Assembly (NCBI GenBank): GCA_016214035.1
Contig: JACRPF010000008.1
Span: forward strand, 124,001 to 188,000
From: Spirochaetota bacterium
Lineage (GTDB): Bacteria; Spirochaetota; Brachyspiria; Brachyspirales; JACRPF01
Direction: 5' to 3'
DNA length: 64,000 nucleotides
Part shown: one piece after another, positions 1 through 64,000 of the stretch
Position numbering within the stretch: position 1 is the stretch's first letter
Layout of the letters: each line of letters begins with the position of its first letter
Notes under the pieces: generated by a model
Databases searched by the model: none
Told to the model about the DNA's origin: nothing
The model's input: only the letters and a program-made list of their open reading frames with translations
Made by a program: the position numbers and the translations under genes

Positions 1-777
1 GAACAGTCAACCGGCTCGATATACAGCAAATCTCCCGCCGGCTTTTCACCCGCGGCTATTCCGTCATTCAATCCGTCATCGCCGTGGAACGACCTCATGT
101 GCAGATTCCTTGATGCGGCAGCCCGCGCATCGGACGGCCGATACCCGCTCGCAACCACGCGCATGCGCGGCATCAGCGATTTGTTATCGGCGCTCTACGG
201 CGGCGAGCAATTTCTCTTTGCAATGATGGAAAAACCCGATGAGGTCATGGCTGTCTGTGAACGCCTCACCGATTTCTGGATAGCTCACGCAAAACTCCAG
301 CTCGCACATATACCGCTCTTTCACGGCGGCGTGGGCTCGTATCTCTACAACGTATGGGCGCCCGCAAATACCGTTTGGATGCAGGAGGACTCGGCGGCGC
401 TCCTCTCTCCCGACTTGTACCGCACGTTCATCGAACCGTGCAACCGGCGTATCGCGCGGGAACTGAACATCATCGTCCATATGCATCCCACGGGGTATTA
501 TCCGTTCCGTGAATACGCTGCAATGGAACCGCGCGCACTTGAGCTTCATCTTGACCATGGCGGCCCATCGGCATCGCAGCTTACCCCCGTTCATCGTGAA
601 ATACTCTCGAAAACACCGCTCATCATCTGGGGCGATATCTCAGATGATGACCTGTCACATATGCTGACGAATCTCCCGCCGGAAGGGCTGATAATAACCG
701 CTCTCGTCGCCGATAAAGCTCATGCCGACCGGATCTGGCGGCTCTATGAAATCTGCATGGATACCCATAGGAACTGA
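1..777 (+). CDS. Uroporphyrinogen decarboxylase (URO-D)-like methyltransferase, 5' partial
   Basis: The frame is open from base 1 to the TGA at 775-777, so the start lies outside the window. The first ATG at 97 falls inside the conserved domain (NPSSPWNDL just before it aligns with the NPW segment of the family), so it is not taken as the start. The segment GRYPLATTRMRGISDLLSAL followed by the EQ and PDEV blocks, and the later HMHPTG and LHLDHGGPS segments, are typical of the URO-D barrel family. Besides HemE, this family includes corrinoid-dependent methyltransferases (MtbA/MtaA-like). The sequence looks more like the methyltransferase or uncharacterised branch than like HemE; the substrate cannot be named. 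Fold confidence is high, role low. Confidence 0.75.
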   Translation, partial: EQSTGSIYSKSPAGFSPAAIPSFNPSSPWNDLMCRFLDAAARASDGRYPLATTRMRGISDLLSALYGGEQFLFAMMEKPDEVMAVCERLTDFWIAHAKLQLAHIPLFHGGVGSYLYNVWAPANTVWMQEDSAALLSPDLYRTFIEPCNRRIARELNIIVHMHPTGYYPFREYAAMEPRALELHLDHGGPSASQLTPVHREILSKTPLIIWGDISDDDLSHMLTNLPPEGLIITALVADKAHADRIWRLYEICMDTHRN

Positions 778-817
778 ACCCCGGCAGTTGGAATACCCCC
801 ATTTCACCGCGATTTGT

Positions 818-845
818 TTGACTTTACCCCGATACAGCGTATAAT
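818..845 (+). promoter_or_regulatory. Sigma-70 type promoter of the lolC-lolD-sprA-like-DUF115 operon
   Basis: A -35 box TTGACT at 818-823 and a perfect -10 box TATAAT at 840-845 are separated by 16 bases. Transcription should start near 852, which leaves a leader of about 43 bases before the ATG at 895. This excludes the upstream in-frame ATG at 814 as the lolC start. The leader contains a GTAC-TTCG-GTAC mini-hairpin. Confidence 0.75.
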
Positions 846-894
846 GATTTCGCATCGAATATGCGGTACTTCGGTACGCCACACAGGAAAGACA

Positions 895-2205
895 ATGCGG
901 CTTGAATTCATGCTCGGCAGACGTTATTTGATGGCAAAACGCAGGCTGTCTTTCGTTTCCATTATTACTGCGCTCTGCATCATCGGCATAACCGCAGGCA
1001 TCAGTCTCCTTATTATGGTAATCTCGGTCATGAACGGATTTGAGGCCGAGGTCCGCGAAAAAATACTCGGCACGCGGGCGCATATCAACATCAGCGGACA
1101 CGACGCAAACGGCATCAGAAACCATAAAATGATCATCGATGAGGCGAAAAAGAACAAGGATGTCGTTCTTGCATCGTCGTACGTCACCTCGCCGGCGATA
1201 CTTCGCACCGCATTCATCGATTCACTCATCAATGTTCGCGCGTTCGATGAGGAAACGTTCCGCAACGACACCAACATGAACCGTTATTTTGTCTTCAAAC
1301 ACGGCAGCGCCGATCTTGCAACGCCCAACGCGGCGCTCATCGGCACCGAGATGGCGGTCAATTATGCGCTCGACATGAACGACTACATCGACGTCATCAC
1401 CGTCGCGGGCGACCGCGCACTCGGATACCGTCCGACCATGCAGCGGCTGCAGGTGAAGGGGATATACAAAACCGGTTATTATGAATATGATTCAAAACTC
1501 GTCATCGTGCCGCTCAAAACGGCGCAGGCAATGGCGGGCATCCCCGACAAGGTGAGCGGTGTTGCAGTCAAGGTGAAGGATTATCTTTCCGCGGATCGCG
1601 TTGCACGCGAGATCGACGCTGCGCTCAAAGGATTATACTTCGTCACACCGTGGATGTACTTTGAACGGAATTTCTTCGAGGCCTTGAAGAACGAAAAGCT
1701 CCTGATGGGTCTTGCGCTCTCAGTCATCATCCTCATCGCTTCGTTCAACATCGCCACCAGTCAGATACTGTTCGTCAAGGACAAACGCCGCGAGATCGCG
1801 ATATTGAAAACGCTCGGGCTGAAGCCATTCAATGTCGCTCAGGTCTTTTTTCTGGAAGGCACCATCATCGGATTCGTCGGCGTCGTCATCGGCGTAACAC
1901 TCGGACTATTCCTTGCCACACATGTAAAGGAAACGCTCGTGGGCATTCAGCGTTTCATGCAGTTCTTCCTTGACATCTATTACTTCTTCGCGCACATCAT
2001 CGTCCCGTCGATGCAGCACCCCTACTTCCCGGAACTGTTTCCGCAGAACGTCTACTACCTCTCCGGCGGTCTCCCGTCGCTGGTCATTCCGGCACAGGTG
2101 GTCACCATCGCGCTTGTATCGTTCGGACTTTCGGTGCTCTTTGCCATCATCCCCGCATACATCGCCAGCAAATACCGTCCGGCAAACGTGCTGAGGTATG
2201 AATAA
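895..2205 (+). CDS. lolC: LolC/LolE-type lipoprotein-releasing ABC transporter permease
   Basis: Inner-membrane permease that, with LolD, releases outer-membrane-destined lipoproteins from the inner membrane. The start at 895 has an AGGAAAG ribosome site, gives the canonical N-terminus MRLEFMLGRRYL, and lies downstream of a TATAAT promoter. The protein has 436 residues, near the usual length of 400-420. It has one N-terminal membrane helix (about residues 23-46), a large periplasmic domain with the family motif VISVMNGFEAEVREKILG, and three C-terminal helices around DKRREIAILKTLGLKP, the coupling region seen in LolC/LolE and MacB-like FtsX permeases. The stop overlaps the lolD start by 8 bases. 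There is only one permease gene, so the complex may be a homodimer (LolF-like). Confidence 0.88.
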   Translation: MRLEFMLGRRYLMAKRRLSFVSIITALCIIGITAGISLLIMVISVMNGFEAEVREKILGTRAHINISGHDANGIRNHKMIIDEAKKNKDVVLASSYVTSPAILRTAFIDSLINVRAFDEETFRNDTNMNRYFVFKHGSADLATPNAALIGTEMAVNYALDMNDYIDVITVAGDRALGYRPTMQRLQVKGIYKTGYYEYDSKLVIVPLKTAQAMAGIPDKVSGVAVKVKDYLSADRVAREIDAALKGLYFVTPWMYFERNFFEALKNEKLLMGLALSVIILIASFNIATSQILFVKDKRREIAILKTLGLKPFNVAQVFFLEGTIIGFVGVVIGVTLGLFLATHVKETLVGIQRFMQFFLDIYYFFAHIIVPSMQHPYFPELFPQNVYYLSGGLPSLVIPAQVVTIALVSFGLSVLFAIIPAYIASKYRPANVLRYE

Positions 2206-2869
2206 CATGAACGCCATCGTTTCAATTAACGGCCTCTGCAAGGCGTTTCCGGGCAATCCTCCGCTTGACGTCATCAAGGACTTTTCACTGAACATACCGT
2301 CCGGTGAAATTCTTGCCGTCACCGGCGCATCGGGTTCGGGAAAGACTACGCTTTTGAACCTTATCGCCGGCATCGACTCCATCACCGGCGGCGACATCAC
2401 GGTTTCGGGAAAATCGGTAGCCCGGATGAACGAACGCGATCTGTCCGTTTTCCGGAGCACCACAATAGGTTATGTGTTCCAGTTCCACAATCTCCTCACG
2501 GAATTCAACGCGCTTGAGAATGTGATGATACCGTTCCTGATTCGCGCATACGACCGGAAGGCCGCGAAACAACGAGCGACGGAGATACTGGAGCGCGTGG
2601 GACTTGCCGGACGCCTGCTCCACCTTGTCGGAGAACTCTCCGGCGGCGAACAGCAGCGTGTGGCAATCGCCCGTGCGCTGGTCAACAATCCGGCGCTGCT
2701 CCTTGCCGATGAACCCACCGGCAATCTTGATCGTACGAACGCCGATATGGTCGCCGATCTCCTCTGGGATATCGCACGCGAGCGGGCCCAGACGCTCATC
2801 ATTGTCACCCATGCGGCGTCGATCGCCGAGCGAGCGCACCGCATTATCGATCTCGGCGGCAGACGCTGA
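2198..2869 (+). CDS. lolD: LolD-type ABC transporter ATPase
   Basis: Cytoplasmic ATPase partner of the permease encoded just upstream. All ABC signatures are present: Walker A GASGSGKT (residues 43-50), Q-loop in GYVFQF (Gln95), signature LSGGEQQR (147-154), Walker B LLLADEP followed by TGNLD (167-178), and the switch His205 in VTH. The length of 223 residues is standard for LolD/MacB-type ATPases. Translation probably couples to lolC through the 8-base overlap; an in-frame ATG at 2207 is an alternative start. Functional pairing with LolC rests on gene order and family. A FtsE-like or MacB-like role is less likely because of the LolC-like permease. Confidence 0.9.
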   Translation: MNNMNAIVSINGLCKAFPGNPPLDVIKDFSLNIPSGEILAVTGASGSGKTTLLNLIAGIDSITGGDITVSGKSVARMNERDLSVFRSTTIGYVFQFHNLLTEFNALENVMIPFLIRAYDRKAAKQRATEILERVGLAGRLLHLVGELSGGEQQRVAIARALVNNPALLLADEPTGNLDRTNADMVADLLWDIARERAQTLIIVTHAASIAERAHRIIDLGGRR

Positions 2870-2880
2870 CAGGTAACGCC

Positions 2881-5800
2881 ATGCAACGTATCTTCGCGCG
2901 AATCGTGTTCGCCGCATGCCTCGCCTGCGGCACGCTGTCTGCAAGCGCCATCCTGGATTACCCCGACCTTGATCTTACCGAAATGTATCAAAGCGTCCGC
3001 GTGGGCGGCGAATATCGCCGGAGCCTCAGGCTTTCATTTCTCGCGCCGACCAATTACATTGCCCAGAGTGTTTACGACATGCTCGCGCAGGCAAAACGTG
3101 ATGCGCTGGCCAGGAACACCGCGTCTCTGCCCGGATATTTCGACAGCCTGATTGAACGCACGTTCACATTCGATCAAAGTAAAATCGACATGCTCATGGA
3201 ACTCACGCGTCCGTCGCGGGCGTCGGAGGATGAACAGCGCATCGGCGGCGGCCAGCAGATAACCATAGACCCGGAACGCGACGTGCATATCAATGTACGC
3301 GGCGAGCTGAACACGCGTATATCATGGGGCGCGGCAAAGCAGTTATTCGTATCCGATGACTTCCTCAAATCGGAACATCAGACCAACTCCAGCGCAGGTA
3401 ACTGGCGATGGAACGACGCAGCACCCGGCGGCATCAATTACAACTGGCAGTTTTCCCAGAATTTATTCGTATCGCTGCTCGGCACGGTCGCCAATCAGCT
3501 GAAGATACAGATCGATCACGTGAGCGGCCGCGATGAAAACGCGTACGGCATCGAGTGGCAGCCGGGAGATAAGACGCCGGTGAAAAAATCACGTTCGATA
3601 ATTCAACGCATACAGGTGGGCGACGTCGATATGGCGCTCGGCGGCGGCAGCACATTCATATCCCTCGGCGGCATCAACCGCAAAGCATTCGGGATACGCG
3701 CTGAATTCGAACGGGACAACTTCACCGCAAATCTTATTCTGAGTCTGTCAAAAGGCCTCGTGGCCACCTATTCCTCAGTCGGCAACAGCGAGCTTATCGT
3801 CAGGACGAACTGGGACTACGAATATCTGCGTCGGCGGTTCTTCAATCTCGGGAAACGGAACATCGCGACATATGCCATCTACCGTCTGGGCGCCGGCGCG
3901 CCGAAACTGGTAATCAACGGAAAAGGCTTTGAAGAATTTCAGGGTGAATTTGTGGACCGTGAGCGCGGTATCATCGATTTCGGCAGTGCACGCGAGAGTG
4001 ACACACTCGTCATATTTTTCACCTATTACAGCAACGGCATCGCCACCAAAATGCCCACAACGAATGAAATCATCGACGGCATCACCTATCCTTACGACCG
4101 ATCGGATACGAATTACCGGTATACCGATATGACGAACATGAATATCGCCATTACAAACGCGTCCACGGGCCTGCCGGTTGACACCGCAAATCCATTATTC
4201 GCGTCTTCGAATTTCATTGTACTCATTGACCAGCAGGAAGCGGGGCCGAATCCGTTCGAATTGCGCAACAGCTACTCCATGGAAAGCAGCATCGACGAGA
4301 CCACACTTGAGATATCCCTGTTTAAAAACGACCTTGAAGTCCCCGGCGAACAGAAACACGCCATCGACCGTCGCGGGACATTCAAGACGACAGGGCCGTT
4401 CACGATTGATCTTGATAAAAGCCGTATTGTCTTCGATTCCAATCGTCCCTATTCACTGAATGAAGCGTTATACACGAACCAGACCGGAAAAACCACAGAC
4501 CCCTATATCCCGAAAGCGAATTCATACAACCTTCACATAAAGTATTACCGGAAATCAAGCGGCAGTGCAATTAATCTGATGCCCAACATGATCGAGGGGA
4601 GCGAGACGGTCAAGATAAACAGTGTTGCGGTGCCGAAAACGGAATACACGGTTGATTATGCCGGCGGCATCGTCCGTTTTGTCAACCCCAACCGCGTGGG
4701 AAAGACCGATAAAGTTGACATCACCTACGAGTATAAACCGTTCGGCTCGTCGTTACAGAACACACTTTTCGGCGCGCGGGTGCATTACACCTTCGGCGAT
4801 GAGAATCAGCTCGGTGTGACCTTTCTCAATTCCGGCGGCCAGAAACCCACCGGTGCTCCCTCACCCGATACCGCACCGTCATCGCGCGCGGTGCTCGGCG
4901 CCGACGGAAGATTCAATCTCATGAAACTGCTGGGGTATAACCAGAGTCCGTTCGTTCTCACCGCGGGCGGAGAGATTGCATATTCATGGTATGATATCAA
5001 CACCGTGGACAAAGGCCTCATACTCGACATGGAGGGCGATGAAGACTCGCTTGAAATGCGGGAAACGGAGACCGGCGATCTCTATTACACCTATAACCCG
5101 AAGATCGAACTGAAAAGCGGCGTCACCACGAACGCGCTCGGAGAACTTTATTACATCGACATGCACAAACACGACGGGTTCGGCGGACGTACCTGGCGTG
5201 ATCTCACCTACTCGACGCTTGAAATTATGAAAACCAATCCCGGCGGATTTCTCGAGGTGTCGCCCATAGGGCAGTTCAAGACTTTCAATACCAAACCGGG
5301 ACCGTATATGGCCGGAAATGAAGGGGCGCAGGACCCGCGCCTCTACGCAGACCAGCGCGCCATCGTCTATGACTATGCATTCGACACCAACAAACGGGCG
5401 AACTACGTCTCGGTGGTGCAGGGTTTCAGCACATCGTCGAGCGGCATTACCAACGCCCGCGGTATCGATACGTCGAAATACAACGAGATCGAGATCGTGG
5501 CAAAACTGGTCGCCCCGCTGTCCAACAGTGCGGACCCGCAAAAAGTATACCTCATGCTCGAACTCGGGAATCCGACCGAAGACTTTGACAATAACCTGAA
5601 CCGCAGTTTTGAACAGAATGAGAACGCCACCGGCATGGATTTCAATTATGCGAATATATCCAGGAACGTCAACCGATCTACCCGGCAGGGCGGCGGTTAC
5701 GGCACACCGGGCAGCGCCTCAAATGTAATCGACAACGGTAACGGCAGAATCGATGTGGAAGATCTCAACGGCGACGGACAGTTCTCAATTGATGACGATG

Positions 5801-8800
5801 TAATCGCCTTTCCATCTTCCGCAACGGTCACGATCTCAACAAACATAACGAATACGGCCGCATACGATGACATCACCAATACGCGTATTGAATTCCCGTC
5901 ATATGCGACATTCACGAATAACAGCAACCGGTATACGTATCAGAACACTTTTTATTCCATCACCGCCATGTCGCTGTTCTCAAACGCAAGCGACGGCATG
6001 AAGGGCGTGCCGTACCTCCGCTTGAAAATGCGCATACGCCCCGATATTAGCGCGAATACGCGCAGCGTACTCGAACGGACGAAGGGCCTGCGCTTTTCAA
6101 TCATGCATGCAGACGGAACGCCGGCAGCGGGACGGCTAATCGTCGATCGCGTGAAATTCTCGGCGTCACGCTGGACGGAAGTGTTCGTGGACGGATTCTA
6201 CCCGAAAACATCCGACCAGTTCAAAACCTCCATCATGAACTCGCGCAACGACCCCGAGTATCGTTTCGGTTCGGGGAACCGGCTCATCGACGACAAGGAC
6301 TGGGCCCGCACCTACACAGACCTCCATGGAACGCTCAGCAAGGACGAACGCGAAAAACTCAGCGAAAGCATACTGAAGATCGAGTACTCGCTCAATAATA
6401 TCAGCAATACAAACAGTGCGCTGTCCACGGACGGTGTGAAAGGCGAGCTTGTCATCAACAATTCGGTGAACCGGTTCTACGATCTCTCAATCTACAAGGA
6501 ACTTACGTTCTTCGTGTATCGTGAACGATGGAGCGGCGGGAATGAAGCGCTCCTGTTCCGTTTCGGCGAAGCCACGAACCGGTGCTACAGCATACGCATC
6601 CCGATGTCGCTTTTAAACCGTGAAAAATCTGCAACAGGCACCACGGATATCAAAACGGGATGGAATAAGGTCACCGTCAAACTTATGGAAGCCGGCGTCG
6701 GCAATAATGTGTTCAAGGTACAGGTGAACGGCGGCGATGTCACGGGAGCAACCGTCACGAGGATCGGGAATGCGACCCTTACGAGGATAGCCATGTTCGC
6801 ATTCGGCGTAGATTCATCCGCCGGCATACCCGGCACGCCGCTCAGCGGTGCGATTTGGATCAATGACACGTTTTCCGACCTCGACGTCATGGCTGAGGGA
6901 TGGGCCTGGCGCGCCGACGCCACAATCGCCTATAACGCCCCGATATCCATTGGAGATATACCGATCATCACCTCGGTAGCGGCCACCTATGCGCACAACG
7001 ACCAGCGCAAAGGTTTCGGCAGTATCGGGCAGGGGCTCAACCGCAGCGATAATGCTTCGGATACCTTTTCGTTCCGCACCGCGCTTTTCAAAATGCTCAA
7101 TGCCGACATTTCACTCGCCCAATCCGACACACTGAGCGACACGAACCCGCAGATAATCCCGAAAGACACACAGACATACGGCCTTAACCGCTCCGGCAAT
7201 TTCGGGCTGTCATTCAATTCCGGTCTGCCCTATGTCCCGGTGATATCGCATAATTATTCGGAAACCGTATCGAAAGGATTCAGCGCGGTCCGTGTGGAAT
7301 CGAGCAATACAACGGCGATAAAACTTGTTAAAAGCGAATCGCACGGAAGGACATACGGCATCAATGAAAGCCTTACGATCAACAATCTGTTCGGCATCAA
7401 CGGCGCATCGATAACAGAGAATTACACCATGTCGGCGTCGATACAGAAAACGGTGCAGCAGGAGACGAATAACGTCAACGAGCAGTCACTGTCATTCGAC
7501 CGCGACGGACAGTATTCGCGCGTCGTCGGCTATTTCTATGACGGAGACAACGTGTTCAACAGCGATCTGCGTAAGAATGACATCGCCGATTTCCGCGATG
7601 TCGTATCCGCAAAATACATATTCTCCCAGAATCAGAGCGGGTCGCTCTCGCTCGGCATGCCGTGGTTTTCGCTCGGCCTGACACTGTCGCACGGTCTCAA
7701 CCAGTATACCGATTATGCGTCGAGTATCCGCAACGCGATCTCCGACCTGTTCGAACGGGATTATTTCACCCAATTCGCCACGCTCTGGAGCCCGAACCTT
7801 CTCGACATACCGGTGGATGAGGTCGTGATCATCACGAACTCGCCGTCGAACTATACGACCAATCATATCACCAGACGCAGAAGCATCATGTCATCGGAAT
7901 CCTACAGTTCCGGGCAGACATTAACCGTGCCTCCCGTCCCCTTTCTCGGTGCGATCACCTTCGGCGTGAACGAAAGCTACAGCGAAAGCGGATATCAGTA
8001 TGATTCATCAAAAAAATACTCGCGACTTACCAACGCATTCACGAACATAGCCGAGTTCATCTCGAATTTCGCGGTATACGGCTATAACGCATCAAACGCA
8101 TACAAAAACGCCACGCTGTCGCTCTCGGCAAACCTCGCATTCGCGCTCAATTTCAAGGATATCTGGAAGGAATGTCCGCTGCAGTCCATCCCGCTGAGTT
8201 TCACGAGGACCATCGCCGCGTCGGAGAACATGATACCCGCAGGAAAATTCTCGTTCGGCACGAATACGTACGATTTCAACGTACTTCGCTATGCCGGAAC
8301 GGTTATACCCTCGCTGTTCATGCCGCCGTGGTACTATATTGATTATCCGTTCGCACCGGTTGTCAGGGCGCTTTTCGCCGGTACCAATGCGCCGAACGCG
8401 CAGCAGCGCCACAACGCGTCAAAAGCGGTGAGCGAGATGCTGAGCTATTACGACTGGCGCACGCAGCGTTATACGGTGCCGTACGCAAATGACGAGTACA
8501 GCGCGGTTGCGGGCCTCAATGAGACATATTCCATAACGTTCCAGTTCGTTGAACTGCCGGTGGTGAAATTGTTCCTGCCGTCGTCATTCGCATGGTCGAT
8601 GTCGCTCGCCACCGCGCGGGATACGCTGGGGAAAATTTCACAGAGCGATACGTATTCCATCAGTCTCGGACGCGGCATCAGCATCATAGACATCATCAAA
8701 CTCATACATCCGCCGTTCGAGGACCCGTTTTTGCGATCGACATCATTAAACTACTCGTTTGCCTACGGCCTGAACAATAATTACAATACAAAACTGCAGA

Positions 8801-9498
8801 GCGAGACGTTCAACGGATCGCTCTATTTCTCGTTCCGTGTGCTCAACAATCTTCCGCTGAACATCAACTGCACCTATCAGGGAACAAAGAAACTCCAGTA
8901 TCTGCGGTATAACACCGCAGGTACTCCGTATATGGGCATCGGTTATCGCGGCACGATTACGAATGCGGCCACGCAGCAGTATTATCTGCTGTATAACATC
9001 GGCGACAATGAATACGGGTTCGACTTTTCACGCGACTCCGGTATCGCGGCGATAGACCCCGGCAAGACGGAACATACGTTTGCGATAGACGCATCGCTCA
9101 CCTTCCCGCAGATGAGCGATGAAATCCTATTCTTCAAACTCGAAAAGGCGATCACGCTGAACCATACGATACATGTTGCCATGCCGTATTTCAGATTCGC
9201 ATCATATGACGACACGGTCATGTTTGCACAGACCGGCAATATCAAGGCTGATGTAACATCGGCGAAGTATATCGACCTGACCGGCAACCAGGTTGACGCG
9301 TCCATCGACTTCCTGCAGCTCGTCGCCGAATACCGCGTGGGGTTCAGTCTGAACGAATACATAACGATAAACGAATACAATAAGATCCCGCTGTTCTTCC
9401 GCCAGTACTACCGCACATCGAAGGAACTCGCCGATAAAAACAAGTGGGAGATGATGGCGGGCATCGAAATAGGCGCCGATGTCACACTCAGGTTCTGA
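2881..9498 (+). CDS. Giant SprA/Sov-like outer-membrane protein
   Basis: A 2205-residue exported protein, 11 bases after lolD. The N-terminus is a signal peptide (hydrophobic core AFAACLACGTLS type, cleavage probably after ASA at residue 23). The C-terminus ends in the barrel signal ...VTLRF with terminal Phe. Several segments match the SprA/Sov pattern known from Bacteroidota: NGKGFEEFQGEF with RERGIIDFG (about 347-370), PNMIEGSETVKIN with YTVDYAGGIVRF (about 568-600), then PFGSSLQNTLFGARVHYTF, then a D-M-E-G-DE block (about 715). SprA is the 36-strand translocon of type IX secretion. Residues 951-973 hold two calcium-loop-like motifs (DNGNGRID, DLNGDGQF). The last ~900 residues are rich in alternating aromatic strands, consistent with a very large barrel. 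No other type IX component is visible in the window, so secretion activity is inference. Confidence 0.72.
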   Translation: MQRIFARIVFAACLACGTLSASAILDYPDLDLTEMYQSVRVGGEYRRSLRLSFLAPTNYIAQSVYDMLAQAKRDALARNTASLPGYFDSLIERTFTFDQSKIDMLMELTRPSRASEDEQRIGGGQQITIDPERDVHINVRGELNTRISWGAAKQLFVSDDFLKSEHQTNSSAGNWRWNDAAPGGINYNWQFSQNLFVSLLGTVANQLKIQIDHVSGRDENAYGIEWQPGDKTPVKKSRSIIQRIQVGDVDMALGGGSTFISLGGINRKAFGIRAEFERDNFTANLILSLSKGLVATYSSVGNSELIVRTNWDYEYLRRRFFNLGKRNIATYAIYRLGAGAPKLVINGKGFEEFQGEFVDRERGIIDFGSARESDTLVIFFTYYSNGIATKMPTTNEIIDGITYPYDRSDTNYRYTDMTNMNIAITNASTGLPVDTANPLFASSNFIVLIDQQEAGPNPFELRNSYSMESSIDETTLEISLFKNDLEVPGEQKHAIDRRGTFKTTGPFTIDLDKSRIVFDSNRPYSLNEALYTNQTGKTTDPYIPKANSYNLHIKYYRKSSGSAINLMPNMIEGSETVKINSVAVPKTEYTVDYAGGIVRFVNPNRVGKTDKVDITYEYKPFGSSLQNTLFGARVHYTFGDENQLGVTFLNSGGQKPTGAPSPDTAPSSRAVLGADGRFNLMKLLGYNQSPFVLTAGGEIAYSWYDINTVDKGLILDMEGDEDSLEMRETETGDLYYTYNPKIELKSGVTTNALGELYYIDMHKHDGFGGRTWRDLTYSTLEIMKTNPGGFLEVSPIGQFKTFNTKPGPYMAGNEGAQDPRLYADQRAIVYDYAFDTNKRANYVSVVQGFSTSSSGITNARGIDTSKYNEIEIVAKLVAPLSNSADPQKVYLMLELGNPTEDFDNNLNRSFEQNENATGMDFNYANISRNVNRSTRQGGGYGTPGSASNVIDNGNGRIDVEDLNGDGQFSIDDDVIAFPSSATVTISTNITNTAAYDDITNTRIEFPSYATFTNNSNRYTYQNTFYSITAMSLFSNASDGMKGVPYLRLKMRIRPDISANTRSVLERTKGLRFSIMHADGTPAAGRLIVDRVKFSASRWTEVFVDGFYPKTSDQFKTSIMNSRNDPEYRFGSGNRLIDDKDWARTYTDLHGTLSKDEREKLSESILKIEYSLNNISNTNSALSTDGVKGELVINNSVNRFYDLSIYKELTFFVYRERWSGGNEALLFRFGEATNRCYSIRIPMSLLNREKSATGTTDIKTGWNKVTVKLMEAGVGNNVFKVQVNGGDVTGATVTRIGNATLTRIAMFAFGVDSSAGIPGTPLSGAIWINDTFSDLDVMAEGWAWRADATIAYNAPISIGDIPIITSVAATYAHNDQRKGFGSIGQGLNRSDNASDTFSFRTALFKMLNADISLAQSDTLSDTNPQIIPKDTQTYGLNRSGNFGLSFNSGLPYVPVISHNYSETVSKGFSAVRVESSNTTAIKLVKSESHGRTYGINESLTINNLFGINGASITENYTMSASIQKTVQQETNNVNEQSLSFDRDGQYSRVVGYFYDGDNVFNSDLRKNDIADFRDVVSAKYIFSQNQSGSLSLGMPWFSLGLTLSHGLNQYTDYASSIRNAISDLFERDYFTQFATLWSPNLLDIPVDEVVIITNSPSNYTTNHITRRRSIMSSESYSSGQTLTVPPVPFLGAITFGVNESYSESGYQYDSSKKYSRLTNAFTNIAEFISNFAVYGYNASNAYKNATLSLSANLAFALNFKDIWKECPLQSIPLSFTRTIAASENMIPAGKFSFGTNTYDFNVLRYAGTVIPSLFMPPWYYIDYPFAPVVRALFAGTNAPNAQQRHNASKAVSEMLSYYDWRTQRYTVPYANDEYSAVAGLNETYSITFQFVELPVVKLFLPSSFAWSMSLATARDTLGKISQSDTYSISLGRGISIIDIIKLIHPPFEDPFLRSTSLNYSFAYGLNNNYNTKLQSETFNGSLYFSFRVLNNLPLNINCTYQGTKKLQYLRYNTAGTPYMGIGYRGTITNAATQQYYLLYNIGDNEYGFDFSRDSGIAAIDPGKTEHTFAIDASLTFPQMSDEILFFKLEKAITLNHTIHVAMPYFRFASYDDTVMFAQTGNIKADVTSAKYIDLTGNQVDASIDFLQLVAEYRVGFSLNEYITINEYNKIPLFFRQYYRTSKELADKNKWEMMAGIEIGADVTLRF

Positions 9499-9524
9499 CA
9501 CCATGCGGAATGGAATGCGTCCCC

Positions 9525-11402
9525 ATGCGTGAACGCAATATTCTGGCCATCGGGGCTCACCGGCATCTATTCCCCGCCGACACGCTCACACGGCTGGCCG
9601 CATCGGTACCGCACTCCGATCTCACATTCACCGCGCACGAAAAAACGTTTCAGGTAACTGCGGCTGGCTCATCGTTCTTCATGCACAGCCGCTACGATCC
9701 GCTGAAAGAGGCGCGTGAACTTATCAAGGACATCCCCGCCGACCGGGAAACCGATATCGTCGCCGTACTCGGTGTCGGCGCGGGACACGTGGTGCGGGAG
9801 CTCACCGCGGCCTGTCCCGACATCGCGGTCATCGCCGTCGAACCGTCCTATGAAACATTCGATTTCGTGCTCAGCCACTTCGATATGACCGACATCATCG
9901 GCAACGAACACATCACCTGGTTTATCGGCGACGATCAATTGAAGGATATAGAGCAGTATCTTTCATTGATATCCACCAAGAAGATTCGCATCATCACCAT
10001 GCGCGGATACCATCGCCTCTTCCCGGCCTATCTCGGCAGCCTCGCGCACGGCATACTTGATTTTGTCGACAAGAAAAGCATCAATCTGAATACGATAATG
10101 CGTTTCGACCGGCTGTGGGCGTACAACAGCATCGCCAACACGTCCGTGCTGCCGTTCGCGTCCGGCGTGAACAGACTCTTCGACGCATTCAAAGGCGTAC
10201 CCGCCGTCATCGTCTCCGCGGGACCGTCGCTGGAAAAGAACATCCGCATGCTTGCGGCGATGAAAAAAAAGGCGGTCATCATCGCTGTCGACACCGCGCT
10301 CAAACCCCTGTCACTGCACGGCATCATCCCGCATATCACCGCGGCCGTCGACCCGCAGGGCAAGAACGCGAAATATTTCCGCGGCATAAAAACCGACGAT
10401 ACGATACTCGTCGCCGAACCGTCGATACACAATGAAATATTCCGTTCGTACAAGGGACCGGTGTATCTCATGGATTCCGTCTTTCCGCTCGCGCAGCGGC
10501 TTATGAGTCACCGCGGCGCGCACGGCGAAATAACCATGGGCGGTTCCGTATCAACCACCGCGTTCGACCTCGCCTGCCGCATGGGTGCAAACCCTATTAT
10601 CATGCTCGGGCTCGACCTTTCATATCCGAAACTCGCCACACACGTGAAGGGAAGCTTCCACGAGGATGATTTTCTCACGCAGATCGGAAAACTCGACACG
10701 TACGACGGGCGCGTCTATAAGCTGCTTCTGGCCGGACGACTTACCCCGGCGCTCGACATCCATGGTGAAACGGTGTTCGTCGATGCACGGTTCATCATGT
10801 ATCGTGACTGGTTTGAACGTCACATTGCGGCGCATCCGGGCATCACCGTGTATAACGCCACCGAAGGCGGTATTCCAATCAGGGGTATGGTAAACCGTCC
10901 GCTGGCTCAGATCGCCGCGGAGCTTCCCGATACGGTTCATGACTTTGCACCGTTCTTCGCCGATACACTCGGCACGGATGAAATGATCGGCATTTGCGAC
11001 AGGATACGCGAAGACTTCCATGCAATCGCCGGAGACCTTGCCCGCATACGGAAACTGGTGGACAATGGACTTCTGCTCACAAGAAACCTCGAGCGCGAAC
11101 TTCAACACAAACGCGATGTGTCAGCTATCATCGCCGCACTCGACAAAAACGACGAAGCCATCATCGACTGCGGGAATGCGAAGGATTTCATCGGCATAAC
11201 CATGCAGCGCACCATCCATATGCTCAAAGAAGGATATCAGCTTGACGACAGTACGCCGGACGGGAAAGGGAACAGCATGAACGCCGTAGCCAATTCACGC
11301 ACCTTTTACCGCGAGATGCTGCGCTCGATAGACTTCAATGAACAACTTGTCTTGATGGGCATAGAGCGGATCAATGAAAAAGCCCGCCGGTTAAGCGTCT
11401 GA
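9525..11402 (+). CDS. DUF115 / MAF-type glycosyltransferase family protein
   Basis: A 625-residue cytoplasmic protein whose centre carries the DUF115 (MAF_flag10 / MptE-like) signatures: GVPAVIVSAGPSLEKNIRML, then ITAAVDPQ, then MGGSVSTTAFDLACRMG followed by PIIMLGLDLSYP. In Campylobacter, Helicobacter, Aeromonas and spirochaetes, proteins of this family are motility accessory factors that attach nonulosonic acids to flagellin. The archaeal MptE branch makes a pterin diphosphate instead. The start at 9525 is preferred because it leaves a GGA-rich site upstream; ATG 9510 is possible. It lies 26 bases after the SprA-like gene and overlaps the convergent HD gene by 32 bases. The acceptor cannot be deduced. 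Confidence 0.8.
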   Translation: MRERNILAIGAHRHLFPADTLTRLAASVPHSDLTFTAHEKTFQVTAAGSSFFMHSRYDPLKEARELIKDIPADRETDIVAVLGVGAGHVVRELTAACPDIAVIAVEPSYETFDFVLSHFDMTDIIGNEHITWFIGDDQLKDIEQYLSLISTKKIRIITMRGYHRLFPAYLGSLAHGILDFVDKKSINLNTIMRFDRLWAYNSIANTSVLPFASGVNRLFDAFKGVPAVIVSAGPSLEKNIRMLAAMKKKAVIIAVDTALKPLSLHGIIPHITAAVDPQGKNAKYFRGIKTDDTILVAEPSIHNEIFRSYKGPVYLMDSVFPLAQRLMSHRGAHGEITMGGSVSTTAFDLACRMGANPIIMLGLDLSYPKLATHVKGSFHEDDFLTQIGKLDTYDGRVYKLLLAGRLTPALDIHGETVFVDARFIMYRDWFERHIAAHPGITVYNATEGGIPIRGMVNRPLAQIAAELPDTVHDFAPFFADTLGTDEMIGICDRIREDFHAIAGDLARIRKLVDNGLLLTRNLERELQHKRDVSAIIAALDKNDEAIIDCGNAKDFIGITMQRTIHMLKEGYQLDDSTPDGKGNSMNAVANSRTFYREMLRSIDFNEQLVLMGIERINEKARRLSV

Positions 11403-11853
11403 TAAACCGCACCGGAATATCGATATATTCACAGAATGTCTGAATCTTATCGCAGACGATGAGCACCCATGTCTCCGCATAGCGCGGCATGCGCACGGGA
11501 TCGGCATGGATCGGCCACATGTGAAGCTCTATCATCTCCATCTGCATCGCCGAAAGTGTGAAATGCCGCCGCGCCCGCTTGAGCGCGATGACCGGATGCA
11601 TCCACGGATATCCTTTCAGTCTGCTGTTACGCCAGTCGAAATAAAAAAGGTCATGGAGCAGCGCCGCGCGCGCAGCATTGCGCCAGTCATATTTCAAATA
11701 CCGGCACAGCATGAACACCATATACGCCACATGCATGACGTGATAATATCTGTTGAAGCGATGATGGTGAATTGTTTTTCTGAGACGACGCACCTGCGGC
11801 ATTCTGATAATATCCGCGACGGCGGCAATGAACTTTCGTTTATCTGACATCAT
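11371..11853 (-). CDS. HD-domain phosphohydrolase family protein
   Basis: A 160-residue protein of the HD superfamily. It has an HH..RF.RYYHVMHVAY segment (metal-ligand histidines), then ALLHDLFYFDWR, where His67-Asp68 is the HD pair, and then HP..AL..AR and HMWPIH, as in a family of small uncharacterised HD proteins common in clostridia. Members are predicted metal-dependent phosphohydrolases; no substrate can be named. The ATG at 11853 has GGGG nine bases upstream and is preferred over a TTG at 11892 that would overlap the preceding gene by 4 bases. The 3' end overlaps the convergent DUF115 gene by 32 bases. Confidence 0.72.
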   Translation of the reverse strand: MMSDKRKFIAAVADIIRMPQVRRLRKTIHHHRFNRYYHVMHVAYMVFMLCRYLKYDWRNAARAALLHDLFYFDWRNSRLKGYPWMHPVIALKRARRHFTLSAMQMEMIELHMWPIHADPVRMPRYAETWVLIVCDKIQTFCEYIDIPVRFIRRLTGGLFH

Positions 11854-11888
11854 GGCACGACACCCCGGCAGGGTTATGCGTTGTTGGC

Positions 11889-12344
11889 TCAATTCCTTGT
11901 GTAATGATAATAATGCTGAATTACTGAAAAGAGGATGTATTCGGTATATCCGCGCACGGTGACCGACGGGTCAAGCACCGGCCCCAGAAACCCGTAGTGG
12001 TCAGGGGTAAGCTTATCGGTTATCATCACTTTATCTCTGTTGTTGAGCGACAATTCTCTGCGGCAGAGCTGTTCCAGTGCGCTTGCCTGTTCATCGGTAT
12101 GTTCCGTATTTCCCGACGCATACGCAATGATGCGTTTCACCATGTTGGCGAATACCACTTCATTATACCGCGTTGCCCGGCGCACGTTCTCGTCCGAACA
12201 TACGGCGTCTCGTTCTGCCATGCCGCCTGAATTATAGAGCGCCACCGCCGATTTTGCGTCCATATATGATGCTTTTTCGCCGTTGATCTTGACCGTTGTT
12301 CGATAATGCATGGTGCCGACATTATAATAGTAGTCGTTATACAT
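11889..12344 (-). CDS. Hypothetical protein, 151 residues
   Basis: Not recognised. The protein starts with a Tyr-rich stretch (MYNDYYYN), has no signal peptide or membrane helix, and holds a central helix-rich region with charged residues. An internal ATG at 12311 (MHYRTTVKING) is an alternative start; neither start has a strong ribosome site. The gene lies downstream of argG, beyond a hairpin at 12438-12457, and 35 bases upstream of the HD gene, with which it is probably co-transcribed. The reading frame uses codons like its neighbours and no better antisense gene exists, so it is likely real. Confidence 0.5.
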   Translation of the reverse strand: MYNDYYYNVGTMHYRTTVKINGEKASYMDAKSAVALYNSGGMAERDAVCSDENVRRATRYNEVVFANMVKRIIAYASGNTEHTDEQASALEQLCRRELSLNNRDKVMITDKLTPDHYGFLGPVLDPSVTVRGYTEYILFSVIQHYYHYTRN

Positions 12345-12437
12345 TATCGGATGGTTTTAAATTTCCCTGAATGGTTTACGGATACTGACTTCATGCCGTT
12401 ATGCCGTTGCTTCGTGCCGAAACGTCATCCAAGAAAG

Positions 12438-12457
12438 CAAGGGATCATAATCCCTTG
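12438..12457 (-). terminator. Terminator-like hairpin after argG
   Basis: A perfect 8-bp stem CAAGGGAT/ATCCCTTG with a 4-base loop lies 23 bases beyond the argG stop. On the minus strand the bases after it read CTTTCTT, a poor T-tract, so termination may be partial. The hairpin is symmetrical, but no plus-strand gene ends nearby. Confidence 0.45.
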
Positions 12458-12480
12458 TTCTCCAGGTATATCGTATCTCC

Positions 12481-13818
<1,338 letters not shown>

Positions 13819-13837
13819 TCAACTCCGTGAGCGCCCT

Positions 13838-13865
13838 ATAATACCAGAAGTACGGTTTACCGCAA
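13838..13865 (-). promoter_or_regulatory. Candidate argG promoter
   Basis: Read on the minus strand: TTGCGG (-35, 13860-13865), 16-base spacer, TATTAT (-10, 13838-13843), about 23 bases upstream of the argG ATG. The -10 is good and the -35 weak. No ARG-box was recognised. Confidence 0.42.
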
Positions 13866-13954
13866 GCGTCACTGCGGGGTATTTTCAATCCGGCATAAAT
13901 CTTATCCTTATAAATGCCGACAATAACTACACACCTGTCGGGAGATACCGTAAC

Positions 13955-14968
13955 ATGATCCGCCTCTTGGTAAAACGCAAAAACGGCAAATTCAGCTACA
14001 GTGAGATGGAACGTCTTGCCAATTATCACAGCGGCGATACGATCTGGGCCGATGTCACCGACCCTACCGATGAGGACATGGAAAAGCTCGTCATGAACTT
14101 TCAGCTGCATCCGCTCGCGGTGGAGGACTGTCTTACCAAAGTCAACAATATCAAGCTTGATGTTTATGATGACCACCTCTTCATCGTATTCACATCGCCG
14201 GTCATCAAAGGCAATATGTCGCAGATAATGATACGGTATCTGTTCATCTTCTTCTCGAAGGAATTTGTCATTACACTTCACTCACATCCCATTCCCGTGC
14301 TCGATTCGCTCATCGATCACATCATTAAGAACAATGCGCTCCTTGAACGCGGGACCGACTACATCCTTCACAAGATACTGGATGTCATCGTTGACCGGTA
14401 TACCGAGGTGTCACGATCACTCGAAAAACGGATATCGATCCTTGAGGATCTGGTTACGCTCAATCCGGACCATAGCTATCTGAACCGTGTGTTCAAACTC
14501 AAGAAATTCATCAACCGCTCGCGCCAGCACACCTATTACAAGATCAATGTCATTGATCTGCTTCTGCGCAACCGCGGCAGCACCATTAAGGAAGAGATGA
14601 CCATGCAGTTCCGCGATATCCGCGACCACCTTGTCAGCATGTCGGACATGCTCGATCGCGAACGTGATTCGCTCAACACGCTCCTGACCATATTCCTCAA
14701 CGCAAGCTCACACAAACTGAACGAGGTCATGAAAGTTCTTGCCGTCATCAGTATCGTGTTCATGCCGCTGAACGTGCTCGCCGGCGTCGGTGGTATGTCC
14801 GAGTTTTCGATGATGACCAAAAACATACCCTGGCCGATATCCTACAGCCTGTTTACGGTCGGCCTTTGCATCGTCGGCGGGATAACCTATCTTATGATAC
14901 GGAACCTGGGCTCCGAAAGCCTTCAGTCGAAAAAGAAAAAGATATTCCCCTTTTTAAAAGATAAATAG
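13955..14968 (+). CDS. corA: CorA-family divalent cation transporter
   Basis: Inner-membrane pentameric Mg2+/Co2+ channel family, 337 residues (typical for CorA). The start at 13955 follows a GGAG site by 10 bases; the frame is open further upstream, but that part runs antisense into argG and is not coding. The N-terminal cytoplasmic domain contains HPLAVEDC (usual H.L..ED) and DHLFIVF. The long helix precedes two C-terminal membrane helices, with the pore loop at the end of the first. The signature tripeptide is GMS (VGGMSEF), not the canonical GMN, so the ion preference is open. The intergenic region with divergent argG is 139 bases. Confidence 0.85.
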   Translation: MIRLLVKRKNGKFSYSEMERLANYHSGDTIWADVTDPTDEDMEKLVMNFQLHPLAVEDCLTKVNNIKLDVYDDHLFIVFTSPVIKGNMSQIMIRYLFIFFSKEFVITLHSHPIPVLDSLIDHIIKNNALLERGTDYILHKILDVIVDRYTEVSRSLEKRISILEDLVTLNPDHSYLNRVFKLKKFINRSRQHTYYKINVIDLLLRNRGSTIKEEMTMQFRDIRDHLVSMSDMLDRERDSLNTLLTIFLNASSHKLNEVMKVLAVISIVFMPLNVLAGVGGMSEFSMMTKNIPWPISYSLFTVGLCIVGGITYLMIRNLGSESLQSKKKKIFPFLKDK

Positions 14969-15020
14969 CGCACCGTGCAATGTCGCAACAGTTATGCATA
15001 CGTGACGAAGTAGAAAAGCA

Positions 15021-16280
15021 ATGAAAATACCCGTAAAGTGGATGATGTGGGCTGTCTGTATGCCGCCGTACTTTTTCGCATTCTTCCAGCGTACTGCAAC
15101 ATCGGTTTTCGGCGTTGAACTTGCGGCGCTCTTCGGTCTTTCCGGAGCGGTAACCGGACTTCTCGCGGCGATGTATTTTTATATCTATGCCGCCATGCAG
15201 CTTCCCAACGGTTTCCTTGCCGATTCCGTCGGCCCGCGCCGCATGATGCTGTTCGGCGGATTGATCATGGGCGCTGCCACAACCGCATTCGCGTTCCCGC
15301 TCAGTCTTACCTACGCCATGATCGTGCGGTTCTGCATCGGTTTCGGCGCATCGTTCTATTTCGTCGCCATACTTAAACTTCAGACAAACTGGTTTACGCC
15401 CGCCGAATTCCCGCTCATTTCCGGCCTCACCATATTCATCGGCAACTGCGGCGCGCTTTTCGGCGTGGGGCCCTTCGCCCTTCTGGCCGCGGCGTTCACC
15501 TGGCAGATGGTATTCATCGTCTTCGGGCTTTTGACCATTATCTTCGCGGTCATAGGTTTTCTCATCGTACGCGACCATCCCGCGCAGTATTCAAAACCGC
15601 ACATGCCGCCTTCACTGAAAGAAACGCTGAAAACCATTTTCACGGAACCCAGGAATTACTGTACCCTTATCGCATTTGCGTTCTCGAACGGGCCGTACAT
15701 CGCGTTCGCTTCACTCTGGGGCGTTCCGTTTCTGATGCATTGCTACGGCATCACCAAAATAGACGCATCGGGATTCACCGTATGGCTTCCCATCGGCGTG
15801 GCCTTCGGCTGCATGTTCAACGGCATCATCGCAGCGCGTTTCGGTTCGGAGCGCCGTGCGCTGCTCACCATACTGTCATTCGCCGCAATCGGCTGGGCAA
15901 TTATCGCATTCGTACGCTTCCCCGGCAATCTGTGGCTGTACCGTCCGGTATTTTTTGCACTCGGTTTCTGCATCGCTTCATTGAACCTCATCTTCACCAC
16001 GGTTCAGAAGCACACGCCTGCACCCATGAGCGGCAGCGCATTTGCATTTACCAATATGGGCGGCTTCATCATGATATCAACACTGCAGCCGCTGTGCGGT
16101 TTCATCCTCGATCTTTCTGTCGGCGTACGCTCACCGGGAAGCATACCGCCGGTATATCCGGACAGCGCATACCGCATCATGCTGTCCATGCTACTCATCA
16201 TTCATTGTCTATCGGTTGCGGCATATTATCTTACTGAAAAGGTTGGCCGGCGGCACCGGCCTGCCGGTACGGCGGCCTAG
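15021..16280 (+). CDS. MFS transporter
   Basis: A 419-residue major facilitator superfamily protein with about 12 hydrophobic segments. The loop between helices 2 and 3 carries the MFS motif NGFLADSVGPRRMM (GxLaDrxGrRr type). A second cytoplasmic segment YSKPHMPPSLKETLKTIF lies mid-protein between the two six-helix halves. The substrate cannot be deduced. The ribosome site is weak (GAAAAGCA). The stop codon shares a CTAG with the stop of the convergent UbiA-family gene. Confidence 0.8.
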   Translation: MKIPVKWMMWAVCMPPYFFAFFQRTATSVFGVELAALFGLSGAVTGLLAAMYFYIYAAMQLPNGFLADSVGPRRMMLFGGLIMGAATTAFAFPLSLTYAMIVRFCIGFGASFYFVAILKLQTNWFTPAEFPLISGLTIFIGNCGALFGVGPFALLAAAFTWQMVFIVFGLLTIIFAVIGFLIVRDHPAQYSKPHMPPSLKETLKTIFTEPRNYCTLIAFAFSNGPYIAFASLWGVPFLMHCYGITKIDASGFTVWLPIGVAFGCMFNGIIAARFGSERRALLTILSFAAIGWAIIAFVRFPGNLWLYRPVFFALGFCIASLNLIFTTVQKHTPAPMSGSAFAFTNMGGFIMISTLQPLCGFILDLSVGVRSPGSIPPVYPDSAYRIMLSMLLIIHCLSVAAYYLTEKVGRRHRPAGTAA

Positions 16281-17152
16281 CGGACACTTTGCAGAAACGC
16301 GGGCAGGATTTTATCCGCAAGCACACCGGCAAAATACAAAATACTCACACCGGCATTCACATTGAAAAAGAAAAAGTCGATATCCCGGTATGATGAACGT
16401 ATCAATGTCGAATATCCATAGGTAAGCAGAAGTGTTATCGCAGCCGATGCGCAGAAATACACGACACCAAGCCCCATGATGACACCATAGGCGAATATCA
16501 GAATGATGAAAACCGCATGACAGACGAGTGCGGCCGCCTGAGCGCCCTTCTCACCGATATCGGCGGGGAGTGAATGAAGCTTGTTTTTCCTGTCGAAAGC
16601 AACATCCGCAAGTGAATAGATGATATCAAATCCCGCAACCCAGCATAGCACCGCGGTAAAAAGAACAATCATACGGATATCCACCGACCCGGTAATGGCG
16701 ACCATGACTCCCGGGGGAGCAAGCGCGAGTGTTGCCCCGAGCACAAAATGGGAAAGCGGCGTAAACCGCTTGGTATACGAATATCCGAAAAGCATGACAA
16801 GTGCTATCGGCGACAGAAGAAACGCGAGAGGATTCAGCAGATATGCGCAGAGAAGAAATATGGCAGTCATAATGACCGTAAACACTGCCGCAAACGGGAT
16901 TGATACGATGCCGCGGGGTATTTCCCTGCCGCTGGTGCGCGGATTCGCGGCATCGATACGCCTGTCAACAATGCGGTTGAACGCCATAGCCGCGCTCCGT
17001 GCTGAAACCATGGCCGCGAGCACGAGCATCAATGTGATATACCACTTTTGCGAGAGATCCGCGTAGAGTATGAATGCAGCACACGCGAACGGCAGTGCAA
17101 ACAGGGAATGGGAGAATTTAATCATGCGCAGGAGATTTATGACACGGCTCAT
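16277..17152 (-). CDS. UbiA-family 4-hydroxybenzoate polyprenyltransferase (MqnP-like)
   Basis: A polytopic membrane prenyltransferase of 291 residues. It has both Asp-rich motifs of the family: NRIVDRRID followed by NPRTSGR (residues 59-76) and DIIYSLADVAFDRK (176-189) followed by HSLPA. The NRIVDRRIDA..PRT..R form is that of the 'UbiA-like' group that includes MqnP of the futalosine menaquinone route as well as UbiA. MenA is less likely. This hints at menaquinone synthesis by the futalosine pathway, but no other men/mqn gene is present in the window. Convergent with the MFS gene, with a 4-base overlap. Confidence 0.8.
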   Translation of the reverse strand: MSRVINLLRMIKFSHSLFALPFACAAFILYADLSQKWYITLMLVLAAMVSARSAAMAFNRIVDRRIDAANPRTSGREIPRGIVSIPFAAVFTVIMTAIFLLCAYLLNPLAFLLSPIALVMLFGYSYTKRFTPLSHFVLGATLALAPPGVMVAITGSVDIRMIVLFTAVLCWVAGFDIIYSLADVAFDRKNKLHSLPADIGEKGAQAAALVCHAVFIILIFAYGVIMGLGVVYFCASAAITLLLTYGYSTLIRSSYRDIDFFFFNVNAGVSILYFAGVLADKILPAFLQSVR

Positions 17153-17222
17153 GGTATATATACCTTAAGCATAAGAATCACTAGATATATCGGCGTTACC
17201 TTGTCAATTGCATAAGCCCGTG

Positions 17223-18716
17223 CTATGAGTTCAGCAGTCTGAGGAACGCGATGTTATCCTTGGTCGACTGCATCTTGTCGATGATAAGCTCCATAACTTC
17301 GGACTCCTCCATATTCTGGAGGTATTTGCGAAGCGCCCACATCTTCTGTAATTCCTCTTCATTGAGAAGAAGCTCCTCGCGGCGCGTTGACGATGCGTTG
17401 ATATCGATGGCCGGAAATATTCTCCGGTTGGCGAGTTTTCGCATGAGATGAAGCTCCATGTTCCCGGTGCCTTTGAACTCTTCATAAATAAGTTCATCCA
17501 TGCGTGAACCGGTGTCGACAAGTGCGGTAGCAAGTATCGTGAGGCTTCCGCCCTGCTCGATATTGCGTGCGGCACCAAAGAATTTTTTGGGTTTGTGAAG
17601 CGCGTTAGAATCAACACCGCCCGACAGTATCTTGCCGCTCGCGGGAACAACCTGATTGTATGCGCGCGCAAGACGTGTTATCGAGTCAAGCATGATGACC
17701 ACGTCTTTTCCGTGTTCGACAAGCCGCTTTGCCTTCTCGATGACCATCTCTGCGACCTGCACGTGATGCTCGGCCTGTTCATCGAAGGTTGAGCTTATGA
17801 CCTCTGCTTTCACCGAACGGCGCATATCGGTTACTTCTTCCGGGCGCTCATCGACGAGGAGCACAAAAACCACCACTTCCGGATGATTATGCTCTATCGC
17901 GTTGGTTATCTCCTGCAGTATCATCGTTTTACCGGCTTTCGGCGGTGATACGATGAGCCCACGCTGTCCTTTGCCGATGGGTGATACAAGATTAATAATG
18001 CGCGTTGATATTTTTGAAGGCGAGAATTCAACATTCAGCCGTTCATTCGGGAATGTCGGGGTGAGTGAGTCGAACTGTCGGCGATTGTAGATCTCATCCG
18101 TACGTTTCCCGTTAACCGTATCGACACGGAGGAGCGCGAAAAAACGCTCATTGTCTTTCGGCGGACGCACCTGTCCATTGACGACATCGCCGGTGCGAAG
18201 CCCGAACAGTCGTATCTGCGAGGGTGATATATAAATATCATCAGGACCGGGCAGATAGTTGAACAGCACGGAACGCAGGAATCCATATCCGTCAGGCAGC
18301 ACTTCAAGTGTGCCGTCGGCGTATATCGTCCCGCCATTGGTTATCTGCATACGCAGCAGCGAATGCATGAGATCCTGACGTTTGATATTCCCTTCAATCG
18401 ACAGCCCGTACCGCCGGCCCATGTCGATGAGTTTGTCTATCGGCAGCGCTGACAACTTGCTGATATACAGTATCTGATCGATCTCGCTTTTGCCGTCAGG
18501 CGATTTCGCGATAAGATGCACCTCTTCGGTTGCATCGCTCTTTACCGCGGCTTCGGCATTCTCCGCCGCATTATCCACCGGCATGGCGTCTTCGCGCTGT
18601 TTTACTTTTACCTTGAAGCGCCCTTCACCATCGCCATGGCCGCCGCCGTCCCGCGGGACTCGTTTCATTGTTCTTCGTACAGGTTTCTTGTAATCAGCCA
18701 CGGTGGCGCTCCTCAT
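17223..18716 (-). CDS. rho: Transcription termination factor Rho
   Basis: Hexameric RNA-dependent ATPase that ends transcription. The 497-residue protein is longer than E. coli Rho (419) because of an Arg/Gly/Lys-rich N-terminal extension of about 80 residues. The Rho N-domain ([20 protein letters not shown]) and the cold-shock-like RNA-binding domain with DGYGFLR (142-148) follow. The ATPase core has Walker [13 protein letters not shown] (253-264), the [12 protein letters not shown] block, and [16 protein letters not shown] with the Q-loop region GKILSGGVD. It lies downstream of the ribosomal superoperon but has its own promoter overlapping the end of rplQ, with a leader of about 190 bases. 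Confidence 0.97.
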
Positions 18717-18916
18717 GATCCGGACTTTTGTTCGATAATGTCCAGTATGTAATTTTTTTTATGTGCACTATCATATTTTCCAGTAAGCTGCCGCGCCCGC
18801 TTACGGGCACAGAATCATCTTATCTGTTACACTTTCGCCATCATTTATATTATGAAGATCACAGATCATTTGGGGGAATGCCGTGCCGGCGATAACTCAC
18901 GTTTACTGTACCATTT

Positions 18917-18944
18917 ACTATACAATAATCGTGAATAATGTCAA
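18917..18944 (-). promoter_or_regulatory. rho promoter, just beyond the rplQ stop
   Basis: On the minus strand: perfect -35 TTGACA (18939-18944), 16-base spacer, -10 TATAGT (18917-18922). It begins one base past the rplQ stop codon. The resulting leader of about 190 bases runs to the rho ATG at 18716. It contains a GCCCG/CGGGC hairpin (18795-18808) and an A-run, so leader-based autoregulation of rho, known in other bacteria, is possible. Confidence 0.7.
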
Positions 18945-18945
18945 C

Positions 18946-19377
18946 CTAACTGCCTTTTGCAGTCTTGGCGGGTGCTGCCGTCGTTTTTGCCGGCGTCGCG
19001 GTTGTTGGTGCAGCTGCGGCCGCTTCATCGGTCAGCATGACATAACACATCTGAGCCGCGTCGCCGAGCCGTGCATATGCAAGCAGCTTTCTTGTGTAAC
19101 CGCCGGTGCGGTTCTTAAAACGCGGTGCGATGTCCTTAAAAAGCTTTGTATGCGCTTTCTCGCCGACGATATATTTTTCAACCTGCCGGCGTGCATGAAC
19201 GGTGTCTTTCTTCGCGCTGTGAATCACGCGATCGGCAATACGCTTCAGCTCAATGCCTTTCTGCTGTGTTGTATACACTTTTTCTTTCAGGATGAGTGAT
19301 GTAAGCATATTCCTGAACATGGATTTCTGATGAGCGCTTGTGAGATTGAATTTTTTTGTTTTATTGCGGTGACGCAT
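18946..19377 (-). CDS. rplQ: 50S ribosomal protein L17
   Basis: Last gene of the ribosomal superoperon. MRHRNKTKKFNLTSAHQKSMFRNM is replaced in most bacteria by MRHRxxxxKLxRxxxHRxAMxRN, and the downstream LILKEKVYTTQQKGIELKRIADRVI block is diagnostic. The protein has 143 residues against 115-130 usually; the surplus is a C-terminal tail of Ala, Thr, Pro and Lys after the conserved MLTDE end. It binds at the exit side of the large subunit. The start lies 20 bases after the rpoA stop. Confidence 0.95.
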   Translation of the reverse strand: MRHRNKTKKFNLTSAHQKSMFRNMLTSLILKEKVYTTQQKGIELKRIADRVIHSAKKDTVHARRQVEKYIVGEKAHTKLFKDIAPRFKNRTGGYTRKLLAYARLGDAAQMCYVMLTDEAAAAAPTTATPAKTTAAPAKTAKGS

Positions 19378-19397
19378 ATAATTCCTCTTTGTTCCGT

Positions 19398-20369
19398 TTA
19401 TCGCATGCCGAGAGTCGCATTATACTCAGCAAGCTTCTCCTTGATTTCCTGAATGATCATTTCATTCGCGCCGATCATCCGTTCAAGATCGCTGTCAGTC
19501 TTCATGGCGACGCGATCAAGCGTCTTAAGATCGTTATTGTTGAGGAAGTTCGCCGTCCTGATTGAGAACTCAACTTCTTCTATATGAACGTCCTTAAGTC
19601 TGTCAAGCGCGCTTTCTTCCTGTGATCCGTCCTCGCTGCCGCTTTCATCGTCAGCTTCCTCGATGTGGAGGAATGCGAACAGATTGTTGCGCAGTATCTT
19701 TGCAGCCCATGAGACCGCTTTATCCGGACTGATGGTGCCGTTCGTTTCAACTTCCAGCGTGAGTTTACCGTAATCGGTGCGCTGCCCGACGCGGATATCT
19801 TCGACATTAAGCTTGACCCGGCGTATCGGAGAATACATCGCATCGATGGCGACAGCGCCGATCTCCTGTACGAGCTGTTCGTTCATTTCTGACGGAACAT
19901 ACCCGTAACCGGAATCGATCTGAAGATCCATGACTATCTTGCCGCCTTCGGACAGCGTGGCGATAACGTGATCCTTGTTGAACACTTCAACCGAACTGTC
20001 TGCCGCCGCAATATCACCGGTGGTGAACGTTCCGGGGCCTTCCTTCTTTATGTGTACCATCTTGGTGTCAAGACCGTCGGTGAGGCGCACCACCGCACGT
20101 TTCAGGTTCAGTATGATCATGGCGGTGTCTTCTTTTACGCCTTTGATGTTCTCATACTCGTTGCTTACACCTTCGATCTTTATCGTCGATACCGCATAAC
20201 CCGGAATCGAAGAGAGCAATGCGCGGCGGAGGGCATTCCCTATGGTCACCGCATAGCCTTTTTCGAACGGCTGAGCGACGAATTTACCGTACTCTTTGGT
20301 CATCGCCTCTTTTTCAAACGTGACCCGATGCGGTTTTTTCGTTGATTCAAGAATATCTTTGAGCGCCAT
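19398..20369 (-). CDS. rpoA: RNA polymerase subunit alpha
   Basis: Assembles beta and beta-prime and contacts promoters and activators. The 323-residue protein has the assembly domain with FVAQPFEKGYAVTIGNALRRALLSSIPG (conserved dimerisation segment, residues about 31-58) and GYGYVPSEMN. A short acidic linker (DDESGSEDGSQEES) precedes the C-terminal domain, which holds VEFSIRTANFLNNNDLKTL. The usual 'R..NCL....I.T..DL' pattern is kept, with TANFL in place of the more common NCL. Located between rpsD and rplQ, as in most bacteria. Confidence 0.97.
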   Translation of the reverse strand: MALKDILESTKKPHRVTFEKEAMTKEYGKFVAQPFEKGYAVTIGNALRRALLSSIPGYAVSTIKIEGVSNEYENIKGVKEDTAMIILNLKRAVVRLTDGLDTKMVHIKKEGPGTFTTGDIAAADSSVEVFNKDHVIATLSEGGKIVMDLQIDSGYGYVPSEMNEQLVQEIGAVAIDAMYSPIRRVKLNVEDIRVGQRTDYGKLTLEVETNGTISPDKAVSWAAKILRNNLFAFLHIEEADDESGSEDGSQEESALDRLKDVHIEEVEFSIRTANFLNNNDLKTLDRVAMKTDSDLERMIGANEMIIQEIKEKLAEYNATLGMR

Positions 20370-20387
20370 GTACTACAACCTCGCTTT

Positions 20388-21014
20388 TTATTTCGAATAG
20401 AGCTCGATGATCAGCTGCTCTGTTATCGGGTAATCGATGTGCTCGCGCCGCGGCAGGGACACAATCTTGCCTTGCTGTGCGGCCGGATCATATGACAACC
20501 ACGCCTGCAAATACTCAACCTTCATGTTCTCCAATATCGCTTTGATGACCGGGCGTTCCTTGCTCTTGGGATTGAACTCGATGACATCACCAAGCTTCAC
20601 TGTGTATGACGGAATCGCGACTTTGTGGCCGTTCACGAATATATGATTATGCGTGACAAACTGCCGCGCCTGCGGACGCGACTTTGCGTATCCGAGACGA
20701 TAGAGCACATTGTCAAGTCTGAGCTCAAGCAGCATGAGCAAATCTTCGCCGGTGATACCCTTGCGTTTTGCCGCTGCACGGTACATATTCCTGAACTGCC
20801 GCTCAAGAACTCCGTACATGCGTTTCACCTTCTGCTTTTCACGCAGCTGAACTCCGAACTCGGAGAGCTGTTTGATGCGCCGGTTACGCGGCCCCGGGAT
20901 ATCCCGTTTTTTCGTTATTGAACATTTTGCGGAAAGGCACCGTTCGCCCTTCAGCATTAATTTAACTCTCTCTCGTCTGCACAATCTGCAAACCGAACCT
21001 GTGTGTCGTGCCAT
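20388..21014 (-). CDS. rpsD: 30S ribosomal protein S4, zinc-binding form
   Basis: Primary 16S-binding protein of the body of the small subunit, 208 residues. The N-terminus carries a four-cysteine zinc motif (Cys9, Cys12, Cys26, Cys31: C-x2-C-x13-C-x4-C), so this is the C+ form. The S4 RNA-binding domain begins with LELRLDNVLYRLGYAKSRPQARQFVTHNHI (about 95-125). Gene order rpsM-rpsK-rpsD-rpoA-rplQ is the classic alpha operon. S4 regulates this operon in E. coli; no pseudoknot target was recognised here. Confidence 0.97.
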   Translation of the reverse strand: MARHTGSVCRLCRRERVKLMLKGERCLSAKCSITKKRDIPGPRNRRIKQLSEFGVQLREKQKVKRMYGVLERQFRNMYRAAAKRKGITGEDLLMLLELRLDNVLYRLGYAKSRPQARQFVTHNHIFVNGHKVAIPSYTVKLGDVIEFNPKSKERPVIKAILENMKVEYLQAWLSYDPAAQQGKIVSLPRREHIDYPITEQLIIELYSK

Positions 21015-21033
21015 GATATCTCCTTACCTATTC

Positions 21034-21477
21034 CTATACGCGGCGCCGTTTCTTCGGACGGCATCCATTATGCGGTATCGGCGTTACGTCTTTAATCGCA
21101 AGCACCTTAATTCCTGCGCTCTCGATCGCACGGACAGCTGATTCACGTCCCATACCGGGACCTTTTACTTTAACATCAACCTCGCGCACACCGGCGTCGA
21201 ATGCGCGCTGCGATGCGCGTTCACTGGCCATCTGAGCTGCAAACGGCGTCGATTTTTTCGAGCCTTTGAAACCAACGGCACCCGAGGACGATGTCACAAT
21301 CACATTCCCTCTGCGGTCGGTTATCGTCACTATAGTATTATTGAAGCTGGCATGTACATGTACATAGCCGAACGCTTCAATCTTTCTTTCTTTCTTTTTC
21401 TTGGCGATTGCAGAATCTGCTGCTTTTTTCGCCGCCGCCTTCTGGGTGTCGGTAAGACCCGCTTTTACATCAGCCAC
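21034..21477 (-). CDS. rpsK: 30S ribosomal protein S11
   Basis: Platform protein of the small subunit near the mRNA exit. Core motifs [45 protein letters not shown] and the basic end [12 protein letters not shown] are all present. At 147 residues it is about 18 longer than usual because of an Ala/Lys-rich N-terminal stretch (residues 1-34). The ATG is 21 bases after the rpsM stop. Confidence 0.96.
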
Positions 21478-21498
21478 GTGTTATCTCCTTGATTCCTC

Positions 21499-21885
21499 TT
21501 ATCCCTTGGTCGGGACCTTCTTCTTGCCGGCAACGGTCTTGCGTCCGCCGCCGCGCGCATTGCGAGAATTGGTACGGGTGCGTTGACCGCGCACCGGCAG
21601 CCGTTTCTGATGCCGTACGCCGCGGTACGTCTTAATATCCCGCAGCCGCTTGATATTCATCATCACTTCGGTGCGAAGATCACCCTCGACCTTTGTCGTC
21701 GATTCGATCGCTTCGCGGATGGCGGTGATCTGCGAGTCATTAAGATCCCCTGCCTTCAACGTGTATTCGATCTTTGCTTTATCGCAGATCGATTTCGCCA
21801 TTGAGCGACCGATACCATAGATAGCGGTGAGCGCAAATGCGATGCTTTTCTTTGGGGCTAAATCAACCCCGGCGATGCGTGCCAT
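21499..21885 (-). CDS. rpsM: 30S ribosomal protein S13
   Basis: Head protein that touches the P-site tRNA and the L5 bridge. The 128 residues include [29 protein letters not shown] (helix-hairpin-helix) and the basic C-terminal tail [20 protein letters not shown] that reaches the P site. Length and order (after rpmJ) are standard. Its start lies 12 bases downstream of the rpmJ stop. Confidence 0.97.
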
Positions 21886-21897
21886 ACCGTGTGCTCC

Positions 21898-22011
21898 TTA
21901 TGCCTGTTTCTGCTTATGACGCGGATTCTTGCAGATTATCCGTATCACGCCTTTACGTCGCACAATCTGGCATTGATTGCAGCGTTTTTTAATCGAACTT
22001 CTTACTTTCAT
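21898..22011 (-). CDS. rpmJ: 50S ribosomal protein L36
   Basis: A 37-residue protein, [14 protein letters not shown] to the end HKQKQA. It keeps the zinc ribbon ligands Cys11, Cys14, Cys27 and His32, so it is the zinc-binding (C+) form. It sits between infA and rpsM, its usual place. It is easily missed because of its size. Confidence 0.95.
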
Positions 22012-22037
22012 ATCACTAGCTCCGTTCTTAAATCAGT

Positions 22038-22259
22038 TCACTTATATCGGTAAATAATCCGCCCTTTCGTCAGGTCATAGGGCGAAAGTTCAAGCGTTAC
22101 TTTGTCTCCCGGCAATATCCGGATGAAGTTCATCCGCATCTTCCCCGAAATATGCGCCAGAATCTGATGACCGTTCTGAAGCTTCACCCTGAATGTTGCA
22201 TTCGGCAGTGACTCGAACACCACGCCTTCAACCTCAATGGTTTCCTTGCTTTCAGACAT
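22038..22259 (-). CDS. infA: Translation initiation factor IF-1
   Basis: An S1/OB-fold protein that occupies the A site during initiation. The 73 residues contain [39 protein letters not shown] and the end [12 protein letters not shown], matching family length and sequence. It follows secY directly, without adk or map genes between them, an economical variant of the spc-alpha junction. Confidence 0.97.
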
Positions 22260-22264
22260 GCAAC

Positions 22265-23587
22265 CTATCTCCTGTAGGTCTTTGCTTTTTTCATAAAGCC
22301 TTCATAATTGTGCATCTGCAGTCTAGATTCTATCTGTTTCATAGTGTCAAGATCGACCGCGATGAGGATCAGGAGCGATGTACCGCCCATCAGATACGGC
22401 AACTCACGCGGTGCGCTCGCGAACATCGGAACCTTGAGGATCAGGTCGGGGAATATCGCGATCATCGCCAGAAAAAACGATCCGCCAAAGGTGAGCCGGC
22501 TCAATACGCCTTTGAGGTATTCGGCAGTCTGTGTTCCCGGACGTATACCCGGAACGAACCCGCCTGAACGCTTCAAATTCTCGGCAATATCTACCGGATT
22601 GAACAGCACCGATGTGTACAGATACGCGAATCCGATTACGAGCAGGAAATAGATGATGATATAACTCCATGTCCCGTGCTGAAATATCATGAACAGTGAG
22701 TTAAGCCATTTCGCGTGAAAAATACTTGATACCTGCGATGGCACCATAATAATCGCTGATGCAAAAATAATCGGAATAACACCCGATGGATTTATCTTGA
22801 ATGGGATATGCGTATTCTGTGCGCCGTACACGCGGTTGCCGACAACACGCTTTGCATACTGCACCGGAATGCGCCGTTGTCCCGATTCCTCATATACGAC
22901 GAGGAAAATGACTACTGCGAAAATAACCAGCAAGAGCACCATCGCCAGCGCATTAAAATCACCTGTCCGTACTTTCTCAAACGCGTTGAATATCGCCGCA
23001 GGGATTCTTGCCGCAATACCGGCATAGATGATGAGCGAGGTACCGTTCCCGATACCGCGTTCGGTTATTTGTTCACCTAACCAGACGAGAAACATGGTTC
23101 CGGTTATCGAGGTAAGCATGACGAGAAGGAGAAACCCGATTCCGGGATTCTCGAAATACACCATACGTCCGCCCTCAATACCTTTAATCCAGTTCGCCAA
23201 GGCCAGCGACTGAACACCGCAAAATACTATAGTAAGATATCGTGTGAACTGATTGATCTTTTTTCGTCCCTGCTCGCCTTCTTTCTGCAGCCGTTCTATC
23301 GAAGGAACGATGACACCGAGAAGCTGCATTACGATAGATGCCGTAATATACGGCATGATACCGAGTGCAAATATCGTGAACTTGAAAAGCGCTCCACCGG
23401 AAAACAGGTCGATGATACCGAGTAAACCGCCGCCTGAACGTTCAAAATACGCAAGCAGTTCCGCCGGATTGATACCCGGGGTCGGAATGTGTGCGCCAAG
23501 GCGGTACACGACGAGAGCGCCGAGCGAAAATAATATTCTGCTCCGTAATTCCGGTACTTTGAAGATATTTGAGAGCGTGCTTGCCAT
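22265..23587 (-). CDS. secY: Protein translocase subunit SecY
   Basis: Central channel of the Sec translocon with about ten membrane helices in 440 residues. It shows the N-terminal [27 protein letters not shown], the plug region with [33 protein letters not shown], and [15 protein letters not shown] further on. The basic cytosolic loops [14 protein letters not shown] and the C-terminal segment are conserved. The start overlaps the rplO stop by one base (TAATG), implying translational coupling. Confidence 0.97.
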
Positions 23588-24081
23588 TATGCCTTCACCT
23601 TACCGGCGTTTTTTTCAGCGCGTACCCACTTTGCATGCTCAACAATGATGACTTTCCCGCCGGCTTTCTCGATTTTTGCAACCGCTGTTTTACTGGCAGC
23701 ATCAACCGTAACCGTGACGGCTTTCGTTATTTCACCGTCACTGAGTATCTTAATGCGGTTCGCCGCTGCCGATAGAAATCCTTTTTTCAAAAGCATATCG
23801 CGGTCGACAGCCGAAGCGCCGAGCTTGTCCAAATCACCGACACTGATCACTTCAAATCCTTTATTGAAACGCACATTGTTAAAACCGAACTTCGGCAGAC
23901 GGCGCAGAAGCGGTATCTGTCCGCCCTCGAAACCGAGCTTACGGCGATATCCGCTGCGCTGCTGCGCGCCTTTATTGCCTTCGCCTGCGGTGCATCCCCA
24001 TCCGGAACCGGTACCACGGCCGATGCGTTTAGAATCTTTCCGGCAGCCTTTCGGGGCCGGGATTATTTTCTTATTTTCCAT
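23587..24081 (-). CDS. rplO: 50S ribosomal protein L15
   Basis: Late-assembly large-subunit protein. The Gly-rich N-terminal RNA-binding stretch GRGTGSGWGCTAGEGNKGAQ is followed by GFEGGQIPLLRRLPKFGFNN, both diagnostic. The protein has 164 residues, slightly longer than the usual ~145-150, with an Ala/Lys C-terminal tail. It lies 2 bases after rpmD and overlaps secY by one base. Confidence 0.96.
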   Translation of the reverse strand: MENKKIIPAPKGCRKDSKRIGRGTGSGWGCTAGEGNKGAQQRSGYRRKLGFEGGQIPLLRRLPKFGFNNVRFNKGFEVISVGDLDKLGASAVDRDMLLKKGFLSAAANRIKILSDGEITKAVTVTVDAASKTAVAKIEKAGGKVIIVEHAKWVRAEKNAGKVKA

Positions 24082-24083
24082 AA

Positions 24084-24269
24084 CTATTTAACCTCGCGCA
24101 CGCTCAGGAGATGCGACACTTTATTGATCATGCCCTGCACAACCGGCGTAAGATCCTTCTCGACCACACGCACATGTCTGCTGAAACCGAGCGCACGCAC
24201 GGTATCTTTCTGAGAATGATGCTGCCGAATGACCGACTTCATCAATGTTATTTGAACTTTCTTCGCCAT
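24084..24269 (-). CDS. rpmD: 50S ribosomal protein L30
   Basis: A 61-residue protein with QITLMKSVIRQHHSQKDTVRALG and VQGMINKVSHLL, the short bacterial L30 form. Its position between rpsE and rplO confirms the call. Confidence 0.94.
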   Translation of the reverse strand: MAKKVQITLMKSVIRQHHSQKDTVRALGFSRHVRVVEKDLTPVVQGMINKVSHLLSVREVK

Positions 24270-24285
24270 ACTATTCCCTCGTCAT

Positions 24286-24849
24286 CTATTCTGCGGGTGC
24301 CGCTTCGGCCGCTACCGCGCTTTTTCCGAAAAGTTCTTCAACCGTCTTGCCCCGCTTTCTGGCAATTGCTTCGATGCTCATGATGCGTGTCAAAGCCTCG
24401 AACGTCGCTTTCGCGCTGTTGATCGCCGTCGACGAACCAAGACATTTTGAAAGAATATTCTTGACGCCTGCCGCTTCAAGAACCGCCCGCACCGCTCCGC
24501 CGGCTATAACACCGGTACCTTTGCTCGCCGGTTTTAACAGAACGCGGGTGCTGCCGTGACGCCCGATAATCTCGTGCGGAACGGTACCGCCCCGTAAACT
24601 GACTCTGATCATGGTTTTCTTTGCATGTTCGGTTGCCTTTCGTATGGCTTCCGGCACTTCTTTCGCCTTGCCGAATCCGATACCGACACGACCCATCTTA
24701 TCTCCGAGCACGATGAGCGCCGAAAAGCTGAAGCGCCTACCGCCTTTCACCACTTTTGAAACGCGGTTAAGGTCTATTATCTTTTCCTCGAATTCCTTTT
24801 TCTCGTCATGTCCGACTTCGAGCTCTTTTTCACGATTCCGTTTTGCCAC
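24286..24849 (-). CDS. rpsE: 30S ribosomal protein S5
   Basis: Small-subunit protein at the mRNA entry, important for decoding accuracy. The double-stranded-RNA-binding-like domain ([20 protein letters not shown]) and the second domain [20 protein letters not shown] are clear. [23 protein letters not shown] loop follows. At 187 residues it is a little long, with an N-terminal charged stretch and an Ala/Glu tail. Confidence 0.96.
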
Positions 24850-24874
24850 GGCTTTTCTCCTTGCTGTGTTCCCG

Positions 24875-25231
24875 TCAGAATTTCAGGCCGGCTTCACGCG
24901 CCGCTTCCGCGAGCGCTTTCACCTTGCCGTGATAACTCAATCCGTTGCGGTCAAAAACAACTTTATCAACATTCTTTTTCAACGCACGTTCTCCGATGAG
25001 CTTACCGATCGTCTTTGCGGCCTCAAGATTCTTGCCGCTCTTCAGATCTTTTTCCATCGTTGATGCGCTTACGATGGTAACACCCTTCGTATCGTCTATC
25101 ACCTGGGCTGAGATATAACGAAGGCTTTTCGTTATCGTAAGGCGCGGGCGCGACTCGTCTCCGCTTACGCGTTTACGTATCGTCATTTTGCGCCGTATTT
25201 TGCTTGCTTTGATTTGTTCGCGTTCCGTCAT
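24875..25231 (-). CDS. rplR: 50S ribosomal protein L18
   Basis: 5S rRNA-binding protein of 118 residues. It shows [32 protein letters not shown] and [27 protein letters not shown], all canonical. It is located between rplF and rpsE. Confidence 0.96.
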
Positions 25232-25246
25232 TGTATGGTCCTTAGT

Positions 25247-25825
25247 TTACTTGGCAGCTGCCTTTCCTTCTTTTCTGCGTACATGCTCGCCCTGATAGCG
25301 GACGCCTTTTCCCTTATAGGGCTCAACCGTGCGCTGTTTGCGGACAAAGGCGGAGAATTCACCCACCATGTCTTTGTTAGCGCCCTGTATCGTAATGGTC
25401 ACCTGACCTTTATCGACTTCTATCTTAAGACCCTGGGGTATCGGAAGACGCACATCGTGTGAATATCCGAGTTTCATGAGCAGCGTCGTCCCTTCAATGC
25501 TCGCGCGATAACCGACGCCTTCGAGCAAGAGCACCTTGGTAAACCCTTTGGTAACACCGTCAATCATATTCCGAATAATCTTCCATGTAAGTCCGAGAAA
25601 TGAAGAATAATTCTTCTTTATCTCGCGTAACAGCCGTTCCTTATCGGTTATCCCGAGATCAGGTGCAGTTACCGTTACCGCATTATCGACGACCTTGATC
25701 AACACTTTGGGAGAAAATGTTTGTGTTAGCGAACCCAACTTGCCTTTAACGGTCACCGTTGTTCCATTCACTGATACCTCGACACCCGCAGGTATCGGTA
25801 TCGCTCTTTTTGCTATTCTGCTCAT
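25247..25825 (-). CDS. rplF: 50S ribosomal protein L6
   Basis: Large-subunit protein near the factor-binding site. The 192 residues include MSRIAKRAIPIPAGVEV, the first repeat, and the conserved C-terminal segment RTVEPYKGKGVRYQGEHVRRKEGK with an Ala-Ala-Lys end. Slightly longer than the common 178. Confidence 0.96.
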   Translation of the reverse strand: MSRIAKRAIPIPAGVEVSVNGTTVTVKGKLGSLTQTFSPKVLIKVVDNAVTVTAPDLGITDKERLLREIKKNYSSFLGLTWKIIRNMIDGVTKGFTKVLLLEGVGYRASIEGTTLLMKLGYSHDVRLPIPQGLKIEVDKGQVTITIQGANKDMVGEFSAFVRKQRTVEPYKGKGVRYQGEHVRRKEGKAAAK

Positions 25826-25844
25826 AATTTGTCCTTACTACCCG

Positions 25845-26249
25845 TCACCAAACGTAGCAGATGACTTCGCCGCCGACCTGCAGCGAACGGGCCTTTTTAT
25901 CCGACATCATGCCTTTTTGCGTCGATATCACCGCAACACCGAGTCCGTTGAGTACCTGCGGCATTGATTCCACCGATGTATACACACGGAGTCCCGGGCG
26001 TGATATCCGGCGTAAACCGTCAATCGCCGGTGTCTTGGTCTCATCATATTTGAGTACGACTTTGATCTTGGAATAATTCTTGCCCTTCACATCAACTTTG
26101 CGGACATTCTCAATATAACCCTCGTCTTTCAGAAGGCGCATCACATTGAGTATTTTGCCGCTGAACGGTATTTCAACTGCGTTTTTGCGGGCGCGTATTC
26201 CGTTGCGCACAACAGTCAATGCGTCGCCTATTGTATCATGTATACTCAT
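25845..26249 (-). CDS. rpsH: 30S ribosomal protein S8
   Basis: Primary 16S-binding protein, 134 residues. DTIGDALTVVRNGIRARK at the N-terminus and STQKGMMSDKKARSLQVGGEVICYVW at the end are diagnostic. In E. coli S8 represses the spc operon; no matching site was recognised near rplE here. Confidence 0.96.
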   Translation of the reverse strand: MSIHDTIGDALTVVRNGIRARKNAVEIPFSGKILNVMRLLKDEGYIENVRKVDVKGKNYSKIKVVLKYDETKTPAIDGLRRISRPGLRVYTSVESMPQVLNGLGVAVISTQKGMMSDKKARSLQVGGEVICYVW

Positions 26250-26258
26250 CGTATTCTC

Positions 26259-26444
26259 CTACCAGCTTGCCTTCACGACGCCGGGAATCATCCCGTTGCT
26301 CGCGAGTTTCCTGAAACACAATCTGCACATATCATAATCACGGATATATGCCCGCGGCCGTCCGCAGAGAGGACAGCGGTTATGCTTCCTCGTCATATAT
26401 TTCGGCTTTCGAGCAGCCTTTACGCGCATCGCCAGACGTGCCAT
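26259..26444 (-). CDS. rpsZ: 30S ribosomal protein S14, type Z (zinc-binding)
   Basis: The short 61-residue S14 with a four-cysteine zinc finger (CPLCGRP at 24-30 and CRLCFRKLA at 40-48). The ATG at 26444 is used because it gives [16 protein letters not shown], has an AGGAG site upstream, and starts after the rplE stop at 26455. An open frame extends further upstream but overlaps rplE. The usual position between L5 and S8 is kept. Confidence 0.95.
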
Positions 26445-26454
26445 TATCTTTCTC

Positions 26455-26994
26455 CTACTTTTTTCTGAACGGGAGACCGAGCCGTGAAAGCAGCTCAAGC
26501 GCTTCCTCATTCGTCTTCGCCGTTGTACCGATGGTGATGTTAAGTCCCTTCACCATATCGGTCTTTTCATATGATATCTCAGGGAAAATGATATGCTCTT
26601 TTACCCCGAGATTATAATTACCTTTGCCGTCAAATGAGCGCCGCGGTATACCCTGAAAGTCACGGACACGCGGAAGGGCGACATAGATAAGCCGCTCAAG
26701 GAATTCATACGCGCGGTTTCCACGCAGCGTCACTTTACATCCGAGCGGCATGCCCTGGCGAATCTTGAAGTTCGATATCGCCTTCTTCGCCAACGTCTTC
26801 TGCACACGCTGACCGGCTATCAGTGACAGTTCGTCCGCGGCAGTGTCGACAAATTTCTTGTCGTCAACCGCTTTTGAAATGCCCATATTCAGCACGATCT
26901 TGTCAAGTCTCGGCACCGCCATTATAGAAGCATACTTCATCGCTTCCTTCATCTCGGGCCGGATTTTCTTTAAGTAAGTTTCTTTCAATCCCAT
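26455..26994 (-). CDS. rplE: 50S ribosomal protein L5
   Basis: Binds 5S rRNA and contacts P-site tRNA; 179 residues. Motifs include [60 protein letters not shown] and the C-terminal [23 protein letters not shown]. Confidence 0.97.
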
Positions 26995-27008
26995 AACGTC
27001 TTTTGTCC

Positions 27009-27377
27009 TTATTTATCCAAAAGTTCGCCGCTTTTTTTATCAAACCGCTTGAGAACGCCGTCAACCAATTTTCTTCCGATACGAACCGGCTTATTGAGTT
27101 TCGATGAGAGCAACATCACTTTGCCGATAGCCATCGGAGCTTCTTTCTCTATAATACCGCCTTTCTGATGCTTCTGACTTTTCTGAACTGTCTTTTTCAT
27201 CATATTGACGTTCTTGACCACAACCTTTCCAAGGGAACGGTCAACAGAAAGCACTTCGCCCTGCTTACCTTTATACTGCCCGCTGATAACCTGGACGTTA
27301 TCGCCTTTTCTTATTTTGAACTTTACACCGGCATTGAGCGCCCGTGTAGCGGCTTTTTTACTGTACTTTTTCGGCAT
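27009..27377 (-). CDS. rplX: 50S ribosomal protein L24
   Basis: Assembly-initiating protein with a KOW motif (KIRKGDNVQVISGQYKGKQGEVL, about residues 21-43). The length of 122 exceeds the common ~103, with extra residues at both ends (basic N-terminus PKKYSKKAATRALN). Located between rplN and rplE. Confidence 0.95.
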   Translation of the reverse strand: MPKKYSKKAATRALNAGVKFKIRKGDNVQVISGQYKGKQGEVLSVDRSLGKVVVKNVNMMKKTVQKSQKHQKGGIIEKEAPMAIGKVMLLSSKLNKPVRIGRKLVDGVLKRFDKKSGELLDK

Positions 27378-27387
27378 CGATCATCTC

Positions 27388-27756
27388 CTATAATACTTCG
27401 GGAGCAAGAGATACGATTTTCATGAAACCCTTATCGCGCAGTTCACGCGCAACCGGTCCGAAAATTCGTTTCCCGCGAGGCTCAAGTTTATCGTCTATCA
27501 CTACCGCCGCATTCTCATCAAAGCGGATATATGAACCATCGCTCCGTTTAATTTCCTTCTTGGTGCGAACGATGACCGCTTTCACAATCCCGCCCTTCTC
27601 AAATGAAGACGTGGGAAGGAGATCCTTAATCGAACAAACGATGACGTCGCCTACCGATGCATACCGGCGGCGTGTACCGCCAAGGACCTTGATGCATTTC
27701 AGAAGTTTAATACCGGTATTATCGGCTACCGCAAGCCGCGAGAGTGTCTGTATCAT
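27388..27756 (-). CDS. rplN: 50S ribosomal protein L14
   Basis: 122 residues, the exact family length, with [42 protein letters not shown] and the end [11 protein letters not shown]. It forms part of intersubunit bridges. Confidence 0.97.
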
Positions 27757-27773
27757 ACTGTTTCCTCAGACCT

Positions 27774-28163
27774 TTATGAATTCGCCGGAGGGTTCGCCGG
27801 GTCCGCTGTTGCAACCGGTGCTTCCTGCTTCGGCGGAATTTTCTTTTCAACTTTCATTGCTTTTTCAACAGCCGCTTCAAGCTCGACTTTTACATCGCGC
27901 ACATCGGCCTTTTTCACTATCTCAAGCAGCCGGAAATGCTTGTCTTTGCTCAGCGGACGACATTCGATGATGCGCACTTCGTCGCCGGCAGTACATTCAT
28001 TCTTTTCATCGTGCGCCTTGAAACGCACGGTCAAAATCACGGGTTTGCGATACTGCGGATGTATATTCTTGCGAACAACCTTAACCACAATCGTCTTATT
28101 GCGGGCATTGTTGACCACAAAACCCTGCAGAATCTTTTTCTTCGATACTTCCTTTGTTTCCAC
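27774..28163 (-). CDS. rpsQ: 30S ribosomal protein S17 with C-terminal extension
   Basis: OB-fold primary assembly protein. The conserved core is KKILQGFVVNNARNKTIVV, VILTVRFKAHDEKNECTAGD, then VRIIECRPLSKDKHFRLLEI. At 129 residues it is about 45 longer than usual. The surplus is a tail beyond residue 88 rich in Ala, Lys, Glu and Pro with no recognisable domain. The tail is in frame, codon use is unchanged, and rplN follows after 17 bases, so this is not a frameshift. Confidence 0.94.
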   Translation of the reverse strand: METKEVSKKKILQGFVVNNARNKTIVVKVVRKNIHPQYRKPVILTVRFKAHDEKNECTAGDEVRIIECRPLSKDKHFRLLEIVKKADVRDVKVELEAAVEKAMKVEKKIPPKQEAPVATADPANPPANS

Positions 28164-28175
28164 AATAACGCTCCG

Positions 28176-28391
28176 CTACTTTTTCGCCGCTTGCAGTGCA
28201 TGCGCGCGTAGATATGTCTTGATCCGTGCGATATCACGACGGGCAGCTTTAACCAGATGCACCTGAGTCAATTCTCCGGTAACCTTGGTAAAGCGGCGTT
28301 TCTGATATTCAGCCTGCATCTCGGTGAGTTTCGCCGAGAGCTGTTCCGTCGTCATGTCTTTATAACCTATCTCAGTCTTCTTTGTTGCCAT
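28176..28391 (-). CDS. rpmC: 50S ribosomal protein L29
   Basis: 71 residues, two-helix protein near the exit tunnel. [22 protein letters not shown] and [16 protein letters not shown] match the family. The ATG at 28391 is chosen because a GAGGA site lies six bases upstream; the ATG at 28397 is too close to it. Confidence 0.93.
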
Positions 28392-28393
28392 TA

Positions 28394-28804
28394 TCATTCC
28401 TCACGCTTGACGAATTTCGTCTTGATGGGCAGCTTGTATTTCGCCAGCCGGAATGCTTCCCGTGCGGTAGCCTCATCAACACCGGCCATCTCGAACATGA
28501 TGCGTCCCGGCTTTATCACCGCTACCCAGAACTCAGGGTTTCCTTTTCCTTTTCCCATCCGTGTTTCTGCCGGCTTTTTCGTATAGGGCTTATCCGGGAA
28601 AATACGGATCCACAATTTCCCGACGCGTTTCATGAACCGCATGATTGCTACACGCGCGGCTTCAATCTGCTTGTCTTTAACCCATGCGCACTCAAGTGCG
28701 ATTAAGCCGTAATCACCGAATGCGAAATTGCTTCCGCGTTTTGCATTGCCGGTCATGCGACCGCGATGCTGTTTTCTGAACTTTGTCCGTGACGGTGCCA
28801 GCAT
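28394..28804 (-). CDS. rplP: 50S ribosomal protein L16
   Basis: Core protein near the A site, 136 residues. [53 protein letters not shown] and [11 protein letters not shown] are all typical. It shares one base with the rpsC stop. Confidence 0.97.
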
Positions 28805-29541
28805 TATGCAACTCCTTTGCTTGTCACAACTTTGCCCGCATCATCCTGGACTTTCTTGTCTTTTTTATCGAGGATTTCTCCCTTGTATATCCAGACCTTC
28901 ACGCCGGAAATACCGTACGTGGTAAGCGCGCGTGCTGTGCCGTAATCGATATCGGCGCGAAGCGTATGCAACGGCACCGAACCTTCCATATATTTCTCGG
29001 TGCGGGCGATATCAGCGCCGCCAAGGCGACCGGCGCACACGACTTTGATGCCCTTTGCGCCGTTACGCATTGCCTGGGAAACCGCCTGTTTCATGGCGCG
29101 ACGAAACGATATTCTGTTCTCAAGCTGCCGTGCGACCGACTGCGCAACTATCGCAGCGTCTATATCCGGCTGTTTGATCTCTTTTATCGATATTTGAATC
29201 GGTTTCGTTGTATATTTCTGCAACGCGTTCTTCAGCAGTTCGACACGTGCGCCTTTCGGTCCGATAACAACACCCGGACGTGCCGAATGAATGAAAACAT
29301 TTATACGGTCTGAAAAACGCACCAGTTCAACACTTGATATGGCCGGATCGAAATTCTCACGCTTTCCGCCCATTTTTTTCTGTTCTTCTTTCAGTGTCTT
29401 GGAATAGAAATCATCTATTGCCTGGCGCAGTTTGATATCTTCGTGCAGATTCTTGGCATAATTCCGGCTGTCAAACCACTTGGAAGCCCACGTTTTATTG
29501 ATGCCCAATCTGAGCGATATCGGGTTTACCTTCTGACCCAT
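28804..29541 (-). CDS. rpsC: 30S ribosomal protein S3
   Basis: Mature mRNA entry-channel protein, 245 residues. It starts [20 protein letters not shown], carries a KH domain with [17 protein letters not shown] and the C-terminal domain with [21 protein letters not shown] and [18 protein letters not shown] short Lys/Asp tail follows. The overlap with rplP is one base. Confidence 0.97.
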
Positions 29542-29544
29542 TGC

Positions 29545-29988
29545 CTACTCCTTTTTTGCCGGCGCTGCAGCAACTGCCGGTTCGGCAGCTTTCTGAGCCG
29601 GTTGCGCGGTGATGATGCCCACGCCTTTTTTGTGTCTGATCTTAGCGGGCGGAGCATCGTCCGTCAGTGTCAGTGAAAGATGCGAATACATAAGCTGCAA
29701 TTTTCCGGCACTGCCGCGCGGCATCGGAACGGAACGCTGCAGACGCGTGCCCATATCAACACGGGCTTCACGCACCCAGAGCGTATCTGCGTTTATATTC
29801 CTGTTCTTGAACAGCGCATTCGCCATTCCGCTTCGTATCGCCTTCTGCAATACCTGGGAACTCTTCTGCGGCAGCGCATGAAGATTTGCGAGTGCACGCT
29901 GCACATAAATACCTTTAATGAACGGAACCAACCGCGCTATTTTACTGCGCGCGATGCGAATGTGCTGAACCTTTACCTTGTAATCCAT
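29545..29988 (-). CDS. rplV: 50S ribosomal protein L22 with Ala/Pro/Lys tail
   Basis: Exit-tunnel protein. RIARSKIARLVPFIKG, ALANLHALPQKSSQVLQKAI and the tunnel-hairpin region AGKLQLMYSHLSLTL (in place of the usual ...KRTSHITVV) support the call. The 147 residues exceed the common ~110-120; the last 30 are an Ala/Pro/Lys-rich tail. The hairpin differs noticeably from the common macrolide-contact sequence. Confidence 0.93.
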   Translation of the reverse strand: MDYKVKVQHIRIARSKIARLVPFIKGIYVQRALANLHALPQKSSQVLQKAIRSGMANALFKNRNINADTLWVREARVDMGTRLQRSVPMPRGSAGKLQLMYSHLSLTLTDDAPPAKIRHKKGVGIITAQPAQKAAEPAVAAAPAKKE

Positions 29989-29993
29989 ATCCG

Positions 29994-30278
29994 TTATCCT
30001 TTCTCCGGTTCCGATTTTGCAACGCCGCCGTGCATGCGGAACATTCTTGTCGGCGCGAACTCGCCGAGTTTATGACCAATCATATTATCCTGCACATACA
30101 CCGGAATGAATGTCTTACCGTTATGCACATTGATCGTCAGCCCAACCATCTCCGGAATGATTGTTGATGCGCGGGAATAACACTTGATAAACTGTTTATT
30201 GCCGCCCTGCGTTGCCGCCTGCACCTTCTTAAAAAGGTTTTTGTCTACAAACGGACCTTTTTTAATTGAACGTGACAC
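29994..30278 (-). CDS. rpsS: 30S ribosomal protein S19
   Basis: Head protein, 94 residues, with [20 protein letters not shown], then [22 protein letters not shown] and [11 protein letters not shown]. The start codon is GTG at 30276-30278, directly after the rplB stop (TAAGTG). This couples it tightly to L2. Confidence 0.97.
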
Positions 30279-31112
30279 TTATTTGCCTCCGATCCTGTTA
30301 ACGATATATTTATCAGAATACTTGCGACGCTTGCGTGTCTTGTAACCTTTGGCAAGCACGCCCGTGGGCGACACCGGATGCGGATTACCCTGTCCGGATT
30401 TTCCTTCACCGCCTCCGTGCGGATGGTCAACGGGATTCATAACGACACCGCGGACTTTCGGCTTTCGACCGGCCCAGCGTGTGCGCCCTGCTTTCCCGTG
30501 CGTAAGATTGAAATGGTCCGCATTACCGATCTGTCCGATGGTCGCGTAGCATTTCACCAGCACTTTCCGCTCCTCGCCTGAGCGAAGACGCACGATGCAG
30601 AAATCACCTTCTTTCGCGGTTATCTGAGCTCCGCCGCCGGCTGCGCGAACGAGCTGTGCTCCCTGGCCGGGATGAAGTTCAATATTATGAATCATCGTTC
30701 CCAACGGGATCTTCTCAAGCGGCAACGCATTGCCAACCGCTATCTTGGCGTTTTCACCTGACATGACGCGTGCGCCGACCTTAAGGCCTTCCGGCCAAAT
30801 GATATAACGCTTTTCACCATCAGCATAATGCAGAAGCGCAATACGTGCAGTTCTGTTGGGATCATATTCGATTGCGGCTACCACAGCGTCAACATTTCTC
30901 TTGTCGCGCTTGAAATCGATCTCGCGGTAACGGCGTTTGTGTCCGCCGCCTCTGCGTCTGACCGTTATTCGACCGAGTGAACTGCGACCGGATACACGGC
31001 GCTTGCCTTTGGTCAACTTTTTACATGGTGTTGACGCTGTTATTTCCACAAAATCCGGTACCGTACGATAACGGAGTGTCGGTGTTACCGGCTTAAAACT
31101 TTTTATTGCCAC
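30279..31112 (-). CDS. rplB: 50S ribosomal protein L2
   Basis: Needed for subunit association and peptidyl transferase assembly; 277 residues. The C-terminal catalytic-region motif [12 protein letters not shown] followed by P.SPTG is intact, as are [20 protein letters not shown] and the middle block [22 protein letters not shown]. Standard length. Confidence 0.98.
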
Positions 31113-31124
31113 CGTGATCCCTCG

Positions 31125-31427
31125 CTATTTCAGAATTTCGATTTTTTCGTTATTACCGAGCGTTACGATTGCTTTCTTATAGCTTCTCGTATACCCTTCG
31201 GCGCTCATCCGCCGATTCTTGCGTCTCGGCTTCACATTTACTATCCGGCAATCTACCGGCTTCACGTTATACAGTTTTGCAACGGCACGAATCACTTCTA
31301 TCTTGTTCGCGTCATTACGCACATGGAACGTGTAATGACGCTTTGTCTTGCCGTCACCTTCTTTCAGCTTGTTGCTTTTTTCAGTAAGCATCGGCTCTAT
31401 CAGTATGCTGTACGCGTTCTTATCCAT
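31125..31427 (-). CDS. rplW: 50S ribosomal protein L23
   Basis: Docking site for trigger factor and SRP at the tunnel exit; 100 residues. ILIEPMLTEKSNKL, YTFHVRNDANKIEVIRAVAKLYNVKP and RRKNRRMSAEGYTRSYKKAIVTL are typical. Between rplD and rplB. Confidence 0.96.
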   Translation of the reverse strand: MDKNAYSILIEPMLTEKSNKLKEGDGKTKRHYTFHVRNDANKIEVIRAVAKLYNVKPVDCRIVNVKPRRKNRRMSAEGYTRSYKKAIVTLGNNEKIEILK

Positions 31428-31430
31428 GTC

Positions 31431-32090
31431 TTACTCCGCCTTTGCGTTGGCCTGAACGCGATCGCTTAATTTTTTCATCGCCGATTTTGTTACGAAAATC
31501 TCATCGGCGTAATACAGCGGATGAATGGCGACACTGTCGGCATTCACCACGTCAAGCTTGCGAATATTTCTGAGCGAGAGGATAAGATTCGTGTAACTCT
31601 TCATCGTTTCCGGTGTTTTACCGACGATGAAAGCGACACGGCTTCCCTCTTTGCCGATCTTTTTTATGAATGCCGCAAGCCGTTTGGTCTGCGGTTTCTC
31701 AACTGAAAGATCATCAACGATGCGAAGGCTGTTCTCACCGTGTTTGAGTGAAAAAACCGACATCAGTGCGAGGCGTTTCACCTTGCGCGGAACTTCATAA
31801 TGATAATCACGCGGACGTATGGCGTGTATATGACCGCCGCCGGTCCACAATGGAGAGCGGCTCGATCCAACACGTGCGTGTCCGGTGCCCTTCTGGCGCC
31901 ACGGCCGTTTACCGCCGCCCGATACTTCCGCCATCGATTTCGTCCTGCTCGTTCCCTGACGTTTGTTGGCGCGCTCGTTCTTGATCGCCTCGTACAGTGA
32001 ACTCATATTGACTTTGCTGTTGATAAGGGCATCAGCGACATCGAGTGTCGATGTCTCCGCGCCGTTTTCTCCGATTACTTTGACCTGCAT
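31431..32090 (-). CDS. rplD: 50S ribosomal protein L4
   Basis: Tunnel-constriction protein, 219 residues. The extended loop RQGTSRTKSMAEVSGGGKRPWRQKGTGHARVGSSRSPLWTGGG region contains the conserved KPWRQKGTGRAR.G pattern (here KRPWRQKGTGHARVG). It starts 9 bases after rplC. In E. coli L4 regulates S10-operon expression; no such leader was recognised. Confidence 0.96.
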   Translation of the reverse strand: MQVKVIGENGAETSTLDVADALINSKVNMSSLYEAIKNERANKRQGTSRTKSMAEVSGGGKRPWRQKGTGHARVGSSRSPLWTGGGHIHAIRPRDYHYEVPRKVKRLALMSVFSLKHGENSLRIVDDLSVEKPQTKRLAAFIKKIGKEGSRVAFIVGKTPETMKSYTNLILSLRNIRKLDVVNADSVAIHPLYYADEIFVTKSAMKKLSDRVQANAKAE

Positions 32091-32099
32091 ACTATGTCC

Positions 32100-32744
32100 T
32101 TATGCCTTCACCGTTTTTTTCTGCTTCGTCGAGCTGGTAAGCTTTACGATGGTGTTTCTCGCACCGGGTATCGCTCCGCAGACGATGATAAGATTGTCGT
32201 CAATCTTAATATCGATGACTTTCAGATGCTGTATCGTCACCTTGGTGCTGCCCATATGACCGGGATGGTGATGATTCTTGAAAACACGACCAGGGAAAGT
32301 ACGCTGCCCGATTGATCCCGGACGGCGGTGAAAATTCGAACCGTGAGACTCCGGGCCGCCGCTCATGCCGTGCCGGCGCATAACACCCTGGAATCCTTTT
32401 CCCTTCGTGATCGCAGTCACATCGATATAGTCGCCTTTGCTGAAAATATCGACCTTGATTTCCTGACCGATGGCGTATTTTGCAACATCATCAATCTTGA
32501 ATTCGCGGAGATACCGCTGCGCTTTAACGTTCTGCTTTTTAAAATGACCAGCCATCGGTTTTGCGAGATGCTTGTCTTTGATGTCCCCGTATCCGAGCTG
32601 CAGCGCTTTGTAGCCGTCGGAAGGAACGTCCTTGATCTGAGTGATGAGACACGGACCCGCTTCAAGTACGGTGACCGGAACCGCGGTACCGTTATCGACG
32701 AATACAGTCGTCATGCCCAATTTTTTACCTAATATGCCCATCAT
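32100..32744 (-). CDS. rplC: 50S ribosomal protein L3
   Basis: Peptidyl-transferase-proximal protein. The ATG at 32744 gives MMGILGKKLGMTTVF and has a GAGGA site seven bases upstream; the longer open frame to 32825 overlaps rpsJ and is rejected. Motifs GKGFQGVMRRHGMSGGPESHGS and HRRPGSIGQRTFPGRVFK (the central extension) are conserved. Length 214 residues. Confidence 0.96.
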   Translation of the reverse strand: MMGILGKKLGMTTVFVDNGTAVPVTVLEAGPCLITQIKDVPSDGYKALQLGYGDIKDKHLAKPMAGHFKKQNVKAQRYLREFKIDDVAKYAIGQEIKVDIFSKGDYIDVTAITKGKGFQGVMRRHGMSGGPESHGSNFHRRPGSIGQRTFPGRVFKNHHHPGHMGSTKVTIQHLKVIDIKIDDNLIIVCGAIPGARNTIVKLTSSTKQKKTVKA

Positions 32745-32784
32745 CGGCGTATCCTCTACAATGAAATAATCGTAACGGCAGAAA

Positions 32785-33093
32785 TCACTGCTTGACCTCG
32801 ACATCAACACCTGCGGGAAGTTCAAGCCGCTTCAGCGAGTCCATCGTCTGCGGTGTCACATTGAAAATATCAATGAGCCGCTTGTGAATGCGCATCTCGA
32901 ACTGTTCACGCGATTTGATGTTCACATGCGGCGAGCGCAGTACGGTCACGCGCCGAATGCTTGTCGGCAGCGGAATCGGTCCTGAAACACGCGCGCCCGT
33001 TTTTTTCACGTTCACCGCGATTGATTGCGCCGACTGATCGATTAACTCGACGTCAAACGACTTTAATTTTACCCGAATACGTTGTGCGTTCAT
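32785..33093 (-). CDS. rpsJ: 30S ribosomal protein S10
   Basis: First gene of the S10 block, 102 residues: [39 protein letters not shown] and [15 protein letters not shown]10 also serves as NusE in antitermination. A 66-base gap with a 10-bp hairpin separates it from tuf. Confidence 0.97.
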
Positions 33094-33123
33094 GCTTTAC
33101 TCTTGCCTTATCCTCAGGATACA

Positions 33124-33151
33124 ATGCCCGGAGCCTTACGACTCCGGGCAT
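33124..33151 (-). terminator. Strong hairpin between tuf and rpsJ
   Basis: A perfect 10-bp GC-rich stem ATGCCCGGAG/CTCCGGGCAT with an 8-base loop, just beyond the tuf stop. On the minus strand it is followed by TTGTATCC and not by a T-run, so full intrinsic termination is doubtful. It may act as a partial terminator, pause or RNA-processing site that sets the tuf-to-ribosomal-protein ratio. Confidence 0.5.
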
Positions 33152-33159
33152 CATTTTCT

Positions 33160-34377
33160 TTACTCAATAATCTTCGTAACAACGCCGCGTCCGACCGTAC
33201 GGCCGCCTTCGCGGATAGCGAATGTCATCTTTTCTTCCATGGCGATCGGCGCGATAAGATCGACCGAAAGGCCGCTCACCTGGTCGCCCGGCATGACCAT
33301 CTGCGTGCCGGCCGGCAGCGTGATGATCCCGGTTACGTCCGTTGTGCGGAAGTACATCTGCGGGCGGTAGCCCGTGATGAATGCGGTATGACGTCCGCCC
33401 TCTTCTTTCTTAAGAACGTATACGGTAGCCTCATATTTCTTATGCGGCGTAACCGTACCCGGCTTTGAGAGAACCTGACCGCGTTCAACATCGGTGCGTT
33501 CAACACCGCGGAGAAGCGCGCCCACGTTGTCACCGGCAAGACCTTCGTCGAGCATCTTGCGGAACATTTCAACACCGGTACAGACGGTCTTCTTCGTTTC
33601 GCGAAGGCCGACGATCTCGATTTCATCGTTGACCTTGAGTTTACCGCGCTCGATGCGGCCGGTAACAACGGTACCGCGGCCCTGAATCGAATACACGTCT
33701 TCGATGCTCATAAGGAACGGCTTGTCGATGTCACGTACCGGATCCGGGATGAATGAATCAAGTGCCGCGAGCAGTTCGACGATGGGCTTTACCCACTCAT
33801 CATCTTTTTTTCCGGCTGCTGCTGCCTGCATGGCGAGGAGTGCTGAGCCTTTGATGACCGGAGCTTTGTCTCCCGGATAACCGTTCTTGGTCAATTCATC
33901 GCGGACTTCCGACTCAACGATCTCAAGAAGATCCTTGTCGGCTTTATCAACTTTATTCATGAAAACAACGATAAACGGAACACCGACCTGTTTTGCAAGG
34001 AGGATGTGCTCGCGTGTCTGCGGCATCACGCCGTCTTCAGCGGAGAGAACGAGAATGGCGCCGTCCATCTGAGCCGCACCGGTGATCATGTTCTTCACAT
34101 AGTCCTGGTGACCCGGGCAGTCAACGTGCGCATAGTGACGAATCGCAGATTCATATTCAACGTGCGATGTCGCGATTGTAAGTATCTTCGACGCGTCACG
34201 GCGGCCCTGTTTTTCAGATGCCTTTGCGACCTGATCATACGGCACATATGATGTACCATAAATCATTGCCGATACCGCAGTGATTGCGGATGTGAGCGTC
34301 GTTTTACCGTGGTCAACGTGACCGATAGTACCCACATTTACGTGCGTTTTTTTCCGTTCGAACTTTTGTTTTGCCAT
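33160..34377 (-). CDS. tuf: Elongation factor Tu with a switch-I insertion
   Basis: GTPase that brings aminoacyl-tRNA to the ribosome; 405 residues against 394 in E. coli. G1 GHVDHGKT (19-26), G3 DCPGH (86-90), G4 NKVD (141-144) and GSAL (177-180) are intact. The switch-I/effector loop differs: where most bacteria have KARGITINTSHVEY, this protein reads [20 protein letters not shown], a net gain of five residues before the conserved Thr (here Thr67), with the RG dipeptide displaced. The residue after DCPGH is Gln instead of Ala. Domains 2 and 3 are ordinary ([35 protein letters not shown]). A strong AGGAGG site precedes the ATG. Likely the single tuf copy in this locus. Confidence 0.97.
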
Positions 34378-34446
34378 TGCGATCCTCCTGCTTGTTCTTC
34401 GTTGTCTTTTTTTTCTATAGCAACGTCGTAAGCTCTGCTTTCGACG

Positions 34447-36534
34447 TTAACCTGCTTTTTTACCGGTCGACCGGCTTATGATCTCCTCAGATACGTTGCG
34501 CGGAACCTCGTTGTAATGAGAGAACTGCATCGTGTAGCTTGCGCGGCCCTGCGAGAGGTTCCGGATGGATGTCGCATAACCGAACATGGTGGCAAGTGGT
34601 ACTGTTGCCGTTACCGCTTTGTAGCCGGCGCGATCGACGAATCCGTGCACCTGCCCGCGGCGTGATGCGAGGTCACCGATGATATCGCCCATATATTCTT
34701 CCGGTGTCACCACTTCAACGGACATCATCGGCTCGAGGATGTAAGGGTCAGCCTTGCGGCAGGCGTCTTTGAACGCCATCGATGCGGCAATCTTAAATGC
34801 GATTTCTGAAGAGTCGACATCGTGGTACGAACCTTCAAAAACAGCAACCTTGATATCCATAACCGGATAACCGGCAAGCACGCCATTGTCAAGCGCTTCG
34901 CGGCATCCTTTTTCAACTGCCGGAATGAATTCACGCGGAATCTTTCCGCCGACGACTTCGTTGGCGAATTCGAATCCCTTGTTCGTTTCATTGGGACCGA
35001 CACGGAGGAATACGTGACCGTATTGCCCGCGACCGCCGGTCTGTTTGATATATTTGCCTTCCTGCTCGACGGATTTACGGATGGCTTCGCGGTACGCGAC
35101 CTGCGGCTTACCGACATTCGCTTCAACCTTGAATTCACGGAACATGCGGTCTACGATAATCTCAAGGTGAAGTTCGCCCATACCCGCGATAATCGTCTGA
35201 CCGGTATCTTCATCAGTCTTGACGCGGAACGTGGGATCCTCTTCAGCGAGGCGCACCAGCGCGTTATCCATCTTGTCCATATCGGCCTTTGTTTTCGGCT
35301 CGATTGCGACCCAGATGACCGGCTCGGGGAAATTCATAGCTTCGAGTATGATCGGATGATCTTCGGTGCAGAGCGTGTGACCGGTGATAGTGCTCTTAAG
35401 ACCGACCGCAGCGGCGATATCGCCGGCGTATACTTCATCAATTTCGTTTCGTTTGTTCGCATGCATCTGAATGACGCGGGAAATACGCTCGCGGACATTT
35501 TTCGTCGCATTCAGAACATACGAACCCGACTGCAGCGTACCCGAATACACACGGAAGAACGTTAGTTTTCCGACATACGGGTCGGACATGATCTTGAAGG
35601 CGAGTGCCGCAAACGGAGCATCATCGGCAGTCGCGCGGGTTATTTCATTCCCTTTTTCATCAATACCCTTGATCGGCGGAACATCAAGCGGTGACGGCAG
35701 ATACGCGAGAACGGCGTCGAGCAGCGGCTGGACACCCTTGTTCTTGAACGCGGTACCGCACATCATCGGGAAAAATTTCGCCGAAAGCGTAGCTTTACGG
35801 ATCAGCATGCGCAGCTCTTCTTCAGTAACCGCGTGTGAGTTGAGATATTTTTCCATGAGTGCGTCGTCAAATTCCACAACAGCTTCGACGAGTTTTTCAT
35901 GATATTCGGCGGCGTCTTTTTTCAGCGAATCGCGAATCTCGCGATATTCGAATTTGGCACCGAGTTCTTCACCCGTCCACACGATCTCTTTCATCGAAAC
36001 AAGATCAACGACGCCTTCGAACTTGTCTTCGGCGCCGATAGGGAGCTGTATCGGATGCGAATTGGCCATGAGCTTTTCGCGCGTCTGTTTGAAAACGCTG
36101 TAAAAGTCAGAACCAACACGGTCCATTTTGTTCACAAAAATAATGCGGGGAATATTATACCGTGTTGCCTGGCGCCAGACGGTTTCCGACTGGGGCTCTA
36201 CACCGCCGACAGCGCAAAACACACCGACCGCTGAGTCGAGCACGCGTAACGAGCGTTCAACTTCGACGGTAAAGTCGACGTGACCCGGAGTATCGATGAT
36301 ATTGATGCGGTGTTCTTTCCAGAAACAGGTTGTGGCGGCTGACGTAATGGTGATGCCGCGCTCTTTTTCCTGTTCCATCCAGTCCATTTCAGTATTGCCG
36401 TCATGGACTTCGCCGATCTTGTGGGTCTTACCGGTATAAAAAAGAAGGCGTTCGGTCGTTGTCGTTTTACCGGCATCGATGTGCGCCATGATTCCGATGT
36501 TGCGTGTTTTTTCGAGTGATATCTCGCGTGGCAT
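34447..36534 (-). CDS. fusA: Elongation factor G
   Basis: Translocase GTPase, 695 residues, standard five-domain length. G1 [19 protein letters not shown], switch [18 protein letters not shown]3 DTPGHVDF and G4 NKMDRVG are canonical, in contrast to the altered switch I of the neighbouring EF-Tu. Domain IV with [13 protein letters not shown] and the C-terminal domain ([19 protein letters not shown] followed by SRRGQVHG) are present. Located between rpsG and tuf as in the classic str operon. Confidence 0.98.
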
Positions 36535-36558
36535 ATTCTGTTTTCCTGTTCCTTCTGC

Positions 36559-37029
36559 TTACCAGCGGTAGTGAGCGAAAGCCTTATTGCCTTCCGCCAT
36601 TTTGTGCATTTCTTCACGTTTCTTCATCGCTCCGCCGGTGCCGTTCGATGCATCGAGGAGTTCGTTCATAAGTTTCTCGGCCATGGTCCGCCCGTTGCGT
36701 GAGCGTGCCGAGGCGATTATCCAGCGCATCGACAATGCGATCTGGCGATTGGGATTAACCTCAACCGGCACCTGATAGGTGGCGCCGCCGACCCGGCGTG
36801 ATTTCACTTCGAGCAACGGCTTTACGTTGTCAATAGCTTTTGTAAAAATATCAACGCCTTTGGTTCCGGATTTTTTTTCAGCGTTCTGCAGCGCGCCGTA
36901 GACGATGGATTCCGCTACGTTGCGTTTACCGCTTTCCATGATTCTGCTGATGAACTTACTGAGGGCTTCGCTGCCGTAGATAGCGTCTGCGACAACTGCT
37001 CTATGTTTTGCTGCTCTTCTTCTTCCCAT
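36559..37029 (-). CDS. rpsG: 30S ribosomal protein S7
   Basis: 16S 3'-domain assembly protein, 156 residues, standard. [50 protein letters not shown] and [17 protein letters not shown] are diagnostic. The ATG is 15 bases after the rpsL stop. S7 represses the str operon in E. coli; that site was not recognised here. Confidence 0.97.
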
Positions 37030-37044
37030 CGCTTGTTCCTTGCC

Positions 37045-37419
37045 TTATGCCTTCGGCCGTTTGGCGCCGTATTTACTTCGAGCCTTTTTCCGGTTCTCAA
37101 CACCCGTCGCTTCACGCGTTCCGCGGATGATGTGATAGCGGCAACCCGGAAGGTCCTTTACACGGCCGCCGCGGATGAGCACCCGGTGGTGTTCCTGCAA
37201 TGTATGATTGATACCGGGAATATATGCCGTAACTTCGATTCCGTTTGAAAGGCGTACGCGCGCAATTTTGCGCAACGCTGAGTTCGGTTTTTTCGGCGTT
37301 GTCGTGGTGACACGCGTGCAGACACCCTGACGCTGCGGACAACTCTGCAACGAGGGAGACTTCGTTCTGCGGCGCATCTGCAAGCGGCCGCTGCGAATCA
37401 GCTGATTGATCGTCGGCAT
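37045..37419 (-). CDS. rpsL: 30S ribosomal protein S12
   Basis: Decoding-centre protein of 124 residues and first gene of the superoperon. [22 protein letters not shown] (42-51, with Lys43-Lys44) and [10 protein letters not shown] with Lys88 are the wild-type sequences at positions where streptomycin-resistance changes are known. Transcription starts from the promoter at 37642-37670, leaving a leader of about 210 bases. Confidence 0.98.
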
Positions 37420-37449
37420 TTGTTCTACACCTACCGTTAAATTTTAACC

Positions 37450-37493
37450 AAAACCGGCGGATATTCGGGACACTCCACCGTTGTTCCGGTTTT
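37450..37493 (-). repeat. Inverted repeat in the rpsL leader
   Basis: Arms AAAACCGG (37450-37457) and CCGGTTTT (37486-37493) with a 28-base interior that also contains CGG/CCG pairing. It ends about 30 bases upstream of the rpsL ATG. It could fold in the leader RNA; whether it binds a regulatory protein cannot be said. Confidence 0.35.
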
Positions 37494-37641
37494 CATTACT
37501 GCATAGTTACAAGTACCATGCTTTTGTAATGTTTGATACCATTCCAATTCGAATCGCGTGAATCGCTTCACACGAGCCGTCGTCGTCACTTTTTAACGTA
37601 ACGGACGAAAGCTTTCTTCGACGTTTACGAAAGGTTGGCGT

Positions 37642-37670
37642 ATATTATGGCAATACGGACGTCATGTCAA
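37642..37670 (-). promoter_or_regulatory. Promoter of the str-S10-spc-alpha superoperon
   Basis: On the minus strand: perfect -35 TTGACA (37665-37670), ideal 17-base spacer, -10 TAATAT (37642-37647). An alternative -10 CATAAT overlaps at spacing 15. The sequence upstream is A/T-rich. No other comparably strong promoter was found within the 33-gene run. Confidence 0.7.
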
Positions 37671-37756
37671 TGCGATATTTCTTAAATAGTTGAAAAATAA
37701 TTGAAAATAACGCGTAAAAACGGCAAAAATGAAAGTTAATCATACATTTAATACAA

Positions 37757-38683
37757 TTATGCTGTTGCGGCTGCGATTTCAACCCGTCGTGTCCTTGAAA
37801 TAAAGCCGCGAACGAATTCGATATGCGCCGCATTTTCGACCGCTGATGGAATGGCTTTTGCGAATTTGATGATATCCGCATACGCAAGAAAATTCGCGAT
37901 ATCGGCGCATTCCGGCGTTTCAGCCTGTTCCATAATAGCAGCGATTTCCGATGTGGTTGCCTCAAGTACATGAAGGTCAAAACGCTTTGAAAGGTACGCC
38001 CGGAGTATCTCTGACAGCTCGAAATAGAATAATTTATATTCGCCCAGGTCTATATAGTTTTTTGCCAGGAGTGCATTGATGGCGTTGAGCGCAACGACAT
38101 CCTCAGACACCTCCGCCGCCGTAACAGCTTTCACCACACGCGGCCATAATTTGATGACAAGGATGACTGCCGCGGCGACCGCTATTATCGAACCGATGAC
38201 TATCCAGAACCACAGCGGCAGGGGAAGGCTCGCTTCTTTTTTTATGTCGGGCAAATCCATTTTACTGCCGTTGGTCAATATCGGTCGGATGAGAACGGCA
38301 AACGGCCGTGACGTAAACACAGATTCTGATGAATCCTCGCGCTTGACCGCCCGAATTTCTACGCCGGGAATGGTGATAACGCCATGTTCATACGCGGCAA
38401 GTGAATACACAACCGACTCGGTTACCGCTCCGTCCTTACGGCGTACGGGTTTCTGAACCGCCGCATCAAGCACTTCCCACTTACCGACCGAATCAAGCTG
38501 CTGCGGAAAGAAAATGGTGACATTCGTCGCATGAAGCACACGGACTGAATATTTCACCGCATCGCCGATAAAACCCTCGTTCGTACTGACCGAGGCGGAT
38601 ATGGCTATATCGGATATTTCTTTATCAGCGCCGGCAGTAAAAAACGCTGTACTGAACAGAAGTACGACTATGAGCGCCTTCAT
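37757..38683 (-). CDS. BatD-like membrane protein with periplasmic Ig-like domain
   Basis: A 308-residue protein with an N-terminal signal peptide (MKALIVVLLFSTAFFTAGA). A periplasmic beta-rich domain (SASVSTNEGFIGDAVKYSVRV to IPGVEIRAV) resembles the BatD oxygen-tolerance family or other Ig-like domains that begin with 'VS...IGD...Y.I.V'. One membrane helix (about 157-178) is followed by a cytoplasmic helical domain of about 130 residues (LFYFELSEILRAYLSKRFDLHVLEATTSEI), which is the pattern of DUF4381/BatD C-terminal regions. No BatA, BatB or MoxR gene is adjacent. Assignment is by architecture and motif memory only. Confidence 0.55.
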   Translation of the reverse strand: MKALIVVLLFSTAFFTAGADKEISDIAISASVSTNEGFIGDAVKYSVRVLHATNVTIFFPQQLDSVGKWEVLDAAVQKPVRRKDGAVTESVVYSLAAYEHGVITIPGVEIRAVKREDSSESVFTSRPFAVLIRPILTNGSKMDLPDIKKEASLPLPLWFWIVIGSIIAVAAAVILVIKLWPRVVKAVTAAEVSEDVVALNAINALLAKNYIDLGEYKLFYFELSEILRAYLSKRFDLHVLEATTSEIAAIMEQAETPECADIANFLAYADIIKFAKAIPSAVENAAHIEFVRGFISRTRRVEIAAATA

Positions 38684-38708
38684 CTATCCGTCCTCTGGTA
38701 TTCTATAC

Positions 38709-39569
38709 TTACTGCATCTTCAGTGAAAAATCATGCGCCCGCACCGAATGTGTCAACGCGCCGATGGACGCATAATCCACACCGAGCCGGGCCAGGGTAA
38801 TCAAACGCCCCGCGGTGACATTACCGGACGCCTCAGTCTTGCACAATCTGCCGATGATGTCCTTGGCTGCCTTCATTGTTGCATCGTCCATGTTGTCAAG
38901 CATGATGACATCCGGCCGGACATCGAACGCCTCACGAACCTGGTCGAGTGTTGCGGTCTCTATTTCAATGAGTTTTTTTGCATCATAGCTTTTCGCGCGT
39001 TTGAACGCTTCACGTATGCCGCCAGCAGCTTTTATGTGATTATCCTTGATAAGGAACATATCATTAAGCGATAACCGGTGATTATAACCGCCGCCCACGC
39101 AAACAGCATATTTCTGCAGCCGGCGTATACCGGGGATAGTCTTGCGTGTATCGAGTATTTTTAGTTGATAATCCTTCACCGTTTCCACGGCTTCAGCGGT
39201 CTTACCCGCAATACCGCTCAGATGCTGCAGCAGATTCAACGCCGTCCGCTCGCCTTTCAGGAGCGCCGAAACGCTGCCGGTAATGGTGGCGATTACATCA
39301 CGATAGTTGAGATGATCGCCGTCTTTCGCCCGGGTGGTAATCACGACGTCCTTGTCAAGCTTTTTGAATACAAGCGTAAAGACGTCAATACCCGCCAGTA
39401 CGCCCTTGTCCTTACTGATGAGCGCAAAGGTGCCGCGTGCATCAGCGGGGATGAGGGCATCGGTGGTTATATCTCCGCCGGCGATATCTTCCGTAAGCGC
39501 ACGTGTAATGACCTCATCCGCGTCAGCCATGATGTCGGCGGATGTCAGCCGGTGTTCAAGATGTTCCAT
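38709..39569 (-). CDS. nadC: Nicotinate-nucleotide pyrophosphorylase (quinolinate phosphoribosyltransferase)
   Basis: Converts quinolinate and PRPP to nicotinate mononucleotide in de novo NAD synthesis. The 286 residues contain ED.A.GDITT (27-36), LLKGERTALNLLQHLSGIA, the active-site block LDTRKTIPGIR and GGGYNHRLSLNDMFLIKDNHI, then IEIETATLDQVREA and PDVIMLDNM. The length is standard. nadA and nadB are not in the window. A GGAGA site lies 11 bases before the ATG. It stands alone between the BatD-like gene and the DUF1638 gene. Confidence 0.95.
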   Translation of the reverse strand: MEHLEHRLTSADIMADADEVITRALTEDIAGGDITTDALIPADARGTFALISKDKGVLAGIDVFTLVFKKLDKDVVITTRAKDGDHLNYRDVIATITGSVSALLKGERTALNLLQHLSGIAGKTAEAVETVKDYQLKILDTRKTIPGIRRLQKYAVCVGGGYNHRLSLNDMFLIKDNHIKAAGGIREAFKRAKSYDAKKLIEIETATLDQVREAFDVRPDVIMLDNMDDATMKAAKDIIGRLCKTEASGNVTAGRLITLARLGVDYASIGALTHSVRAHDFSLKMQ

Positions 39570-39658
39570 GTGGATTGCCGTCTCCTAAAATGTGGCGGAA
39601 TTGTATAATGTGAGTATGTTTATTGCAAATCGCTGTAGACATGAATACGAGAACGCTC

Positions 39659-40438
39659 CTACTCCGCCTTCACCACCATATCATCATTGCTTGCCGCAAT
39701 CTTTTTCCCGGGCTCGACCACAAGGAACGCGGCATCATCCCATTTACCGTTCATGAGATTCCTCAAAAGCACCGGATCACCCGCAAGCATTTCACTCCGC
39801 CAGTGCAGCCATTCGGCGCAGGTCTTCGTATATTCGCGATACGCGTCGGTGTCCCCGAAGTTCAGGTCAACATAGGCCGCGTTATTGTATTTCGCCATCC
39901 AGCCCTGCTCCATTTCCATGAGATACGCCGCATTCTCTTCGCCGTAGCGTTCGGCATACGCTTTCCTGAGCGCCTCGAAACGTTCCTTCCCCGGCTGTAT
40001 GCTCTGATCAATCCACCCCGGGCTGTACCAGTATGTCCCCGGATGCGCGTCAAAATATTCCCGATACCGCTCTTTTGAACCGAGCAGAAACGTGATGCAG
40101 TCATGCGCACGGGGCAGCACGAGTATTTTCTTCGCCGACGTTATTCCGACAACGGCGTTCGAGCAGAGTCCATACCCGAGAAGCACGGCGTCGGCATCGT
40201 CAGGGGCGCGATCGATGGCGCCCTGCAGTGTCATATGGAGATTCTCCGGCACGTTATGGAGCTTCTGTTCAAGAAAATCAAAGGTGAACGAGTGCGGCGA
40301 TAACGCGGCAAAATAGCATATTTCGCGCCAGAGAAGCCGGCATGCGATTACATGCAGCCGTTTAAGCCCGTTGAGCTTCCGGTAGCCTTTCGCATCGGTA
40401 AGCATATCGGCTATTTTGGCATCATAGAATTCCGTCAT
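39659..40438 (-). CDS. DUF1638-family protein
   Basis: A 259-residue soluble protein. RLHVIACRLLWREICYFAAL, then DADAVLLGYGLCSNAVVGI, then VLPRAHDCITFLLGSKERY and PGTYWYSPGWID are the hallmark blocks of DUF1638. The conserved Cys, His and Asp residues (C of IAC, C of YGLCSN, HDC) suggest metal binding. Family members are often next to corrinoid methyltransferases and other anaerobe genes; the reaction is unknown. It starts 6 bases after the FAD/FeS oxidoreductase gene and is probably the last gene of that operon. Confidence 0.8.
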   Translation of the reverse strand: MTEFYDAKIADMLTDAKGYRKLNGLKRLHVIACRLLWREICYFAALSPHSFTFDFLEQKLHNVPENLHMTLQGAIDRAPDDADAVLLGYGLCSNAVVGITSAKKILVLPRAHDCITFLLGSKERYREYFDAHPGTYWYSPGWIDQSIQPGKERFEALRKAYAERYGEENAAYLMEMEQGWMAKYNNAAYVDLNFGDTDAYREYTKTCAEWLHWRSEMLAGDPVLLRNLMNGKWDDAAFLVVEPGKKIAASNDDMVVKAE

Positions 40439-40444
40439 ATGCCG

Positions 40445-43291
40445 TCATTCCTTTGCAAGCGTCCGGTACAATGCTGCAGGATGTACCACATACGCATTCG
40501 TGACCGAAGCGATGCGCTCGCGGCACATACCGCAGGGACTTACGACGATTGCGGGCTTATATGATGCGATGCGTTCTTTGAGCTTCTCACCGAGCGTGTC
40601 GCTGATGACAGCGTTCTTTGCCTTCATGCCGAACGTTCCGCCGCTGCCGCAGCAGATATCGTCGATGACCGAGACACGAACCCCGTTGATGGCCGAGAGC
40701 GTTTTGGCATGCGTCGATGCTTGCGCCCGTTCATGGCATGGGGTGAAATAAAGTATTTCCATCGGTTCCGCGGCACGCATCTTCGGCAGGAGCGCCGCCA
40801 GATATTCCTCAATTGGATGCACGCGCCAGGCGATGGCGGACATGAGTTTCGCGTCGACACTACCCTCCGCATACCGCGGCCACTGTTCTTTTATCATGAG
40901 TGCGCATGACGGACACGGCGTAACGATATCATATCCATCGTTCAGGTACTTCATGAATGACGCGATGTTCTTCCGTGTATTTATGCGCACCATCTTCTCC
41001 ATACCGGCGGTCATCGCAGGAAGCGCGCAGCATACCTGCTTCGGTACAACAACCGTGCATCCCGAACGCCCGAGCAGATCCATATACATCGTCGTCACTT
41101 CGGGCGCGAATGCGTTCGCATGGCATCCGTGAAACAGGGCCACCTTTTTCGACGATGTTGCGCTGCCGTAACGCCGGTCGTAATCCCATGAACGCCCGGA
41201 TTTGAAACGGGGAAATGAACGGTGCGGATGCATACCGGTGAAAAACGCCATGAGTGCATGCACCGGCGGCAGTGTCAGCATCACATTGAGTATCGGTGCG
41301 AAAACCTTGCCGAACATAGAAATCATATCGGTATTGGCGAAGATGCGGTCGGTGAGACGCACGCCTTTCCGCTTCGCAAAATCCTCTTTGAGCGCATAGA
41401 CGGTCTTACCCGCGTTCACGCCGGCGGGACAGCTTTTTTCGCAGCGCTGACAGAAGATACAGAGGTCGAACAGTTTCGCATACGTATGCGTGTCGTTGTA
41501 GAACTTTCCGGCGTCGGGCATGATGCCGGTCTCCATACCGCGTATCAGATTGCTTTTCGCCCGGGGCAGCGCCAGTTCCGCCTCGGTAGCCTTGAACGCC
41601 GGACAGAATGTGCGGCATTCACCGCAGCCGTTGCAGCGTCCAGCTTCCCTGAGGGCCGCATCCCTATCGCGGTCGGTGATACGGAATTTCAGTTTGGGTT
41701 TCCGCAGTGTGTCATCGTAGCGAAGATGCGTATTCACCGGTGCAGACGATGCATCGGCGATAATACCGGGGTTGAATATGCCATCGGGATCGAACGCTTT
41801 CTTTACTTCAATGAACGCCGGATACAGTTCGCCGAAATGTTCCTTCAGATACGGTGTGCGAAGACGCCCGTCGCCATGTTCGCCGGCAAGCGTTCCGCCT
41901 ATCTCACGCACCAACGCGTGCACTTCATCGGTGAGAACGAACGCCCGTGCACGTTCCGCGCCGTCCTTCAGGTTCATGAGCGGGCGTATATGCATATTGC
42001 CGTCACCCGCATGTCCGAACACTGCATAGAGGTTCTTATATCCGTGCCTGTCGAGAATTGCCGACACACGTTCGATGTATTCGGTTATGCGCTCCGGCGG
42101 CACTGAAATATCCTCGATGAATGCCGGCGCGACCTTATCACTCCGCAGCCTGTTGAGAAGCGGCACGATGACCTGTCTGAGCCGCCAGAGTTCGGCGGTC
42201 TCGCGCTCGTCGGTAGTCGTGCGCATGGCAACGGCGGCATAGTCGCCACGGGTAACGCGCGACTCGGCTTGCGTGAGTTTTTCTTTTACAATTGCAGCAT
42301 CATCCTCTTCGAACTCAAGCAGCAGCGCCGCCTGAATGTTCTCGGAAAGACCGGACAGCCCCGTATGCTCCCGGCGCACCATGGCGATGAAATTCGAATC
42401 CATTATCTCAAGCGCGGACGGCGCCAGTTCACGGAGCGTCATTATCGCATGCCCCGCATTCGCAAGCCTGTCGAAATGCAGCAGCGCCGTTCCCCGTGCT
42501 TTCGGCAGATCGGTGATGCGGAGCACCGCCCCGGTGACGATGGCGAGCGTTCCTTCACTGCCGGTGATAAGCTGCGCAAGATCAAAAAAGCCTTCAGACG
42601 AGGTATGATCGAGCGCATAACCCGAGCTGTTCTTCGTACCGCGTATCGAACGTGCGGCGATGGCGTCACTGTAGCGGTTGATTATCGAACGGATATCATT
42701 CGTTATGGCGCTCATGCGTGACGGATTTTTCGTAGAATCATCGAGCGCGGCTGCCGGCAAACGCTTTGTCGATGCGAGCGTTCCGTCGTTCAATATCACA
42801 TCCAGCGAATGAATATAATCGCGTGTTGCCCCGTATTTGATGGACCGCGCACCGCTGGCATTATTGCCGATGGCGCCGCCCACGGTGGCATATGCGCTTG
42901 ACGACGGAGCAAATCCCACGCGTTTCCCGTACGGCTTCAGATACCGGTTAAGGTCGTCGATGACAACACCCGGCTGTACAACGACAAGTCCTGCGGCACT
43001 ATCAACCGATATGATACGGTTGAGATACCGCGTCGTGTCGATGACGATGCCGCTGCCGATAGCCTGCCCCGCAGTGGAACTGCCTGCCCCGCGCATGGTA
43101 ATGGATAATCCGTTGGCGCGCGCGAACATGACGGTGCGGACGATGTCGGTATCGGTTTTCGGAACGACGACGGCAGACGGCAGCACCTGATAGATGCTCG
43201 CATCGGTGGCGTAAGCGTTTCTGACCACGGCGGACAGGTGCAGCTCTCCGTCAAGACTTCTGGTAAGATCCATATAGTTTTTTGTCTTCAT
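40445..43291 (-). CDS. FAD-linked oxidase / Fe-S / CCG-domain fusion (GlcD-GlcF or D-lactate dehydrogenase type)
   Basis: A 948-residue soluble three-part enzyme. First comes a PCMH-type FAD-binding domain (PSAVVVPKTDTDIVRTV, MRGAGSSTAGQAIGSGIVID, NNASGARSIKYG). The FAD-oxidase C-terminal domain follows (YAVFGHAGDGNMHIRP, GEHGDGRLRTPYL). Next are two 4Fe-4S clusters (CNGCGECRTFCPA near 552 and CIFCQRCEKSCPAG near 614), then cysteine-rich CCG domains (LFHGCHANAF; CCGSGGTFGM near 880; VSPCGMCRERI). This layout is that of fused GlcD/GlcF-like 2-hydroxyacid (lactate or glycolate) dehydrogenases. The ATG overlaps the AraC gene stop by 4 bases (ATGA). The exact substrate is not deducible. Confidence 0.88.
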   Translation of the reverse strand: MKTKNYMDLTRSLDGELHLSAVVRNAYATDASIYQVLPSAVVVPKTDTDIVRTVMFARANGLSITMRGAGSSTAGQAIGSGIVIDTTRYLNRIISVDSAAGLVVVQPGVVIDDLNRYLKPYGKRVGFAPSSSAYATVGGAIGNNASGARSIKYGATRDYIHSLDVILNDGTLASTKRLPAAALDDSTKNPSRMSAITNDIRSIINRYSDAIAARSIRGTKNSSGYALDHTSSEGFFDLAQLITGSEGTLAIVTGAVLRITDLPKARGTALLHFDRLANAGHAIMTLRELAPSALEIMDSNFIAMVRREHTGLSGLSENIQAALLLEFEEDDAAIVKEKLTQAESRVTRGDYAAVAMRTTTDERETAELWRLRQVIVPLLNRLRSDKVAPAFIEDISVPPERITEYIERVSAILDRHGYKNLYAVFGHAGDGNMHIRPLMNLKDGAERARAFVLTDEVHALVREIGGTLAGEHGDGRLRTPYLKEHFGELYPAFIEVKKAFDPDGIFNPGIIADASSAPVNTHLRYDDTLRKPKLKFRITDRDRDAALREAGRCNGCGECRTFCPAFKATEAELALPRAKSNLIRGMETGIMPDAGKFYNDTHTYAKLFDLCIFCQRCEKSCPAGVNAGKTVYALKEDFAKRKGVRLTDRIFANTDMISMFGKVFAPILNVMLTLPPVHALMAFFTGMHPHRSFPRFKSGRSWDYDRRYGSATSSKKVALFHGCHANAFAPEVTTMYMDLLGRSGCTVVVPKQVCCALPAMTAGMEKMVRINTRKNIASFMKYLNDGYDIVTPCPSCALMIKEQWPRYAEGSVDAKLMSAIAWRVHPIEEYLAALLPKMRAAEPMEILYFTPCHERAQASTHAKTLSAINGVRVSVIDDICCGSGGTFGMKAKNAVISDTLGEKLKERIASYKPAIVVSPCGMCRERIASVTNAYVVHPAALYRTLAKE

Positions 43292-44205
43292 GCTGTTTTT
43301 GATGAACGCCGGCGGTATTCACCCGGCGCATATCCGGTGATTCTTTTGAACATGCGATAGAAAAAGCTCAGATCGTTGAACCCCGTTTCATAGCAGATAT
43401 CCGTTATCGGCATCTTATTCTCATCGAGCATCGTCCTCGCTTTCGTAATGCGCATCTCGTTTAACGCCTCGAATATCGTCTTCCCGCGCGATTTTTTATA
43501 CACGCGCCCGATATAATTCCGGTGAAACCCCGTACGCTGTGCTATCTCTTCCAGTGTAACGCCTTCACGATACCGCTCGCCAATCATATGATCGATATAT
43601 TCCACGACATGACGCTGTTTCGCACGCTGAACGCGTTTTGCCGCCTCACGGCTGAGTTCTATGATGAGCTCGAGCATACGGTATTTTATCATCCGCCGGT
43701 AATTGGGATTTTTATTGGTAAACTCATCATCGATACTTTCAATAAGACGGAGCAGCGACCGCGACGCCTGATCGAGCGTGAAGAGCACTTCCCTGCTTTT
43801 CGAGAGTACTCCGTAGTGATTTTTATAGAAAATATTGAAAAATTCGAATTCTCCGCCGAGCGCCTGCATCTCATCGCCGAAAAGCTCCGGCATGAATATG
43901 ATGTTATAGATTACTATCGACGGCGTTGTAACGATATACGAGGTACTGTCGTTTGGATGTATCAGGAACACGTTGCCCGGTGCAAGCGCATACTCACGGT
44001 CGTTTATGAGATTACGCCCCTCCCCCTCAAGGACATAGACTATCTTCCAGAATTCACGCTGACGGCGCTGTTCGCGGGTGAAATCCCTGCGTTTATGCTC
44101 CACGCGATGGATATAGAACGGGAAATCGCCGGTAAAATACTCGCCCGCACGCAATAACGTCACGTTTTCGGGAATGGATGCTATTTCAGCGGACCGTTTT
44201 GTCAT
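43288..44205 (-). CDS. AraC-family regulator with N-terminal cupin domain
   Basis: A 305-residue transcription factor. Residues 1-120 form a cupin-like sensor region (FWKIVYVLEGEGRNLINDREYALAPGNVFLIHP). The C-terminal DNA-binding part has both helix-turn-helix units: VTLEEIAQRTGFHRNYIGRVYKK and MPITDICYETGFNDLSFFYRMFKRITGYAPGEYRR. It is the first gene of the operon with the oxidoreductase and DUF1638 gene, so it probably controls its own transcription. A palindrome lies in its promoter. Inducer unknown. Confidence 0.9.
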   Translation of the reverse strand: MTKRSAEIASIPENVTLLRAGEYFTGDFPFYIHRVEHKRRDFTREQRRQREFWKIVYVLEGEGRNLINDREYALAPGNVFLIHPNDSTSYIVTTPSIVIYNIIFMPELFGDEMQALGGEFEFFNIFYKNHYGVLSKSREVLFTLDQASRSLLRLIESIDDEFTNKNPNYRRMIKYRMLELIIELSREAAKRVQRAKQRHVVEYIDHMIGERYREGVTLEEIAQRTGFHRNYIGRVYKKSRGKTIFEALNEMRITKARTMLDENKMPITDICYETGFNDLSFFYRMFKRITGYAPGEYRRRSSKTA

Positions 44206-44230
44206 CGATTTGCCTTGCTCACACGGTTAC

Positions 44231-44258
44231 ACTATACCACAAACGCGCCGTTTGTGAA
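44231..44258 (-). promoter_or_regulatory. Promoter of the AraC-oxidoreductase-DUF1638 operon with overlapping palindrome
   Basis: On the minus strand: -35 TTCACA (44253-44258), 16-base spacer, -10 TATAGT (44231-44236). The spacer and part of the -35 are covered by an inverted repeat CACAAAC-ggcgc-GTTTGTG (44238-44256). A regulator bound there would block polymerase. The AraC gene starts 26 bases downstream of the -10. Confidence 0.62.
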
Positions 44259-44388
44259 GTGGCGGATTAAAGTATAATAAAATTCCCGGAAAAGCCGAGA
44301 ATGTAAATGAACGATCTTTGGAAAATGGTCCGACGCGTCTGAAATCAGGAAATTATGTTCATCCGATGAATTTTTTGTTAAGATTTGG

Positions 44389-44417
44389 TTGACATAATAC
44401 ATGTTCTGCATTATATT
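44389..44417 (+). promoter_or_regulatory. Strong promoter of the small gene at 44486
   Basis: Perfect -35 TTGACA (44389-44394), 17-base spacer, -10 TATATT (44412-44417). Transcription should start near 44424, giving a leader of about 62 bases. The surrounding sequence is A/T-rich upstream. Confidence 0.72.
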
Positions 44418-44485
44418 GTAGGAAGCTGTATCAAGGAATTTTTGCAACCTGCTGTTCGGCCGCTCGTATCACTGGGAGGACTCCT

Positions 44486-44689
44486 ATGAATCTTCGCTTC
44501 GTCAAAGGTGCCATTTCGAAAGGTATGCTCGATGGAAGTGTCGTACATCAATCCACACTGCTCAAAATGAAAAAAATGACTGCGGACTGGGAGATGAAGT
44601 CAATGCGTTACCTCGAGAACAGCATTGAAGTCATGGGAAGTCCGATGCCGTTCGATGAGCGCGAAAACGAATTCTTTGAACAGAACTGA
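44486..44689 (+). CDS. Small protein of unknown function, 67 residues
   Basis: Not recognised. The evidence for a real gene is the near-consensus promoter upstream and a full GGGAGGA ribosome site five bases before the ATG. The protein is Met-rich (8 of 67), has no signal peptide or membrane helix, and is amphipathic with an acidic end (FDERENEFFEQN). The gene is divergent from the AraC operon and convergent with the protease-barrel gene; the two stops are one base apart. It could be an abundant small cytosolic protein. Nothing in the neighbours reveals its role. Confidence 0.6.
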   Translation: MNLRFVKGAISKGMLDGSVVHQSTLLKMKKMTADWEMKSMRYLENSIEVMGSPMPFDERENEFFEQN

Positions 44690-44690
44690 T

Positions 44691-47621
44691 TTAAAAATCG
44701 TATAATTTCATACCGACAAAATAGAACGTACGCCATTGATCTATCGGCGTAATCGAATATCCGTTATAAAATCCCGAAAAATCTACTCTGAAATAGAACA
44801 GCGGCGGCACCACGAACCGGAAGCCTAGCCCCACCGACGATTTCATGTCGGTAAACACAAGCATTTTATTCTTATAATCCCAGGACAATGCGTTCAGCCG
44901 TTCATTATCGTTCCAGATAAGACCGAAATCCGAAAAAAGCACACCCTCGATATTCGCCAGCGCGAACGGCAGGCCGAATTTCAGATAATCGATGAACGGG
45001 AAACGAAGTTCGATATTCGCCAGCGCGCAATTCTCGCCGGTGAACTCGCTGTTACCGTAGCCGCGCACCGTGGTGACATAGTCGGCATAGGCGCCGTCGT
45101 ACATCTTGGCGATACCGCCCATGCGAAACAGCTTTTTATCACGGTCGTTGCCGAACACCTTGCCGCCGGCAAGCCTGAGCGCGAAATTCATGTTCGGCAG
45201 CAGCATGAAATACTGACGGAGGTCCGCGAACAGGAGATAGAATGCATAGTCGTTTGAACTGAATTTAGCCGACGCCTGCGCGGTGACGAGCAGCCGTGAA
45301 TTATCGCGCGCCGAGAGCATATCCCAGAGCCAGAGCGACGTATCATAGATGAACGTCAGTTCCGCGAGATACACGTTCGCCGTGAGGTTCGATACGGCGG
45401 CAGCGGCAGTATCCGCAAACGTCCGGATACGGAATTCCGGGTTCAGGAAAAAATCCAGCCGCGTGAAACGGTCGAACGGCATACGCGCCAGCGCCCAGCC
45501 GCCGAAGATGCGTTCATCGAATACGCGCGCGACGCCTTTGATATATCCCGCCTCATTACGCGTATAGGTATAATAGCTGTTCTTATAATGGTACACACTG
45601 CCGCCCAGATCCACACGAAGCGGCAGATAGAAATACCTGAGCTCCCCGTTCACATTCGGCTCATAGTTGTCGTACGAGAACTGCATAAAGGTGTCAAGCT
45701 GATGTTCATTGAGCATGTCGGCAAACGACACATAAACGTCGGCCCCGCCGCCGAGTGCGGAACTGTATCCGAGCGAGAACATCATGATATCCGGACTGAG
45801 ATTGAAACCGTAATCGGTGCGCTCGGTACCGAACAGTATATCCTTCGTCGGCAGCGCATTCGTCTTCGCTATCCCGATGCGGTCCATAGGCTCCGTCGAC
45901 GTCCTGACAGCATCGTTCTTGAGATCAACCGACATCACATAGACGTTATACGCGCCTTTTTCATATCCCGAATAGACAATCTTTTCGCCGGACTGCGCGA
46001 ATCGCGGCTCGAACGCGCCCCCGTAGGTCCGCGTCATCTGGTATACTGTTTTATTCGTCAGGTCCTTGATATAAATATTGAACATACCGCCGCGTGCCGA
46101 TGAGAAAACGATCTTCGTCCCGTCGGGGGAGAACTCGGCGTCGCGTTCCTCCGCATCCGAGGCCGCGATACGGTCAGTTTTTTTCGTCGCGCGGTCGTAG
46201 ATAAAAATGTCTGCATCCTGACTGTAAAAGTCGTTTGCGTCGTTGCGGTTCGCCGCGAAAATGATGCGTTTCCCGTCCGGCGAGAACGCGGGGCGGCTTT
46301 CATAGAACCGGTCGTCCGTGAGCCGTTCCACCGCCATGCTGTTAATGTTCAGGATAAAGAGGTCAGCCGCACCGTTCGTCGTGCCGGTGAAAACCACCTC
46401 GGTGCCGTCGGGCGAAATTCGTGCATACTGTATGGAAGAGAACGGCAGCGCGATGTGCCGTATCCCCGCATTACTGCCGAAAGTCATGATATTGATGCGG
46501 TCGCCGCCACCGGCCTTCGAACCGAATACAAATAGAGAGCCGTTCGTGGAAAAAGAGAAGACATTGTTTAAAAGCTGCAGCTGGTCGTAGATATCACTTC
46601 GGCCGGCGGTCGCTATGGTGCTCACGGTGGCGCCGGTGACCGCATCGATGGCGATAATCTCGGAATAGATGTTTCTGTTGGCGAGCACGTAAATGGTCTT
46701 CCCGCCCGGGCTCATCACGGGATGAAAGTTGTACATTGAATGGTCTTTTGAGTATTCGGTGAGACGGCGGTCGCGCTGGCCGAGCGAATCGTAATTCGTT
46801 ATATCGGGCCAGTATCGGCGCTTGAGAAACATCATCCACTCGTCGTTCAGGTTCTTCGCCTCCTTGCCGATGGCGAATTTGAAGAGCGCGTTCTGGTCAT
46901 AGGCGATGCGCATGGTATGTACAATATCGGCAATACGCGTAACACCGTAGCGTTCATCGATGAAATGATAGAACGCCTCGCCGCCTTTATAGATGAAGTA
47001 TGAATACTGCCCGAGCATATACGGATTCTCAAGCTGCTGCATTGACGGCATATGACCGCTCACCATACCGTCGCGCACATACATGGTCATGTTCACCGGT
47101 TCCTCGACGGAGGCATACTCGGCAAGCCCTTCCATGAGCCAGAGCGGCGGGGACTGCAGAAAACCCTTGGTGAGCATATTCGCATCGCCGTAGAGGATGT
47201 CGAACTGATACGCGTGAGCAAGCTCGTGCATCACCACGTGTCTGAGATCGGCGTATGAACCGGTGAACGGAATGACCACACGGCTTCGCATGAGCTCGGT
47301 GAAACCGCCGGTGGCCTCGGGGATGAATCCCGGATACAGATGCGTGCCCTGAAAATCAGCCGCTGACTGGTACACGACAACAGGTATTATCTTTTCCAGA
47401 TTGTGATCGAACAGCTTCGCGTATTTAGCGACGCCTTCTTCCAGTATTTTCGAGACTTCAACCGCCACCGGTTCCGCGGGCTTGTCGTAGTAAATATCGA
47501 AATGCGGGGTCTTTCGAATCTCCCATGTATACGACGCGTAATTTACTTTATTCTTGCCGTACGGCATGAGCGCCGCCGCAAAACCGATAAACAGTGCAAG
47601 TATGACGGCGGCATAGTTCAT
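44691..47621 (-). CDS. Exported metalloprotease / TolB-like beta-propeller / outer-membrane barrel fusion
   Basis: A 976-residue secreted protein with an N-terminal hydrophobic signal (MNYAAVILALFIGFAAAL). Residues about 30-270 form a gluzincin-like peptidase MA domain with HELAH (132-136) and a downstream EGLAEY (Glu164 or Glu168 as third ligand). Residues about 290-600 hold repeated TolB/PD40-type blades (HPVMSPGGKTIYVL, ISPDGTEVVFTG, FSPDGKRIIFAA, FSPDGTKIVFSS). The last ~350 residues are a strand-rich region resembling the BamA/D15 barrel, ending in Phe. Both the propeller and peptidase would be periplasmic. The gene starts 35 bases after lgt. Parts are clear; the function of the whole is not known. 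Confidence 0.75.
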   Translation of the reverse strand: MNYAAVILALFIGFAAALMPYGKNKVNYASYTWEIRKTPHFDIYYDKPAEPVAVEVSKILEEGVAKYAKLFDHNLEKIIPVVVYQSAADFQGTHLYPGFIPEATGGFTELMRSRVVIPFTGSYADLRHVVMHELAHAYQFDILYGDANMLTKGFLQSPPLWLMEGLAEYASVEEPVNMTMYVRDGMVSGHMPSMQQLENPYMLGQYSYFIYKGGEAFYHFIDERYGVTRIADIVHTMRIAYDQNALFKFAIGKEAKNLNDEWMMFLKRRYWPDITNYDSLGQRDRRLTEYSKDHSMYNFHPVMSPGGKTIYVLANRNIYSEIIAIDAVTGATVSTIATAGRSDIYDQLQLLNNVFSFSTNGSLFVFGSKAGGGDRINIMTFGSNAGIRHIALPFSSIQYARISPDGTEVVFTGTTNGAADLFILNINSMAVERLTDDRFYESRPAFSPDGKRIIFAANRNDANDFYSQDADIFIYDRATKKTDRIAASDAEERDAEFSPDGTKIVFSSARGGMFNIYIKDLTNKTVYQMTRTYGGAFEPRFAQSGEKIVYSGYEKGAYNVYVMSVDLKNDAVRTSTEPMDRIGIAKTNALPTKDILFGTERTDYGFNLSPDIMMFSLGYSSALGGGADVYVSFADMLNEHQLDTFMQFSYDNYEPNVNGELRYFYLPLRVDLGGSVYHYKNSYYTYTRNEAGYIKGVARVFDERIFGGWALARMPFDRFTRLDFFLNPEFRIRTFADTAAAAVSNLTANVYLAELTFIYDTSLWLWDMLSARDNSRLLVTAQASAKFSSNDYAFYLLFADLRQYFMLLPNMNFALRLAGGKVFGNDRDKKLFRMGGIAKMYDGAYADYVTTVRGYGNSEFTGENCALANIELRFPFIDYLKFGLPFALANIEGVLFSDFGLIWNDNERLNALSWDYKNKMLVFTDMKSSVGLGFRFVVPPLFYFRVDFSGFYNGYSITPIDQWRTFYFVGMKLYDF

Positions 47622-47656
47622 GCGATTATCTCATCCGATGAATATCATAACGTCTG

Positions 47657-48604
47657 TTACCGTACGCCTTTTGCCTGAACAATAGTGTCCGCCGGGCTTA
47701 TGGATCGATAGACGATGAAAATAATCCCGATAATGGCCATGGGAAGTGAATATGCCATTCCCGCGGTGAACATGAAGCCGGTGAACTGCTGCAGCGTCGC
47801 CTGCCCCTGGATGAAGTGCATCCCGTTCTGAAAGCCGATGGCCCATTCATTCGGTTCACGCACGAATTCCACCAGAAAGCGGAAGAGGCCGTAGCAGGTG
47901 ATGTACAGCCAGAAGGTTATGCCGCGCTTCACTTTGAGCTTGTAGGCGATGAACAATATCAGGAACAGGAGGAGTCCCTCAAGCGCCGCCTCATACAATT
48001 GCGACGGAAAGCGCGGGTTCGTGTACGGCCTGTCTGCCGGCGCAAGCGACGCCCACCACGCATAGCCGCGCTCATAGATCGGAAACCGCATGCCGAAAAC
48101 GCCCGATGTTTCGCGTCCATAAAGTTCGGCATTGATGAAATTACCCATACGTCCGAAGAAAAGTCCGAACGGCACCGCGATGGCCGCACAATCAGCGATA
48201 TCGTAAAAACGATACCCGAATCGTTTCGCAAACAGCGCCACCGCGATGATGAGACCGATCATGCCGCCGTGATAGGACATGCCGTCAAAGCCGAAATAGA
48301 ACGGGTCAAAATGAAGCCCGATGATCTCCCACGGCGCCGTGATGAACGCAGCCGGATGATAGAAAATGAAAAAACCGAGCCGGGCACCTGCGATGATGCC
48401 GATGACGACATAAAACAGAAAATCGTAGAGCCCGCCCTTCTCTTCCAGCGGTATTTTAAGCGACCCTTTTTTTATGAAATACTTCATCAGGAAATATCCG
48501 ACAACGATGCCGGCAAGATACATGACGCCGTACCACCGGATATTGCCGAGTACAGGCCATGCCGGCGGAAAAACATGCGGTGACAGGAATTCCGGGTACT
48601 TCAT
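47657..48604 (-). CDS. lgt: Prolipoprotein diacylglyceryl transferase
   Basis: Integral inner-membrane enzyme that attaches diacylglycerol to the lipobox cysteine of prolipoproteins. The 315 residues have about seven membrane helices. The signature GRMGNFINAELYGR is intact, as are the early YGVMYLAGIV, YHGGMIGL and the C-terminal RFLVEFVREP blocks. It serves the several lipoproteins in the window and complements LolCD. It stands between an MFS gene (75 bases upstream) and the protease-barrel gene (35 bases downstream). Confidence 0.95.
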   Translation of the reverse strand: MKYPEFLSPHVFPPAWPVLGNIRWYGVMYLAGIVVGYFLMKYFIKKGSLKIPLEEKGGLYDFLFYVVIGIIAGARLGFFIFYHPAAFITAPWEIIGLHFDPFYFGFDGMSYHGGMIGLIIAVALFAKRFGYRFYDIADCAAIAVPFGLFFGRMGNFINAELYGRETSGVFGMRFPIYERGYAWWASLAPADRPYTNPRFPSQLYEAALEGLLLFLILFIAYKLKVKRGITFWLYITCYGLFRFLVEFVREPNEWAIGFQNGMHFIQGQATLQQFTGFMFTAGMAYSLPMAIIGIIFIVYRSISPADTIVQAKGVR

Positions 48605-48679
48605 GAGGCATCCTTTACAGCGGTTTCACGGTACAATGACTAGTATATAGTATCTGGGGCAAAAGGAAAGTGTACGCGC

Positions 48680-49870
48680 TTACGCCGCCGTCCGTTTCGG
48701 CAGCACTATCCTGAACGCCGAAATACAGTACGCGCACGCGATGACAGCCCCGACAGCGAACACATACTGATATCCGAACGTAAGCCAGATAACGCCGCTT
48801 GCGAGTGCGACCGTTATTGAAAAGATATGATCAATGGTGGTGCCCATGGCGAGTGTGGGCGATATATGTTCCGGCATCACGGCGATCTTTTTAAGGTACG
48901 TCGCGCGGGCTATACCGAACGCGAACAGAAGCATGTCGAGCACATAGCACGCAGCGGCGATATAGAACCCGCTGTCGCCGAACAGTATTTTGGCGAAACC
49001 GTACCCGAGACACACTATGATAAGCGTAGCGCCCTCGATGGCGAGAACGGTGCGTTCGCCGAGACGGTCAATCATCCGTCCGAGCAGCGGCTGAAAGATG
49101 ATGCCGATGATGCTGCCGACCGTGAAAAGCACGGCGATGATGGCGGTGGGCTTGTGATAGATGGTGACGAGCACCCACGGCGCGAACGTTATAAATATCT
49201 GTTTGCGCGTACCGAAAAGCATCGTGAGCCAGTAGAAAAGTGAATATTCACGGCGGAGAATGAACCGCATTTTGGCGGGCGGTGCCGCTTTCGGCTGCAT
49301 GAAAAGCATGAGCACGCCGGCACCCACGCATACGATTGCCGCAATGGTGTACACGAGCCGGTAGGTGAAGTGAAGATAGCTGAATCCGACGACGATGAGA
49401 CCGCTTCCGGCAATGGCCGCGATGGTGCGTATGCCGTTCAGCTGACCGAGACGCCTCCCCTCTTTGCCGTCATGCGCGAGCTCCATGCCTATCGAAGACT
49501 GCAGCGGCATGAACAGATGCTGCCCCAGGCTCATGAAAAAGAGCCACACAAGCATGATATTGAACTTCGGCGCCGCATAGGCGATGAGGAGCAGCCCCGC
49601 GGCCTGCAGGAACATCGCCACCGACGCAAGCCTGCGCGACGAGAGAAAAAACAGGAGCGCGGATACGAACACCACGGAGAAACCGGGCAGTTCACGCGGG
49701 AATTCCAGTACGCTGCGCGCCATACCGGACAGGCCGTAGGTCTCGCTGAGAAAATTATTGAACGTCGACTCGATGATATTCGTGATGAAACCCGTCGAGG
49801 CGATGACGGCGGTGAATAACCAGAGATCGCGTGAAACGTGCGGATACCGTGAGCGCAGATAGTTTATCAT
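48680..49870 (-). CDS. MFS transporter
   Basis: A 396-residue protein with about 12 hydrophobic segments. The central motif GRMIDRLGERTVL and EGRRLGQLNGIR loop support the major facilitator call. The ATG at 49870 is preferred to a TTG at 49897. It begins 30 bases after an AraC regulator and is likely co-regulated with it. Substrate unknown; sequence does not resemble the other MFS gene in the window. Confidence 0.75.
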   Translation of the reverse strand: MINYLRSRYPHVSRDLWLFTAVIASTGFITNIIESTFNNFLSETYGLSGMARSVLEFPRELPGFSVVFVSALLFFLSSRRLASVAMFLQAAGLLLIAYAAPKFNIMLVWLFFMSLGQHLFMPLQSSIGMELAHDGKEGRRLGQLNGIRTIAAIAGSGLIVVGFSYLHFTYRLVYTIAAIVCVGAGVLMLFMQPKAAPPAKMRFILRREYSLFYWLTMLFGTRKQIFITFAPWVLVTIYHKPTAIIAVLFTVGSIIGIIFQPLLGRMIDRLGERTVLAIEGATLIIVCLGYGFAKILFGDSGFYIAAACYVLDMLLFAFGIARATYLKKIAVMPEHISPTLAMGTTIDHIFSITVALASGVIWLTFGYQYVFAVGAVIACAYCISAFRIVLPKRTAA

Positions 49871-49900
49871 GCGGGCATTATATGGCCGGCCGTACAATTA

Positions 49901-50704
49901 TCAATCGTTTCGGTTCGCGGCATTGCCGTCAGGCACGGCCGCCGTATATTTTTTCCGGTAGTGCCGCGGGGTAAGACCATGCAGCTGCTTGAAACGCCGG
50001 ATGAAATAGCTTTCCGATGAGAACCCGCAGGCGCGCGATACCGTGCGTATCGTAGTCCTGTCCGTACGCAGCATGTTCTCCGCATGACGGATGCGGTAGT
50101 GTTCGATGAACGACATCGGCGTGAACGATGAGCGCTCCCTGAATGCCAGTTCAAGCGACCGCGCCGTAAGCCCCAGCATCCCGGCAAGTTCAGCGACACC
50201 GAATGACGGGAACCGGAACCGGTTGTCGGCGATATCAGCCGCGCGGAGCATGAGATCACCTTCCTTGGCGGACGGCTTCACACCGGCGCGTTTCTCGCAG
50301 GCGCGGGCCGCGGCTATCATCAGCAATTCGGCGAGCGAACTCATATACCGTTCCGCGTGTATACGAATCTCATTTTTTTCAGCGAGCATCTCGAACATGA
50401 GATCTTTGATGATATTGCTCGGCGCCACAGACGCATGCAGCAGCGCTTGGGAAGTGATATACCGTTCCGGAACCGATGCAAGCCCCGCGTACAGAACCCG
50501 CGCAACGCCTTTACCCGGCGCCTCATGATGAACACAGCGCGGCGGAATGATGAATACCGTATCCGCGGCAAGTGTGCAGCTGTCGCTGCCGGTAACGATT
50601 GCTATGCGCTTATCGAGCACATACCCTATCTCGACATGCGCATGCGCGTGCGTCCGTGTGGCGGTAGCCATGGTGAAAAGTTTTATACCGCGAAGACGGA
50701 TCAT
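49901..50704 (-). CDS. AraC-family transcriptional regulator
   Basis: A 267-residue protein. The N-terminal half is a small cupin-like domain (HAHAHVEIGYVLDKRIAIV with the His-rich loop, then FIIPPRCVHHEAPGKG). The C-terminal half has two helix-turn-helix units (FGVAELAGMLGLTARSLELAFRERSSFTP and TIRTVSRACGFSSESYFIRRFKQLHGLTPRHYRK). The start overlaps the aminotransferase stop by 4 bases. It may regulate the downstream MFS gene. Ligand unknown. Confidence 0.87.
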   Translation of the reverse strand: MIRLRGIKLFTMATATRTHAHAHVEIGYVLDKRIAIVTGSDSCTLAADTVFIIPPRCVHHEAPGKGVARVLYAGLASVPERYITSQALLHASVAPSNIIKDLMFEMLAEKNEIRIHAERYMSSLAELLMIAAARACEKRAGVKPSAKEGDLMLRAADIADNRFRFPSFGVAELAGMLGLTARSLELAFRERSSFTPMSFIEHYRIRHAENMLRTDRTTIRTVSRACGFSSESYFIRRFKQLHGLTPRHYRKKYTAAVPDGNAANRND

Positions 50705-51858
50705 CTGCCGCGAATGACCGTTTTCACCGCATGAATCACGCGTCGCACATCGCCGTTCGTCATCTTCGCGAACAAGGGCAGCGCTATGTTCGTGCGATAA
50801 TGCTTCTGCGCGTTGGGAAAATCGTCCGGTTTGTACTTGAGCAGGTCACGATAGAACGGCTGCGTATGTACGGGTATATAGAGCACCTGTGAGCCCACAC
50901 CGCGGCCGGCAAGACGTTTCATGAATTCCTCTCGATTAATCCCGAGCGCATTAAAATCGACAGCCGCGGCGTAGAGGTGATACGCGCTTTTTGCATAATC
51001 CTTTTCAACAGGAGTGACGAGTTCGGGGACATCGGTGAATGCGTGATTATAGAGCTCTACGATCTCGCGCTTGCGGGCGATGAAGCTGTCGAGGTCTTTG
51101 AGCTGCGACCAGAGCAGCATCGCCTGATAATCGGTGATGCGGTAATTGAACCCGAGCCGGTGCTGTTCATACCACCAGCGGCCTTCATGTTTATCCATAC
51201 GCTCCGGATCGCGGGTAAGCCCGTGCGAGCGCAGTTCTTTGAGGGTATGATACCATTCCTCATTGTTCGTGGTTATCGCCCCGCCCTCGCCTGCGGTCAT
51301 GTTCTTCACCGCGTGAAAAGAAAACACGCACATATCGGAATATTCGCACGCACCGATACGCTTTCCCAGATAGCTCGACCCGATGGCATGCGCGGCATCC
51401 TCAATGATGTACGCCTTCTGTTTTTTGGCGACCGCACGCATCGCTTTCATTTCACACGGATGACCGGCATAATGCACCGGTATAAGCACCTTGGTGCGTT
51501 TAGTGATCTTTTTCGCGACAGCGGCGGCGTCGAGATTATGCGTATCATGCTCAATATCCGCGAACCGCGGCTTCGCTCCGGTGCAGGTCAGCGAATTGAC
51601 CGTTGCCAGGAATGTGTTCGGCGAGGTTATGCCTTCATCGCCCTTTTTCAAGCCGAGCGCCAGATTGGCGATATGCAGTCCCGCCGACGCCGATGAAACG
51701 ACGACCGCGTATTTCACGCCGACATATTCGGCGAGCGCTTTCTCGAAATAGTCGATATGCCAGCCGGTGGTGATAAAATCGTCCTTGAGCGCTTTCACGA
51801 CGATGCGTATGTCTTTCGGACGTATCCACTGGCGGCTGTAGGGAAGTATTTTTTTCAT
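50701..51858 (-). CDS. DegT/DnrJ/EryC1-family aminotransferase, PseC-like
   Basis: PLP-dependent sugar aminotransferase, 385 residues. The N-terminus LPYSRQWIRPKDIRIVVKAL followed by DFITTGWHIDYFEKAL resembles PseC, which makes a UDP-4-amino-sugar on the way to pseudaminic acid. PLP-binding features: SSASAGLHIANLALGL, the Asp in EDAAHA (154) and the Schiff-base Lys185 in SFHAVKNMTAGEGG. The IPVHYAGHPCEM block is also PseC-like. No PseB/F/G/H/I gene is adjacent. Other DegT-type aminotransferases cannot be excluded. A candidate promoter lies at 51865-51893. Confidence 0.78.
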   Translation of the reverse strand: MKKILPYSRQWIRPKDIRIVVKALKDDFITTGWHIDYFEKALAEYVGVKYAVVVSSASAGLHIANLALGLKKGDEGITSPNTFLATVNSLTCTGAKPRFADIEHDTHNLDAAAVAKKITKRTKVLIPVHYAGHPCEMKAMRAVAKKQKAYIIEDAAHAIGSSYLGKRIGACEYSDMCVFSFHAVKNMTAGEGGAITTNNEEWYHTLKELRSHGLTRDPERMDKHEGRWWYEQHRLGFNYRITDYQAMLLWSQLKDLDSFIARKREIVELYNHAFTDVPELVTPVEKDYAKSAYHLYAAAVDFNALGINREEFMKRLAGRGVGSQVLYIPVHTQPFYRDLLKYKPDDFPNAQKHYRTNIALPLFAKMTNGDVRRVIHAVKTVIRGR

Positions 51859-51864
51859 GAACGC

Positions 51865-51893
51865 ATTTTACTTAAGCGCGATTGAAAATGCAA
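51865..51893 (-). promoter_or_regulatory. Candidate promoter of the aminotransferase gene
   Basis: On the minus strand: TTGCAT (51888-51893), 17-base spacer, TAAAAT (51865-51870), only about 7 bases before the ATG at 51858. The match is moderate, and the very short leader lowers confidence. It would imply a nearly leaderless message unless another promoter lies upstream. Confidence 0.25.
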
Positions 51894-51916
51894 GGCGGCC
51901 TTTAAAGCAGATGAAC

Positions 51917-52843
51917 TCACACACGATACTGTTTCCCCTGCCATAATCCCTGTTCTGCACATGCCGCCCGTATCATGGCGAGCACTCCCTGTTTCTCTTT
52001 TTTCCAGCGCGGGGCGATGAGATACTTTTCATGCGAATCACCCATGAGCCGCGCTACGACAACAGGGGGAGGCAGCAGCGCAAGCGCGCGGGCGACTATC
52101 GATGCGTATGATGTTTCGTCGAACAGCGGGAACGGCGATATTCTGTACTGTTCAGCGAGTTTCGTGCCTTCGGTAACCGCGAGATGATGGAATTTCACGC
52201 CGCTGACCGGCAGATGCGAAAGCGCTTCAACACCGGAAAGCATCTCCGTTTCGGTCTCACCCGGCAGTCCGAAAACAACATGGGCCGAAAGTAATATATT
52301 CCCCGCATGATCGATACGGTGCGCCATGCGCGCAAAATCCTCGAACGTATGCCCGCGATTAACGCCGTCCAGTATCCGGTTGTTCGCCGACTGCATGCCC
52401 ATTTCAAGCCAGAGTTCGATATCCCGTCCGCGCACGCTCAGATAATGCAGCGTGGCGTCGTCAAGGCAGTCGGGACGGGTACCGATCATGATGCCGGCGA
52501 TATTGTTTTTCTGCAGGAGCGGTTCTATGAAGCGGCTTATCGGCGCATCGGGCCCCGTATTCGTGCCGAGTTGAAAATAGGCATAGTAACGCGGATAATG
52601 CCCCGGCGCAGTGCCGCGCGTCCATTGTTCATCAACGGAAAGTGTCGGCGCAACGTATGCGGGTGTGAATGAGGCGATATTGCAGTAGGAACAGCCGCCG
52701 CGTGTGCGCTGATGCACGCAGCCGAAACCCGTATCGATGCTGCACTTGCCCGCGGCAGTTCCGAAACGAAGCTTCGTATACTGCGCGAACGAGAAGTAAG
52801 GATTATCCGCCGAGAGCTCCTGACGAACCGAAACGTATGCCAT
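51917..52843 (-). CDS. TIGR01212/YhcC-family radical SAM protein
   Basis: A 308-residue radical S-adenosylmethionine protein. The [4Fe-4S] cysteines lie in GFGCVHQRTRGGCSYCN (Cys42, Cys51, Cys54), the C-x8-C-x2-C spacing of the YhcC group and not the common C-x3-C-x2-C. Other matches are KCSIDTGF, QLGTNTGP, GTRPDCL, ELWLEMGMQSAN and HVVFGLPGETETEM. The reaction of this family is not established. It overlaps the stop of the PQQ-propeller gene by one base (TAATG) and is transcribed with it. Confidence 0.85.
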   Translation of the reverse strand: MAYVSVRQELSADNPYFSFAQYTKLRFGTAAGKCSIDTGFGCVHQRTRGGCSYCNIASFTPAYVAPTLSVDEQWTRGTAPGHYPRYYAYFQLGTNTGPDAPISRFIEPLLQKNNIAGIMIGTRPDCLDDATLHYLSVRGRDIELWLEMGMQSANNRILDGVNRGHTFEDFARMAHRIDHAGNILLSAHVVFGLPGETETEMLSGVEALSHLPVSGVKFHHLAVTEGTKLAEQYRISPFPLFDETSYASIVARALALLPPPVVVARLMGDSHEKYLIAPRWKKEKQGVLAMIRAACAEQGLWQGKQYRV

Positions 52844-54039
52844 TATTCCAGGCTATAACATGCAATCTCAATCTTATTACGTATGTACAGTTTTTTATCG
52901 GCGACTATAGGCGCCGTCCAGCTCTGACCGCCGAGCGGTGCCGGCATACGGCCGATTTCTTTATATGACGTACTGACAGCGGAGGCCATGACAACGTCCC
53001 CCGTCCTTCCGCCCACGGCGATGATAACATCGTCCACGATAATAAAACCGCCTTTTTCAAAGCCGCGGCTTTTCCATTTTGCAGTGCCGCTTGCCGGATC
53101 GATGCAGACAAGATTGTCCGGATCGCTGTTCGCGTAGATGAATCCCTTATACAATATCGGCGAGCTGAAATGAGCCATGGCGCTTTTGTTTTCCCAGAGT
53201 AGTTTCGCTCCGTCATCCGAAACCTTAACCATACCGCATCCGTGATTATATCCGCTGGAGATGAAAACACGATCATCACCAATGGGCAACGGCAGCGCGG
53301 CATTGACGTCGTATTTCGTTTCCCAGGGAACGCGCCAGAGTTCCTGCCCGTTCGCCGCATCAGCACCGATAAGGTTCTTTGCCATAAAAAGGAGATACTG
53401 CCGTTTACCGGCAAGTGTTGTCACCACCGGCGTGGCGTAACTCACCGCGTCGGCGCAATTGCCTTTCCAGAGCGTGGCGCCGGTATTCTTGTCGATAGCA
53501 ACCGGATTCTCACTGCCGCCCGGACACACGATGACCGCATCACCGTCGATGAACGGCGAGAGCGCAAGCAGCCACTGCGGCAGTTTCCCGCCGAATGACT
53601 TTATCACCTTTACCGACCAGAGCAGTTTTCCGCTTTTTGCGTCGAGGCAGTTCAAGAGGCCGGAACGGCTTAAGGTATACAACTTGCCCGCATCGCAGGT
53701 AGGCGTTGAACGTGCATAGCCGTAATTCGCCGAACCCGGATCGGGATATTGATAGCTCCAGAGTTCCTTTCCGGTTGCCGCGTCGAGTGCTTTCACCACA
53801 TCATTCGCATCGTTTCTATCTATTATAAAGACCATGCCGTCGGCCGCGGAAGGTCCCGCGTAACCGTCGTCGCTCATGGACAGTTTCCAGAGCTGTTTCG
53901 GCGGATTCGTATTCCAGTTTTTATTGATGCCCGTCTCCGGTGATATGCCGGTACGGTCGGGACCGAAGAACTGCGGCCAGTCGGCTGCGGAAAGCGAGGC
54001 TGCGATACCAATAATCATACTTACGATGAGTGCACGCAT
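52843..54039 (-). CDS. Exported PQQ-like beta-propeller protein
   Basis: A 398-residue protein with signal peptide (MRALIVSMIIGIAASLSAA) followed at once by DWPQFFGPDRTGIS, the hallmark start of secreted PQQ_2/BamB-like propellers (WPQFRGPxRxG). Several blade motifs follow (LDAATGKELWSYQYP, LDAKSGKLLWSVKV, IDKNTGATLWKG, IDPASGTAKWKSRG). It lacks the residues of a PQQ quinoprotein dehydrogenase as far as can be seen, so it is likely a structural or carbohydrate-associated propeller. It has its own strong promoter and an AGGAGG site. Confidence 0.85.
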   Translation of the reverse strand: MRALIVSMIIGIAASLSAADWPQFFGPDRTGISPETGINKNWNTNPPKQLWKLSMSDDGYAGPSAADGMVFIIDRNDANDVVKALDAATGKELWSYQYPDPGSANYGYARSTPTCDAGKLYTLSRSGLLNCLDAKSGKLLWSVKVIKSFGGKLPQWLLALSPFIDGDAVIVCPGGSENPVAIDKNTGATLWKGNCADAVSYATPVVTTLAGKRQYLLFMAKNLIGADAANGQELWRVPWETKYDVNAALPLPIGDDRVFISSGYNHGCGMVKVSDDGAKLLWENKSAMAHFSSPILYKGFIYANSDPDNLVCIDPASGTAKWKSRGFEKGGFIIVDDVIIAVGGRTGDVVMASAVSTSYKEIGRMPAPLGGQSWTAPIVADKKLYIRNKIEIACYSLE

Positions 54040-54064
54040 GTGATTCCTCCTATGAACGGTTAAA

Positions 54065-54092
54065 AGTATAGCAAAAGAAAAGACATTGTCAA
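54065..54092 (-). promoter_or_regulatory. Promoter of the PQQ-propeller/radical SAM operon
   Basis: On the minus strand: perfect -35 TTGACA (54087-54092), 16-base spacer with a T-run, -10 TATACT (54065-54070). The ATG at 54039 follows after 25 bases with an AGGAGG site between. Confidence 0.7.
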
Positions 54093-54277
54093 ACTATTAA
54101 ATGCATAATCTTTTTTTCCATTCCAGCGGTTGACAATTGCCGCATACGAGAAATCACACTTTATCGGAACACGGATGATATCTTCGAAATGCCGGAGTAG
54201 CATAATTTCCACAAGAGCAGACTCCGTGGCTAGCGGCGGAAATATATTCAACTCTTACTGTACCGATACTTCTCCGC

Positions 54278-54871
54278 CTATGTATTATCAGTCCTTGACT
54301 GTTTTCCAAGATAACCGCCATGGTGCCGCAGCCCATATTCGTGTTTGGTAACACCTTTTATTTCCATAAGTACGATCGCGATCGCATCGCAGATCGCAAG
54401 CATTGCCGCTATGCTTGCAGACGGGGTCAATCCATGCGGACACGGCTCTTTGATGATACCCATATCAAGCACGACATCGCTGTATCTCCTTAATATTGAA
54501 TCGACATGAGAGGTGATTCCGATGATGTTCTTTACCCCCAGATGTTTGGACAGTTCAAGCATCTCAATGACTTCGTTTGATTTCCCGCTTGTTGACAAAG
54601 CTATGATACAGTCTTTTGAATCAATGATACCCAGGTCGCCATGCGCGGACTCGGCGGGATGAAGAAATGCCGCCGGTGTTGCCGTTGAACACAGTGTAGC
54701 CGCCAGTTTCCGCGCTATCAGTCCCGCCTTGCCGATACCTGTCGTTATCACTTTCCCTTTACAGTTTTTTATGATATCGATTGCTTTTGCATACTCATCG
54801 GTAACCGGTATCGCATTGATAGCATCCGCTTCCGCCTGCATGATCTCTTTTACCCTATTTTTTATCTCCAT
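54278..54871 (-). CDS. SIS-domain sugar-phosphate isomerase, KdsD/GutQ-like without CBS domains
   Basis: A 197-residue protein equal to the N-terminal SIS half of arabinose-5-phosphate isomerases. VITTGIGKAGLIARKLAATL, HPAESAHGDLG, STSGKSNEVIEML and KEPCPHGLTPSASIAAMLAICDAIAI are typical of KdsD/KpsF/GutQ. The C-terminal pair of CBS domains (about 130 residues) is absent, as in some short forms. The ATG at 54871 has a AAGGAAA site; a longer frame to 54898 is less likely. The isomerase makes the Kdo precursor or a relative, but the substrate is not certain. Confidence 0.82.
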   Translation of the reverse strand: MEIKNRVKEIMQAEADAINAIPVTDEYAKAIDIIKNCKGKVITTGIGKAGLIARKLAATLCSTATPAAFLHPAESAHGDLGIIDSKDCIIALSTSGKSNEVIEMLELSKHLGVKNIIGITSHVDSILRRYSDVVLDMGIIKEPCPHGLTPSASIAAMLAICDAIAIVLMEIKGVTKHEYGLRHHGGYLGKQSRTDNT

Positions 54872-55027
54872 ACGATTTCCTTCCGCATCCGATGACAATT
54901 ATACGAATGCGTCTTTACTTTTTCCGGCAGATAACCCATTCTATCACCGCATGCGCTTTTTTCAACAAAAGCAATGCGTCGCGGTGGACGCGCAGACGGA
55001 CATGCGAATGACGTTCGCACAAATAAC

Positions 55028-55058
55028 TTCACTAAAATCCCTGAATACGGTTAGTGAA
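55028..55058. repeat. Inverted repeat upstream of the unknown lipoprotein gene
   Basis: Arms TTCACTAA (55028-55035) and TTAGTGAA (55051-55058), 15 bases apart, end 24 bases before the ATG at 55083. It could be an operator or a leader hairpin. No clear promoter was recognised for this gene. Confidence 0.4.
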
Positions 55059-55082
55059 ACGATATCACACGGAGTCCGCCCC

Positions 55083-56072
55083 ATGAAACAGCGTATTGTT
55101 CTCGCCGCGGCATTTATTGCGGCACTGGGAATATCATGCAATGTATTCCAGCCGCCGATTGCGCCGTACACCTACACCGGCATGCCGCCGTTCCACTTCA
55201 ACGCGACGAATTTCTGGTATCAGAAGATCGCGACGAACGCGGCGATAGACACGAACTCGCCGGCCATGGTCTCGAACATCGTCCAAAACCGGCCGGCGTA
55301 TTCACCGTGGGGCGTTCCGCACACGGCCATCTGCTATGCGGACGCGAACACGCGCCGCTACAACGTTCCGGTGAACGCGGTATATCCTCCGCACACCGGA
55401 ATTCGCAGCGTGCCCATCCCGGAACATATGCTTCCTGAAAAGATCTCCGACAGCCACGTGGCCATCGTCGATACGAACGGCGGTTTCTCGTATGAGTTCT
55501 GGAATATGCGCGTACTCAACGGCCGCTGGGTCTCCGGGAATGCCGCCATATTCAGCCTTGCCGGCAACGGCGTGAACCAGTTCATCAGCGCGCGCGCGTC
55601 GGGCTTTTCGCTGCTTGCGGGACTTATCTGGCCGCAGGAGATACTTTCCACGAACATACAACACGCGCTTGTCATTTCATGGCAGAACACCCGCAAAGGC
55701 GGAGCGGTAGCCCCCGCCACCTACTCGGACGGATGGCGCGACGAACCCGGCGCCATTCCAATGGGCGCGCTCATACAGCTTGATCCCGCATTCGATATAA
55801 CCACCATCTCAAACGCCGACAAGTATCAGCTCGCGATATTCAGGGCGCTTCAGGAATACGGCGGCTATATCTGCGACACCGGCGGTTTCAGCTTCTATCT
55901 CGTCAGCCTGCAGAGCTACGCGGAAAATCCCTACTCAGTGATACCGAGCTACAGTCTTGAGAACAACAGCATAGACCTCTCCATCCTTCCGTTAGAACGG
56001 CTCCGCGTGATCCAGATGGGACCCGAACGCGAGAAGACGAACGGCTATGCTTTTCCGGAGATGTATTACTGA
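55083..56072 (+). CDS. Putative lipoprotein of unknown function, 329 residues
   Basis: The N-terminus MKQRIVLAAAFIAALGISC is a lipoprotein signal with lipobox LGISC, permissive in the spirochaete manner; Cys19 would be lipidated. The mature part has a Pro/Tyr/Trp-rich start (FNATNFWYQKI, NRPAYSPWG) and a conserved-looking middle: FSLLAGLIWPQEI, HALVISWQNTR, GAIPMGALIQLDPAFD, then ALQEYGGYICDTGGFSFYL. Similar blocks occur in secreted proteins of actinobacteria and myxobacteria of unknown function, from memory. The start at 55083 has a GGAG site; the longer frame to 54729 lies antisense to the SIS gene. Its stop is one base before the next ATG. Confidence 0.7.
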   Translation: MKQRIVLAAAFIAALGISCNVFQPPIAPYTYTGMPPFHFNATNFWYQKIATNAAIDTNSPAMVSNIVQNRPAYSPWGVPHTAICYADANTRRYNVPVNAVYPPHTGIRSVPIPEHMLPEKISDSHVAIVDTNGGFSYEFWNMRVLNGRWVSGNAAIFSLAGNGVNQFISARASGFSLLAGLIWPQEILSTNIQHALVISWQNTRKGGAVAPATYSDGWRDEPGAIPMGALIQLDPAFDITTISNADKYQLAIFRALQEYGGYICDTGGFSFYLVSLQSYAENPYSVIPSYSLENNSIDLSILPLERLRVIQMGPEREKTNGYAFPEMYY

Positions 56073-56073
56073 T

Positions 56074-56928
56074 ATGAAACGTATAATATTTTACATAACT
56101 GCTCTCACACTTTGTTCAGCCCTCGTCTCCGGTGAAACGAACACGCCCGTAACAAACACCGGTATAGACACATGGATCACCGCCGAAGCCGCCGCCGCCG
56201 TTGAGATGCGTCATATCTGGCGCGGCATCGAGATATACGGCAACAGCGAACCGGCGCTGATGGGTTATCTTGCCGCCGGCATCAAGCCGATAAACCTCTA
56301 TGCTTCTGCAACGGGAAGCTGGGCGCTTGCCGACCGCGACGACCCGTATTACACGTCGCTCTACGACCAGATAGCGTGGCGTCTCTTCACCGACTGGACG
56401 TTCTTCGAGCGCATGCTCAACGTGGCACTCGGGGCAACGCTCTATCAGAATACGGCATGGGCTCCTTCACACTACGGCGCAATGACGTTCGAGATATTCT
56501 GGCGCGTGGGCTGTCCCGCCGTATTCACGCATCCGTCGCTTGAAGTGTATCACGACCTCACGCCGAATCAGTCGGGATTCTACTGGGTCATCGATCTCCG
56601 GGAAACGTTCGTCATCTTCTCACTCCCCGTTGACATCGTATTCGATTACGGCCATGCGAACGGATTTCAGAAGCAGGGGTCATATAGATTTCTGCAATAT
56701 ATCTTCAAGGACCCGCTCTATGCGATGCAGGACATACTCCCCACCGACCTGTCGCTCAGCGCCGCAGTCCCGTTCACACCGCATCCATCGATGCGCATCA
56801 CCCCGTATGTGAAGATAACGCTCACGACCGACAAGTTCCTCACCCGCGACCCGCTGTCATTCACCGGCGGCTGTTCCGTACATTATCTCATCGGCGCGAC
56901 AAATACGACGATGAATCGTATGCACTGA
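56074..56928 (+). CDS. Putative outer-membrane beta-barrel protein
   Basis: A 284-residue exported protein. Signal peptide MKRIIFYITALTLCSALVSG, then a strand-rich protein with alternating aromatic residues (AVEMRHIWRGIEIYG, YASATGSWALADRD, WRLFTDWTFFERMLNVALGATLYQN, PSLEVYHDLTPNQSGFYWVIDL). The pattern fits a porin-like or MipA/OmpW-sized barrel of about 10-12 strands. The last residue is His rather than Phe. One base separates it from the lipoprotein stop, so the pair is one operon and may act together. Function unknown. Confidence 0.62.
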   Translation: MKRIIFYITALTLCSALVSGETNTPVTNTGIDTWITAEAAAAVEMRHIWRGIEIYGNSEPALMGYLAAGIKPINLYASATGSWALADRDDPYYTSLYDQIAWRLFTDWTFFERMLNVALGATLYQNTAWAPSHYGAMTFEIFWRVGCPAVFTHPSLEVYHDLTPNQSGFYWVIDLRETFVIFSLPVDIVFDYGHANGFQKQGSYRFLQYIFKDPLYAMQDILPTDLSLSAAVPFTPHPSMRITPYVKITLTTDKFLTRDPLSFTGGCSVHYLIGATNTTMNRMH

Positions 56929-56968
56929 ATTACGCTCTTGTACTATTGCACTGTGGAGCATATAGCAG

Positions 56969-57613
56969 ATGAAAGCGTATAAACCTGAGCCTACATTTTT
57001 CGGCGAGAAGATAATACTGCGTGCGATTGACATGCAGACGGACCCTTCAGCGTATTTCGAGATGAACAGCGACCCTGAACTGCATACCTGGACAGGAAAT
57101 TCCGTTCTGCCTTCCAAAGATGCGGCAAAGAACGAATTGGAAAAATATATACAGAACGATGAAATACTTACCTGGATCATCGTTGACAGACCGACTGGCA
57201 CATTGATCGGAAGATATTTCATCAAGCTCATAATTGAGGACAGCATTAGAAAAGTCGGCTGCGGCAGCCGGATCGCAAGAGCATATTGGCGTAAAGGACA
57301 TAACAGAGAGGCGAACAGACTTATATTCGCGTATATATTCAATGTACTGGATGCAGACATAATCGAACTTGATGCATGGGAAGAGAATGTGAACTCGATA
57401 CAGTCGATTCTTTCGATGGGCTTTCAATGCTGTAAAAAACATGCAGCGTATAATGCCAAACGTGATAAAGAGATGACAAAACTGGTATTTTCATTGAGCA
57501 AACAGGCGTGGAAGAACAGGTTCGGAACGGCACGGAGCATGGAAAAAGAAATACTAAGCGGACTTCCGCCGGATGGTGCGGGCTCGACCTATACTTCACA
57601 TGATACTCTCTGA
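56969..57613 (+). CDS. GNAT-family acetyltransferase (RimJ/RimL-like)
   Basis: A 214-residue protein of the GNAT fold. GEKIILRAIDMQTDPSAYFEMNSDPEL is the usual N-terminal half; GTLIGRYFI is strand 4, and the acetyl-CoA region is RIARAYWRKGHNREANRLIFAYIF (a Q/RxxGxG/A variant), followed by ELDAWEENVNSIQSILSMGFQ. The Cys-rich short loop CGSRI is unusual. The substrate could be a ribosomal protein, small molecule or antibiotic. It is followed with 14-base overlap by the GrpB-like gene. Confidence 0.75.
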   Translation: MKAYKPEPTFFGEKIILRAIDMQTDPSAYFEMNSDPELHTWTGNSVLPSKDAAKNELEKYIQNDEILTWIIVDRPTGTLIGRYFIKLIIEDSIRKVGCGSRIARAYWRKGHNREANRLIFAYIFNVLDADIIELDAWEENVNSIQSILSMGFQCCKKHAAYNAKRDKEMTKLVFSLSKQAWKNRFGTARSMEKEILSGLPPDGAGSTYTSHDTL

Positions 57614-58136
57614 ATACAACAGCGAATGGCGCGTGTGGTTCATACGCCTCGCGCATGTCCTCCGCATAACACTCGGGGAAGATATCGTCACGATAGAACA
57701 TGTGGGAAGTACGGCGGTCCCCGGCATGTTTGCGAAACCCATCATCGACATCGACATTGTCATAGAAAACGATAATGTGTTACCGACGATCATACGGAAA
57801 CTCGGGGCGCTTGGATACCGGCATACGGGGGATCAGGGCATCGCCGGACGTGAGGTGTTCAAGAATATCGACGCGCATGTTCCCTACGCCGAGCCGCCGA
57901 CGGAATGGATAAACCATCATCTTTATGTGTGCACAAAGGACAATGAAGAATTGAAGCGGCATATCAGATTCAGAAATCATCTGCTCGACAATGCGGACGC
58001 ACGAAATAAATACAATGAAATAAAACTGTCGATCATCCGCGACTTCGGGAATGATGACAGAAAGGTGTATCAGGACGCCAAGAACGAACGGGCGACAGCA
58101 TTGATCAATGAGATACTCATGACCGCGCATGATTGA
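57600..58136 (+). CDS. GrpB/UPF0157-family nucleotidyltransferase-like protein
   Basis: A 178-residue protein of the GrpB family, which has a nucleotidyltransferase fold. VTIEHVGSTAVPGMFAKPIIDIDIVI holds the GST (36-38) and the two metal-binding aspartates (Asp50, Asp52). HVPYAEPPTEWINHHLYVC and HIRFRNHLLDN follow, as in the family. The ATG at 57600 sits inside the end of the preceding GNAT gene. The true substrate of the family is unknown; it is also found fused to dephospho-CoA kinases. Confidence 0.83.
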   Translation: MILSEYNSEWRVWFIRLAHVLRITLGEDIVTIEHVGSTAVPGMFAKPIIDIDIVIENDNVLPTIIRKLGALGYRHTGDQGIAGREVFKNIDAHVPYAEPPTEWINHHLYVCTKDNEELKRHIRFRNHLLDNADARNKYNEIKLSIIRDFGNDDRKVYQDAKNERATALINEILMTAHD

Positions 58137-58710
58137 ACATTTCAAATATCATAACACCAACTGCTTCTTCATGAAAAGTGGCACCAACGGCAAACTGCTT
58201 GCCATCGATGCGGGGTGGCCGTGCACGTTATATGAGTATTATCGAGAATTGAAAACGATCGGCTATTCACATGATAGAATTGCATGGGCTGTCGTGACGC
58301 ATTTCCATATGGACCATGCCGGCCTGGTGAGTGCGTTTATCGATGAAGGGATAACCTGTTACGTTTTCGAGCATCAGCAGGAGTCCATCGATGCTATGGA
58401 AAAGATCATCCTTAAAAACCATAAAGAATACCGCACGATCGACAAACGCAGACTCGTTTCGGTGAATGCAGAGGATTCAAAGGAACTGTTCGCATCGCTG
58501 GGAATTCACGGAACCGTCATCGCCACGCCGGGACATTCGCCGGACAGCATCAGTTTCATATCGGACGAACACGAGGTTATCATCGGCGACCTTGCACCTG
58601 TCAATGTCATACTGCCGGACGATGTGAACAACCTCGCCTGCTGGGAATTGATACGAAGCACGGGCGGAAAACAAATCTATCCGAGCCACGCCGAACCGTT
58701 TGTGCTATGA
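58129..58710 (+). CDS. MBL-fold metallo-hydrolase
   Basis: A 193-residue metallo-beta-lactamase-fold hydrolase. The metal motif THFHMDH (57-63) is complete; IATPGHSPDSISFIS and the final PSHAEP provide further histidines; LAIDAGWP is the first strand. It lies in an 8-base overlap with the GrpB-like gene, so GNAT, GrpB and MBL form a compact operon. Similar to glyoxalase-II-like or lactonase-like enzymes; substrate unknown. Confidence 0.83.
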   Translation: MIEHFKYHNTNCFFMKSGTNGKLLAIDAGWPCTLYEYYRELKTIGYSHDRIAWAVVTHFHMDHAGLVSAFIDEGITCYVFEHQQESIDAMEKIILKNHKEYRTIDKRRLVSVNAEDSKELFASLGIHGTVIATPGHSPDSISFISDEHEVIIGDLAPVNVILPDDVNNLACWELIRSTGGKQIYPSHAEPFVL

Positions 58711-58711
58711 G

Positions 58712-59662
58712 CTACACCCCGACCCGCTGTTGTATCCGCCGCACAGAGAACGTAAGCCGGTCGGATGCCGCTTTCTTCTGACCGAAATCCCAATCACTCC
58801 ACGGCTGATACACGGACTCCGGCACAAAACACCCGTTCTTTTCCTTTTTTTCGATGATCGCGAGCATTTCCATGAAGCGTTTGTCTTTCGAAATACCGGG
58901 TATACGTGAAAGCACATCAGTAACATGAAGGATGTCATACCAGATGAACGGCAGTTTCAGCTTCCTGAAATCCGTTCCCATGTAGAAGATATACGGATGC
59001 TCTTTTCTGCTGTTCGTCCATAATCCGAGCAGCGTCTCTGCACCGATGCCGATCTCTTTCTTATACTTTTTCAAATCGTACTGTAAAAGCATTTTTGTCA
59101 TGATGAGCGTCGCATACGGGCATGGATCGCTCTTCTTCCCCGGTCCGCGCCACGAGCCGAGCTTTTCCGAGACGATGCATCCCCAGCCGTTCGGTGCAAC
59201 ATTTCCCGCGAGATAGTCTACGGCTGTATCAATCTTTCTGTCGCTGAAGCCCATGACGATAAGCGCATAGAGCACCGTCGGCGCATCGCAGAGCGCCCAC
59301 GCCTGCTCCTGTCTCCCGCTGCCGCCGTATGCCTCCGGTATTTTTACCGGCAATGTCGGTATACCGTTGGCGTCGCGGTCTTTCACTATCTTTTTTATGA
59401 TCGCGGAAACGCCTTTATCATCCGCCGTAACGCCGATATCGGCAAGGAACGCGAGCTTATGAAAGAACTGCTGCGCGCTCTTGTGGCTGGCGATAGACGG
59501 TCCCGGCCATTTCCCGAGTTCGGCGATAAGCCCTGTGACGCGCGCGTCCTTCATCATCGCCGTTTTCAATTCATTCGCCCGTTTGTCGCGCATGTGTACT
59601 GCCGCGTTATATGCAACGTATGCTTCCGGCGAATCGATGAATGCTGCTGTCGGATTCTTCAT
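58712..59662 (-). CDS. Protein with terpenoid-cyclase-like alpha/alpha fold, function unknown
   Basis: A 316-residue soluble protein. Segments such as AWALCDAPTVLYALIVMGFSDRKIDTAVDYLAG followed by GWGCIVSEKLGSWRGPGKKSDPCPYATLIMTKMLLQY resemble the QW-like repeats of prenyltransferase/squalene-cyclase alpha/alpha barrels and a family of uncharacterised bacterial proteins with the same pattern (dGGW...P CP.aTl..L). No DxDD acid motif is seen, so cyclisation is doubtful. The C-terminus (KENGCFVPESVYQPWSDWDFG) is also typical of that family. The stop lies one base from the stop of the convergent MBL gene. Fold guess is inference. Confidence 0.5.
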   Translation of the reverse strand: MKNPTAAFIDSPEAYVAYNAAVHMRDKRANELKTAMMKDARVTGLIAELGKWPGPSIASHKSAQQFFHKLAFLADIGVTADDKGVSAIIKKIVKDRDANGIPTLPVKIPEAYGGSGRQEQAWALCDAPTVLYALIVMGFSDRKIDTAVDYLAGNVAPNGWGCIVSEKLGSWRGPGKKSDPCPYATLIMTKMLLQYDLKKYKKEIGIGAETLLGLWTNSRKEHPYIFYMGTDFRKLKLPFIWYDILHVTDVLSRIPGISKDKRFMEMLAIIEKKEKNGCFVPESVYQPWSDWDFGQKKAASDRLTFSVRRIQQRVGV

Positions 59663-59749
59663 GGTACACTCCTGGTGTGAGGCGGGGCTTGTGCGCTTTC
59701 AGTTTTTTCCACAACAGCGGTGTGACTGCGCTGTGCCCGGCATGATTAT

Positions 59750-60223
59750 TTACAGGTATCTTCTTACTTTATTTTTATACGCGACATACTCGGCTCCAAA
59801 ACGCTTTTCCAAAAATGATTCTTCACCTTTGATTATCAAATGATAAACCATGATCGAATAAACAGAAAAAATGACAATAACTATATTCGCATTTATCAGT
59901 GCGGACGAAATGGTGAATAAATGAAATCCCACATACATGGGGTTTCTGCTGATCGTATAGAGCCCTTGCGCAACAAATTTCGTTTCCTCCTCAGGCAGAC
60001 CAAAACGTGTTGACGCGCCTAAATTGAATAAACTGAATATCGTGAAAATAAAACCGGCGCATAATGTAATATATGATGCATAGTCAAGCCATATGATTGA
60101 GATCATTTTCAGGTTTATGATCTTAAAAAATGCGAGGATATACAGTATCCAGATAATATAGCCAGCTATTTTTCCGGAATAGAACAAAAATGGATGAATG
60201 GTCTCTTTTCCCATGATTTTCAT
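59750..60223 (-). CDS. Isoprenylcysteine carboxyl methyltransferase (ICMT)-family protein
   Basis: A 157-residue membrane protein with about four helices. The diagnostic C-terminal part is LVAQGLYTISRNPMYVGFHLF (here FVAQGLYTISRNPMYVGF), followed by KGEESFLEKRFGAEYVAYKNKVRRYL (EE..L...FG..Y..Y...V.R). Bacterial members are S-adenosylmethionine-dependent methyltransferases of mostly unknown substrate. An AGGTG site precedes the ATG at 60223; ATG 60214 is an alternative. A stretch of low GC surrounds it. Confidence 0.8.
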   Translation of the reverse strand: MKIMGKETIHPFLFYSGKIAGYIIWILYILAFFKIINLKMISIIWLDYASYITLCAGFIFTIFSLFNLGASTRFGLPEEETKFVAQGLYTISRNPMYVGFHLFTISSALINANIVIVIFSVYSIMVYHLIIKGEESFLEKRFGAEYVAYKNKVRRYL

Positions 60224-60490
60224 ACTTGCATCACCTTTTCATTGTATTTTTTGTACGGGGCATGCGCCCAACGTCTTGCGGGTTTACGATGCCCTTTATC
60301 GCCGCGTATTCGGGTCTGCCGGGTGGTACCCAACTGCGATACTGGTTCATCGTGACGTCTCCCGCAAACATAGCCATCTCCTGAGAATTTTATTCAGGGA
60401 TTTTCTGATGTTTCTATATATTGATTTTATCGCGAACGGAAGCAATGTCAATGTAAAATCGGCATTATTCTGCAGTTCCGTTCCGGCGAG

Positions 60491-61783
60491 TCACTCATCC
60501 CCGAAGGGATTGCGCACGAATTCGCGCGAGGGACGAAAATGCGAGAAGAGCAGCTTGAGCACCTGGTTCGATATCCTGCCCGAGAACCGGATATAGCATT
60601 TCATCTCGTCGGGAACCGCGCCGAACGAACTTTTCATGGCAGCCGATGTGCGCCCCGTGTTGATGCGCGCGATGCGTGACGATATCCCCGCGCGTATGTC
60701 GTCGAGAAGGATGTTCTGATAGAGCTCATACGTTTTGTTCTGTTCATAATCAAGTCCGTGCGCGTACCCCTCCGTCTCATCGCCGTTGATGATGCGGGTG
60801 GTGAAGCCGAGAACGCTGTTCTCATGCGTGTAGATATCGCAGACGAACCGGTCGCCGAGATGCTTTTTCAACGCCGTGAAATATGCGGGCGGCAAGGTGA
60901 AGAGCCGGAACCGCGCCTTGTCCGCCACATCGCCGTAGAGCGCGTGCAGAACGTCCTGCCGGGCCGTAAGCGCTTCAAGATCGAGCGTACGCCGCTCCAT
61001 GCAGCGCCCTTTGGCGATGACGCCGTTCACACGCCGCCGGTATTTCGGCTTCATGCACTTCACATAATCGTCGAACGTGTTCCATGCCGGATCAACCGGC
61101 ACCGCCATGTTCGGACCCGCGTCGAAGGAATAGAACCCGTACTGCCGGAGCATGTCGCCGTCATGCGCGGTGCGGTCGTAAAAATCCTTCACGATCGTGA
61201 CATTCACGGGAACATCGGAGGATGACCGTATCCGGTACGCGGCTTCCACAACCGCGGTGAGCGCCAGCGCACCCGATACGCCTTCCGCAAACGAATAGCC
61301 GTGTTCTCCGCTCAGCATGGCATTGCCGCAGAACAGAAAACGCACCGATGCGGCACCTGCCATGGCTTCATGCACCTTATCGGCGACACTCTGTTTCTTC
61401 CGCTGGTACTGAAACACCGCCGGCTGATGCATGTTCGGATTGACGGTCACGAGCTGATAATAGGCGATACCCGCCGGTCCTGAAGCATCGCTGAACACGG
61501 CGTATCTGAACCGCATATTATGCGGCGGCGTCTCCTCCACCGCTGCAAGATATTCCGTGGAAAGAAAGACATCGTGTTTCCTGTTGCAGCCGTTCCATAC
61601 ATCGTGCGGCACATCTCCGATGCGTTCATGCAGCGTCATCGTGAAACCTGACGGTGCCGGCTTTCCCGACACACGCCGGTAGTGCGCGGTGAATTTCATT
61701 TTCAGCCGTGCAGCGAACACCGAATGCGCAGCTGCACGGAATCCGCCGCCGCGTTTGCGCAATACCGTAATGTCATCCGTCAT
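60491..61783 (-). CDS. BioF2-like GNAT-domain protein
   Basis: A 430-residue protein. The C-terminal half carries an acetyltransferase (GNAT/BioF2-like, FemAB-related) domain: PKYRRRVNGVIAKG, KKHLGDRFVCDIYTHENSVLGFTTRI, YAHGLDYEQNKTYELYQNILLDDIRAGI and RINTGRTSAAMKSSFGA. The N-terminal half (HDVFLSTEYLAAVEETPP) is the partner GNAT fold seen in such proteins. The ATG at 61783 is chosen, with a 4-base ATGA overlap on the upstream GNAT stop; the 101 extra residues of the longer frame run antisense-like over that gene. Family roles include peptide-bridge formation and polysaccharide acylation; the substrate is unknown. Confidence 0.62.
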   Translation of the reverse strand: MTDDITVLRKRGGGFRAAAHSVFAARLKMKFTAHYRRVSGKPAPSGFTMTLHERIGDVPHDVWNGCNRKHDVFLSTEYLAAVEETPPHNMRFRYAVFSDASGPAGIAYYQLVTVNPNMHQPAVFQYQRKKQSVADKVHEAMAGAASVRFLFCGNAMLSGEHGYSFAEGVSGALALTAVVEAAYRIRSSSDVPVNVTIVKDFYDRTAHDGDMLRQYGFYSFDAGPNMAVPVDPAWNTFDDYVKCMKPKYRRRVNGVIAKGRCMERRTLDLEALTARQDVLHALYGDVADKARFRLFTLPPAYFTALKKHLGDRFVCDIYTHENSVLGFTTRIINGDETEGYAHGLDYEQNKTYELYQNILLDDIRAGISSRIARINTGRTSAAMKSSFGAVPDEMKCYIRFSGRISNQVLKLLFSHFRPSREFVRNPFGDE

Positions 61784-62304
61784 TCGTACCGCTCCCTGTT
61801 CAGTCTCATATAGTATATCCCCTTCCCGCGCAGCAGGACCGGCCGCAGCATGCGTCTGAAGCCCGCCGAACGGTACAGCGATTCGGCCGCGCTTTTCGGC
61901 ATCGTCAGGAGCAGCGCGCCGCGATACGCGTGTTCGCTTGCCGCCCGGAGTAGCGTGTTCATCAGCATCCTGCCGATACCCGCGCCCTGTACCCGTCCGT
62001 CGACGAAGAGCTGATCGATATACAATACCGATGACAGATGCGGTATCGGCGCAAGCCGAAACCCGGTGATGAATCCGACCGGCCACTTTGCTTTCATTGA
62101 GGTGAATCCAATAAAGCCGCTGTTTTTCATTGTTCTTCCGATAGTTTCAGCGACCGCGGCACTGTCCCATCGCTCATTCCACGGCGGTGACGCGAATACA
62201 TCGCAGAACAGCGTACTGAAGCCGGCGATATCATGCGCCGTCATCTGCCGCACCATAATGCCCGCAGCCGTGTTCCTTTCCCTGCCGTTCGACGGTACGC
62301 TCAT
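61780..62304 (-). CDS. GNAT-family N-acetyltransferase
   Basis: A 174-residue GNAT protein. MVRQMTAHDIAGFSTLFCDVFASPPWNERW is the N-terminal region, LYIDQLFVDGRVQGAGIGRMLM holds the acetyl-CoA loop (Q-x-A-G-I-G), and SAAESLYRSAGFRR is the last helix. It starts at the overlap TAATG with the hydrolase gene and ends with ATGA into the BioF2-like gene, so three genes form one tightly packed operon. Substrate unknown. Confidence 0.83.
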   Translation of the reverse strand: MSVPSNGRERNTAAGIMVRQMTAHDIAGFSTLFCDVFASPPWNERWDSAAVAETIGRTMKNSGFIGFTSMKAKWPVGFITGFRLAPIPHLSSVLYIDQLFVDGRVQGAGIGRMLMNTLLRAASEHAYRGALLLTMPKSAAESLYRSAGFRRMLRPVLLRGKGIYYMRLNRERYE

Positions 62305-62891
62305 TACATGCCTCCGGCCATCACATCGTCAATGCTTTTAAGATACGCCGCATCGCCGATGTTCATGGCCGCGGATCCGATGAAAGTTCCCGCGAGTTCA
62401 CGGAACGGAAAGCGCTGCCGATCGATATCCTCGCGATACACCGGCGACAGCGAACATAACATAACGTCGCCAACCGGAATACGCCGGGCGACTTCACGTG
62501 CGATAACCGCGCCGAATGAGAAACCGAACAGATGACAGTGTCTGCCCGCGTAGGTATTCGTTACCGTATGACAAAGCTCGATTGCGGCATGTGAAAACGC
62601 CGTATATGAAAACCGATGCCAGCCGATGTCGGCATACACGGGCTCGATGCCGTGCAGCCGGTATGCCGCTCCGACGGCCGCGTATGCCGGATCCGCGGTG
62701 CGGTGCCCATAACCGGGAATAATGACGGCGATATCGGACCGCGTATCGGCCCATCCCTCGCATGCACGTACCGAGACAACCGGTAGTGTGTCCACCGCTC
62801 TGCCGCCGCAGGCAGTTAGAAATACTGCTGCAATAAAGGCACAGAGAATCCGGACGGGCTTATTCCCCGGTAGTATACCATTACGCATCAT
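62304..62891 (-). CDS. Lipoprotein with alpha/beta-hydrolase features
   Basis: A 195-residue protein with a lipoprotein signal ending in lipobox FLTAC (Cys28). The mature part has a nucleophile elbow GFSFG (123-127) after strand HCHLF, and an oxyanion-type loop IIPGYGHRTADP at 58-69. This fits a small alpha/beta hydrolase. An acid and a His partner are not obvious. It is the first gene of a three-gene operon with two acetyltransferases. An ATG three bases downstream (62888) is an equal start candidate. Confidence 0.6.
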   Translation of the reverse strand: MMRNGILPGNKPVRILCAFIAAVFLTACGGRAVDTLPVVSVRACEGWADTRSDIAVIIPGYGHRTADPAYAAVGAAYRLHGIEPVYADIGWHRFSYTAFSHAAIELCHTVTNTYAGRHCHLFGFSFGAVIAREVARRIPVGDVMLCSLSPVYREDIDRQRFPFRELAGTFIGSAAMNIGDAAYLKSIDDVMAGGM

Positions 62892-63075
62892 TGACCGTGC
62901 TCAGTTCCGGAATAACGCATGTTTCATTCCGCTGCTTGAGGACTGGAATCCCCGTATACTTACATTGCAGTATCAATAACGAGACACAAAACGATTTATT
63001 GCGATAAAAAACTGATGTATTTCAGAGCATCACTAACACGAGCCGGCTCACGTTGTACACGAGCTGGGGGCAGTC

Positions 63076-63462
63076 GTGCATCCCCTCAATGAACCTACGA
63101 AACGTGAATTCGCTCTCAGAATGCTCAACATCCTCACATCCTGCGGGGATGCCGTGAAAGCCGAAGGGGTTGACGCAACGGAAAGAACAGCGATGCTCAA
63201 GGCGCTGGTGGATGCCGCGTTCGCAGCCGAAGATGCTCAGATCAGGATGACCGCTGAGGCCCGGAAAGCGTCCGCCCTTTCGCGCTCATGCGCGGATGAA
63301 GCGTATGCGGCCGCATCGGGAATGCTCGATCTCGTCGCGGGAACGATAGGAAAGGACAGCGCGCTCACCCGGAGGCTGAGGAAACTCAGAAAAGAGCTCT
63401 CACGGGATCCGGCGAAAACGGCGCCGCTAGACGGATCATCGGTCGATACCAAGATCGCGTAG
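63076..63462 (+). CDS. Hypothetical helical protein, 128 residues
   Basis: Starts with GTG at 63076 behind a GGGGG stretch. Not recognised. The protein is Ala/Arg/Lys/Glu-rich and almost entirely helical by composition (FALRMLNILTSCGDAVKAEG, TAMLKALVDAAFAAEDAQI, LTRRLRKLRKELSRD), with no signal peptide. A four-helix-type bundle is possible. A GC-rich hairpin follows ten bases after the stop. Confidence 0.45.
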   Translation: MHPLNEPTKREFALRMLNILTSCGDAVKAEGVDATERTAMLKALVDAAFAAEDAQIRMTAEARKASALSRSCADEAYAAASGMLDLVAGTIGKDSALTRRLRKLRKELSRDPAKTAPLDGSSVDTKIA

Positions 63463-63472
63463 GCCATGCAGA

Positions 63473-63501
63473 CCCGGACGGGATAGCATATTCCGTCCGG
63501 G
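63473..63501 (+). terminator. Terminator-like hairpin after the 128-residue gene
   Basis: Arms CCCGGACGG (63473-63481) and CCGTCCGGG (63493-63501), extendable by a G-T and an A-T pair inward. The bases after it are CCGTATGG, so there is no T-run. It may need Rho or act as a pause site. Confidence 0.45.
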
Positions 63502-63632
63502 CCGTATGGTACAGTATTATCAGCAACGGTCGTTCAACGATATCCGTGCCGCACGTCTGGCGCTCGGCCTACATATCAGCTGCGCCGGAACCATTCCTGT
63601 CACATTTTTTCACCCGCGCGTGAATGCGAAGA

Positions 63633-63777
63633 AAGGAAATATCTTTTTCGGAATCGTCAAAACTGTTTGAGCAACATAGACCCCGTCAGATGCGCAGTCA
63701 TTTGTTAGACAATAAACATCAAATGACAGCAATATAGCATGCGAGTTTTTTGACGATTCCGAAAAAGATATTTCCTT
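63633..63777. repeat. 145-bp element with perfect 30-bp inverted repeats (MITE-like)
   Basis: The arms at 63633-63662 and 63748-63777 are perfect inverted copies (each begins AAGGAAATATC in its own orientation). The 85-base interior holds a further inverted repeat GTCATTTG/CAAATGAC (63697-63704 and 63720-63727). No transposase is encoded. No clear direct target repeat immediately flanks it. It could be a miniature transposable element, an invertible segment or a nested-hairpin RNA. Confidence 0.65.
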
Positions 63778-63804
63778 CCGAGCCTCAACGCGCGTCCATC
63801 TCCG

Positions 63805-64000
63805 CTACGCGGACTCCCTCACCATCAACCTCGACGGCAGCCTCGAGCTCTCCACCTTCTTCCCGCCGATGAGCGCTATAAGCTTTTCCGCGGCGCCTCG
63901 GCCCACGTCGTAGAACGGGTTCTCTATCGTGGTGAGCGCGGGGGATATAAGCGTGGCCACGTCCTGATTGTCGAAACCCGCAACGCGCACGGCGTCGGGG
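63805..64000 (-). CDS. LacI-family transcriptional regulator, C-terminal part (5' end outside window)
   Basis: The frame is open to base 64000, reading PDAVRVAGFDNQDVATLI then SPALTTIENPFYDVGRGAAEKLIALI and SRLMVRESA. This is the end of the periplasmic-binding-protein-like effector domain of LacI/GalR regulators (usual PDDVAVVGFDD....S.PLTTV.QP...MG..A...L). The helix-turn-helix and effector N-terminus lie beyond the window. An internal GTG at 63990 is not a start. Confidence 0.85.
   Translation of the reverse strand, partial: PDAVRVAGFDNQDVATLISPALTTIENPFYDVGRGAAEKLIALIGGKKVESSRLPSRLMVRESA

Follow-up and report, generated by a model that had tools for sequence, protein, structure and literature searches.

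A giant gene on the plus strand of the window, the 64,000-nucleotide stretch of a Spirochaetota genome analysed here, is almost certainly a true, distant homologue of SprA/Sov outside Bacteroidota, and likely encodes the translocon of a type IX-like secretion system comprising SprA, PorV shuttles dedicated to individual cargoes, and cargo with C-terminal sorting domains (CTDs). Such a system is the best explanation for the joint presence of SprA and PorV homologues and type-A-like CTDs, the pairing of CTD and PorV genes, and the co-occurrence of these components. Published accounts restrict type IX secretion to Bacteroidota or to the FCB superphylum (PMC4793230, PMC7463736, PMC11205867), and no report of a type IX system in Spirochaetota was found in the open-access literature searched. 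The gene and its neighbours have the following features:

814 to 2205, plus strand: lolC/E-type lipoprotein-release permease (TIGR02212, E 7.2e-85), with its start likely at the ATG at 895
818 to 845, plus strand: sigma-70-like promoter sequence TTGACT-N16-TATAAT upstream of lolC (consensus scan, 11/12 positions)
2198 to 2869, plus strand: lolD ABC ATPase (TIGR02211, E 3.3e-72)
2881 to 9498, plus strand: sprA-like gene with ATG start, for a giant outer-membrane protein of 2205 aa (matches to TIGR04189 and, by family profile, to PDB 6h3i)
2881 to 2949, plus strand: putative Sec signal peptide MQRIFARIVFAACLACGTLSASA, read off the translation
4381 to 4917, plus strand: best SprA-matching stretch, residues 501–679 (PNMIEGSETVKIN...YTVDYAGG...PFGSSLQNTLFGARV), matching positions 537–714 of the TIGR04189 profile
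9484 to 9495, plus strand: C-terminal TLRF, an aromatic end (F-terminal in 22 of 24 family members)
9525 to 11402, plus strand: DUF115/MAF gene, MptE-like and PseD-like (PF01973, E 8e-43; FlagModPseD match)

The reading frame at 2881–9498 is intact, and the SprA-type motifs quoted in an earlier, sequence-only reading of this DNA (PNMIEGSETVKIN, YTVDYAGG and PFGSSLQNTLFGARV) are found in its translation. The homology claimed in that reading is borne out by profile searches: TIGR04189 (T9SS translocon Sov/SprA) matches the protein at E 5.7e-21 with 73.5 bits (NCBIfam scan), and with E 4.3e-44 a profile of 24 relatives reaches the solved SprA of F. johnsoniae (6h3i, 8gl6, and others), aligning with 6h3i over residues 3–885 and a second stretch, 991–1529. 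Relatives of 1600–2300 aa were gathered across the phylum, those with names being "uncultured Spirochaetia bacterium" and "Spirochaetes bacterium" UWPOB_SPIRO2; TIGR04189 is matched by 18 of the 24 (best E 7e-43), and identity between families among the SprA homologues of the phylum is ~20%. The genome that contains the window has one SprA match.

The score of the window protein lies well under the equivalog cut-off of TIGR04189 (200 bits), so the protein taken alone shows only a distant relative; the best relative scanned singly, at 146 bits, also falls below it. The Pfam scan of the window protein returned no SprA family at E ≤ 1. The single window protein gave no match in a phmmer search of the PDB, and a profile of its five closest relatives found no SprA there (top match lysenin, E 0.1). 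AlphaFold models of two SprA fragments, made from three alignment rows, had pLDDT of 33 and 36 and are unusable, so their predicted strands are not evidence, and a single 36-strand barrel for the window protein is an unproven fold that rests on homology. A C-terminal aromatic residue (phenylalanine) is usual for barrels inserted by BAM. The protein is like SprA/Sov in profile homology, length, signal peptide, aromatic C-terminus, and the PorV and CTD partners encoded in its genome; it differs in scoring below the equivalog cut-off, in its gene neighbours, in a barrel assigned by homology, and in that the C-terminal third of SprA has no significant alignment with the 24-relative profile.

The immediate surroundings of the gene are as the sequence-only reading described them: sprA starts 11 nt past the end of lolD (2869) and ends 26 nt before the in-frame ATG of the DUF115 gene (9525), and the single TATAAT promoter proposed is present as TTGACT-N16-TATAAT at 818–845, the best of 19 sites between 600 and 12600, where shuffled sequences would be expected to hold 11.9. 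It is a promoter-like site for lolC-lolD-sprA-DUF115, such a scan being no proof of function. This tight operon behind one promoter-like site, together with the M23 endopeptidase or DUF115 gene that adjoins sprA in some relatives, would suit a SprA-like barrel that works with LolCD in the biogenesis of the outer membrane or of lipoproteins, or with DUF115 in surface glycosylation, and to which PorV and CTD proteins would be unrelated. That role is improbable in view of the strong co-occurrence of SprA with PorV and CTDs, the pairing of CTD and PorV genes, and the variable neighbours of sprA: among ~25 neighbourhoods of SprA relatives, lolCD lies beside sprA at the window locus only, the upstream side of the sister genome being absent from the comparison because its contig begins inside sprA. 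DUF115 adjoins sprA at 3 of the ~25 loci (the window, the sister genome of the same family, and one other family) and is probably an incidental neighbour; the only other gene that recurs beside sprA is that of an M23 peptidase, which accounts for 5 of the 101 neighbours in the Pfam assignments. The proposed tie of the SprA homologue to lipoprotein export and glycosylation comes from adjacency, and it is weak since that adjacency is not conserved. The absence of further type IX genes stated in the sequence-only reading agrees with the PorV and CTD matches listed for the window but fails for the genome, and the suggestion of a SprA serving another purpose outside a type IX context is not supported, given the PorV homologues, ~30 CTD proteins, and CTD–PorV gene pairs found there.

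Elsewhere in the window, a housekeeping block on the minus strand (17226–36534), of use for taxonomy, encodes Rho, RNA polymerase alpha, SecY, ribosomal proteins, EF-Tu, and EF-G, and in a 976-aa protein encoded at 44691–47621, PD40 beta-propeller repeats come after a peptidase MA-like domain. Some 5–10 kb upstream of the window are two adjacent large ORFs of secreted type (L013 4389–6824 and 6847–8916), which have in common a near-identical N-terminal stretch, HKNKNETYKRDNPxDRKAVNWN.

The search for PorV homologues to which the sequence-only reading had pointed returned 11 PorV-family matches in the genome at E ≤ 1e-3, the best at 1.2e-28 and over the cut-off (NF033709). A nine-row PorV profile has its best PDB match, at E 2e-20, in chain F of 6h3i, which is the PorV bound in the SprA complex, and matches the FadL-type TodX at only E 0.03; the PorV shuttle of a T9SS is found in this genome, in a FadL-like family whose closest solved relative is the SprA-complex PorV. 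In Bacteroidota, one general PorV serves type-A cargo. The homologues described here differ from PorV in that a genome has many of them, often encoded immediately after a single cargo gene, and in the TPR-like helical C-terminal extension of the copies from the window's own family (L083 9523–10974, L099, L100, L102, and L103).

Type IX C-terminal signals, also named in the sequence-only reading as something to look for, are present as well, with 27 matches to TIGR04183 (type-A sorting domain) in the genome, the best at E 2.5e-10. Nineteen of the 21 matches inspected end 0–4 aa from the C-terminus of proteins of ~600–2930 aa, and all 18 aligned CTDs match TIGR04183, with the consensus NNPxRGxGxIxFxNLP...IYSVSGKLVAxL...GxxxW...NGRRVxPGVYLC...GxKxVKVMVxR. 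They resemble Por_Secre_tail (TIGR04183, PF18962) in occupying ~75–85 residues at the exact C-terminus and in the IY.(V)SG and PGVY motifs and final K..K strand; they differ in their lineage-specific consensus, weak PF18962 scores, and some resemblance to FlgD_ig. A lineage CTD profile has 37 matches in the genome, including the 18 sequences from which it was built, and about 30 long proteins end in a type-A sorting domain, as the cargo of a T9SS does. The bodies of these proteins contain subtilase, CBM35/CBM6, M14, phosphoesterase, LamG, and fn3 domains, as would be typical of exported enzymes or surface modules. The same profile has 17 matches in the sister genome and 13–44 in several further families; it matches nothing in three order-mates that have no SprA (G010, G014, and G018), nor in one f19 family genome of 1.1 Mb. 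Type-A CTDs (Por_Secre_tail) have also been reported outside Bacteroidota in Poribacteria, in a study that found no Por structural genes there (PMC3909097); SprA and PorV accompany the CTDs in the genome described here.

Eight of the 18 aligned CTDs match FlgD_ig as well, and even an order-mate with no SprA encodes a small secreted protein that is FlgD-Ig-like (L114), so that the CTDs could be read as Ig modules of FlgD type with a role in folding or adhesion rather than as secretion signals, with SprA and PorV serving other substrates. The ranking of the CTD profile against solved structures, with PorZ (1.5e-5), PorU (1.4e-3), and the 8glk translocon cargo CTD (2e-3) ahead of FlgD (0.066), the T9SS models that likewise outrank FlgD, the placement of the CTDs at the exact C-terminus, and their direct pairing with PorV leave that reading with a small chance, somewhat below that of a role with LolCD or DUF115. 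The small secreted or lipoprotein-like protein, which consists mostly of the FlgD-Ig-like domain, is encoded at 1843–2232 of L095 (contig C21 of the window's own genome) and at 1454–1861 of L114 (order-mate G010); the same zinc-ribbon gene adjoins it at both loci, and in L095 a PorV-like gene overlaps the end of its gene. Since this protein is present also where SprA is not, gives false TIGR04183 matches, and so inflates counts made with that model across the phylum, CTDs were recognised instead by the lineage profile (A6) and by their position at the C-terminus.

CTD and PorV genes often lie directly next to each other. For at least 45 of 147 listed CTDs, in 10 genomes, the next gene downstream, 60–403 nt away and in the same orientation, encodes a PorV; two control arrangements, with PorV on the opposite strand or at the other side of the CTD, gave no case within 500 nt, and ~0.3 would be expected by chance. 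Among the listed PorVs, those paired with a CTD (lineage profile) number at least 4 of 8 in the window's own genome, at least 6 of 9 in the sister genome, and at least 3 of 5 in G040. This pairing suggests one dedicated shuttle per cargo. A cargo gene beside that of a dedicated outer-membrane partner recalls the type-B CTDs and cognate PorP/SprF proteins of Bacteroidota (see PMC9143113), but the pairs described here consist of a type-A CTD and a PorV.

Across the phylum, a 13-row profile finds SprA matches, some of them weak, in 155 of 393 Spirochaetota genomes; PorV occurs in 151 of these 155 (Fisher p 1.6e-36, shared ancestry ignored) and a CTD in 111 (Fisher p 9e-32, again ignoring shared ancestry). 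Order-mates G010 and G018, which have no SprA, have no PorV either, and many order-mates, ~3 Mb genomes of one genus, contain no sprA gene. Some genomes have PorV or CTDs and no SprA match; many of the PorV-positive ones belong to family f19, where SprA matches lie near the threshold and SprA may therefore be missed. Many f19 genomes encode one giant CTD-ended protein and one PorV-like protein and give weak SprA matches; in one of them (G331) the loci are L115 3607–9813 and L116 3534–4883, and the PorV-like protein has a TPR-like tail. The f19 set is possibly a reduced version of the SprA–PorV–CTD system. The assembly has an estimated contamination of 4.65% (it is 98.2% complete), but contaminating contigs of Bacteroidota, or a recent transfer, are a very unlikely source of these genes, as homologues occur in 155 genomes at ~20% identity between families, the sister genome has the same CTD type as this genome (E 1e-30), and sprA shares the 64-kb window with rpoA, secY, and ribosomal genes and its contig with a CTD gene (C22:11612–11863), which argues against contamination as the source of sprA.

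In the type IX-like system proposed, the product of the window gene would be the outer-membrane translocon. Sec would take the cargo across the inner membrane, several of the proteins having visibly signal-like N-termini; a PorV would bind the cargo CTD in the SprA pore, and PorV and cargo together would leave the pore laterally and reach the cell surface, as they do in Flavobacterium. Many cargoes would have their own PorV, encoded directly downstream, unlike in Bacteroidota. Searches of 26 genomes gave one sub-threshold match to GldL (G001) and no match to GldM, and control genomes were equally silent; the motor may thus be diverged, of a different kind, or absent. The chances that the PorLM motor is missing are about even, and a SprA–PorV–CTD system possibly operates without it. 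Such a motorless version needs explaining, since F. johnsoniae deprived of its motor accumulates transport intermediates and transport stalls (PMC10994853). For the PorU sortase, NF033707 matched only at profile positions 945–1095 and never over the cut-off; these matches were rejected as sortases because they cover only the CTD-like tail of PorU, with no sortase body.

It may be, although the idea is tentative, that a minimal type IX system of SprA, cargo-dedicated PorVs, and CTD cargo, with no PorLM, is old and widespread in Spirochaetota, has been lost in some host-associated lineages, and elsewhere has shrunk to a single PorV with a single giant CTD protein. The presence of translocon, shuttle, and signal throughout a further phylum would alter the picture of the origin of type IX secretion, and paired CTD–PorV genes with no recognisable motor would make the view of the motor as a later addition testable. 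The system would also give a name to a route of protein export to the spirochaete surface.
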